Positions 1-43,605 of a stretch of 43,605 nt of DNA are shown here, one piece after another (position 1 is the stretch's first letter; each line of letters opens with the position of its first letter). The stretch lies in contig JAQTSY010000008.1 of the NCBI GenBank assembly GCA_028711065.1, forward strand, positions 1-43,605, read 5' to 3'. Below the pieces are notes generated by a model. That model ran no database searches and was not told the DNA's origin. It saw only the letters and a program-made list of their open reading frames with translations. This stretch comes from Minisyncoccota bacterium (GTDB lineage: Bacteria > Patescibacteriota > Minisyncoccia > Phycocordibacterales > JAQTLZ01). The position numbers and the translations under genes are program-made.

Positions 1-107
1 AAAATACTGAAATCTGGACCCTGAACTGGACTGTAGAACACGACCGATACAAGTACTGCAATATATGCAATTGCAAACAAAGCATTGTAAAAAGGGTTTT
101 TGGTCAT
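1..107 (-). CDS. small membrane protein, N-terminal part only, truncated at window edge (MTKNPFYNALFAIAYIAVLVSVVFYSPVQGPDFSI...)
   Basis: Open minus-strand frame from ATG at 107 to the window edge with an obvious TM helix; below the length cut-off of the ORF track. Confidence 0.65.
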   Translation of the reverse strand, partial: MTKNPFYNALFAIAYIAVLVSVVFYSPVQGPDFSI

Positions 108-142
108 ACGTTTAGTATACGGCAAATGATTAACTACGAAAA

Positions 143-279
143 GCGGAGGCGGTGGAATTTTGAAACTTACAGTTTCAGTACCCCAATTGGTCCTCCATCA
201 GGCGGAGCTCAATCGGGCTTCAAATCTCGCACGGAAGCGTCCCACGCTTCCTCTCATCCTTGTTCACTTTGTTCACGGC
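143..279 (-). repeat. tRNA-associated structured element (type A) downstream of tRNA-Ser(CGA)
   Basis: T-arm complement ttcaaatctcgc 219-230 vs gcgagatttgaa 287-298; core 176-221; 13-nt TGTAA hairpin 163-175; same order as at the Val, Arg and Glu loci. Confidence 0.75.
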
Positions 280-365
280 GGAGGAGGCGAGATTTGAACT
301 CGCGAGACCCTTTCGAGCCTGCTGGTTTTCGAAACCAGTGCTTTCAACCGCTCAGCCACTCCTCC
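280..365 (-). tRNA. tRNA-Ser (CGA)
   Basis: Minus strand GGAGGAGTGGCTGAGCGG...CTGGTTTCGAAAACCAG...GTTCAAATCTCGCCTCCTCC; long variable arm; no encoded CCA. Confidence 0.92.
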
Positions 366-577
366 TTCATTTCATTCAGTCGGAGTGGCTTCGCGTCCTA
401 CTCGGACACTCACTTGAGCCCGTTTTACAAAAGTAAAACATCGGCTCATTTCGCTGTGAGCGAAATCGCATGAAATATGAAGCAGTTCATATTTCATAGC
501 CACTCTCCTCAAACCTAATAAGCCTAGCAATTTTTTGCCTTTTTTACAAAAAATGATATGATTTCTTGGTTAATTTT

Positions 578-648
578 GGCCCTATCGTCTAATGGTTAGG
601 ACGAGCGCTTTTCAAGCGCTAAACCCGGGTCCGATTCCCGGTAGGGTC
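578..648 (+). tRNA. tRNA-Glu (UUC)
   Basis: GGCCCTA...AGCGCTTTTCAAGCGCT...GGGTCCGATTCCCGGTAGGGTC cloverleaf. Confidence 0.93.
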
Positions 649-796
649 ATCGCGAAGCAATGAAGATAAACGAGCCGACTGCTCGGCTTGTGGCCGGGAA
701 TCGGAAAGGTTCTCCGTTACGTTTTGAAAATTACAATTTCCAAAACGTCGGAAACCTCTACTGTTCCTGTAAGAAAAGATCCCTAGGTAGGGTCAT
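649..796 (+). repeat. tRNA-associated structured element downstream of tRNA-Glu, ending in a copy of the tRNA 3' end
   Basis: Complement of T-arm (ccgggaatcgg 694-704 vs ccgattcccgg 631-641); TTC-CTGTAA-GAA hairpin 764-775; ggtagggtcat repeated at 640-650 and 786-796. Confidence 0.75.
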
Positions 797-817
797 AACG
801 GTTTTCCACATCTTATA

Positions 818-846
818 TTGAACTTTGGTTAGAGCCTCTGTATAAT
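818..846 (+). promoter_or_regulatory. sigma70-like promoter TTGAAC-17-TATAAT, likely leaderless for the 853 CDS
   Basis: TTGAAC 818-823, 17-nt spacer, TATAAT 841-846; ATG at 853. Confidence 0.65.
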
Positions 847-852
847 TATTAC

Positions 853-1566
853 ATGAGTTTGAATAGAAATGAAATGCGAGAAAAGGCAATTCTCCTACGC
901 CAAAGCGGTTTTTCGTATGGCGAAATTTGCAGAAAATTAGAAGACATACCGAAAGGAACCCTTCATTATTGGTTTCAAGATATAATAATTTCTGAATCTT
1001 CTCGACAGCTTTTAAAACAGAAAAATCGGGTCACAAGTCTTAGAAATATCGAGAAATTTAACAAGGAACGAATTTTGGAGCGAGATCACCAAGATAAAAA
1101 ATCATTAGAACTAGGGGAAGAGTTCTTTAAAAATAGTGGTTCAAAGAATTTGTGTCTAGTCGGGGCAGCGCTCTATTGGGCTGAAGGGCAAAAAACTTTT
1201 ACAAATACAAATACCAGATATCTTTCATTTTCAAATTCTGATCCGAGACTCGTACAAGTCTTTATGAATTTTTTACGGATTACTTTAAAGGCACCGGAAA
1301 ATTATATAAAAGCAGGACTGCACCTTCATGAAAATATATCAGACAAAAAAGCCAGAAAGTATTGGAGTGATATAACCAAGCTCCCTACTGACCTGTTTTA
1401 TGTAATTAGAGCAAAAAATATCATCAGTCGTTCCATTCGTCCTAAAAAATTCCTTCCCTATGGCACCTGTGTCATAAGAATAAACCGAAGAAAATACTTT
1501 TTTATCGTCCAGGGAATAATTAATGAGATTCATAATACTTTTGCTTCTAATCATAAAATAAGCTAA
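853..1566 (+). CDS. HTH protein with LAGLIDADG-like region (putative homing-endonuclease-related)
   Basis: N-terminal HTH (LRQSGFSYGEICRKLEDIPKGTLHYW) followed by LVGAALYWAEGQKT...LSFSNSDPRLVQVFMNFLR, resembling CPR HTH/LAGLIDADG-type proteins. Confidence 0.6.
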   Translation: MSLNRNEMREKAILLRQSGFSYGEICRKLEDIPKGTLHYWFQDIIISESSRQLLKQKNRVTSLRNIEKFNKERILERDHQDKKSLELGEEFFKNSGSKNLCLVGAALYWAEGQKTFTNTNTRYLSFSNSDPRLVQVFMNFLRITLKAPENYIKAGLHLHENISDKKARKYWSDITKLPTDLFYVIRAKNIISRSIRPKKFLPYGTCVIRINRRKYFFIVQGIINEIHNTFASNHKIS

Positions 1567-1577
1567 ATTTAGCAAGC

Positions 1578-2111
1578 ATGAAATCTAAAAAATTCATCCT
1601 CATACTCTACGGTTCATCGTGCGCTGGAAAGTCGACAATTATCGAAAGCCTGTCGGCAAAAGTGCCGGAACTATTCCACTTATCGACCGACAGAATCAAG
1701 TGGTCAATCTCTCAATACAAAGCTGGAATGCATAATGACATGCTCCTCGAAATGGTCTTTCAGCTTGGGAAAATGGCAGCTGCAGATGGACTTTCGTTAG
1801 TTATGGACGGAACTCCAACTATCGAGTCAGAGAATTGGAAAAAGTATAAAGCACTTGCCGAAGAAAAAGGAATGGCATTTTATGAAGTGAATATGGAAGC
1901 GGATCTTGAAATACTCAAGGCCCGGTTTGAAGATCGGGTTAAAAATGCTCCGACATCCGGTAAAAAACTTAGCAACACAAGTATGGAAAGATTTATGCTT
2001 CTCTACGATCTACATTCGAAAAACAAACACGAAGGAATTCCAACTTTCTATTCCGACAAACAATCCGTTGAAGAAATCACCGGAGAAATTCTCAAAATAA
2101 TCGAGAATTAA
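1578..2111 (+). CDS. P-loop NTPase / kinase-like protein
   Basis: Walker A GSSCAGKST, kinase-like layout. Confidence 0.7.
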   Translation: MKSKKFILILYGSSCAGKSTIIESLSAKVPELFHLSTDRIKWSISQYKAGMHNDMLLEMVFQLGKMAAADGLSLVMDGTPTIESENWKKYKALAEEKGMAFYEVNMEADLEILKARFEDRVKNAPTSGKKLSNTSMERFMLLYDLHSKNKHEGIPTFYSDKQSVEEITGEILKIIEN

Positions 2112-2113
2112 TT

Positions 2114-2587
2114 ATGCCCCACATTCACGAAAAATTTGATTTTACTTCTACTGTCTACATCGTGTACAAAGGAAAAGTTCTACTTCGTAAACATGAAAAA
2201 TACCATATCTGGATCGGAGTCGGTGGCCATGTAGAACTTGATGAAGAACCGAATCAAGCTGCGGTACGCGAAGCGAAAGAGGAAGTGGGGCTCGATATAA
2301 AACTTATTCATCCTCACAAAGAACCGACACTAAAGGATTATTCGGACATAACTAATTCGCGCCAGCTCATTCCGCCAGCTTTTATGAATCTTCATAAAAT
2401 AAACGAGGTGCATAGCCATATAGATCTCGTATTTGCCGCAACATCGGATTCAAATAATGTTGTACCAGAACAAAAAGGTGACGAGTGGAAATGGATGAGC
2501 GTAGATGAAGTAGAAAAAGACGGAGAAATTTCTGACCGAGTAAAAAATTACGCAAAAACTGCAATAAGCCTAGCGTCTAGAAAATAA
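2114..2587 (+). CDS. NUDIX hydrolase
   Basis: Nudix box GGHVELDEEPNQAAVREAKEEVGL. Confidence 0.88.
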   Translation: MPHIHEKFDFTSTVYIVYKGKVLLRKHEKYHIWIGVGGHVELDEEPNQAAVREAKEEVGLDIKLIHPHKEPTLKDYSDITNSRQLIPPAFMNLHKINEVHSHIDLVFAATSDSNNVVPEQKGDEWKWMSVDEVEKDGEISDRVKNYAKTAISLASRK

Positions 2588-2617
2588 TCTCTTTTTCTGC
2601 TAGATTGGTAGAGTTTT

Positions 2618-2834
2618 AGGGCGGTTAGTCAGTTGGTGAGAGAAAAGCGGGCGATTAGTTGAATTCCGAATACTTGGAGGAATTCAAAGACGGAGGGCGC
2701 ATGGGTGAGAAATGGGACGGGACCCATTTCGCAAGACCTTGAATATTTTGTAATCAGAATGTGAAAGGTGTACAGCTCCTGTAAGGAGCCGAGTCGGGGT
2801 CGCGAAATTTTTCAGCAGAAAAATATTTGTGACC
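2618..2834 (+). repeat. tRNA-associated structured element (type B) upstream of tRNA-Val, left-flanked by a partial tRNA 5' copy
   Basis: agggcggttagtcagttggtgagag 2618-2642 resembles the tRNA-Val 5' half; X hairpin 2705-2738; GTGTACAGCTCCTGTAAGGAG 2768-2788; Z hairpin 2798-2834. Confidence 0.7.
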
Positions 2835-2851
2835 AGTTGGTAGATTAAATA

Positions 2852-2924
2852 GGGCGATTAGCTCAGTTGGTAGAGCGCGTCATTGACGTTGACGATGTCA
2901 GAGGTTCGAATCCTCTATCGCCCA
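2852..2924 (+). tRNA. tRNA-Val (GAC)
   Basis: GGGCGATTAGCTCAGTTGGTAGAGCG...CGTCATTGACGTTGACG...GGTTCGAATCC...ATCGCCCA. Confidence 0.93.
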
Positions 2925-2925
2925 C

Positions 2926-3055
2926 AGGTGGACAAGCAAATGAGTTTGCTTGTCTGAGGATTTGAAACCCGATTGAGCATTTTTTATGAACAGAGTGAAA
3001 TAAAAAATCCAATTGGGGTACTGCTCCTGTAAGGAGCGAATCCTCTATCGCCCAC
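2926..3055 (+). repeat. tRNA-associated structured element (type A) downstream of tRNA-Val with exact 19-nt tRNA tail copy
   Basis: cgaatcctctatcgcccac at 2907-2925 and 3037-3055; core 2964-3023; ctcctgtaaggag hairpin 3024-3036 abuts the copy. Confidence 0.85.
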
Positions 3056-3079
3056 CGTATAATTAATTTACTCACAAAC

Positions 3080-3856
3080 ATGACCATCATCCACGCAATC
3101 ATTTTAGGCATCGTCGAAGGAATCACCGAATTTCTTCCCATTTCTTCAACGGGCCATATGATTCTTGCGGGAAATCTTTTGCATATTCCGCAAACAGAAT
3201 TTCTCAAAACATTCGAAATTTTTATCCAGCTTGGTGCAATCCTCGCAGTCGTCGTCCTTTTCTGGAAACGCCTCACCACAAGCATCGAATCTTGGAAAAG
3301 GATTATCATCGGATTTATTCCGACCGGAATCATCGGCCTCGCTTTATATAAAGTTGTAAAAACTTACCTCCTTGGCAACAGTACTGTTGTGCTCTGGTCG
3401 CTTCTTCTTGGAGGCATTGCGATTTTGGTATTCGAGCTTTGGTACAAAAGACAAGAAGGAGAAAGAATCGAGAACATAGAATCAATTTCATACAAAAAAT
3501 CTGCGCTTGTCGGTCTCGCGCAAGCAGTAGCTATCGTACCGGGAGTTTCCCGTTCTGCGGCAACAATCGTAGGAGGACTTCTTCTCGGCATTAAGCGTGA
3601 GACGATCGTGGAATTTTCTTTCCTTCTCGCAATTCCGACAATGCTCGCGGCAAGCGGACTTGATCTTTTAAAAAGCGCTTCATCCATACAGGCGAACCAA
3701 ATATATCTTCTTGCCATCGGCTTTGTCGTCTCATTCGTTGTCGCGCTCGGAAGTATAAAATTCCTCCTCAATTTCGTGAAAAAACACACCTTCATTCCCT
3801 TTGCGATTTATCGTATCGCGGTTGCAATACTCTTCTGGATTCTTATAGTAAGGTAA
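3080..3856 (+). CDS. uppP: undecaprenyl-diphosphatase
   Basis: GIVEGITEFLPISSTGH and PGVSRSAATI motifs. Confidence 0.95.
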   Translation: MTIIHAIILGIVEGITEFLPISSTGHMILAGNLLHIPQTEFLKTFEIFIQLGAILAVVVLFWKRLTTSIESWKRIIIGFIPTGIIGLALYKVVKTYLLGNSTVVLWSLLLGGIAILVFELWYKRQEGERIENIESISYKKSALVGLAQAVAIVPGVSRSAATIVGGLLLGIKRETIVEFSFLLAIPTMLAASGLDLLKSASSIQANQIYLLAIGFVVSFVVALGSIKFLLNFVKKHTFIPFAIYRIAVAILFWILIVR

Positions 3857-5013
3857 TGATTATCCTTGGTATCGAAACCTCATGCGATGAGACTGCCCTT
3901 TCCCTTGTTGAAGCGGCAGGAACACTCGAAAATCCTCAGTTTCGGCTCCTTTCTGCTACCCTTTTCTCACAAACGAAACTCCATGAAGAACATGGCGGAG
4001 TCGTGCCAATGCTTGCAAAGCGGGAGCACCAGAAAAATTTGATTCCGCTTTTAAAAAAACTTTTAGAGGAATCGGGTTTTTCAAAGTCAAAACAGGAAAA
4101 AATTGTTGAAGAAGGGGTAAAGAAAATACTAGAGAGAGAACAAGAACTTGCTCCCCTCTTTCTCGAATTTATTCCGACAATCGAAAAGCCAAAAATTGAC
4201 GCAATCGCAGTTACTTATGGTCCAGGGCTCGAACCGGCGCTTTGGGTTGGTGTGAGTTTTGCGAAAGCGCTTTCGTACACTTGGAACATTCCAATCATTC
4301 CGGTCAATCACATGGAAGGACATATCGTTTCTCCACTTCTCACAGAAAATACGAAGATTGAATTTCCCGCTCTCGTTCTCCTTATTTCCGGTGGACACAC
4401 AGAACTCGTTCTTACAGAAAAATGGGGCGAATATAAAGTAATTGGAAAAACACGAGATGACGCTGTCGGCGAAGCATTTGATAAAGTGGCTCGGCTTCTT
4501 GGACTTCCTTATCCTGGAGGACCCGAAATTTCAAAGCTCGCAGAAAAACAGCGTCAACTTGGAAGCTCAGCTTCCAAGTTGACGCTCCCACGCCCTATGC
4601 TCAAGTCGGATGACTATGATTTTTCTTTTTCTGGCCTCAAAACCTCCGTATTGTATAAATTGAAAGAAATCGGCGAGCCAACGGCAGAAATTAAATCAGA
4701 AATCGCTCGCGAATTTGAAGATGCTGTAGGAGATGTGCTCGTAGCAAAAACCCGAAAAGCAATCGAAGAATTCGGCCCTCAAACACTCATTATCGCTGGA
4801 GGCGTTTCAGCAAATTTCCATATCCGAAAAAGTTTTGAAAAATTAGCCCAAGATTTTCCTCAAACAAAGCTCCTCATTCCCCCAAAAGAACTTTCAACAG
4901 ATAACGCAATCATGATTGCCGGAGCTGGATATATAAATTCCCTGCTAAAAGAAAAAGTGGCGAGTCCTATTATAGACCAGCCACTCGAAGCAAGGGGAAA
5001 CTTGCGCCTCTAG
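3856..5013 (+). CDS. tsaD: tRNA threonylcarbamoyladenosine transferase TsaD
   Basis: GIETSCDET, HMEGH, DAVGEAFDKVARLLGLPYPGGP motifs. Confidence 0.96.
   Translation: MIILGIETSCDETALSLVEAAGTLENPQFRLLSATLFSQTKLHEEHGGVVPMLAKREHQKNLIPLLKKLLEESGFSKSKQEKIVEEGVKKILEREQELAPLFLEFIPTIEKPKIDAIAVTYGPGLEPALWVGVSFAKALSYTWNIPIIPVNHMEGHIVSPLLTENTKIEFPALVLLISGGHTELVLTEKWGEYKVIGKTRDDAVGEAFDKVARLLGLPYPGGPEISKLAEKQRQLGSSASKLTLPRPMLKSDDYDFSFSGLKTSVLYKLKEIGEPTAEIKSEIAREFEDAVGDVLVAKTRKAIEEFGPQTLIIAGGVSANFHIRKSFEKLAQDFPQTKLLIPPKELSTDNAIMIAGAGYINSLLKEKVASPIIDQPLEARGNLRL
4550..4586. repeat. 18-bp perfect palindrome (1-nt loop) inside tsaD
   Basis: agcgtcaacttggaagct-c-agcttccaagttgacgct. Confidence 0.97.
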
Positions 5014-5428
5014 TTTTTTTCTCCCGAGAATACTTTTCGCCACGCCAGTCACGAAGTGTTTCGTAAACTAACATGTACAAATGCTTCTCGGTAGCAATAC
5101 AAACATCATCCGCTCCCTCGTCCACCAAAACATGGGCCATCCTCCACGAATAAGATGATACGAATATCCATCCTTCGGAGCGCTCACGAAGCCATCTGAC
5201 AAAACGCGGGAGCTCCGTGTTGTCACCAGGTTTAGCGGCCACAATAATGACATCAAAATCGCTACAGGAGCGAAGGATTCTCGTTGCCTGAAGACGAGAA
5301 TTCGCTTGTACGCAGAAAATGCTGTTGCGTTCAAGGATCTCTCTCACGCGAACTTTTTTCCCACGCACGTCGACAACTGGGCCAGTTTCTTCCTGGCCGA
5401 CGAACATCATGCTAAGTTTCAAAGCCAT
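4970..5428 (-). CDS. hypothetical protein, possibly receiver-like fold
   Basis: 152-aa ORF with GGAGG RBS upstream; convergent 44-bp overlap with tsaD. Confidence 0.55.
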   Translation of the reverse strand: MALKLSMMFVGQEETGPVVDVRGKKVRVREILERNSIFCVQANSRLQATRILRSCSDFDVIIVAAKPGDNTELPRFVRWLRERSEGWIFVSSYSWRMAHVLVDEGADDVCIATEKHLYMLVYETLRDWRGEKYSREKKTRGASFPLLRVAGL

Positions 5429-5516
5429 GCTCGCCTCCAGGAAAAGGGTTAAAGGTGAACGTCAGGTTCTTTGCTAAATCTACCAAAACGATATAAAAAA
5501 TGCTACTATTTTGCCC

Positions 5517-7661
5517 ATGGATGAGAAGTTTCTAAAGCCCTACGATCCGAAAAGTACGGAAGGAAAAATCTACAAGCTCTGGGAAGAGAGCGGTTTTTTT
5601 AATCCTGATATTTGCATTGCAAAAGGTGTTACCAAGGCTGACGCTCCTTCTTTTTCCATTCTCATGCCCCCAACCAATGCCAACGGCTCTCTTCACGCTG
5701 GCCACGGGCTTGTGATGACGATTGAAGACATCATGGTGAGATACAAGCGAATGCGGGGCTTCAGGACGCTCTGGCTTCCCGGCCTCGACCATGCTGGATT
5801 TGAGACGCAAGTGGTGTACGAAAAGAAACTTGAGAAAGAAGGCAAAACACGTTTCGATTTTCCGCCGGAAGAACTCTACAAAAACATCCTTGATTTCACT
5901 CTCGAAAATTCCAAAAATATCAAATCACAGGTAGCGAAAATGGGAGCTTCGTGCGACTGGTCTCGAGAAAAATTCACTCTTGATCCTGAAATTGTAAAAA
6001 CCGTTTATCAAACCTTCAAAAAACTTTCCGACGATGGACTGCTCTATCGTGGCAAGCGAATCGTCTCGTGGTGTCCACGGCATCAAACCAGCTTTTCCGA
6101 TCTTGAGATCGCTGATGTTGAGAAAACCGAAAAATTCTACTATTTCAAATACGGACCTTTCACTATCTCAACTTCCCGTCCGGAAACGAAATTCGGCGAC
6201 AAATATGTGGTGATGCATCCTGCCGACAAGCGATATGCGGAGTATAAAGACGGCCAAAAAATCACTGCTGAATGGATAAACGGACCAGTCACCGGCACTA
6301 TCATCAAAGATGAGGCGGTAGATATGGAATTTGGAACGGGTGTTATGACCATTACCCCATGGCACGATACGGCTGACTTTGAGATTGCGAAACGGCACGA
6401 TCTAAAGATGGAGCAAATTATCGACCTTAAAGGCAAGCTCTTGCCCATCGCTGGAGAATTCGCCGGTCAGCATATTTCTAAAGCCCGCGAGGCAATCGTG
6501 GAAAAATTGCGCGGGAAAGGCCTCGTTGAAAAAATCGATGAGAATTACAAACACAACGTTCATACGTGCTACAAATGCGGGACGACTATCGAACCGCAAG
6601 TTTTGCCTCAATGGTTCATCAAGATGAAGCCTTTGGCGGAAAAGGCGCTCGAGAGAATCAAAGCTGGAGAAATCAAATACATTCCCGACCATTACGAAAA
6701 GATCACCACTCACTGGCTCGAAAATATCATGGACTGGAACATTTCCCGCCAGATTGTGTGGGGAATTCCAATTCCTGCGAAGATTTGTGACGGATGCGGA
6801 GAAGGATATGTAGACCTCGACGATACCCTTTCAAAATGTACGAAATGTGAAGGCGCACTTCGAAAAGACACCGATACATTCGACACATGGTTCTCATCTG
6901 GACAATGGCCATTTGCAACACTCGGCTTTCCTGACGGGAAAGATTTCAAAGATTTCTACCCAACGGATGTGATGGAAACTGCCGGTGAAATTATCTTTTT
7001 CTGGGTGTCGCGAATGATCATGCTTGGAATTTATAGAACCGGCAAAGTTCCCTTCAAGACTGTGTACCTGCACGGTCTCGTGCTTGATGCAAAAGCGCAG
7101 AAAATGAGTAAGTCAAAAGGCAATGTGATAAACCCGCTCGACCTGACCGAAAAATTCGGCACTGATGCATTCCGAATGGGAATGGTTGTCGGAAATACCC
7201 CGGGAACAAGCCTTGCTCTTTCTGAAGATAAAATTCGCGCCTACAAAAACTTTGCGAATAAAATTTGGAATGCAACACGATTTGTTCTCGAGAGCACGCA
7301 AGATTTTGATACTAAAGCCTCGCCAACGGTGAGCGAAAAAGATAAAGGACTTTTGGCAGAGCTCGACGATGCTATGCGAGACATCACCAAAGATATGGAT
7401 AATTTCCGATACTACCTCGCCGGAGAAAAGCTCTATCATTATTTCTGGAATACGTTTGCAGATGTCATTATCGAGGAATCTAAGCCAATCATAAGCGGAA
7501 CAGATGAATCCGCTAAACAATCCCGCCAATCTACCCTCCTTCACATTCTCAAAACCTGCCTCAAAGCCCTTCATCCATTCGTCCCTTTTGTCACCGAAGA
7601 GATTTGGAGCTCCCTCGAAGATACCGAGAGCCTTCTTATGGTGGAAAACTGGCCGGCTTAG
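5517..7661 (+). CDS. valS: valine--tRNA ligase
   Basis: PPTNANGSLHAGHG and KMSKSKGNVINP; valyl-type editing/catalytic domains; short C-terminus. Confidence 0.93.
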   Translation: MDEKFLKPYDPKSTEGKIYKLWEESGFFNPDICIAKGVTKADAPSFSILMPPTNANGSLHAGHGLVMTIEDIMVRYKRMRGFRTLWLPGLDHAGFETQVVYEKKLEKEGKTRFDFPPEELYKNILDFTLENSKNIKSQVAKMGASCDWSREKFTLDPEIVKTVYQTFKKLSDDGLLYRGKRIVSWCPRHQTSFSDLEIADVEKTEKFYYFKYGPFTISTSRPETKFGDKYVVMHPADKRYAEYKDGQKITAEWINGPVTGTIIKDEAVDMEFGTGVMTITPWHDTADFEIAKRHDLKMEQIIDLKGKLLPIAGEFAGQHISKAREAIVEKLRGKGLVEKIDENYKHNVHTCYKCGTTIEPQVLPQWFIKMKPLAEKALERIKAGEIKYIPDHYEKITTHWLENIMDWNISRQIVWGIPIPAKICDGCGEGYVDLDDTLSKCTKCEGALRKDTDTFDTWFSSGQWPFATLGFPDGKDFKDFYPTDVMETAGEIIFFWVSRMIMLGIYRTGKVPFKTVYLHGLVLDAKAQKMSKSKGNVINPLDLTEKFGTDAFRMGMVVGNTPGTSLALSEDKIRAYKNFANKIWNATRFVLESTQDFDTKASPTVSEKDKGLLAELDDAMRDITKDMDNFRYYLAGEKLYHYFWNTFADVIIEESKPIISGTDESAKQSRQSTLLHILKTCLKALHPFVPFVTEEIWSSLEDTESLLMVENWPA

Positions 7662-7677
7662 ATAAGGTACAATAAAG

Positions 7678-8388
7678 GTGATGATAAACGCGGAAACAGT
7701 ATTTTGGGCAATGCTCGGAGGCTTTATCCCCGCGCTTTTTTGGCTTTGGTTTTGGCTTCGAGAAGACACCATTCACCCCGAACCACGCGGACTCATCGTC
7801 CTCGCATTTTTCGCTGGGATGATTGCTGCACCACTCGCGCTTCCGCTTGAAAAATATGTTTCCTCGCAAGGATTGGGGAATGGATTGACGTTTCTTTTCT
7901 GGGCATTAATCGAGGAAAGCTTGAAATTTGGAGCTGCTTATGTTTCCGCCCTCAAGAAAAAGAACATGAATGAGCCAGTGAACGCGCTTATTTATCTCAT
8001 TACTGCAGCGTTAGGATTTAGCGCCATTGAAAATACCTTTTTCCTGATGCAACCACTTGCTGCAGGAAATATCGTCGAGACTTTGCTCACAGGAAATCTT
8101 CGCTTTATTGGCGCATCGCTTCTCCACACCGTCTCCTCTGCAATGGTAGGGCTCTTCATTGCTCTGGCTTTCTACCGAAGCGAGAAAGTGAAAAAACTTT
8201 ATATTCTTTACGGATTGTTCTTCGCAATCATATTGCACACACTCTTTAATTTCTTTATAATAGAAGGCAATAATACATTCATGGTATTTGCGGGAGTGTG
8301 GATGGCAGTCATTGTGCTTATGGTTTTCTTTGAGAAAGTAAAATCAATCCGGCCTTCAAAAACAAAACTTGTTCTTAAGACGCAATAA
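7678..8388 (+). CDS. PrsW-family intramembrane metalloprotease
   Basis: Multi-TM; IEESLKFGAAYV, GFSAIENTFF, LLHTVSSAMVG motifs. Confidence 0.82.
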   Translation: MMINAETVFWAMLGGFIPALFWLWFWLREDTIHPEPRGLIVLAFFAGMIAAPLALPLEKYVSSQGLGNGLTFLFWALIEESLKFGAAYVSALKKKNMNEPVNALIYLITAALGFSAIENTFFLMQPLAAGNIVETLLTGNLRFIGASLLHTVSSAMVGLFIALAFYRSEKVKKLYILYGLFFAIILHTLFNFFIIEGNNTFMVFAGVWMAVIVLMVFFEKVKSIRPSKTKLVLKTQ

Positions 8389-8412
8389 CAATTATTAACT
8401 TAACTTCTCTCT

Positions 8413-8868
8413 ATGCTGAAAGATAAAAAATCATTTTTTGAAAGACTTACCGGCGCGGTGAAAGTAGATGATACGCAGAGAGGAGTTCAAGACGAAACAG
8501 ATAACGAAAAGGGTGAATGGATGGAAGAAGAGGCGGAAGAAGGCCAGCTCGCGGTAGACGTGCACCAAACTCCTGAAGAAATCGTCATAAAAACAATGGT
8601 GGCGGGAGTACGACCCGAAGATTTGGATGTAAATATCACTCGCGACATGGTGACTATCAAAGGCAAACGAGAAGGTGAAAGAGGCATTTCAGAAGAGAAT
8701 TATTTTTCAAAAGAGCTGTATTGGGGTTCTTTTTCCCGCACAATCCTCCTTCCGCAAGAAGTAGAGCCTGAAGAATCCGAAGCGATAGAAAAGCACGGCC
8801 TTCTCATCATCAAATTGCCGAAAATAAACAAGGGAAAGCAGACGAAGCTCAAGGTGAAGACGATTTAG
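8413..8868 (+). CDS. Hsp20/alpha-crystallin family small heat shock protein
   Basis: VDVHQTPEEIVIKTMVAGVRPEDLDVNITRDMVTIKGKREGE...IIKLPK. Confidence 0.9.
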   Translation: MLKDKKSFFERLTGAVKVDDTQRGVQDETDNEKGEWMEEEAEEGQLAVDVHQTPEEIVIKTMVAGVRPEDLDVNITRDMVTIKGKREGERGISEENYFSKELYWGSFSRTILLPQEVEPEESEAIEKHGLLIIKLPKINKGKQTKLKVKTI

Positions 8869-8978
8869 TGGGGTGAAAATGATTCCAAAGAAAGCTTGGC
8901 AAAATTGTCCAAGCTTGTTATTGTTTGCCTAGCGTGTACCAAAAGAAGAGTTTTCGTCTCATTGAAAAGGAGTTCGCC

Positions 8979-9458
8979 ATGAATGTCGAGACTTTGTACC
9001 CGCCAATCATGGTGGGAACAGTTTGCAGAAGCTTCGAAGAAGCGATCAAGCAGGGTGGGTACAGTTGGGTCAATCCAGATATTACGGCAGACAAAGTTGG
9101 CCAAGTCTGCATGATCCGCAGGGAAATTCACGTCGTGCCACCCGACCCCGATCTCTGGGCTCGCGAAGGATGGCAGCTCTGTCGAAACGGTGTCTGGCCA
9201 CTCCTGGATCTCATGGTTCTGTTCGAAACGGATCCTTTCCTAAAGGAACTCTGCGGTTTTGATATTGTGGCTGCAGAGCCAGAGAATCCAGCATCAATCT
9301 TCGGTGGTCACTCGGGCGCGCCGAGCCATATCTGTGTCCGTCAATGCGACGGATCGCCAGAGTTCAAGCGCCGTCTTGATTTCACCCATGTGCGGAAGGG
9401 ATGGAAGGGCTGGGATTCCAGATGGCGAGTGCTCGTGGAGAAAATTCCCAAACAATAG
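8979..9458 (+). CDS. hypothetical protein
   Basis: AAAAGGAG SD just upstream of ATG 8979; followed by strong terminator. Confidence 0.6.
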   Translation: MNVETLYPPIMVGTVCRSFEEAIKQGGYSWVNPDITADKVGQVCMIRREIHVVPPDPDLWAREGWQLCRNGVWPLLDLMVLFETDPFLKELCGFDIVAAEPENPASIFGGHSGAPSHICVRQCDGSPEFKRRLDFTHVRKGWKGWDSRWRVLVEKIPKQ

Positions 9459-9466
9459 AGAACAGT

Positions 9467-9507
9467 CGGACCCTGAATGCCTTACGGCAAACAGGGTCCG
9501 TTTTTTT
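9467..9507 (+). terminator. Rho-independent terminator
   Basis: CGGACCCTG...CAGGGTCCG followed by T7. Confidence 0.9.
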
Positions 9508-9540
9508 GTGCTTGGGGCCGGGGTCGAACCGGCGACCCTT
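9507..9540 (-). repeat. exact 34-nt copy of the tRNA-Phe 3' end
   Basis: tgtgcttggggccggggtcgaaccggcgaccctt identical to 9700-9733. Confidence 0.97.
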
Positions 9541-9668
9541 GTCAAAAGTATTTTTTCACTAAAAAATCTTTCGACCCTGTCTCGCGCCGTCGCGCTCCGA
9601 CCTTGCGCTTGGGTCCCATCCCAAGCTCACTCTTCAGGGGGAACTCCTTACAGGAGCTGTACACCTTT
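9541..9668 (-). repeat. tRNA-associated structured element (type B) downstream of tRNA-Phe
   Basis: Z hairpin 9541-9576, Y hairpin 9579-9601, X hairpin 9602-9630, 25-nt box 9644-9668 identical to 2764-2788. Confidence 0.8.
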
Positions 9669-9701
9669 TGGATATTTATAAGTTTTGGCTAATACTACCT
9701 G

Positions 9702-9774
9702 TGCTTGGGGCCGGGGTCGAACCGGCGACCCTTCCCTCTTCAGGGGAATGCTCTGCCAACTGAGCTACCCAAGC
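9702..9774 (-). tRNA. tRNA-Phe (GAA)
   Basis: GCTTGGGTAGCTCAGTTGGCAGAGC...TTCCCCTGAAGAGGGAA...GGTTCGACCCCGGCCCCAAGCA. Confidence 0.93.
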
Positions 9775-9835
9775 ATGTTTACATCTTAACAGACTTCGAT
9801 AGCCAAAACTTAAAATATCTCAAAAGATCTTGCGC

Positions 9836-9947
9836 CTTGGGTCACAGATATTCGCATGCTAGCGAATTCCGCGACCCCGTCTCGCACCGTCGTGCTCCGA
9901 CCGTGAGGTCGGGTCCCAACCCGACCTCACCCCATCCCAAGGCTCAC
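9836..9947 (-). repeat. tRNA-associated structured element (type B) upstream of tRNA-Phe, with nested X hairpin
   Basis: Z 9840-9876, Y 9879-9901, X 9899-9930; outer GCCTTGGG...CCCAAGGC pair encloses the element. Confidence 0.75.
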
Positions 9948-10031
9948 TCCACCAACCCCACTTACCTCGGCGTATTCACAAATAGAAAAACAGCTTCTAG
10001 CTTATACGAAAAGGAGGAAAAAATCTACTCA

Positions 10032-10277
10032 TCACCTACCAAGCCCACTAAACGAATTGAGGGTACTGCTTGCTTTTGAATACAGAGAAATGACCTGATT
10101 GATATACGGCTGGAGATAATAAAAGGAACCAAAAGTTATTCCGAGAATTATTACCCAATAGACAACACGAGTCGCGGTCCCCCACTTCGCTCGCCGATTC
10201 ATTTTTTGAAGCAGGCTGTTATTTTCCTGCGAAAGTGCGAGATTTTTCTCGAGGAGAGTTTTTATTTCTGGATCCAT
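10032..10277 (-). CDS. small membrane protein with coiled-coil N-terminus
   Basis: 81 aa, single TM, CPR-type small protein. Confidence 0.7.
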   Translation of the reverse strand: MDPEIKTLLEKNLALSQENNSLLQKMNRRAKWGTATRVVYWVIILGITFGSFYYLQPYINQVISLYSKASSTLNSFSGLGR

Positions 10278-10312
10278 AGATGGTATTGTAACAACATTTC
10301 TGCAAAAAATAA

Positions 10313-10342
10313 AATCTGTTCAGGTACGAACCTGAACAGAAA
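10313..10342 (-). terminator. putative terminator hairpin
   Basis: CTGTTCAGGTTCGTACCTGAACAG followed on the minus strand by a T-rich tract. Confidence 0.6.
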
Positions 10343-10373
10343 TCTGATGTGCCCGCCCACGGCTCCCAGCAAT

Positions 10374-10925
10374 CTAAACCGCCGGAGAAAGTACCGTTTG
10401 GGGCTTGAACCTGCCACGCACACCCCGCGGCTCGCGAGCGCGTTTGGTTGCGATGGCGTCGCTCAAGACAATGATCTTGACCTGTTTCAACTTGGCTACG
10501 AAGTGAACAATGCTCGACGAACGCGCAATGCCTTGAGGCATCTTGAGACACCATTTCCCAATCGCCACTCCGAGTGCCACAAAGCGTTTGGCCAAATCTA
10601 AATCCGTCAAAACCTCGCCCTTTTTAAAGGCTGTGGAAAGACGATCGGCCAACCGGAGCGATGTGAAGCGGTTCCAGACGGTCAGAAGCGTCACGCACTG
10701 AAGCCTGCGCACGCCTCCAAACAACCGGCAGACGACATTGCGGAAACGGCAATCGAACTTAAACCTGCAAGCTGTAACCTCCGGCTTCACCATCAGAATG
10801 TCTGTACCGAAAGCAACAGGAATCGCACCCGGCACGAGGCCAGTATCGACATTTTCCAACAGCATGCTCCGAACGACATCCACTGTTCGTGGATGAACGT
10901 CCTTGGTAAGAATTCTCTTTGGCAT
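10374..10925 (-). CDS. hypothetical protein
   Basis: 183-aa ORF, GAGGGGAGAA SD upstream of ATG, terminator-like hairpin downstream. Confidence 0.55.
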   Translation of the reverse strand: MPKRILTKDVHPRTVDVVRSMLLENVDTGLVPGAIPVAFGTDILMVKPEVTACRFKFDCRFRNVVCRLFGGVRRLQCVTLLTVWNRFTSLRLADRLSTAFKKGEVLTDLDLAKRFVALGVAIGKWCLKMPQGIARSSSIVHFVAKLKQVKIIVLSDAIATKRAREPRGVRGRFKPQTVLSPAV

Positions 10926-11103
10926 CGCACTTCTCCCCTCTGTGTCTTACAAAAATCTGTCCACTGCCCCAATGGCAAGTGCAACAGCGTTATGGCACAT
11001 CTTGCCACAACAACCCCCACAATCATCCTCACAGTAAAAAACAAGCTGGTCAAAACTTACTTATTTAAAAAATTGGTCACAAATAATTTAGGCCAGAGTA
11101 TCG

Positions 11104-11235
11104 GTCGCTACTCGACCAGTGCCCCGATTGGTTCGCCATTAGGCGTAGCTCAATCGGGCTTCAGTTCCTGACACAAGTGCTATTCAAAGCACTTGTTCTG
11201 GGGGCACAAAAATGCTCCGCTTTTTGTGCCCCCAG
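11104..11235 (-). repeat. tRNA-associated structured element (type A) downstream of, and pairing with, tRNA-Arg
   Basis: Core 11117-11162; 13-nt hairpin 11104-11116; T-arm complement 11160-11170; 15-bp perfect inverted repeat with the tRNA 3' end 11198-11235. Confidence 0.78.
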
Positions 11236-11298
11236 CAGGAATTGAACCTACATCTAACCCTTAGGACGGGCTTGTTCGATCCGTTGAACTATGGGGGC
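11227..11298 (-). tRNA. tRNA-Arg (CCU)
   Basis: GCCCCCATAGTTCAACGG...AGCCCGTCCTAAGGGTT...GGTTCAATTCCTGCTGGGGGCA. Confidence 0.9.
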
Positions 11299-11306
11299 TT
11301 ATTAAA

Positions 11307-11485
11307 CTAGTGCGGGATGGGAATCGGTCAGGAGTAATTTGTTCACCGTCGTGAACAAATTCTCACGACCCTAGCTCGCAGTTTTTGCTACTACAAAAAC
11401 ATAGCTTCGCTTTTTCGATTACCCTCGAAAGGTGTTTCAACACCTTACTCATCCCGCACGAAAAAGCCTATTCGGCTTTTTCTAG
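11307..11485 (-). repeat. tRNA-associated structured element downstream of tRNA-Gly with tRNA tail copy
   Basis: ctagtgcgggatggg at 11307-11321 and 11482-11496; T-arm complement 11413-11424; Z hairpin 11326-11370; acceptor hairpin 11450-11494. Confidence 0.8.
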
Positions 11486-11556
11486 TGCGGGATGGGGTAA
11501 TCGAAACCCCGCCTCAACCTTGGGAAGGTCGCGTTCTACCACTAAACCAATCCCGC
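11486..11556 (-). tRNA. tRNA-Gly (CCC)
   Basis: GCGGGATTGGTTTAGTGGTAGAACGCGACCTTCCCAAGGTTGAG...TTTCGATTACCCCATCCCGCA. Confidence 0.92.
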
Positions 11557-11559
11557 ATT

Positions 11560-11940
11560 TCAACGTGTAATCCATGCCCACAATCGCGCCCACCAGCTAT
11601 CCCCGGAATCATCTGTAATTGTAGGCTCTGATGCCTGACTATCTACAATAACCGCCATCTGCTCACCCACTTTCGCAACGCGAAATTTCTGCCGTATTTC
11701 TTCTTCTACCCCGCTTGATGAGGAAAGTTTTTTGATTTCACTACTTAGGTAATCGTTTCTTTTGTTCAAATCATCGAGCTGTCTTTCCGTAAGCTCTAAA
11801 TTTTGCTTGCTTTCCTCTGCCTTTTTATATACCCCCCATGTGGCTCTCGCCACAAAAAAAACCGCCAGACAGAGTATAAAAAGAGTGGTTTTTGAATACA
11901 AAATCCTTCGGAATTTTCTTTTTTCCTCAAGCGGAAGCAT
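11560..11940 (-). CDS. FtsB/DivIC-family septum formation initiator
   Basis: N-terminal TM followed by coiled coil; VEEEIRQKFRVAKVGEQMAVIV. Confidence 0.82.
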   Translation of the reverse strand: MLPLEEKRKFRRILYSKTTLFILCLAVFFVARATWGVYKKAEESKQNLELTERQLDDLNKRNDYLSSEIKKLSSSSGVEEEIRQKFRVAKVGEQMAVIVDSQASEPTITDDSGDSWWARLWAWITR

Positions 11941-12081
11941 GGATTTTTACAAGAAACATTATATACTATACCCCAGGAGATAGTTATAGACCATCCCTAA
12001 TCTTTTTTTAGAACTGTTTGTAAAAACTGAATCTACAGATATAATACATATCAATTATCTCACGGGGTAAATACTAAATTT

Positions 12082-12192
12082 ATGCTTTTGCACAAAAAAC
12101 ACCGAAAAGTAATCATGACCATTTGGTCAGTTTTAGGACTCCTTGTTATCGTAAGTATGGTGGCACTCTACTCTCTGCCATTCTTCCGCTAG
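12082..12192 (+). CDS. 36-aa single-TM small protein (MLLHKKHRKVIMTIWSVLGLLVIVSMVALYSLPFFR)
   Basis: ORF read directly; basic N-terminus then hydrophobic helix; below ORF-track cut-off. Confidence 0.55.
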   Translation: MLLHKKHRKVIMTIWSVLGLLVIVSMVALYSLPFFR

Positions 12193-12195
12193 TCT

Positions 12196-13983
12196 TTACT
12201 TCATCATCTTGAGGAACACCTCGTGTGAAATATCCACGCTTCCGCGGGCTTTCATTTTCTTTTTTCCTTTCTTTTGCTTTTCTCGGAGCTTCATCTTTCG
12301 AGTAATGTCTCCGCCATACATATGCTGTGTCACATCTTTTTTCATTCCTGAAAGGGTGCGCGAGGCGATAATTCTTCCCATCGCTTTGCCTTGAATTTTC
12401 AACGTAAACATTTGTCTTGGAAGAATCGAGGAGAGTTTTTCAACAGATTTTTCCGCTTCTTCTTCGACACGCCTGTGAGACACAACACGAGTAAAAGCAA
12501 TGACGGGCTCATCCGCAACCAAAATATCAAGCCGGGTGACATCCGCATCTCGGTAGCCCTCAATTTCATACGAAAGCGAAGCATATCCGGAAGAAACGCT
12601 TTTTACTTCATCAAAAAAGTTTCGCATAAGCTCGCGAAGGGGCATTTTTACCCCGATCGAGCTTCGTCCTTCTCCGAACGTCTCGGTATCCCCAACTTCA
12701 GCTTCATGTTCAAAAAGAATCTGCATCAAAGGTCCCAAATATTCCGAAGGAGTAATAATGCGAAGATTCACCCACGGCTCGCGCACCTTTATTACATTCC
12801 CATCATCAGGAAAAAATGACGGGGAATAAATCATTTCAGTCTTTCCATTTTTGAGTGTTACCTCATAGGTAATCGAAGGAAGCGTCACCACAAGTTCAAG
12901 CTGAAACTCTCGTCGAAGCCTCTCCGTAATTATTTCCAAGTGGAGCATCCCAAGAAATCCGCACCGAAATCCGCGTCCAAGCGAGCCTGAAGATTCCTCT
13001 TCATGGGAGAAGGAAGAATCAGAAAGTCGAAGCCGAGAAAGCGCCTGGCGAAGCTGGTCAAAATCATCTTGGCTTTCTGGATAAATAGACGCCCAAACGA
13101 CTGGTTTCGGAGTGAAATACCCAGGTAAAGCCGGTAAAGGCCTCTTTTCAAGTGCTATAGTGTCTCCCACAGAGGCGATGCCCGGCTTCTTGATTCCGGT
13201 CACTATATAGCCAATTTCGCCTGCAGAAAGCGATTCTCGAGGTTCCTCTTCAGGACTGAATATTCCTACTTCCAGAGCGATGAATCGCTCATTCGCAGCA
13301 CGGAAAATAAGCGAAGATTGCTTCGAAACACTTCCGTCCATAACACGAACATAAACAATAACTCCGCGATGATTATCGTATTGAAAATCAAAAACGAGAG
13401 CGCGACAGTTATCACCAGAAAATTCCTCTTTTGGCGGGGGAATTCTCTTCACGATTTCAGAAAGTAAATTTTCTGTCCCCTGCCCCGTTCGTCCAGAAAC
13501 TTCAATCACCGTATCTTCAGAAACTCCAAGAAGTGTTGCTAATTCTTTCTTTACTTCAGGAATCCTTGCGAGCGGAGAATCTACTTTTGTAATAACAGGA
13601 ATGATCGTAAGTCCTGATTCTCGTGCCATAGAAAGCGTGGTCAAAGTCTGCGCCTGAACGCCTTGAGTGGAATCGACGAGAAGAAGCGAACCTTCTACGG
13701 CCTTAAGAGCGCGAGAAACTTCATACGAAAAATCAATATGCCCCGGGGTATCAATGAGATTTAAAATATATTTTTCTCCGCCAAGCGAATATTCCATCCG
13801 CACTGGTTGCATCTTGATGGTAATTCCCCGCTCGCGTTCAAGTTCCATAGAATCAAGCACCTGATCCTGCATTTTGCGCTTTTCTATCGTCCCCGTGATC
13901 TCCAAAAGCCGGTCGGCAAGGGTCGATTTACCGTGGTCAATGTGGGCGATAATTGAGAAATTTCGTATGTGTTTGAGATCCAT
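12196..13983 (-). CDS. lepA: elongation factor 4 (LepA)
   Basis: MDLKHIRNFSIIAHIDHGKSTLADRLLE; LepA C-terminal domain; ORF can extend to 14043. Confidence 0.96.
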   Translation of the reverse strand: MDLKHIRNFSIIAHIDHGKSTLADRLLEITGTIEKRKMQDQVLDSMELERERGITIKMQPVRMEYSLGGEKYILNLIDTPGHIDFSYEVSRALKAVEGSLLLVDSTQGVQAQTLTTLSMARESGLTIIPVITKVDSPLARIPEVKKELATLLGVSEDTVIEVSGRTGQGTENLLSEIVKRIPPPKEEFSGDNCRALVFDFQYDNHRGVIVYVRVMDGSVSKQSSLIFRAANERFIALEVGIFSPEEEPRESLSAGEIGYIVTGIKKPGIASVGDTIALEKRPLPALPGYFTPKPVVWASIYPESQDDFDQLRQALSRLRLSDSSFSHEEESSGSLGRGFRCGFLGMLHLEIITERLRREFQLELVVTLPSITYEVTLKNGKTEMIYSPSFFPDDGNVIKVREPWVNLRIITPSEYLGPLMQILFEHEAEVGDTETFGEGRSSIGVKMPLRELMRNFFDEVKSVSSGYASLSYEIEGYRDADVTRLDILVADEPVIAFTRVVSHRRVEEEAEKSVEKLSSILPRQMFTLKIQGKAMGRIIASRTLSGMKKDVTQHMYGGDITRKMKLREKQKKGKKKMKARGSVDISHEVFLKMMK

Positions 13984-14023
13984 TCCGTGAATACTAGCAG
14001 AAAATCGAGAATTTTCCAGCTTT

Positions 14024-15700
14024 TTAAACAGATGTCTCTTCAATCACAATCTCTTTTGTCTTCCAGAATTTACGATGGAGCGTGTCCCAAACCTCCTGAA
14101 GCTCGATGCTCCCAAGAAGTTTGAGCACAACGACACAGACAACAAGGCCGATAATTCCAGCGAGAAATCCTTGAAGAAAAACCCCTGAAAGGGTGTTTAA
14201 AGAGAAAAAATTGCTGAATATGTTGAGACAAAAATAGGATACTGCACCCATAAGGACTGAAGCGGAAAGGCTTTGGAAAAGAGTTTGAAAAACGGGCTTT
14301 GTAAATGCGGGAAAATCAAATTGGAAATCGATCCAGTGGATAATCATATTAATGGTAATACCGATCGAGAATGCAAGCGGTAAAACAAGGACAGATGTCC
14401 CGGAGAGCCCGTCAACACGAAGCAAAACTTCAATAAAATGCTTCGCAAGCGATTCGTGGAGGAAAAATTGCGAGAGAAGATAGCCAAAAAATACAACGCT
14501 GCCTGCGCTTAGAAAATTAATAATGAGGGGCTTTATTGTCTTCCCACGAGCGTAATATGAGCGGACGAAAAGAAGCATAAGGCTTTGGGAGATGGTGGAG
14601 AATGCAAAAAGAGCAAGAGAAGCTGCGGTGAGACGAGTATCGTTCCAATCAAAACGTCCAGTGCCCAAAATGACGCGGACGATCTGTGCGCGAAGCACGA
14701 TAAACAAAACAGCAACAGGAATAGACCAGAAAATAATGTGCTTCGCAGAGGTTATCATCTGATCAAGAAATTCGCTGTGATTCCCCGCAGAGAAGGATCG
14801 AGTAAGCGCGGGAAAAGCGGCAAGCGAGTAGGAGACGCCGATAATCGAGAGCGGAACGGATTGGAGGTTGAATGAGAAATTAAAAATAGAAACCGAACCG
14901 GCAGACATAAACGACGCGAGAGAAATCAGGAAAAATTCTGCAATTTCATTCGAGGAAGCCGTGAGCGTTCGCGGAATTGAAAGGAGCGCCACCTCTTTAA
15001 TTGATTGAAAATGGACCCGAAGCGAGAGTCTCGGAAATAATTTATGCTCGATGAGAAATGGAATCTGAATTGCCATATGAAGAAATGCGCCGGCGACCAC
15101 ACCGTATGAGAGTCCAAGAAGCCCAAACATGGGGTAGAGAAAAATGACCCCGAGAATAATGCCAATGTTGTAAAAAAGCGGGCTTATGGCATAAAGGAAA
15201 AACCTTTTGTGGACTTGAGTAATGCTCGCAAAGAAATTCGAAATACCGAGAAAGATCGGGGAAAGAAGCACAATACGAGTCATTGTAATAAGCTTCGCCG
15301 CATCGGCGCCACCGAAACTCGGGAAAAAAATGTGAATAAAATACGGAATAAGCGCAAAGGCGATAATGCTTACGGAAACAATAAAGATAAAGAAAGCCGA
15401 GAATACAGCATCTATAAATTTCTTCCCCTCCGCTTCCCCTCTTTGCATTCTTTCAACAAGAAAAGGAATAATAACGGAAATAGAGACTACCGACGCAACC
15501 GAAGCGAAAATGAAGTCGGGAATGCGAAAAGACACGTAGTAGAGATCGAGACTATGGCTTGCACCGAAGGAATAGGCGAAAAGCCTATCCCGAAAGAGCG
15601 CTAAGACTTGAGAGAGGAAGGCGAAAATCCCCAGAAGATATGCCGCCTGATGCAGGCCCGTAATTTCCCGATGAATAAATCGTAAGATATTCTTTACCAT
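14024..15700 (-). CDS. murJ: MurJ/MviN-family lipid II flippase
   Basis: Multi-TM protein with MviN N-terminal pattern LLGIFAFLSQVLALFRDRLFAYSFG. Confidence 0.9.
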   Translation of the reverse strand: MVKNILRFIHREITGLHQAAYLLGIFAFLSQVLALFRDRLFAYSFGASHSLDLYYVSFRIPDFIFASVASVVSISVIIPFLVERMQRGEAEGKKFIDAVFSAFFIFIVSVSIIAFALIPYFIHIFFPSFGGADAAKLITMTRIVLLSPIFLGISNFFASITQVHKRFFLYAISPLFYNIGIILGVIFLYPMFGLLGLSYGVVAGAFLHMAIQIPFLIEHKLFPRLSLRVHFQSIKEVALLSIPRTLTASSNEIAEFFLISLASFMSAGSVSIFNFSFNLQSVPLSIIGVSYSLAAFPALTRSFSAGNHSEFLDQMITSAKHIIFWSIPVAVLFIVLRAQIVRVILGTGRFDWNDTRLTAASLALFAFSTISQSLMLLFVRSYYARGKTIKPLIINFLSAGSVVFFGYLLSQFFLHESLAKHFIEVLLRVDGLSGTSVLVLPLAFSIGITINMIIHWIDFQFDFPAFTKPVFQTLFQSLSASVLMGAVSYFCLNIFSNFFSLNTLSGVFLQGFLAGIIGLVVCVVVLKLLGSIELQEVWDTLHRKFWKTKEIVIEETSV

Positions 15701-15736
15701 TCTTTCTTAAGGCCAGTTCGGACGAGCAGTAATAAA

Positions 15737-18124
15737 TTATTTCTTTGGCGTAGGGGATGGAGTGGTCTTCGCAGCTGGTGCAGGAGATTTTTCCGCTTTC
15801 AAATTTTTAAGGATAGTCGCGACATCCTGATTGTCCGGATTATTTTTCTGAATTTCGGTAAATTGTGCGATCGCATCGTCTACTCTGCCAAGTTTGTCAT
15901 AGCTAAGCCCCAGGAAGTACCTTGCGTTCGCGTACGAAGGATCAATGATGACCGCTCGCTCCAAAACTCCGACAGCATTCTCGTATTTCTTGGCATTGTA
16001 ATAAAGCACGCCGAGCTGGAAGAAGATCTGGGAGTTGTTTTGAGCAATAACCGCTGCGTTCTCAAAATCTGGAATAGCAGATGCAATATCTCCCTTTTGC
16101 ACTTCTGCCTGACCTCGGAATACATAGCCGTCTATGAAGTTTCGCTTCAAGTTCAAAGATTTGCCGACATAATCGAGGGCATTCGCGTAATTTCCGTTCG
16201 CGAGCTCAAGACGCCCGAGAAGAAGCGGAATCGAAGGACTTTTCGGATTGAGTGCTACTGCTTGGGTGTATGCAGCACGTGCAGTTTCGTACGCTCCGGA
16301 AATTTTGAGAGGAATGAGAGAAGAATACAGATTTCCGCGCAAAATCCAATTTTTGTAATCTCCAGGGTTTGCTTGGAGGGCTTTGTCGGCGTAATTAAGA
16401 GTATTCTGAAGATCAGCGTCGAATGCTTTCTTGTAGTCATCATCTGAAAGCTTGTCTTTTGTATTTTGAACAGCAAGAAGCCTGTTCAATCGAGCAACTC
16501 CAATATCAGAAAGGGCTCGGTAGTAAATATCTTCTGGTGAGATGGATGCGGCACGGACAATATAACCTTCTGCGGTATCTCCATTTCCCGTTGTATTGAA
16601 CGCATACGCACCCCTCTGGAACATAGCCATAGCAACAAACTTCTTTCCATAGACAAAACCGAGAAATACGGAGAGCACGAGAAGAAGCACGCAAAGCGCT
16701 TTTACCAAAAGAGTAGAGTTGCCAGAACTACTGAAAGAGAGATCTTTTCTTTCTACAATACCAACACTAGAGAGAGAACCGAGGAAAAGACCGCTGAAAA
16801 GGAAGCTTAGTGCGAATGTTGTTATACTCGGAACATAGAAGACATTTAATGCCCAGAAATAGAGAGAAACTACAAAGGAAGAAAGGATGAAGTAACGGAA
16901 AAATGGGTCTTCGGGAAGAGATCGGAGAGATTTGATTCCCCTCTTCACAAAAAAGAACAGAAATGCTACCCATGCAAGAAAACCGATAACTCCTATCGTC
17001 ACAAGTGAAGAGAGAATGAATCCAAAACCGTAAACAAAATCGGTATCCCAAAAGACGCTCGTATTCACCGAATCAGGCTTCGCCATAAGCCACTGATTTA
17101 CGAAACGATTCGGGCCAATGCCAAATATTGGTTTTTCTTTGAGAGTTGTTACTCCGAGATCATATGTTGCTTGAAGAGAAGGTCTCACTTCAAGATTTTG
17201 AATATGAAGACGGCTTGAAAGCACGTTGCCTATCGAATCCGAGAAAAAGATACAAAGAATGGCAAGCACAATGACGATAACAGACGGGAGAGAGGAGCGC
17301 ACCATTTTCTTCATTTTGCCAAAAGAAGCGGGCATATCTTCGGAAGAAGACGCAGGAAAAGCAGACGTAGATCCTTTCGCACTTTGCTTGTCGATATAAG
17401 CGGCAATAAAGAGAAAGAGTGCGGATGCAATTCCCAAAAATGCCCAAAGCATCGGAAAATTAACTAAAAAGACAATAAAGAGGGACAATACGAGAGCGAC
17501 TGCGACTACCCGCTTGAAGAAGGTCGAGGAAGGAAGAAGTTCAAGGAAAAAGACCGAAAGAAGGGTTATTGCGCCCGCAAAAACACCGAGATCGTTCCAT
17601 TTACCAATAAGATTCGAAGTGGCATCGGTAAAAATGCCAAAAGAGAGAAACCCTGCCCCGCCCAAAAGTCGGATAATCTGAAAGAGAGCGACTACAAAAA
17701 AAGAAGCGAAGAGAGCGATATAGAAGTTGAAGATCGTTTTCTTAGTTGAGAAAATATTTGTTGCCGTAAAGAACAAGATGAAAAAGATCGCTAGAGATCC
17801 GAATGTGTCTATTTCTGGACCGATTCCAAAGAGGGACTGTTTTACAAATCCCAATGAAGCGACGAGAGTGACAATAAGGACGAGCGCAAGAAAAGCTTGA
17901 GAGAAATCTTTTGCATATGAAATCTTGCCCTGACGCAGAGAGGATACTGCCCACGCGATGAAAGCAAGAAGCGTGGCGAGTGTCAACAAAAGATGCTTAC
18001 TGAACGGAAATGTTGAGAGAGATGCCGGTAAGAAAAATATCGGCAGAAGAAAGGTAAGTCCGAGAAGAAGAAAAACCGGCGCCTTCTCCAAAAAGGCAGA
18101 AACTTTCGGTGAATTTTGCATCAT
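15737..18124 (-). CDS. O-antigen ligase-like membrane protein with C-terminal TPR repeats
   Basis: Multi-TM N-terminal half; TPRs such as FFQLGVLYYNAKKYENAVGVLERAVIIDPSYANARYFLGLSYDKLGRVDDAIAQF. Confidence 0.85.
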   Translation of the reverse strand: MMQNSPKVSAFLEKAPVFLLLGLTFLLPIFFLPASLSTFPFSKHLLLTLATLLAFIAWAVSSLRQGKISYAKDFSQAFLALVLIVTLVASLGFVKQSLFGIGPEIDTFGSLAIFFILFFTATNIFSTKKTIFNFYIALFASFFVVALFQIIRLLGGAGFLSFGIFTDATSNLIGKWNDLGVFAGAITLLSVFFLELLPSSTFFKRVVAVALVLSLFIVFLVNFPMLWAFLGIASALFLFIAAYIDKQSAKGSTSAFPASSSEDMPASFGKMKKMVRSSLPSVIVIVLAILCIFFSDSIGNVLSSRLHIQNLEVRPSLQATYDLGVTTLKEKPIFGIGPNRFVNQWLMAKPDSVNTSVFWDTDFVYGFGFILSSLVTIGVIGFLAWVAFLFFFVKRGIKSLRSLPEDPFFRYFILSSFVVSLYFWALNVFYVPSITTFALSFLFSGLFLGSLSSVGIVERKDLSFSSSGNSTLLVKALCVLLLVLSVFLGFVYGKKFVAMAMFQRGAYAFNTTGNGDTAEGYIVRAASISPEDIYYRALSDIGVARLNRLLAVQNTKDKLSDDDYKKAFDADLQNTLNYADKALQANPGDYKNWILRGNLYSSLIPLKISGAYETARAAYTQAVALNPKSPSIPLLLGRLELANGNYANALDYVGKSLNLKRNFIDGYVFRGQAEVQKGDIASAIPDFENAAVIAQNNSQIFFQLGVLYYNAKKYENAVGVLERAVIIDPSYANARYFLGLSYDKLGRVDDAIAQFTEIQKNNPDNQDVATILKNLKAEKSPAPAAKTTPSPTPKK

Positions 18125-18205
18125 AATTGTAAAATACTCGCTAAAAAATAGTTGATAATGGACATATTATATAAAAGAAAGATAAAAGTAACAACTGGGG
18201 ACAGA

Positions 18206-18237
18206 GAAAAACCCACCGATAAGGGTGGGTTTTTCAT
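18206..18237 (-). terminator. Rho-independent terminator downstream of rnpB
   Basis: AAAAACCCACCCTTATCGGTGGGTTTTTCT on minus strand. Confidence 0.85.
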
Positions 18238-18238
18238 G

Positions 18239-18820
18239 CTTTGTACCTATAAGCCGAATTCTGTAATCGATAGGTATTTATCTGGGATATGAGTTGCCTC
18301 ATACCTCGAGCGGCACTTCCCCCACCACTTTAAGCACTATGCTCCAATCTTTCGAGAAGCCGTTTGTATGTATTTTTGAACTGCTTAAGTTTTCTCTCTC
18401 GCAGAACAGCGTCATTCTTATCTTTGTACGCCTCGTAATATACTAATACAAACGGCCCACGCGATTTTGTGGATGTGCTCTTGCCAGTCTGATGTTCAGA
18501 AAATCTTCGCTTCAGGTCATTTGTTTGACCTATGTAAAATTTTCCATCTTTCAAACTTTTGATCACATACACATAATGCATAAAGTGGTGGGGGACACGG
18601 CCTTGCACAGAAGTAAGGATTTTGCCGTTGCACCCCAAATGTTTCCATTTGGACTCATCCTTGCGGATGCCTTTTTCTTTCGTCAAAGGCGTCTCTGTTC
18701 GCACCTCTCGGATTGCTCCGGACGGGCGTTACCCGCTACTCTTGCCCCGCTTACGAAGGACTCTGTGTTCGGACTTTCCTCTATTGAGTTGCCTCAACAG
18801 CACCTATCCGATACAAAGGC
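18239..18820 (-). ncRNA. rnpB: RNase P RNA, type A-like, interrupted by a GIY-YIG ORF in the P15-position stem
   Basis: Conserved blocks GAGGAAAGTCCG, AGCGGGTAACGCCCG, GTGCGAACAGAGA, GGTGCAACGGCAAAATCC, GCAAGGCC, ACAGAATTCGGCTTATAG; P1 termini GCCTTTGTATC/GGTACAAAGC. Confidence 0.93.
18330..18581 (-). CDS. GIY-YIG endonuclease domain protein (83 aa) nested inside rnpB
   Basis: MHYVYVIKSLKDGKFYIGQTNDLKRRFSEHQTGKSTSTKSRGPFVLVYYEAY; COG2827-like. Confidence 0.92.
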   Translation of the reverse strand: MHYVYVIKSLKDGKFYIGQTNDLKRRFSEHQTGKSTSTKSRGPFVLVYYEAYKDKNDAVLRERKLKQFKNTYKRLLERLEHSA

Positions 18821-18841
18821 TTTCATATTATGCCATATTTT

Positions 18842-19357
18842 TTAAAAACGTGCAAAGTCGACCGCACGTTCAAAACAAATTCGAAACCAATAGGTATAAG
18901 TGTCAGGATTTTTCTTTACATCCTCTCGCAATGCGTCCGGTTTAACCCATTTGAAATCTTCCGCCTCTTCTGGATTTATTTTCACTTCCCCATCAAATTT
19001 ACCGAGAAAGACATGATCAAATTCATGTTCTCGAATTCCGTGATCCAAGTCTGCCTTATAAGTAAAACTAAAAACCTCCTTGAGCGGGCAATCAAAACCC
19101 ATTTCTTCTTGAAGCCGGCGATGTGCAGCTTTCTCTGTCTCTTCCCCAGGACGCGGATGGCCGCAACATGCATTTGTCCAAAGCCCGCCTGAATGATACT
19201 TCCCTTTCGCTCGTTTCTGGAGAAGCATCTCGCCTTTAGAATTAAAGATGAAAATGGAAAAACAGCGGTGAAGTTTTCCCGCTAAATGCGCGGATAGTTT
19301 CCCCTCTTCGCCGATAGGATTATCTTTCTCATCGACTAGTATGATGTGTTCTTCCAT
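18842..19357 (-). CDS. idi: isopentenyl-diphosphate delta-isomerase (type I, NUDIX fold)
   Basis: LHRCFSIFIFNSKGEMLLQKRAKGKYHSGGLWTNACCGHPRPGE...RRLQEEMG. Confidence 0.93.
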   Translation of the reverse strand: MEEHIILVDEKDNPIGEEGKLSAHLAGKLHRCFSIFIFNSKGEMLLQKRAKGKYHSGGLWTNACCGHPRPGEETEKAAHRRLQEEMGFDCPLKEVFSFTYKADLDHGIREHEFDHVFLGKFDGEVKINPEEAEDFKWVKPDALREDVKKNPDTYTYWFRICFERAVDFARF

Positions 19358-19407
19358 GAAGAAGTATTGTAATATGATGGGGAGAAAATAACAAAAAATC
19401 TGTCATA

Positions 19408-20154
19408 ATGGCAAAAATTCAGCAACCGAATATAGAAGAGATACGAATGAAAACGGACAAAACGAGGCAAGTCTTGCGTTTTCTTGCCTTTCTTTCTATC
19501 TGCGTATTTTTCCTCTTGGCGGTAGGAAAATTTTTTCTGCATAGAGAATATTTCTCATTCCTGTCCTTTATTGCAATCTTTTTGGGTAGCCTTCTCGTTG
19601 CCGATTTTCTCTCCGGAGTAATGCACTGGACCTTCGATACTTGGGGTTCTTCAAAAACATTTCTTGTCGGCCCGCTTTTTATCCGTCCATTTCGCGAACA
19701 TCATGTGGATGAAAAATCAATCACCCATCACAGCTTCATCCAAGCGAGCACCAGTGGCACTGCCACTGTCATCCCCATCTGCATTGCCGTGCTTCTTATC
19801 CCGCTTACTGGAGTAATTTCCTACTCAATACTTATGTTCGTCTTTCTTATTTCAGTTTTCGTCTTTCTCACCAATCAGATCCATAAATGGGCACACATGT
19901 ATAATCCCCCCGCTATTATTCGATTCTTGCAGAAAACACATATCCTCCTTCCTCAAATAGATCATCATATCCACCATATCGAGCCGTTCACCCAAAGCTA
20001 CGCAATCACGACTGGCTGGACAAATCCGTTTTTTACGAAGTTTCAATTTTTCAGACACACCGAAAAAATAATCACGCGTATTACCGGAGCAATCCCCCGC
20101 GCAGATGATATCGGGGTTGAGGCTGCGAAGGAGCTTATGGAAAAGGGAAATTAA
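19408..20154 (+). CDS. CarF/TMEM189 (Kua)-type lipid desaturase domain protein
   Basis: His motifs HWTFDTWGS, REHHVDEKSITHHSF, QIHKWAHM, DHHIHH plus TM helices. Confidence 0.85.
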   Translation: MAKIQQPNIEEIRMKTDKTRQVLRFLAFLSICVFFLLAVGKFFLHREYFSFLSFIAIFLGSLLVADFLSGVMHWTFDTWGSSKTFLVGPLFIRPFREHHVDEKSITHHSFIQASTSGTATVIPICIAVLLIPLTGVISYSILMFVFLISVFVFLTNQIHKWAHMYNPPAIIRFLQKTHILLPQIDHHIHHIEPFTQSYAITTGWTNPFFTKFQFFRHTEKIITRITGAIPRADDIGVEAAKELMEKGN

Positions 20155-20159
20155 CAACC

Positions 20160-20525
20160 CTAAACCTCCTGCTCAATTATAAATTCATTTCCATCGGGAT
20201 CGGCAATGATCGCCTCCTTCCATCCCCACGGTTTCATTTCAGCTTCTTTCATTATTTTTGCACCAAATGATGAGGCTTGCTTAAGAAATGAATCGAGGTC
20301 ATCTGATTGAAATGACACTTGCTTCCTACCTCCAATATAAAGCTTTGACCAATCAGGAGAACGGTAAGAGGCATTCTCCTCAATATTAAATTCAATATCA
20401 CCTAAAGTTGCGGAGGCAAAAGGTGGACGGAATTCATCAAATTTCATACCAAAAACATTCTCGAAAAAAGGGCGTGCTTTGTTTAAATCCGATACACCGA
20501 TCAAAATTGAAGATACTTTTAGCAT
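20160..20525 (-). CDS. VOC/glyoxalase-family protein
   Basis: ILIGVSDLNKARPFFENVFGMKFDE...IIADPDGNEFIIEQ. Confidence 0.88.
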   Translation of the reverse strand: MLKVSSILIGVSDLNKARPFFENVFGMKFDEFRPPFASATLGDIEFNIEENASYRSPDWSKLYIGGRKQVSFQSDDLDSFLKQASSFGAKIMKEAEMKPWGWKEAIIADPDGNEFIIEQEV

Positions 20526-20580
20526 ACGAACAATTCTAACATTTTTTAGACAGCCGGGTCATCCCAAATTCCGTACAATG

Positions 20581-20667
20581 CGGAGGGTAAGAGATTCGAA
20601 CTCTTGGAGGGAATTACCCCTCACACGCTTTCCAAGCGTGCGCACTAGACCGCTATGCGAACCCTCC
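20581..20667 (-). tRNA. tRNA-Ser (GGA)
   Basis: GGAGGGTTCGCATAGCGGTCTAGTGCGCACGCTTGGAAAGCGTGTGAGGGGTAATTCCCTCCAAGAGTTCGAATCTCTTACCCTCCG. Confidence 0.93.
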
Positions 20668-20697
20668 GTTTTTAAATAATACCAGAATAGCCCATTC

Positions 20698-20759
20698 GGT
20701 CACAGATATTTTTCTGATGAAAAATTCCGCGACCCCGTCTCGGCACGTCTGCCTGCGAC
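20698..20759 (-). repeat. Y-Z part of the type B structured element, upstream of tRNA-Ser(GGA)
   Basis: Z hairpin 20698-20734 and Y hairpin 20737-20759, matching those near Phe and Val. Confidence 0.75.
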
Positions 20760-20851
20760 TTTTCATTCCTGCCTTAGCAGAAATGAAACGCTCCGGCATC
20801 TCTCCTTTTTTGACTTTAGAACTTTATAACCTTATAACTTTACAACTATTT

Positions 20852-21745
20852 TTACCACCTCCCGCTTGCGCCGCCTCCGCCCGAAGATCCTCCGCCGAAA
20901 CCTCCAAATCCACCACCTCCTCCAAAACCACCTCGTCCTCCCATTCCCCCACCTCCTATCCACCATGGCGGGCGGCCACCAGTTGTTTTGCTTTTTTCAA
21001 ACGCACGAGAAACAATGAAATCAAAAAGAAGTCCACCGGGGATTAAAAAGACCACAGCGAGAATTCCTATATAAAAGAAACCAAATATAAGTCCGAGGAT
21101 GACACCCACAACTGCGCCCACAATTCCTCCCGTCCACCAGGACTTTGACCGTCCAAGTATTGCAGCGAGCCAAACTATCACAAACACCCCAATTCCAATG
21201 AGTTGTGGGGGGAAATTGCCTCCATCGTCTTCTGTTGTTGGAGCTGAATAAGAAGCATCTCCACCGAGCGTTGAAAGAATTGCGTCTACAGACTTTGTAA
21301 TTCCCCCGCTATAATCTCCATTCTTCAATGCGGGAATGGTCACTTTCTGAATTATTCTATTCGCAGTAGCGTCCGGAAGATCTCCCTCAAGTCCGTATCC
21401 AACTTCAATTCGTACAGCTCTATCGTCAATCGCTACGAGAAAAAGTACGCCGTTATCTTTTTCTTTATTCCCAATTCCCCACGCCTGGAAAAGATTTACC
21501 GCGTAATTTTCGATCACGTCTCCGCCAAGATTTTGTACTGTTACTACGCTCACCTCATTCCCTGTTTGAGCGGCGAAATCTTTCAGTTTCGCCTCCAGAG
21601 CTGTCTTATCGGCCGGCGCGAGCACATTTGCAAAATCATTTACAAATCCAGTCGGATTCCCGGGCGAGGTAAAAGCGTAGGCCGTATGGACAAAGGCCAA
21701 AGAAAAGAGAGCGACCGAAATAAGCCCGAGAAACCTTCTAGACAT
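20852..21745 (-). CDS. TPM domain-containing membrane protein (YgcG-like)
   Basis: FVNDFANVLAPADKTALEAKLKDFAAQTGNEVSVVTVQ...; GGGGFGGFGGG tail. Confidence 0.92.
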   Translation of the reverse strand: MSRRFLGLISVALFSLAFVHTAYAFTSPGNPTGFVNDFANVLAPADKTALEAKLKDFAAQTGNEVSVVTVQNLGGDVIENYAVNLFQAWGIGNKEKDNGVLFLVAIDDRAVRIEVGYGLEGDLPDATANRIIQKVTIPALKNGDYSGGITKSVDAILSTLGGDASYSAPTTEDDGGNFPPQLIGIGVFVIVWLAAILGRSKSWWTGGIVGAVVGVILGLIFGFFYIGILAVVFLIPGGLLFDFIVSRAFEKSKTTGGRPPWWIGGGGMGGRGGFGGGGGFGGFGGGSSGGGGASGRW

Positions 21746-21753
21746 AGATTTCG

Positions 21754-22308
21754 TTAGAATGAAACCTTGGGAGCAGTCTCTGCGCCAGTTGCAGACTGAA
21801 AGTATGCGTGCTCACTGAAGCCGAAGATCTTCGCAAAGAGAGAAGTTGGGAATGTTTTTACTTTGAGATTGTACGTCTGCACCACATCATTGAATCGGGT
21901 TCGCTCTACAGAAACGCGATTTTCTGTTCCCTCAAGCTGTGCCATGAGAGTCTGCACGGTGTCTGAAGATTTAAGTTCAGGATAATTTTCGGTAATGACA
22001 AGAAGCCGTCCGAGTGCGCTTTCTACCTCACCAGCTGCTTTGGCTTTGTCATCCACCGTCTGCGCTCCGGCATAATGAGTACGAGCATCAGCAATAGCCG
22101 TAAAGACTGCTTGCTCCTGCTTCATAATTCCTTTCACCGATTCCACGAGGTTCGGAATCAAATCAAAGCGTCTCTGATATTGTGTCTCAACTTTTGCCCA
22201 CTGATTATTAATTGCTTCGTTTGCTGTCACAAGGCCGTTATAGGAGATGAATCCGTAGCCGACAACAACCACAATAATAGCCAAAATAATCCAACCTGTT
22301 TTACTCAT
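21754..22308 (-). CDS. LemA family protein
   Basis: YNGLVTANEAINNQWAKVETQYQRRFDLIPNLVESVKG. Confidence 0.95.
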   Translation of the reverse strand: MSKTGWIILAIIVVVVGYGFISYNGLVTANEAINNQWAKVETQYQRRFDLIPNLVESVKGIMKQEQAVFTAIADARTHYAGAQTVDDKAKAAGEVESALGRLLVITENYPELKSSDTVQTLMAQLEGTENRVSVERTRFNDVVQTYNLKVKTFPTSLFAKIFGFSEHAYFQSATGAETAPKVSF

Positions 22309-22359
22309 AGAGTTAAAGAGAAATTACCTGATAGGCCTCTATTATAGCACAAAAATGCT

Positions 22360-23514
22360 TTAGAGAAACCGAAGCGAGGAGATCATGTTCGTAAATATCG
22401 TGTTTATTTTATCTCGGTCAAACTCGCGAATAGTTCCGGGATCATAATTGCCGACATTTGTGCTGTGGAGAAAAAGTTTGATTCCGTAACAAGTGCCGTT
22501 ATGCAAAGCAGTATATGCGACTTCTTCATAATAATTCCCTGCCGCAGCGCCATTGCCACTTCCTCCCGTAAATGTAATTCCATTCGATTGGATAATTGGT
22601 TCCGTATGCACAACACCGTCTCTCTCATCGGGACTTATAAAATCACCCGGGGTACATGCAACTTCCCCTTTTGTCTCGACACTTATGTAGCTATCATGCG
22701 GAGAAAGATTCGTGCCTAAAGTAAACCGGTTTGGAAAATGGAAAATAATTCCCTGAACAAAATCCCCCGTAGCCGGACTTTTTCCGCTTTCGTCCACTTG
22801 AAAATCTTCCGGATACTGCACGATGTATCCTGATTCGTCATTTCGATACTGAATAAGAGACACGGGTTTTGAAGGCGCAGGAGTAGAAGCGACACTTTTG
22901 CCAAATACGACAGAGCTCAATATTTGTTTCAAATAAAGGTGTCCCTGTTCTTCTTCGACGTTAAACCCGGGATTCGTCCAATCAACTCCGCGCGAGACAA
23001 GCGAGAAATCATAAATTCCAGTCTTTAGCACAGCATAATAATGAAGTGAGAGCACTCCTTCAAAAAGGCCGGACTTAATGTAATAGAAAGTGTTTTCGCC
23101 AATTGTCTTCGCGGTAAATTCAGAAAAAGATTTTGGATTCGCTCCGCTCCCGTCATAGTATGTATTGCCAATAAGCACATTTTGGTAGTCTGCATCCGAA
23201 TCTGCGATTTTAAGAATGCGGATTTCTATATTTTTTGAATCAGTAAAACTCACGAGCGCGCCACTTCCTGTAGTCCTCGCGAGTACTGCCGGGTAGAGAA
23301 GCAAGAAGCCGTATTGCTTATTCTCATAGGTAAGGTACTTTGCATCATTTGCGGACGGAAGCGTGTTTCCTTCTATAGTATCAGAATCCGTACCGCCAGT
23401 TGGTTCTGGAGTTGGACTCACCACCGCCCGGTGAGAAAGGTAATATCCTCCAAACCCTCCCAAAAGGAGAGCGACAAAAATAATAATACTGGCTATCAAA
23501 TTTTTCTGATTCAT
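22360..23514 (-). CDS. membrane-anchored secreted protein with two PsbP-like halves, unknown function
   Basis: N-terminal TM; YGFLLLYPAVLA and SGYIVQYPEDFQV repeats. Confidence 0.65.
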   Translation of the reverse strand: MNQKNLIASIIIFVALLLGGFGGYYLSHRAVVSPTPEPTGGTDSDTIEGNTLPSANDAKYLTYENKQYGFLLLYPAVLARTTGSGALVSFTDSKNIEIRILKIADSDADYQNVLIGNTYYDGSGANPKSFSEFTAKTIGENTFYYIKSGLFEGVLSLHYYAVLKTGIYDFSLVSRGVDWTNPGFNVEEEQGHLYLKQILSSVVFGKSVASTPAPSKPVSLIQYRNDESGYIVQYPEDFQVDESGKSPATGDFVQGIIFHFPNRFTLGTNLSPHDSYISVETKGEVACTPGDFISPDERDGVVHTEPIIQSNGITFTGGSGNGAAAGNYYEEVAYTALHNGTCYGIKLFLHSTNVGNYDPGTIREFDRDKINTIFTNMISSLRFL

Positions 23515-23522
23515 GCCCTTTT

Positions 23523-23882
23523 TTATTCATCTCTTCCGTAGACAGCAATTGCTACCGCGAGACAAAGAAATGCTATGTGTTCAAGAGCATCAGTTGACAT
23601 AATACCGCCCACAAACATTACTCCAATAATCCAAAGACTCGCGTAGAATGCAACCCAGGAAACCTTTTTGCCGATAAGAAGCAGTATGGCTACCAGAAGA
23701 TCGCTCACGCCAATGAATAAGACGAAGGACGCGACGCTTACCGGCAAAATTCCCGCCAAGAAAGAACCAGAAATAAGCTCTTTAAACTCGTCAGGCGAGC
23801 CGAAAGCTGTTATGGAGTTCGCCAAAAAAGCAGCTGCGAGGCCGAGGCGGAGGAGAAACGAGATTCTTAAGAATTTTTTCAT
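23523..23882 (-). CDS. DoxX-like small membrane protein
   Basis: four TM helices; RLGLAAAFLANSITAF. Confidence 0.55.
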   Translation of the reverse strand: MKKFLRISFLLRLGLAAAFLANSITAFGSPDEFKELISGSFLAGILPVSVASFVLFIGVSDLLVAILLLIGKKVSWVAFYASLWIIGVMFVGGIMSTDALEHIAFLCLAVAIAVYGRDE

Positions 23883-23912
23883 ACGAAAAAAGATGAGTTT
23901 ATAATGGGTATA

Positions 23913-24455
23913 TTATACAACTTTTGTTCCTCCGGCGCCTTCCGAAGGAGGGATCGCAGATGAAGGAGGAGGGATGGGCGAAGCCGGAGTCTGTGGTTCA
24001 GAATAGTTAGTGTATACACTGTCTCCAAACCCAAGAATTGGGTAGAAAACGAAGGGAAGAAAAAAGAGACCGAAAGCAAAACCGTTACTTTTGCCAAATC
24101 TGGCAGAAAGCCGCTGGGCATAGAGCACATGGAGTATAAGAACCGCGATGCCTGAGAAAAAAGGAATGAAAGCGAGAAGAACAAGCCATGGACTTAATCC
24201 CACTATTTGGAGAAGCACTATGGAACTATAGACAGGGACGATCGCAGCCCAACCCGGCTTCCCCGCTTTTTCGAATACTTTCCACATAGAGACTAACATG
24301 AGAATTGCCAGGGCTATCGAGAAAATAATAATTGGGATGTTTAGCAACATGAGAGAAGAGGCATCTCCGCAAGGAACATTTTTGCCTCCGTAACTGCAAA
24401 TTGCGGCTAAACTAGACAGAGAAGAAGGAGCGAAGGCTGTAATAAAAGTGTGCAT
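23913..24455 (-). CDS. DUF5684-like membrane protein
   Basis: WKVFEKAGKPGWAAIVPVYSSIVLLQIVGLSPWL. Confidence 0.65.
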   Translation of the reverse strand: MHTFITAFAPSSLSSLAAICSYGGKNVPCGDASSLMLLNIPIIIFSIALAILMLVSMWKVFEKAGKPGWAAIVPVYSSIVLLQIVGLSPWLVLLAFIPFFSGIAVLILHVLYAQRLSARFGKSNGFAFGLFFLPFVFYPILGFGDSVYTNYSEPQTPASPIPPPSSAIPPSEGAGGTKVV

Positions 24456-24538
24456 AAAATACTATACAAATATGAAGTTTTTAATAATGACTTTATTTTA
24501 CAGCGTATGAGAAAAGCAAGAAAGGCATAAGTATGAAA

Positions 24539-24574
24539 AGCGAAAAACCGGCTTAAAGCCGGTTTTTCGTTCGT
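24539..24574 (-). terminator. Rho-independent terminator after groEL
   Basis: aaaaaccggctttaagccggtttttcg on the minus strand. Confidence 0.8.
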
Positions 24575-24585
24575 CTTTGTTAAAT

Positions 24586-26292
24586 TTAGTACCCCATTCC
24601 CCCCATATCTGGCATTCCGCCTCCCATTCCAGCGTGCTCCTTTTTTTCTTCCGGTTCATCGGCAATCGCCACTTCTGTTGTAAGAAGAATTGCCGCAGCT
24701 GATGCGGAATTTTCGAGCGCTGTGCGAGTCACCTTCACAGGATCCACAATTCCTGCTTTGATCATATCATCTACATACTCTCCCTTAAGTGCGTCGAATC
24801 CGAAATTTACTTTTTTTGCGAGCGCGAGAGCAGAGACCGTACCGTCTTTATTTCTGTCTTTGCTGTCAGAGAAAGGATTTTTTACCTTCTCGACGACAAT
24901 CGAGCCATCACCGTGTCCGGCATTCACCGCGATCTGGCGGAGCGGAGCTTCAAGAGCATTGAGAACAATGTTATAACCAATTTCTTCATCTTCTGTCTTG
25001 AATGGCGGAACGCCCGAAAGCATTCTGCCAGCCTGAATGTAAGCCGTACCTCCTCCAGCCACAATTCCCTCTTCAATAGCGGCTTTTGTAGCATTGACTG
25101 CATCCTCGATTTTGAGCTTCAAATATTTCATCTCCGTCTCTGTCGAAGCTCCGACTCGGATAACCGCTACCCCGCCAGAGAGCTTTGCGATTCTTTCGTC
25201 AAATTTCTCTTTATCGTATTTTGAATCGGCATTTTCTTTTTGTTTCTTGAGCTGAGACAGACGAGCATCAATCTCTCCTTTCTTTCCTTTTCCGCCGACA
25301 ATCGTCGTCGTATCTTTCTTTGCAATCACTTTGTCTGCTCGACCGAGAACAGATAGATCAGCGTTTTCAAGCTTCACTCCCATGTCTTCCGTAACAACCT
25401 TTGCGCCGATAGTGACGGCAATATCTTCGAGCATTTCTTTCTTCTTATCGCCATAGCCCGGAGCTTTGACTGCGAGAATATTAAACGCTCCTCGGAGTTT
25501 GTTGAGTACAAATGTCGTAAGTGCTTCACCGTCCACATCTTCAGCGATTATCACAAGCTCTTTCTTTCCCGCTTGAGCAAGTTTTTCCAAAAGGGGCAAG
25601 ATCTCTTTTACCGTCGAAATTTTCTTGTCAGTGAGAAGAATCGGGACGTCCTTGTGTTCAGCTTCCATTCTTTCGGAATTGCTGATCATGTAGGGAGAAA
25701 CGTATCCCTTATCAAACTGAAGTCCTTTTACCACTTCACTTTCGATACCAAGAGATTGTGATTCCTCTACCGTCACCACTCCATCCTTTCCGACTTTCTC
25801 TATAGTATCGGCGATGATAGAACCCATTTCTTCCGATTCAGCGGAAATAGTTGCAACTTGTTTGATTTCTTCTTTTGTCTTGATTGATTTTGAGATATCT
25901 TTAAGCGCTTTCACCACAACATCTTTTGCTTTTTCAATTCCCGCTCGAACACCCATCGCATTGACGCCAACGCTGGTGTGCTTCATTCCTTCGGTGATAA
26001 TTGCTTGAGTAAGAATAATAGAAGTGGTTGTTCCGTCTCCAGCAACATCATTGGTCTTTGAAGCGACTTCCTTTACGATCTCCGCTCCCATATTCTCAAA
26101 TTTATCTTTGAGAGTTATCTCTTTGGCAATCGAAACGCCGTCATTTGTAATAGTTGGCGAACCATATCCTTTATCAAAAACAACATTCTTACCTCGCGGA
26201 CCAACGGTAATTTTTACTGCATTTGCGACTTGATCCACTCCGGATTTTAGAGCTTTTCGCGCAACTTCATCAAATAGGATTTTCTTGGACAT
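24586..26292 (-). CDS. groEL: chaperonin GroEL
   Basis: [40 protein letters not shown] tail. Confidence 0.98.
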
Positions 26293-26301
26293 AGTATTTT
26301 A

Positions 26302-26634
26302 TTAATTCAAAATTGCTGATATTTCTGATTCTCGGACAATCACATATTTTTCCCCGTCAATTTCAACCTTGTCTCCCCATGAATAGACGACGGTATCGCC
26401 AATTTTCACTTTCATTGGAACAATTTTCCCGTCTTCAAATTTTCCGTCTCCAATAGCAATAACAACACCCTTTTTTGTGCTCTTATCAGCATCAACTGAT
26501 TCTGGGATGAAAATACCAGAGCTTGTTTTGGTCTGTTTTGCCTCCTCTTCCCGAATAAGCACTCGGTCCGCGAGAGGCTGAATTTTTGCCTTTGAATCCT
26601 TCTTTAGAGCCTTTTTTGCCTTTTTTTGTGCCAT
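26302..26634 (-). CDS. groES: co-chaperonin GroES
   Basis: IQPLADRVLIREEEAKQTKTSSGIFIPES...VKIGDTVVYS. Confidence 0.95.
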   Translation of the reverse strand: MAQKKAKKALKKDSKAKIQPLADRVLIREEEAKQTKTSSGIFIPESVDADKSTKKGVVIAIGDGKFEDGKIVPMKVKIGDTVVYSWGDKVEIDGEKYVIVRESEISAILN

Positions 26635-26717
26635 ATATATGGAAATTATTGGATAAAGTAAGTAAGGTTTTTCTTACTTAAAGCCGAGTAATCTTATAGC
26701 AAAAAATAAATTTAGGC

Positions 26718-26756
26718 AACAAAAAAGCGACGCCTAACGGCGCCGCTTTTTCTCTT
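26718..26756 (-). terminator. Rho-independent terminator after the RRM gene
   Basis: AAAAAGCGGCGCCGTTAGGCGTCGCTTTTTTG on minus strand. Confidence 0.8.
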
Positions 26757-26774
26757 TCAGATTCTACTAAAAAA

Positions 26775-27059
26775 TTAGTAGTTTCCTCGAGGAGCACGTG
26801 GAGCGCGAGGTTCCATAGGTCGAGCCTCATTTACGGTGAGTGTTCGTCCATCAAGTTCCTTGCCATTCCACATGTTGATTGCAGCTTCTGCACCTGCATC
26901 GTCAGACATTTCGACGAAACCGAATCCTTTTGATCGGCCTGTCATCTTGTCCATGATGATAGTAGCTGAAGTAACTGCACCTGCTTGTCCGAAAGCATCT
27001 TGCAATGCTTGCTGACTTGTAGAGTAGGAAATCCCACCTACGTATAGTTTCTTAACCAT
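26775..27059 (-). CDS. RRM-type RNA-binding protein
   Basis: KLYVGGISYSTSQQALQDAF...SKGFGFVEM. Confidence 0.95.
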   Translation of the reverse strand: MVKKLYVGGISYSTSQQALQDAFGQAGAVTSATIIMDKMTGRSKGFGFVEMSDDAGAEAAINMWNGKELDGRTLTVNEARPMEPRAPRAPRGNY

Positions 27060-27197
27060 GTAGCAAATGTATTCTTCTAAAGTGTGTAAGGCGACCTTCT
27101 CTATTGCTTGCTTGCCGAAACACTAAAAGTGCATCTGCTCCACAAAACGTATGAGAAAACTCTTACGCCGATAAGTATACACGAAAGGGGTGAAAAG

Positions 27198-28049
27198 TCA
27201 ATCCCCTCCTCCGAAATCGGTGCTTTCTGCTGCTTCAAGATTCTCCTTCCACTCTCCGTGGAAAAGGCTGACAGGATTCCAGGGCTTTACCGCAAACCCT
27301 CCGAAGTGAACGACTGCGACATTCACCATAGGCGGAGGTATCTGCTGGCTTACCGCCGCCGGGTAAAAGAAATTAAACGTTTGCGGAAGCGGGCTCCATT
27401 TTCCGTGAAAATAAATGTTCATAATACTCTGGTCGCCGAAACGATTCACATTTCGGTATTCTTCGATGAGTTTGTGTAAGCTCTCCGAGGCGTCTTTCGG
27501 AACACTTTCGGTGGAAAAAACCAAAACACCCGCGTTGAATGAGCGGGTGCGAAGATCTATAGGAAGCGCGATAAGTTTCAAATATTCTTCATGCTGAACT
27601 GAAGACCAATGCTCCTGAATGGACGTCGGCTTCAAAAATTGGTAATACACGTCGGCGCCACTCATATCAGGAAGAGCGAAGAAACCTTTGGCCGTCGCCA
27701 ACTGTGCAATGGAACCCCTCACAATAATATCCGCGTCAAGATAGGCGACATTTTTCCAGTCTCGAAATTCCGGCTCGAACATTTTCCATTTCGCCAAATA
27801 GATCGAATCCGCATAGTGCCCGGCGCGCGGATTCTCAAATTGCGCGCAATGGATTATATAAATTCCCTTGTCTCGAAACCACGAAAGTTTTTCGTGCGCG
27901 ATGTTGTACGCAATCAAAGCAAAATCTCCCCTCCAATTGCCCTTCCGGAAGGCGCTCGAAAAAAGCTGTTTCGCGTGATCAAGATATTTCTCGTCCGCAA
28001 GAGTGGCGAGCACGCTGTCTTTTTTCTGTCTTTTCTCTTTTTTCGCCAT
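27198..28049 (-). CDS. glycosyltransferase (GT8-like)
   Basis: VAYLDADIIV, FNAGVLVFS, GDQSIMNIYF, VVHFGGFAVKPW; ORF can extend to 28106. Confidence 0.75.
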   Translation of the reverse strand: MAKKEKRQKKDSVLATLADEKYLDHAKQLFSSAFRKGNWRGDFALIAYNIAHEKLSWFRDKGIYIIHCAQFENPRAGHYADSIYLAKWKMFEPEFRDWKNVAYLDADIIVRGSIAQLATAKGFFALPDMSGADVYYQFLKPTSIQEHWSSVQHEEYLKLIALPIDLRTRSFNAGVLVFSTESVPKDASESLHKLIEEYRNVNRFGDQSIMNIYFHGKWSPLPQTFNFFYPAAVSQQIPPPMVNVAVVHFGGFAVKPWNPVSLFHGEWKENLEAAESTDFGGGD

Positions 28050-28059
28050 AGAATGCTCA

Positions 28060-28881
28060 TTATATATGAATGGCTTCCGCTTCCGCAAGATTTTTCTTCC
28101 ATTCACCGTGAAATGGGCTTTCCTTTTGCCACGGCTTCAGGGCTCGGCCCGCAAAATGGATGATGCTCGCGTCTTTTGCGTGGGCGATATTTTCTGTGTC
28201 GCTTTTCGTTGCGGAAATAAATCTATTCCATATTTGCGACAAAGGATTCCATTTTTTATAAAAATACAAATTCAAAATCGGCTGGTCGCAGTATCTTTCT
28301 ATCAAATAATAACGCTCAAAAAGTTTGGAAATGCGCGCGAATGTGTCCGGAAGTATAAGAGACGATGGAAATGACAGTACACCCGAATTAAAAGACGGAA
28401 TGGAAAGATCAAAGTTTTTTTTCAAATCTTGGAGCATATTTTCAGTAACAGCATCCCATTTGAATGAATCGTATGTGGGACTAAAAAATTGCCGTTCAAG
28501 CGGAGCATTTTCCATGTCATAGGTAGCAAAGAAACTTTCTCCTTTTGAAAGCAATTTAAGGGATTTACGTACGATAATATCCGAATCAAGAAAAACAATT
28601 TGCTTCCACTTTTTAAAAAAGTTGGTGAAGAGATGAAATTTCCCAAATTGTGCAGGAAGACGAAACACTCCACCCTTCTCTCTTTTTAGAACCGGCCAGG
28701 GGCAGGCGTGGATGAAAATGCCTTTTTCTCGAAACCATGAAAGTTTTTCGTCCGGCATATCGCAAGCGATGAGCGCGAAATCCCCTTTCCATTTACCTTT
28801 GTACAAAGAACTCGAAAAGAGTTGTTTGGCTTGTTCGAGGAAAGTATGGTCAGCAAGGGTAACGAGTACGGAATCCTTCAT
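28060..28881 (-). CDS. glycosyltransferase (GT8-like), paralog of the neighbour
   Basis: VFLDSDIIV, FNSGVLSF, CDQPILNLYF, IIHFAGRALKPW. Confidence 0.75.
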   Translation of the reverse strand: MKDSVLVTLADHTFLEQAKQLFSSSLYKGKWKGDFALIACDMPDEKLSWFREKGIFIHACPWPVLKREKGGVFRLPAQFGKFHLFTNFFKKWKQIVFLDSDIIVRKSLKLLSKGESFFATYDMENAPLERQFFSPTYDSFKWDAVTENMLQDLKKNFDLSIPSFNSGVLSFPSSLILPDTFARISKLFERYYLIERYCDQPILNLYFYKKWNPLSQIWNRFISATKSDTENIAHAKDASIIHFAGRALKPWQKESPFHGEWKKNLAEAEAIHI

Positions 28882-28892
28882 ATGTTTGTATA

Positions 28893-29609
28893 CTAACGCT
28901 TTCGATTGGGAGAAATTTTCTTTCTAAGAAGCGCCTCAATAGTAAGCGCGTCATGAGGAAAAGTCAGTTTTATATTTTCTTCGGGAGAACGTACGAGGCC
29001 AACAGACTTGCCAATTTTCCTTATAAGCTCAACCATAGCACGATCAGTAACTCCTTTCTTTTTCGCCCATTCAAGGCCTTTGTGCAAAAGGGGTATAGAA
29101 AATGCTTGCGGACTTACTGTATAAGCAAGCCGTGAACGCTCTAGTACTTTGTCTATATATTGGCCTTTTTGAGCAAACACTCTATATATAGCAGATATAG
29201 AGGCTGTTGCCGCACCTACGCGTCTTGCTTCTTTGAGGGTCTCGCGGATAAGAGCGAGAGAAGTAAGCGGGGAGATGCCGTCTTGGACAACCACCATTCC
29301 TCTCGGCGGAAGAGTAAGAAGAGCGCCCCGAATGCTTTCGTGTCTGTTTTTCAAAGCACAGAATATGCTCACTCTGCCAGAGGCAATATGCTTGGATACA
29401 AGCCGTTCATATTTTTCACTCCCCTCTGGAAAAACGACAACAATTTTTTCTATCTCCGGCAAAGCAAGAAGCGTCTCAAGGGACCAGAGAAAAAGAGGCT
29501 TACCAAGAAAAGAGACAAATTCTTTTCGCACTTTGCCGACTCGATATCTCTTTCCTTCTCCTCCTGCAAGGAGTATTGCATACGTTTCGGTTTTTTGAAT
29601 TTTTTTCAT
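28893..29609 (-). CDS. IspD/TarI-family cytidylyltransferase
   Basis: AILLAGGEGKRYRVGKVRKEFVSFLGKPL; VTDRAMVELIRKIG; PEENIKLTFPHD. Confidence 0.8.
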   Translation of the reverse strand: MKKIQKTETYAILLAGGEGKRYRVGKVRKEFVSFLGKPLFLWSLETLLALPEIEKIVVVFPEGSEKYERLVSKHIASGRVSIFCALKNRHESIRGALLTLPPRGMVVVQDGISPLTSLALIRETLKEARRVGAATASISAIYRVFAQKGQYIDKVLERSRLAYTVSPQAFSIPLLHKGLEWAKKKGVTDRAMVELIRKIGKSVGLVRSPEENIKLTFPHDALTIEALLRKKISPNRKR

Positions 29610-30583
29610 CTCGCTTCAAGTTCGCGAAGAACGCTTTTTATTTTTGCTTCGGTCTTGGGACGACTCCAATTCCACGGATAGAAGATTTTTTCTGCAGATA
29701 CCGCTACAGGAGCTTTTTTCACTTTTTCAAAACTCCATTCTCTCCAATCGGAAATTTTCATGCTCTCATCAAGGATCGTGTTGAATCGGGGTTCATCAAT
29801 CTCTTGCTTCACTCGCTCCCAGCCGACAGAAGGATCGACTCGGCGCTGATGCTCTCCTACTTCGGATTCTCCGCGCAAAAAAATCAAGGGCTTTTTCTGA
29901 AACCAAAAATGAGCGGCGACAGAACCGGAACCGCCGGAAACTGCGCGCTCTGAAGTGGCGCAACTTTCCAGAAATTCTTCCTGTGTAGTCAAAAGTTTGA
30001 CATCTTTCCTCTGTCTTATAAGAGTGAGGAATGGTTCGAGGATGTTCGGCGGTGTGTATGGATGAAACGAAAGCGAAGCAGAGATACCTGTTTCAAGCTT
30101 GCCGAGAATACGAAACAGATTGTCGTAATGGTTCCAATGTCGAAAACAAGTTGAGGCGAAAAGAATACTGTCTTTTTTCGTTTTTCGTTTCGGCATTTCG
30201 AGCGCCAAGAGATACCCCACTGGCTTTATTTTTTCAGGATTAATTTTGAAAACTTCGTGCTTTCTTTCTTGCGTAAGCCCTGGCTGAAACACGGCGTCGA
30301 AATAATGATTGATACAATGCGCCTTGCCCGGATCGAGATACGGCCCAAATGTCATACCGTGTTTGGTCAAGATCTGTTTGCCTTTCAGAAGCGGATGGAG
30401 ATGGTAGAAAATATCGCTGAAAAACCAAACGACATCTTCTCCGTCTTCTTTCAAAAGCTCTGGAGAAAAGTTTTCCGTAAAGATTGTGCAGGGATACTCG
30501 ACAAATTCTCCCCCAAGAAGAGAATGGAGAAATTCATAATGAATTTTCTGATGCGCCACGCCGACAAAATACTTATACTTCAT
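29606..30583 (-). CDS. CDP-glycerol glycerophosphotransferase-like / GT-B protein
   Basis: ILTKHGMTFGPYLDPGKAH; GGSGSVAAHFWFQKKPLIFL. Confidence 0.55.
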   Translation of the reverse strand: MKYKYFVGVAHQKIHYEFLHSLLGGEFVEYPCTIFTENFSPELLKEDGEDVVWFFSDIFYHLHPLLKGKQILTKHGMTFGPYLDPGKAHCINHYFDAVFQPGLTQERKHEVFKINPEKIKPVGYLLALEMPKRKTKKDSILFASTCFRHWNHYDNLFRILGKLETGISASLSFHPYTPPNILEPFLTLIRQRKDVKLLTTQEEFLESCATSERAVSGGSGSVAAHFWFQKKPLIFLRGESEVGEHQRRVDPSVGWERVKQEIDEPRFNTILDESMKISDWREWSFEKVKKAPVAVSAEKIFYPWNWSRPKTEAKIKSVLRELEAR

Positions 30584-30635
30584 GGCACTATCCTAGCCTA
30601 GTCGCACTCACTTTTCAATCAAAGAGGATAAGGGA

Positions 30636-33600
30636 TTACTGAGTCCCGCCATCGGATGGAGGAGGTGTCGAATCAGAAGGGGGTGGTGGAGTATCGGGAG
30701 AAACTTCTGGAGCGGGAGTTTCGGTAACCTCTGGTGTTGGAGCTGGAGTCGCTGTCAGTTCAGGAGATTCAGTTGGCGAATCTGCGGGAGTTGGTGTAGG
30801 GGTCGCACCTCCTCCACTTCCACCTGCGTCAGGTGAAGGGGTTGGCGAAGCGTCGATTACTGGAGTTGGAGTCGCCGAAGAATCACCGCCTCCAGAAACT
30901 TCCGGCGTAGGTGTTGGCGTGGAAGAATCTCCGGAACCTGAACCAGAGTCAACTGGAGTTGGGGTCGGAGTTGCAGTTATATTAGCTGTCGGAGTCGGAG
31001 TTGCTGAAGAAACATTGTTTGCGCAGTCACCGTCCTCACTTCTCAAAACTCCATTTTCAGTAAAGATACAAACAGGATTTCCCGTCTTTCTGTCGTAGAT
31101 GACCACGCCAGTCTTGGAAACATCTGCAGAATTTTTGATAGTAAGATTATCAACAACTGCATTTTTTGCTTTGAAGTCAATCGTCTGCACACTCTGGAAT
31201 ATTCCGGCAATAGCAGTGAGTCTTTCAACCGCAAGATTTTTCACGTATGAAATCATATCGGTCATTGCGATACCAAGAGATTCAAACGAACCCCGGACGG
31301 AATCTGATACTTCCGAGAGAGCGCTTGAAGCCACGGATGCCGTAAGAGTTCCAGAAGAAACCACTCCTTGCTTATTCTCTACAAAGACAAGTATCGTATT
31401 ATCAGAGGATTTATAACTTCCGGAAAAAGTTTCGAGCGCCAAACCCACAGAATCTTCGTTCGATGACGCTTTCTTTCCAACTCCGGAAACCGAAGAGAGT
31501 GCAATTCTATCTCCAATACTAATCGCACCTCCTTCAAGATTTACTTTCACCGGCACGCGTCCAGAAAGAGCGATTGGCACTTTTCTGTCATTGGGGAAGC
31601 GATTGTCGCCAAAACCTCCGAGCTCAACCCCGGGCTTGGTAGAAACGATTCCAAGAAGCGGAGCTTTGAGAGAACGGTTCGCCGTTTTTACAAAAACAGG
31701 ATTGTCTAGGTCGAGTGCGGTAATTTCTCCGGCAGAAAGTTCGCTGTCTTGGGTTGGGTATTGCTCTGCAAGGTCGGTAGAAGTAATCGAAGTCGAATTC
31801 GCGTAAATAGTTCCGGCAGTCGTTGCCGTAGAACAATCGCCATTATCATCAACACAAAGCCATCCGTTAGAAACTTGGACATTCGCCTGATTGGTGCCAT
31901 TACCAACGGTAAGCGCTTCTGCAGGAGTGGAAGTTCCGATACCGATATGGCCAAACGAGTCAATAGTGATTGGAGTTGCTCCGGTTCCGCTAAAGTTCGA
32001 GGTCAAAGTTGCTGTCGAAGTAGCGGCGCCAGAAATATGCAAAATAGAATTGATGTCCTGAATTGCAGAGACGGTCAGGGCTTCAAGATGCCCGTAGGCG
32101 ATGCCTTTGCTTCCTTCCGCGCCCGAAACTACTTCCGGCGCCACTTGCTCCACTTCTTGGGCGATAAATCCGATCTGCGGTATGCCCGTCCCTTTCATGG
32201 TGTAGTGGCGAGGGTCGAGGGCGAGGACAGCGCAAAGGCCCCCTGTCAAAGACGTGATATTTTCCTTGTATGAAATGTCGGATGCGTCAGTCCAGACTCC
32301 GCTTGCATTGAGCGTTGCGTCTCCGGTCGCGCCGCTTCCGTCGCCGACAAAATGAAGGGCGCTGTCGCCACCGGTGCCTTGCATGTAAATTGCTCGCGAA
32401 GCGCTTCCGTTATTTGAAGCGACCAAGATTCCGCCGGCGATAGTATCGGAAGACTGCCCCACAGACAAAAGTGCCGCCGGCGACGTCGTGCCAATGCCGA
32501 CATTCGCCGCGAATGCTCCCGTGCCACCGAGCACGATACTATTTGATGCCGTGACTTGGGCGTTGTAGCCGATCGCGACCGAGTTGCACACCCCGATGTC
32601 GGTCGCTACTGTGCCGTCGCAGAATCCGGCGTTGGTTCCGAAGAAGAGATTATTGTTTCCGCAAACGCCAATGTACCCCGCGCAGGTTCCAAGGACCACG
32701 TTATCGGTACCAACCCCCGCTCCGGTAGTGTCTCCACCCCAGGCAAAAGAGCCGATGATAGTGTTGTCATTCCCTGCCACTCCACAGTAGCCGGCGGCAT
32801 TACCACCAGCGATGAAGTTAAATTGTCCGCTTCTACCAGAGTCGTCATATCCCCAAGCAGAGTAGCCTACAATGGAATTGTAGGAACCCGCCACTCCGCA
32901 GGTGCCATCTCCAGCATTACCACCAATAATAGAATTGAAAATCCCTGACACTCCACATATACCAGCGGTATAGCCAATGATAGAGTTAAATGATCCGGTA
33001 ATTCCGCAGTAGCCAGCGGAATTACCAAGAACCACATTGTAATCTCCAGTTCCTGCTCCAGTAGTGTCGCTACCCCAAGCAAAAGAGCCCATAATGGTAT
33101 TGCCCGTACCTCCAACCCCGCAATAACCTGCACAGGTTCCAAGTACCACGTTGTCGTTTCCCACTCCAAGTCCAGTCGTATCATTCCCCCAGGCACAAAC
33201 ACCGCCGATAAAGTTGCACGAACCGCAGACTCCGCAGAAGCCAGCCTGACTGCCGAGAAGAGTGTTGTCGTTACCAGCGATTCCTAGATAGCCGGTATTA
33301 TTTCCAATAATGGTGTTGCATGCCCCGGTGAAGCCGCTTGTCCAAGCACTTCCAGCCCCCTGGCCTCCGATAAAGTTTGAATTTCCGCAGACGCCGTTGT
33401 AACCGGCACAGCTTCCGAGAATAGTGTTGTCATTCCCTGTTACCGGCGCTCCGCCTCCGGCGTCGCGGCCGATGATGGAGTTGTAACTTCCGCCGATGCC
33501 GCAGTAGCCCGCGCGGTAGCCCAAAACTTCATTGTATGAACCGGCCACCGCGACATTGCTTGCCGTTTGATAACCGGCAAAAAGGTTGCCACAGGCGCCG

Positions 33601-36600
33601 CCGGTAAAGCCGGCGGCGCCCGTCTGATATCCAAGCAAAACATTGTTATCCGCGCTCACAAAGTTGCCCGAGACATCCACACCCGCGACGCGGAATGCTC
33701 CGCTCACATTGACATCGCCCGTAACATCCACTGCGTAGGCAGGCGAAGTACATCCGCCGAAGCCGACGAAGCTCGGATTGCCGGAAAGATCATTTTTTAT
33801 ATACACGCTGGTAGACGTGGCGGTGCCGTTGCCGGTCAAGAAATTCATATTGCCTCCGCTTTCAAAATTGAGATCGCTTCCCGACGTGATGCCGCTTCCC
33901 GCGCCTCCGGCATTGGTGCCCATAAAGGTCATGTCCGGGAAAAAGATGCCGTTGCCTCCGCCTTCGATTTTGATATTGCCCGCAACATCGAGCGCTTCCG
34001 ACGGAGTAGTGGTGCCAATGCCAACATTGACCGCGTGGATGCCCGTGCCTCCGAGCACAAGCGAGTTGCTTGCGCCGACGGTGGCGTATTCTCCGATGGC
34101 TGTTGCGTTACTCAAATTGCACGCGCCGACATCAGCAAAATTTCCGAGCAAAAGATTGGATGAACCAGTGGTGTTGGTGAGGCCTGTGTGGAAACCGATG
34201 AAAGTATTGCACGAACCGCTTGTACTATTGTATCCAGTGCACGTGCCGAGGAAAAGATTGTCATTGCCCGAAATTGCCGAGCCCGCTCCTGCGGCGTTGC
34301 CGAGAAAAACGTTGCTCCCTCCCGCCACGCCGCAATACCCTGCGCAGGTGCCCAAGACGACGTTGTCGCCTCCCGTGCCAACGCCGATCGTGTCTCCTCC
34401 CCAGGCGGAAGTACCGCCGATGAAGTTGCTTGAACCACAGACTCCGCACATGCCGGCGTCAGTACCGATGATAGAGTTCTGGAAACCGGAAACGCCGCAG
34501 TACCCGGCGTTGTATCCAATAATGGAGTTGAACTGCCCAGTTCGACCGACGGTGTCGTTGCTCCAAGCACTGAAACCAATGATGGAGTTCGCACTCCCCC
34601 CAACTCCGCAGAGGCCAGCGTTGTCTCCAATGATGGAGTTGAAAGACCCGGCGATTCCACAATACCCCGCGTTCGTTCCCAACACCACGTTATCCGTCCC
34701 CACTCCCGCGCCAGTGGTGTCGGCTCCCCAAGCACTACCACCTCCGATGAAGTTGTCCGAACCGCACACTCCGCAGAAACCCGAGCAGGAGCCAATGAGA
34801 GAGTTGTTGCTACCGGAAACTCCGCAGAAGCCAGCCCCTTCGCCCAGCACCGTGTTGTTGGAACCGAGCCTTCCCGCGGTATCTTGTCCCCATGCTCCAT
34901 AGCCAGCGACAAAGTTGTTTGAGCCGCACATTCCGCACCAGCCGGCGCCATACCCAAACAACGTGTTACCGGTACCGCCTCTTCCGCTCTGCCAACCGGC
35001 TCCAACAGATCGACCTCCAAGAAAGTTATAACTTCCAGCGATACCGCAATACCCCGCGTTCGTTCCCAACACCACGTTATCCGTCCCCACTCCCGCTCCT
35101 GTCGTGTCATTGCCCCATGCACAAGTGCCTCCGATGAAGTTATTCGAACCACAAAGACCACCAGCGCCGGCACTGAAACCAAGAACGGTATTGTAAGAAC
35201 CGCACACTCCGCAGAAGCCAGCCTGACTGCCGAGAAGAGTGTTGTCGTTACCAGCGATTCCTAGATAGCCGGTATTATTTCCAATAATGGTGTTGCATGC
35301 CCCGGTGAAGCCGCTTGTCCAAGCACTTCCAGCCCCCTGGCCTCCGATAAAGTTTGAATTTCCGCAGACGCCGTTGTAACCGGCACAGCTTCCGAGAATA
35401 GTATTGTGACTTCCGGCTACTCCCCAATACCCCGCACACGTTCCAATCACTACGTTGTCCGTTCCAGCCGCAGTTCCTGGAATATCGTTACCCCACGCGC
35501 AGGTACCGCCGATGAAGTTGTTGCAAGCGCCACCGGCAATGCCATAGTCAGCCGCGTTATATCCAAGAATGGTGTTTCGAGAACCGGCGATGTGATTACA
35601 GCCAGTACATTCTTGCGAGCCGCCGATAAAGTTGTCAGAACCGGTAACACCTTCGTTGCCCGCATACACTCCGAGAACCGTATTGTTATTACCTGAAGAG
35701 ACGACCGAGTAGCCAGCACCGGCATACATTCCGCCGAAGAAGTTGCCACTGCCAGAGACACCCGCACTATTACCGGCACCGAGACCAATGAGAACGTTGT
35801 CGTCTCCTGAAAGTCCACAGGCTGCTGCCGCAACGCCGAGTATCACATTGCCCGAGCCAGTTCTTCCGCTCTGCCAATTTATTGCCGCGCCAGAGCCACC
35901 GATAAAGTTATCGGAACCACAGACTCCACAGAGACCAGCACAAGTACCCAGGATAGTATTGCTTGCTCCGGTGTATCCGCTTGTCCAGTTTGAACCCGCG
36001 CAGTAGCCAATAATAGTATTCTGTCCTCCGCAGACTCCGTTGTAGCCGGCACAGCTTCCTATAATAGTATTGTCGTCTGTGGTGACCGGTGCTCCGCCTC
36101 CGGCGTCGCGACCGATGATTGAGTTGTATGAACCAGCAATGCCGCTGTAGCCTGCTCGGTAGCCAAGAGCAGTGTTGTATGAACCGGCATTGGCAACATT
36201 AGCACCAACTTGGTAGCCGCCGAAGAAGTTGCCGCATGCACCGCCGGTAAAGCCGGCGGCACCGGTTTGATAGCCAAGAAGGACGTTGTTATCCGCACTG
36301 ACAAAATTGTTGCTGACATCCACTCCGGCGACACGGAATGCTCCGGAGACATTGACATCACCCGTTACGTCCACCGCGTACGCAGGAGCGGTGCATCCTC
36401 CGAAGCCGACGAAGCTTGGATTGCCGCTCAAATCATTCAAAACATAAATACTGGTCGAGGAAGCCGTGCCGTTGCCCGTTTCAAAATTCATACTTCCTCC
36501 GCTTATAAAATTGAGATCGCCCGATGAGGTGATGCCGCTACCCGCTCCTCCGGCGTTGGTGCCGAGGAAGGTCATGTCTGGGAAGAAGATGCCGTTGCCG

Positions 36601-39600
36601 CTTCCTTCGATTCTAATGTTGCCCGCGACATCAAGAGCTTCGTTCGGAGTCGTTGTTCCGATACCAACGCACACACCATTGGCACACGTGCCTCCGAGCA
36701 CGATCATGTTGGAGCCTCCGACGATGGCGTTACTGCCGATTGCCGTTGCGTTTGAAAAGTTGTTTCCGGAAGTGTCGGCCGCATCTCCCAAAAGAAGATT
36801 AGAAGAGCCGACGGTATTCCCGAGACCGGCGTTGTATCCGAGGAAGGTGTTGCACGAGCCGGCAGTGGTGTTCTTGCCCGCGCAGGTACCGAGAATCATA
36901 TTATTGTTCCCCGAAATTGGCGTGTTGTTGGCGCCAGCTTCAAAGCCGCCGATAAAGTTCCCACTCCCTGCCACTCCGTAATATGCCGCGCCACTTCCGA
37001 GAACTACGTTGTTGTCGCCGGTTCCAGCCGCCGCGCCGTCGTTGGCCCAGGCGGCTTCGCCCATAATAGTGTTGAATGAACCGCACACTCCGCAAGCGCC
37101 AGCGCCGTGGCCAATGATGGAGTTGCAAGAGCCAGAAATTCCGCAATATCCAGCATTATCTCCAAGCACCACGTTACCGAAACCTGTTACTCCTACTGTA
37201 TCATTTGCCCAAGCATAACGACCTCCGATGAAATTTCCGCCTCCACAGATTCCGAGCAAACCAGCATGGTCTCCAAGAATAATGTTAGCTGTTCCTGTGT
37301 AACCGCTAGTCCAATTTGCGCCAGCATTGATTCCAGCTATAAAATTGCAACTCCCCGCTACTCCGCAATACCCGGCGTAGGTTCCAAGTACCACGTTGTC
37401 GCTGCCGATTCCCGCACCGGTGGTGTCGTTCCCCCATGCACTATAACCGCCGATGAAGTTGGAACTTGAGCACACGCCAAGTTTACCAGCACAGTAGCCG
37501 AGAATAGTGTTGGCGCTTCCTGCGACACCGCAATAGCCAGCGCTATTGCCTAACACCAAGTTGTTTGAGCCAATTCCCGCTCCAGTCGTGTCATTGCCCC
37601 ACGCATTCCCGCCACCGATGAAGTTAAAGATTGCTCCAGTAGCAATTCCACACGCACCAGCATTCGAACCGAGAATCGTGTTGTCACTTCCACAGAATCC
37701 GCTCGTCCAGCTTCCTCCTGCTTGCGAACCAGCGATGAAGTTACAAGAACCACAGACACCGCACAGACCAGCGTTGTGACCGATAATGGAATTATAGTTT
37801 CCCGCCACTCCGCAGTATCCTGCATTTGTTCCCAAGACCAAGTTGTCCGAGCCAGTACCTGTGTGTGCTGTGTCGTCTCCCCATGCCTGGTATCCGCCAA
37901 TAAAGTTATGGCACGCACCGCCCCAAAGACCCTCTTCGCCGGCGTTCACTCCAATAATAGTATTTGAATACCCACAGACACCGCAAAGTCCAGCATTAAA
38001 TCCAATTATCGTATTTTCGTCCCCAGAAATACCGCATGAACCCGCCAGACCACCGAGAAGTATATTTTGCACTCCATCCCTTCCGCTCTGCCACGTTTCT
38101 CCCGCACATGCTCCCGCGATGAAGTTACAGCTTCCTGTTACGCCATTGTCGCCAGCATGCAGTCCGAGAATAACATTGTTGTTTCCGCCAAAACCAGGTG
38201 TCCAGTTGGAACCAGCGGCAAGCCCCGCGATGAAGTTATTATTCCCGCACACACCGCAGAGACCAGCGGCGAGTCCGATGATGGAATTTCCGCTTCCCGA
38301 AATTCCGCAATACCCCGCGCAGCTTCCCAGCACCACGTTGTCGGTTCCGACTCCTGTGCCCGCTAAATCATTCGCCCACGTGCAGTATCCAATAATAGTA
38401 TTCTGTCCTCCGCATACTCCGTTGTAGCCGGCAAAACTTCCACCAATGAAGTTATCACTTCCACACACGGGAACATTTCCGCCAGCATAGCGCCCAATCA
38501 GGGAATTGAAATTGCCGCACAGTCCAACGGAGCCAGCCTCATAACCGAGAATAAGATTGTTGCCGCCGGAGACATCGCCACTACCTGCGGCATAGGCACC
38601 GAGAATAGTGTTGAACGCACCTGAAACATTGCAAGCCCCCGCGCCAGTACCGCTGATGAAGTTATCATGTCCGCACACTCCGCAGGCGCCGGCTTGTCCT
38701 CCAATAATAGTGTTGTAACTGCCAGTCCGTCCCGCTTGCCAACTATAGCCCGCTTGAGGGCCACTGATGAAGTTGTTACTTCCTGCCACACCGCAATATC
38801 CTGCGGAACTTCCGAGCACCACGTTGTCGGTTCCAACTCCAGCGCCAGTGGTGTCGTTGCCCCACGCACCCCAACCTCCGATAAAGTTTCTGTAACCTGC
38901 CAGACCACAATACCCCGCGCAGCTTCCAAGCACTACGTTGTCCGTTCCGACTCCTGCGCCGGTGGTGTCGTTGCCCCATGCGCACACCCCGCCAATAAAG
39001 TTACAGGAACCGACGATACCGCAAAAACCGGCGCGGGAGCCGAGTATCATATTGTTCTGTCCTGTTCCTTGGGCTAAAGTGTCGCCTCCCCACGCGCAGT
39101 TGCCGAATATAGTGTTGCCATAACCCGCAACCCCGCAGTAGCCGGCGCAGAAACCGCCGATGAAATTGGTAGCCCCTGATATCCCACAGTAGCCCGCTTC
39201 AAAACCGAGCACCACATTAAGGCCTCCTGTTCGTCCGGTTGTATCCCCTCCCCACGCTTCTTTTCCGGCGACTAAGTTATTCCATCCGCAAACTCCATGC
39301 GACCCAGCACAATAACCAATAATAGCATTATAGTTTCCAGAGATGCCACAATACCCCGCGCAGGTTCCAAGCACCACGTTGTCCGTTCCGACTCCCGCGC
39401 CGAAATCATTCCCCCACGCACAGGTGCCGCCGATGAAGTTATCATTTCCGCACACACCGGTGAGACCAGCGCAATGTCCAAAAACAGAGTTATAATTGCC
39501 ATAAATTCCGCACGCCGCCGCCTGTGTTCCCAAGACCACGTTATCATTTCCGAGTGCCGCAGTGTTCAGTCCTGAACAACCTCCCCACGCGCTGGTGCCG

Positions 39601-42600
39601 CCGATGAAGTTGTTGTTGCCACCAATACCGCCCGCTCCCGCACATGTGCCGATGATAGTGTTGTTCGTTCCGCAGAATCCTGTATACCAACCACACGCCG
39701 CGCTGTATCCAATAATGGTGTTTCTGTCTGAACCAGCGACAAGACGGTCGTACCCAGCATTCTTTCCAATAATAACGTTATCTGAACCTGCAATATCTCC
39801 GTACTGGCCATAGCCAGCAAAATCACCAAGAATGAGGTTGTCGTTTCCGCCAACTCCACATGAGCCTGCGCCTGCGCCTATAATAGTATTGCGAATCCCA
39901 GCTCTGCCTGACTGCCAATCGAAGCCCGCGTTATAGCCCATGATGGAATTATAACTTCCACACACTCCTCCAAGACCAGCACAAAAACCGATTATTGAAT
40001 TGAAACTCCCCGCCACTCCGCAATACCCAGCGCAGGTGCCAAGCACCACGTTGTCGGTTCCGGCCGCAGTACTGCTTGCGGCCCACGCATTCGAGCCGCC
40101 GATGAAGTTGTCATTGCCAGAGACTCCCAAGGCACCGGCGCAGTAACCGATAATCGAGTTGAAATTGCCTGAAATTCCGCAATAGCCGGCAGATACGCCG
40201 AGCACGGTATTGAAAATCCCAGTCGCAGTTCCCGCTTCGTCATCGCTCCACGCAAGCGCACCGCCGATAAAGTTTTGATTGCCCGCCACTCCGCACAGCC
40301 CGGCTTGATGACCGATGATTGCATTGCCAAAACCGGCGACCCCGCAATAGCCGGCAAAGAAACCGATCACAGCGTTTGATTCACCGGCAATGCCACAGTA
40401 GCCGGCGCTTCGTCCCAAGACCACGTTTTCCCCTCCCGCTCTTCCCGTGATGTCGTTGCCCCAGGCGCAAGCGCCTCCGATAAAGTTCAAGTTGTTCGCG
40501 ATTCCGCACAGGCCAGCACAACTGCCGAGCACGATGTTGTCCGTCCCCGCGGGACCTCCTTGATACGTAACTTTTCCTCCGTTCGAATCGCCCACGAAAA
40601 AGTACTGTGTGCCGATAGAGTAACCGCTTCCATAGGCGGAGAGATATCCGGAGGTAATTTCACCGGTTCCGTCAACGGAAATGATGTGGAAGACGGCAAG
40701 ACCATCGCCTCCGTCGAGATTGTAGTCAGCGCCGGCGGAGTAGCCGCTCCCGGCATTGTATATGCTGGCGGTAAATGCGGGAGCGTTGCCCCACGCAGAG
40801 GTGCCAATGACGGTGTTGTTGATGCCGGCAACTCCGCAATATCCCGCGCAAGTTCCGAGTACCACGTTGTCATGTCCGACTCCTGTCCCCGCAGTATCAT
40901 TTGCCCAAGCGCAAGTACCCAAGATGGTGTTGTCATTTCCGCAGACACCACAGAAGCCGGCGGCATTTCCAATAACCGAGTTTCTGTCTCCATAAATACC
41001 GCAAGAGGCCGCAGATGCTCCTAACACCAAGTTGTAATCTCCAAGTGCCGCAGCATTCACTCCTCCCCCTCCCCATGCGTATATACCGCCGATAAAGTTA
41101 GCATCGCCACCAACACCGCCCGTCCCTGCACTGGTACCAAGAATAGTATTTTCACTTCCACAGAATCCAGTGTACCAAGAACAAGCGGCATTGTGTCCGA
41201 TGATGGTGTTGTAATCCGAGCCAACAGTAAGTCGTTCATAAGCCGCATCCTTTCCGATGATGATGTTGCCGGTACCAGCAGTATCACAGAAGCCGGCATT
41301 TTGACCGAGTATGACATTCCAATTTCCAGAGACTCCACAGAAGCCGGCACCCGATCCAATCATCGTGTTGTCCTGTCCGTTTCTTCCCGCTTGCCAATCA
41401 CCTCCTGAAGCATACCCAATGAGAGTGTTTGCATCAGCGAGACTTGGAAGACCGTTTTTACCAGCGAGATACCCGCCGATAAAGTTCCCAGAACCAGCGA
41501 CTCCGCAAAGTCCAGCTTGAACGCCAAGGATAACGTTGCAGCTTCCCGCCACTCCGCAATACCCCGCACAAGTTCCCAGCACTACGTTGTCCGTTCCTAC
41601 TCCCGTGCCTGCCGTGTCATTTGCCCACGCACTCGTACCTCCAATGAAGTTACAAGAACCGCAGACTCCAAGATTGCCCGCACTCAGACCAATAATTGAG
41701 TTGTACGAACCAGCCACTCCGCAATAGCCGGCGTAACTTCCGAGCACCACGTTACGCTCTCCTACTCCCGTCCCGGTCGTGTCATTACCCCACGCACTCG
41801 TGCCGCCGATGAAGTTGAAATTGCCAAGGACTCCGCGATATCCTGCTGCCGGATTGATATGGGCTGTGTCAGCACTACCAAGAATAATGTTGCCGGTTCC
41901 GACAATCCCGCAATACCCAGCGCAGGTGCCGAGGACTACGTTGTCCGTGCCAATTCCAGTTCCAGCTGTGTCATTGGCCCACGCGCCCCAACCTCCGATG
42001 AAGTTGTTGGACGCGCCGCTTGCGATTCCGCAATACCCAGCATCTCTGCCTGCAATGAAGTTGTCGTTCGCGCTATTTGCAACTCCGAAAAGAGCTGCGT
42101 GATAGCCGAGAATGGTATTTCGAGAACCGCAGATCGGACCGCCACTTCCAGATGTGCCGCCGATGTCGGTACCGCCGAGGAAGTTGTCGGAGCCGGAGAC
42201 TCCGCAATATCCGGCATTGGTACCGATGATAGAGTTGCTTGTACCGCTGACACCGTTAAAGCCCGCTTGCCCTCCAAAAATATTATTGGCATAGCCAGAA
42301 ACCCCGCATAGGCCGGCATTGAAACCGATGATGGAATTATACTGACCCACTATCCCGCAATATCCGGCGCAGGTTCCGAAAATAATATTATCCGTTCCTG
42401 CCGAAGTCGTGCCGACATTAAATCCGAGCGCTACGTTGTGGGTTGTTGTTCCGTACGCGCCGACGCCGGCAAATGTTCCGCCGTTATTAAATTGGAACGA
42501 GCCGTCAGCGCCGCTCGGCGTTCCTCCGCCCGTAATTCCTAGAGATGAAGTCGCGACAAGATCATATCCGCCCGAATTATTTCCAAGAAGAAGCTGACCA

Positions 42601-43605
42601 ACAGACGGAGCGGTGGAAGTTCCAGTGCCTCCGTGAGCGACGGTAACAATTCCGGTTACATTTCCAGCAGTTCCAGTAACGCTTCCTGAGATCGCGCTTC
42701 CAAAAGTTTTCGTGCCGTTGATTGTTTGCGCTCCTTCGGTCATTACGAAATTCGCATCTGCTCCTGCGTCTGGAATGCTGTAAGTATGTGCAGCGCCTTG
42801 AGCGGCGTTCGTGATCAGTGTCTGATAGTCGCCTGAATTTGCAGTCGGAGCGAATTGCAAAACTCCAGTTGTAGCAGATGCGGGATACAGACTTAATACT
42901 CCCTTATTTCCAGTTGAAGTTCCAACATTAAGATAGGTCTCTACAATTCCTGAAGATAAGGTCAGTAATTTCCCACTGCTTGGAGAAAGAGTTATGAGAT
43001 TGCCGCTACTTGGCACGATCGAATTCGCCTTGATACCACACGAGCCGAAATCTTGAGCTTGCGAAGTTGCTCCGACAACCGCACCGTTTGCAGTCAGATA
43101 TGAACCCGCAGGTTGTTTGTTGTTAAAGGTGTTCCAGTCGGTTGCAGAAAGCGTACCGGTTGCCGATGTGCCGGCGAGTCCGAGAGTCAATGCTTGGCCG
43201 GAGATGGTGAGGCCGTTTACGCTGTTGGTGAGGGTGACATCGCCGGAGTTGGCGCCGGAAAGATTTGAAGCAGAGATAGCACCAGCAAAGGTTGCTCCAG
43301 ACAGAGCTGCGTAGGTAGAAGCAGCTGTCGTCGTACTTAATTTTGCATCAAGAGCTGCTTGCAAATCGGTCTGGCTTGAAAGAGTCCCGGTAATGGAACC
43401 CCACGTCCCCCCGCCTCCGCCAGTAATTCCAAGCGATGACGTCGCAACCAAATCATACCCGCCTGAATTATTCCCCAAAAGAAGCTGGCCAAAAGAAGGC
43501 GCGGTTGAAGTGCCAGTGCCTCCGTGATTGACAGCAACAATTCCTGTTACGTTTGCAGCATTGCCGGTAACAGAACCACTGATCGGGTTAGTAACGGTGA
43601 GATTG
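30636..43605 (-). CDS. giant beta-solenoid surface/fibre-like protein with S74-type chaperone domain and P/T-rich C-terminus, truncated 5' at window edge
   Basis: ORF open through 43605 (NLTVTNPISGSVTGNAANVTGIVAVNHGGTGTSTAPSFGQLLL precedes the track start); 17-aa repeats; SDISYKENITSL...GFIAQEVEQVAPEVV. Confidence 0.9.
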   Translation of the reverse strand, partial: NLTVTNPISGSVTGNAANVTGIVAVNHGGTGTSTAPSFGQLLLGNNSGGYDLVATSSLGITGGGGGTWGSITGTLSSQTDLQAALDAKLSTTTAASTYAALSGATFAGAISASNLSGANSGDVTLTNSVNGLTISGQALTLGLAGTSATGTLSATDWNTFNNKQPAGSYLTANGAVVGATSQAQDFGSCGIKANSIVPSSGNLITLSPSSGKLLTLSSGIVETYLNVGTSTGNKGVLSLYPASATTGVLQFAPTANSGDYQTLITNAAQGAAHTYSIPDAGADANFVMTEGAQTINGTKTFGSAISGSVTGTAGNVTGIVTVAHGGTGTSTAPSVGQLLLGNNSGGYDLVATSSLGITGGGTPSGADGSFQFNNGGTFAGVGAYGTTTHNVALGFNVGTTSAGTDNIIFGTCAGYCGIVGQYNSIIGFNAGLCGVSGYANNIFGGQAGFNGVSGTSNSIIGTNAGYCGVSGSDNFLGGTDIGGTSGSGGPICGSRNTILGYHAALFGVANSANDNFIAGRDAGYCGIASGASNNFIGGWGAWANDTAGTGIGTDNVVLGTCAGYCGIVGTGNIILGSADTAHINPAAGYRGVLGNFNFIGGTSAWGNDTTGTGVGERNVVLGSYAGYCGVAGSYNSIIGLSAGNLGVCGSCNFIGGTSAWANDTAGTGVGTDNVVLGTCAGYCGVAGSCNVILGVQAGLCGVAGSGNFIGGYLAGKNGLPSLADANTLIGYASGGDWQAGRNGQDNTMIGSGAGFCGVSGNWNVILGQNAGFCDTAGTGNIIIGKDAAYERLTVGSDYNTIIGHNAACSWYTGFCGSENTILGTSAGTGGVGGDANFIGGIYAWGGGGVNAAALGDYNLVLGASAASCGIYGDRNSVIGNAAGFCGVCGNDNTILGTCAWANDTAGTGVGHDNVVLGTCAGYCGVAGINNTVIGTSAWGNAPAFTASIYNAGSGYSAGADYNLDGGDGLAVFHIISVDGTGEITSGYLSAYGSGYSIGTQYFFVGDSNGGKVTYQGGPAGTDNIVLGSCAGLCGIANNLNFIGGACAWGNDITGRAGGENVVLGRSAGYCGIAGESNAVIGFFAGYCGVAGFGNAIIGHQAGLCGVAGNQNFIGGALAWSDDEAGTATGIFNTVLGVSAGYCGISGNFNSIIGYCAGALGVSGNDNFIGGSNAWAASSTAAGTDNVVLGTCAGYCGVAGSFNSIIGFCAGLGGVCGSYNSIMGYNAGFDWQSGRAGIRNTIIGAGAGSCGVGGNDNLILGDFAGYGQYGDIAGSDNVIIGKNAGYDRLVAGSDRNTIIGYSAACGWYTGFCGTNNTIIGTCAGAGGIGGNNNFIGGTSAWGGCSGLNTAALGNDNVVLGTQAAACGIYGNYNSVFGHCAGLTGVCGNDNFIGGTCAWGNDFGAGVGTDNVVLGTCAGYCGISGNYNAIIGYCAGSHGVCGWNNLVAGKEAWGGDTTGRTGGLNVVLGFEAGYCGISGATNFIGGFCAGYCGVAGYGNTIFGNCAWGGDTLAQGTGQNNMILGSRAGFCGIVGSCNFIGGVCAWGNDTTGAGVGTDNVVLGSCAGYCGLAGYRNFIGGWGAWGNDTTGAGVGTDNVVLGSSAGYCGVAGSNNFISGPQAGYSWQAGRTGSYNTIIGGQAGACGVCGHDNFISGTGAGACNVSGAFNTILGAYAAGSGDVSGGNNLILGYEAGSVGLCGNFNSLIGRYAGGNVPVCGSDNFIGGSFAGYNGVCGGQNTIIGYCTWANDLAGTGVGTDNVVLGSCAGYCGISGSGNSIIGLAAGLCGVCGNNNFIAGLAAGSNWTPGFGGNNNVILGLHAGDNGVTGSCNFIAGACAGETWQSGRDGVQNILLGGLAGSCGISGDENTIIGFNAGLCGVCGYSNTIIGVNAGEEGLWGGACHNFIGGYQAWGDDTAHTGTGSDNLVLGTNAGYCGVAGNYNSIIGHNAGLCGVCGSCNFIAGSQAGGSWTSGFCGSDNTILGSNAGACGIATGAIFNFIGGGNAWGNDTTGAGIGSNNLVLGNSAGYCGVAGSANTILGYCAGKLGVCSSSNFIGGYSAWGNDTTGAGIGSDNVVLGTYAGYCGVAGSCNFIAGINAGANWTSGYTGTANIILGDHAGLLGICGGGNFIGGRYAWANDTVGVTGFGNVVLGDNAGYCGISGSCNSIIGHGAGACGVCGSFNTIMGEAAWANDGAAAGTGDNNVVLGSGAAYYGVAGSGNFIGGFEAGANNTPISGNNNMILGTCAGKNTTAGSCNTFLGYNAGLGNTVGSSNLLLGDAADTSGNNFSNATAIGSNAIVGGSNMIVLGGTCANGVCVGIGTTTPNEALDVAGNIRIEGSGNGIFFPDMTFLGTNAGGAGSGITSSGDLNFISGGSMNFETGNGTASSTSIYVLNDLSGNPSFVGFGGCTAPAYAVDVTGDVNVSGAFRVAGVDVSNNFVSADNNVLLGYQTGAAGFTGGACGNFFGGYQVGANVANAGSYNTALGYRAGYSGIAGSYNSIIGRDAGGGAPVTTDDNTIIGSCAGYNGVCGGQNTIIGYCAGSNWTSGYTGASNTILGTCAGLCGVCGSDNFIGGSGAAINWQSGRTGSGNVILGVAAAACGLSGDDNVLIGLGAGNSAGVSGSGNFFGGMYAGAGYSVVSSGNNNTVLGVYAGNEGVTGSDNFIGGSQECTGCNHIAGSRNTILGYNAADYGIAGGACNNFIGGTCAWGNDIPGTAAGTDNVVIGTCAGYWGVAGSHNTILGSCAGYNGVCGNSNFIGGQGAGSAWTSGFTGACNTIIGNNTGYLGIAGNDNTLLGSQAGFCGVCGSYNTVLGFSAGAGGLCGSNNFIGGTCAWGNDTTGAGVGTDNVVLGTNAGYCGIAGSYNFLGGRSVGAGWQSGRGGTGNTLFGYGAGWCGMCGSNNFVAGYGAWGQDTAGRLGSNNTVLGEGAGFCGVSGSNNSLIGSCSGFCGVCGSDNFIGGGSAWGADTTGAGVGTDNVVLGTNAGYCGIAGSFNSIIGDNAGLCGVGGSANSIIGFSAWSNDTVGRTGQFNSIIGYNAGYCGVSGFQNSIIGTDAGMCGVCGSSNFIGGTSAWGGDTIGVGTGGDNVVLGTCAGYCGVAGGSNVFLGNAAGAGSAISGNDNLFLGTCTGYNSTSGSCNTFIGFHTGLTNTTGSSNLLLGNFADVGACNLSNATAIGEYATVGASNSLVLGGTGIHAVNVGIGTTTPSEALDVAGNIKIEGGGNGIFFPDMTFMGTNAGGAGSGITSGSDLNFESGGNMNFLTGNGTATSTSVYIKNDLSGNPSFVGFGGCTSPAYAVDVTGDVNVSGAFRVAGVDVSGNFVSADNNVLLGYQTGAAGFTGGACGNLFAGYQTASNVAVAGSYNEVLGYRAGYCGIGGSYNSIIGRDAGGGAPVTGNDNTILGSCAGYNGVCGNSNFIGGQGAGSAWTSGFTGACNTIIGNNTGYLGIAGNDNTLLGSQAGFCGVCGSCNFIGGVCAWGNDTTGLGVGNDNVVLGTCAGYCGVGGTGNTIMGSFAWGSDTTGAGTGDYNVVLGNSAGYCGITGSFNSIIGYTAGICGVSGIFNSIIGGNAGDGTCGVAGSYNSIVGYSAWGYDDSGRSGQFNFIAGGNAAGYCGVAGNDNTIIGSFAWGGDTTGAGVGTDNVVLGTCAGYIGVCGNNNLFFGTNAGFCDGTVATDIGVCNSVAIGYNAQVTASNSIVLGGTGAFAANVGIGTTSPAALLSVGQSSDTIAGGILVASNNGSASRAIYMQGTGGDSALHFVGDGSGATGDATLNASGVWTDASDISYKENITSLTGGLCAVLALDPRHYTMKGTGIPQIGFIAQEVEQVAPEVVSGAEGSKGIAYGHLEALTVSAIQDINSILHISGAATSTATLTSNFSGTGATPITIDSFGHIGIGTSTPAEALTVGNGTNQANVQVSNGWLCVDDNGDCSTATTAGTIYANSTSITSTDLAEQYPTQDSELSAGEITALDLDNPVFVKTANRSLKAPLLGIVSTKPGVELGGFGDNRFPNDRKVPIALSGRVPVKVNLEGGAISIGDRIALSSVSGVGKKASSNEDSVGLALETFSGSYKSSDNTILVFVENKQGVVSSGTLTASVASSALSEVSDSVRGSFESLGIAMTDMISYVKNLAVERLTAIAGIFQSVQTIDFKAKNAVVDNLTIKNSADVSKTGVVIYDRKTGNPVCIFTENGVLRSEDGDCANNVSSATPTPTANITATPTPTPVDSGSGSGDSSTPTPTPEVSGGGDSSATPTPVIDASPTPSPDAGGSGGGATPTPTPADSPTESPELTATPAPTPEVTETPAPEVSPDTPPPPSDSTPPPSDGGTQ
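33229..33425. repeat. 197-bp direct repeat, copy 1 (within the giant gene)
   Basis: Read as identical to 35206-35402. Confidence 0.92.
35206..35402. repeat. 197-bp direct repeat, copy 2 (within the giant gene)
   Basis: Read as identical to 33229-33425. Confidence 0.92.

Follow-up and report, generated by a model that had tools for sequence, protein, structure and literature searches.

The 12-nt complement of the tRNA-Ser(CGA) T-arm looks like one stem of a ~150-bp hairpin-rich element that inserts into tRNA genes in an order of Patescibacteria; the element has the appearance of mobile DNA and not of an RNA switch. The complement lies in a window of 43,605 nt (the whole stretch of DNA analysed, contig C9 of a 974-kb genome of 31 contigs and about 41 tRNAs), which was compared, together with the rest of its own genome, with two genomes of the same genus, G031 and G109, all of them MAG assemblies. 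The unit to which the complement belongs has a defined anatomy, recurs behind many tRNA genes, is bordered by direct repeats and is missing from several orthologous sites. We consider it fairly probable that the unit is a non-autonomous, tRNA-restoring mini-mobile DNA element in which the 3′ half of the tRNA gene doubles as the 5′ strand of the first hairpin.

T-arm complements downstream of tRNA genes

As originally predicted, segment 219–230 (ttcaaatctcgc) is the exact reverse complement of 287–298. On the minus strand, the latter corresponds to T54–T65, i.e. the T-loop and the 3′ strand of the T-stem, of tRNA-Ser(CGA) (277–365; ARAGORN and Rfam RF00005), and the former lies 47–58 nt past the annotated end of this gene. 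The chance of a perfect 12-nt match to that 12-mer within ~220 nt is about 1e-5. Moreover, tRNA-Glu(TTC) and tRNA-Gly(CCC) in the window each have a 12-nt complement (hereafter anti-T) of their own; in tRNA-Glu, the T-arm TCCGATTCCCGG is matched by the anti-T CCGGGAATCGGA at 694–705 (plus strand). The complements of tRNA-Val(GAC) and tRNA-Arg(CCT) in the window are near-perfect. Across the three genomes, 41 of 114 tRNA/tmRNA genes have an 11–12-nt perfect antisense of their own T54–65 at most 220 nt downstream, and complement length is bimodal, none of the genes having a complement of 9–10 nt. Upstream of the same 114 genes, no 11–12-nt complement was detected, the longest being 9 nt, and in the downstream regions of other, mismatched tRNAs a complement of at least 11 nt is found in 0.23%. 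These two controls rule out a chance match. The complements are tRNA-specific, each suiting its own tRNA across many T-arm sequences.

The complement also changes together with the T-arm. For tRNA-Ile(GAT), the T-arm is TTCGACTCC and the anti-T GGAGTCGAA in the genome of the window and in G031, versus TTCGAATCC and GGATTCGAA in G109, so that the pair GACTCC/GGAGTC of the first two genomes is replaced by GAATCC/GGATTC in the third. The complement has therefore been kept through changes of the T-arm, the opposite of the loss that the original prediction named as evidence against itself. The anti-T is nearly perfect in units with perfect repeats and in units with a decayed distal copy alike.

Anatomy and classes of the unit

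Read in the sense of the tRNA, the unit runs from the tRNA through a trailer, an anti-acceptor strand and a side hairpin to the anti-T, and continues through AAG, hairpin H2, TACTG and hairpin H3 (GTA loop) to a repeat of the tRNA 3′ half, which begins at the T-loop and is in decay. In many units the trailer is an intrinsic-terminator-like hairpin, located between tRNA and anti-T. Type-1 units are ~130–176 bp long and consist of hairpins only, with no integrase gene. Sixteen units of the genome align well, with compensatory changes in 22 of 25 pairs (counts that ignore relatedness), and were used to build a covariance model, R1, whose E-values are rough because of a short calibration.

At tRNA-Ser(CGA), the type-1 element comprises H1 (tRNA 3′ half, trailer and anti strand), H2, TACTG and H3 and spans 162–298 on the minus strand, its boundaries being taken from direct repeats at other loci; R1 matches 148–234 (E 8e-22). 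T54–T65 (287–298) is read as the beginning of the H1 5′ strand and the anti-T (219–230) as the 3′ strand of the H1 stem. Between anti-acceptor and anti-T stands the side hairpin GGAAGCG TGGGA CGCTTCC (233–251), which varies in sequence while its pairing is conserved in this and other genomes. H2 (P2/P2a, GCCCGATTGAGC ... CCAATTGGGG; 181–218) displays compensatory changes in both alignments, A1 and A2, and H3 (P3, GAAACTGTAAGTTTC; 162–176), preceded by TACTG, has an invariant GTA in its loop. The displaced copy of the tRNA-Ser 3′ half (143–162) is decayed; its G109 orthologue forms a perfect 21-bp repeat.

Two further classes can be defined. Type-2 units differ in their H2/H3 sequences and share the placement, with an anti-T before and a 3′-half copy after them (e.g. 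L209 and L164). Type-3 units have a plain hairpin as H1 and stand apart from tRNA genes, examples being those upstream of metG and typA genes (assigned by eye from the translations). Units may stand in tandem, two subtypes may share one tRNA, and older units have a longer anti-acceptor and palindromic trailers. In the genome of the window, full-length strong R1 matches are located at tRNA/tmRNA 3′ ends, including those of the tmRNA (recognised through its G031 orthologue) and of an intron-bearing tRNA. In other genomes, 54 of 68 distinct matches are found downstream of a recognised tRNA/tmRNA on the same strand; others lie at the end of a contig or next to a tRNA 3′ end uncalled by ARAGORN. 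At the gathering score, Rfam 15 returned only tRNA and RNase P RNA in the window and nothing for the unit, which leaves no gathering-level match to a T-box or any other Rfam RNA.

One type-3 unit follows the 5S rRNA gene on contig C15 (L071), and its 3′ flank, GACCTACTTTCGC, is a 12–13-nt complement of the 3′ part of 5S. Another lies on contig C21 (L066/L077, ~13.7–14.3 kb), upstream of a tRNA gene with Asn-like ends that is split by a ~300-nt intron-like insert and has a type-1 unit downstream.

Five further tRNA genes of the window host units. On the plus strand, tRNA-Glu(TTC) (577–651; ARAGORN, Rfam) is followed by a type-1 element of subtype 1b at 691–791 (R1 E 8.5e-19), with a copy of the tRNA 3′ end at 778–796. 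tRNA-Val(GAC) (2852–2925, plus; ARAGORN, Rfam) has a type-1 element at 2926–3036 (R1 2951–3051, E 1.7e-28; anti-T 2955–2966), flanked by a 19-bp direct repeat with its proximal copy at 2907–2925, running from C56 in the T-loop to the annotated 3′ end of the tRNA, and its distal copy at 3037–3055. On the minus strand, a type-1 element follows tRNA-Arg(CCT) (11226–11298) at 11089–11175 (R1 E 2e-20), the element behind tRNA-Gly(CCC) (11485–11556) has its 12-nt anti-T at 11413–11424, and a composite type-2/3 insertion at tRNA-Phe(GAA) (9701–9774) occupies 9507–9733 with a 34-bp direct repeat (9700–9733 and 9507–9540). In addition, a type-3 unit nested within a type-2 unit (approximately 2688–2840, plus; R1 2719–2803, E 1e-6) sits within partial copies of the tRNA-Val 5′ part.

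Direct repeats and empty sites

The tRNA-Val(GAC) locus provides the clean empty site at a tRNA, the only one among the loci compared. In the genome of the window the unit is situated between two exact 19-bp copies of CGAATCCTCTATCGCCCAC, and in G031 the site is uninterrupted (GAGGTTCGAATCCTCTATCGCCCACCGTATAATT); the distal repeat runs on into the flank CGTATAATT, as at the empty site. The other empty sites belong to related units outside tRNAs. The site orthologous to that of the type-2/3 unit before metG is empty in G109, and on contig C17 (L070, C17:52878–52983) a type-2 unit whose hairpin loop harbours a type-3 unit splits a coding sequence that is intact in its G031 orthologue. Among the 20 units with clear direct repeats, the repeat mostly starts at T-loop position 52–56 and mostly ends no more than 3 nt from the tRNA 3′ end. 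Thus, the repeats at 20 units and the tRNA-Val empty site reveal both a restored tRNA and a displaced 3′ fragment. Furthermore, in the sister genomes a given tRNA may have a type-1 unit, a type-2 unit or none, varying gene by gene within the genus. The anti-T of tRNA-Val matches its T-arm imperfectly, implying that H1 need not be perfect on arrival.

As a separate observation, the T-arms of orthologous tRNAs of the three genomes diverge strongly, the rest of the tRNA being near-identical, with or without an element: T-arm and remainder differ at 8/17 versus 2/47 positions in tRNA-Cys, 5/17 versus 1/48 in tRNA-Ala and 5/17 versus 2/62 in tRNA-Leu(TAA). T-arm change is equally frequent in pairs that both lack the element and in pairs of which one has it, and we therefore did not adopt the view that element gain rewrites the T-arm.

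Mispairs in the helices

In the H2, H2a and H3 helices of 78 distinct units, we counted 1364 Watson–Crick cells, 17 G-T and 16 A-C (counts that ignore relatedness). In tRNA stems from these genomes, the numbers are 44 G-T and 3 A-C, which differ from the 17:16 of H2/H3 with a Fisher p of 2e-5 (likewise ignoring relatedness). Between T-arm and anti-T, at positions 2–12 (the outermost position left out), there are 5 G-T and 7 A-C. RNA transcribed from one strand would accept G-U pairs but not A-C, and the near-equal numbers of G-T and A-C therefore argue for DNA, either single-stranded or cruciform. The unit thus points to a structure conserved as DNA. The invariant GTA loop of H3 is of the GNA triloop kind, which is known to be very stable in DNA.

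A proposed tRNA-restoring element and its alternatives

We propose that the element is small and protein-less and would consist of three consecutive hairpins, H1 - AAG - H2 - TACTG - H3 (GTA loop). Where a copy sits in a tRNA gene, H1 would take its 5′ strand from the 3′ half of that tRNA (T54 to the 3′ end), and anti-acceptor, side hairpin and anti-T would form its 3′ strand. The unit would enter at the T-loop, separating the 5′ half of the tRNA from its original 3′ half, and would bring in a new 3′ half that keeps the tRNA intact, the old one remaining as a decaying direct repeat. For recognition, the H1 hairpin would have to form on single-stranded or extruded DNA. The anti-T would then follow the T-arm because together they make up a single DNA hairpin; the remaining copy would be free to decay since the tRNA 3′ half already acts as the H1 5′ strand. 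We infer that recognition is directed at the three hairpins and that movement proceeds via folded single-stranded DNA with a putative enzyme acting in trans. A more far-reaching proposal, which we regard as possible and advance tentatively, is that the unit represents a new kind of mobile DNA: a gene-less ~150-bp three-hairpin cassette with T-loop integration guided by folded single-stranded DNA, with the host 3′ half as a strand of the recognition hairpin, and driving the rapid T-arm turnover between sister species.

The original prediction assigned the complement to the transcript, as an antisense switch on tRNA folding or an internal guide sequence. On read-through, the anti-T, together with the anti-acceptor, would pair with the tRNA 3′ half and open the tRNA, while the partner of the downstream copy would be the anti-T or the 5′ half of the tRNA; this equilibrium would control tRNA maturation. 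Competition with the T-stem is indeed borne out by the predicted folds: in minimum-energy structures of read-through transcripts the T-stem is opened, the anti-T being paired to the T-arm, and the 5′ half of the tRNA to the distal copy (z −3.8 and −7.1). The co-change of the tRNA-Ile orthologues and an anti-T that is nearly perfect even where the downstream copy has decayed also fit a switch. However, the G-T : A-C symmetry of the helices (17:16 against 44:3 in tRNA stems), the terminator-like hairpin that intervenes between tRNA and anti-T in many units, and the finding of an identical H2/H3 architecture away from tRNAs all argue against it, as do the flanking direct repeats, the clean empty tRNA site and a presence that varies tRNA by tRNA within the genus, unlike that of a needed regulator. 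We therefore consider a switch improbable, although folded read-through RNA may have a secondary effect. As for an internal guide sequence acting as RNA, Rfam detected no group I core in the window at the gathering score, nor in 1–3300 at E≤10, and a group I intron guide is not supported.

An equally improbable alternative places the guiding at insertion, when the anti-T would pair with the T-arm of the new tRNA gene in the manner of IS200/IS605-type guides or RNA-guided insertion. In the recent tRNA-Val insertion, the guide GAGGATTTGAA is a better fit for TTCAAATCCTC than for the target actually used, TTCGAATCCTC, as though it were older than the insertion, and several empty orthologues, namely those of Ser-CGA, Ser-GGA, Leu-CAA and Pro, share the T-arm with the filled gene. 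By contrast, in the filled/empty pairs of Ala, Gly-TCC and His the empty T-arm mismatches the guide, and most units with perfect repeats match their new host almost perfectly, which is not generally expected of a pre-existing guide. Less probable still is a functionless palindrome, produced by template switching at the tRNA terminator hairpin as an inverted triplication (the 3′ half on both sides of its reverse complement) and later kept similar through inverted-repeat correction. The order of the segments is that of such a triplication, and the longer anti-acceptor and palindromic trailers of older units agree with it, yet a variable hairpin, which simple copying would not preserve, splits the reverse complement, the conserved and covarying module H2-TACTG-H3 is found also in units outside tRNAs, and neither the direct repeats nor the clean empty site fit this origin. 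The tRNA-restoring mobile element remains our preferred reading.

Distribution and search for a mobilising enzyme

R1 matches are found in 161 of 297 genomes of the order, with a patchy distribution and up to at least 13 copies, and in a phylum-wide sample only 2 genomes outside the order have one. The exact core pattern gave no match in known viral contigs, and carriage by these was rejected. Y1 transposases are present in 114 of the 161 genomes with the element versus 69 of the 136 others, a modest association (OR 2.4, p 5e-4, ignoring kinship). The Y1 HUH transposase is represented by two genes in G031 and by none in either the genome of the window or G109. Among 20 Y1 loci there is a single R1 match, away from its Y1 gene, and the unit flanks none of these genes. 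A resident IS200/IS605 or RAYT mobiliser was therefore rejected, given its absence from the genome of the window, the weak OR of 2.4 and the different flanks elsewhere. Y1 genes of this order (loci L221–L240, ~215–260 aa) have short flanking palindromes of their own, e.g. GTCAAGGACAGTCCTTGAC and GGTACCTGACACC. Reverse transcriptases, considered as another candidate, are uncorrelated with the element (OR 1.16, p 0.56). The only tyrosine recombinase encoded in all three genomes is Xer-like, and a second one lies on contig C29 of the genome of the window.

If our reading is correct, the unit would be a widespread Patescibacteria repeat family, occupying as many as roughly half of a genome's tRNA genes, and an element that shares sequence with its host tRNA would tie tRNA evolution to a selfish element. 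Filled and empty sites, tandem units and matching strands would offer a system for asking how gene-less ~150-bp elements move in ultra-small bacteria with few recombinases, and also why their T-arms change when the remainder of the tRNA does not.

Comparison with known systems

The rtT repeats in tyrT of E. coli resemble the unit in being ~170–180 bp long, lying downstream of a tRNA and including ~19 bp of the tRNA 3′ end. To our knowledge, rtT repeats are known from one operon and not from many tRNAs, and we found no sequence or Rfam relation between them and the unit. No earlier description of such units was found in the literature searched, most subscription journals being outside its reach.

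Islander islands split tRNA/tmRNA genes, restore these by means of a 3′ part that they carry, and leave the 3′ fragment of the gene displaced (PMC4383910). The unit shares with them tRNA restoration, the displaced fragment, the use of tmRNA and the repeat from T-loop to 3′ end, a mark of tRNA-restoring elements (PMC4383910). However, the islands are many kb long, whereas the unit has ~150 bp, consists of hairpins only and lacks an integrase or any gene; moreover, its carried 3′ part doubles as a hairpin strand, and units occur in tandem. With the attC sites of integrons (PMC2727003, PMC3053210), the unit has in common a folded single strand that would be recognised, stronger conservation of structure than of sequence, a paired stem with bulged bases and the growth of tandem arrays at one site. 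Unlike integron cassettes, it lacks a gene, and its site is the tRNA T-loop. REP/BIME palindromes mobilised by TnpA-REP (RAYT) (PMC8266576, PMC6006769) are similar in forming many short, gene-less, dispersed hairpin units with a patchy distribution between relatives. The unit differs from them in its three hairpins with fixed linkers, tRNA targeting and long direct repeats, and from the REP/RAYT system in that its genome lacks a Y1 transposase and the inspected Y1 genes have other palindromes. TIGR-Tas guide arrays (PMC12045711) were also considered; the unit appears to have a different architecture.

Other features of the window

The neighbouring genes examined in the window (an HTH-like ORF, an AAA kinase, NUDIX and UppP) gave no link to the element. 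The last third of the window is taken up by an open frame of 4280 codons (30636–43478, minus strand). The RNase P RNA gene (18234–18819) has an insertion of ~245 nt at 18333–18577 (minus strand), closed by a strong stem and readable as an open frame (YVYVIKSLKDGKFYIGQTNDLKRRFSEHQTG...) that, judged by eye, resembles a GIY-YIG endonuclease.
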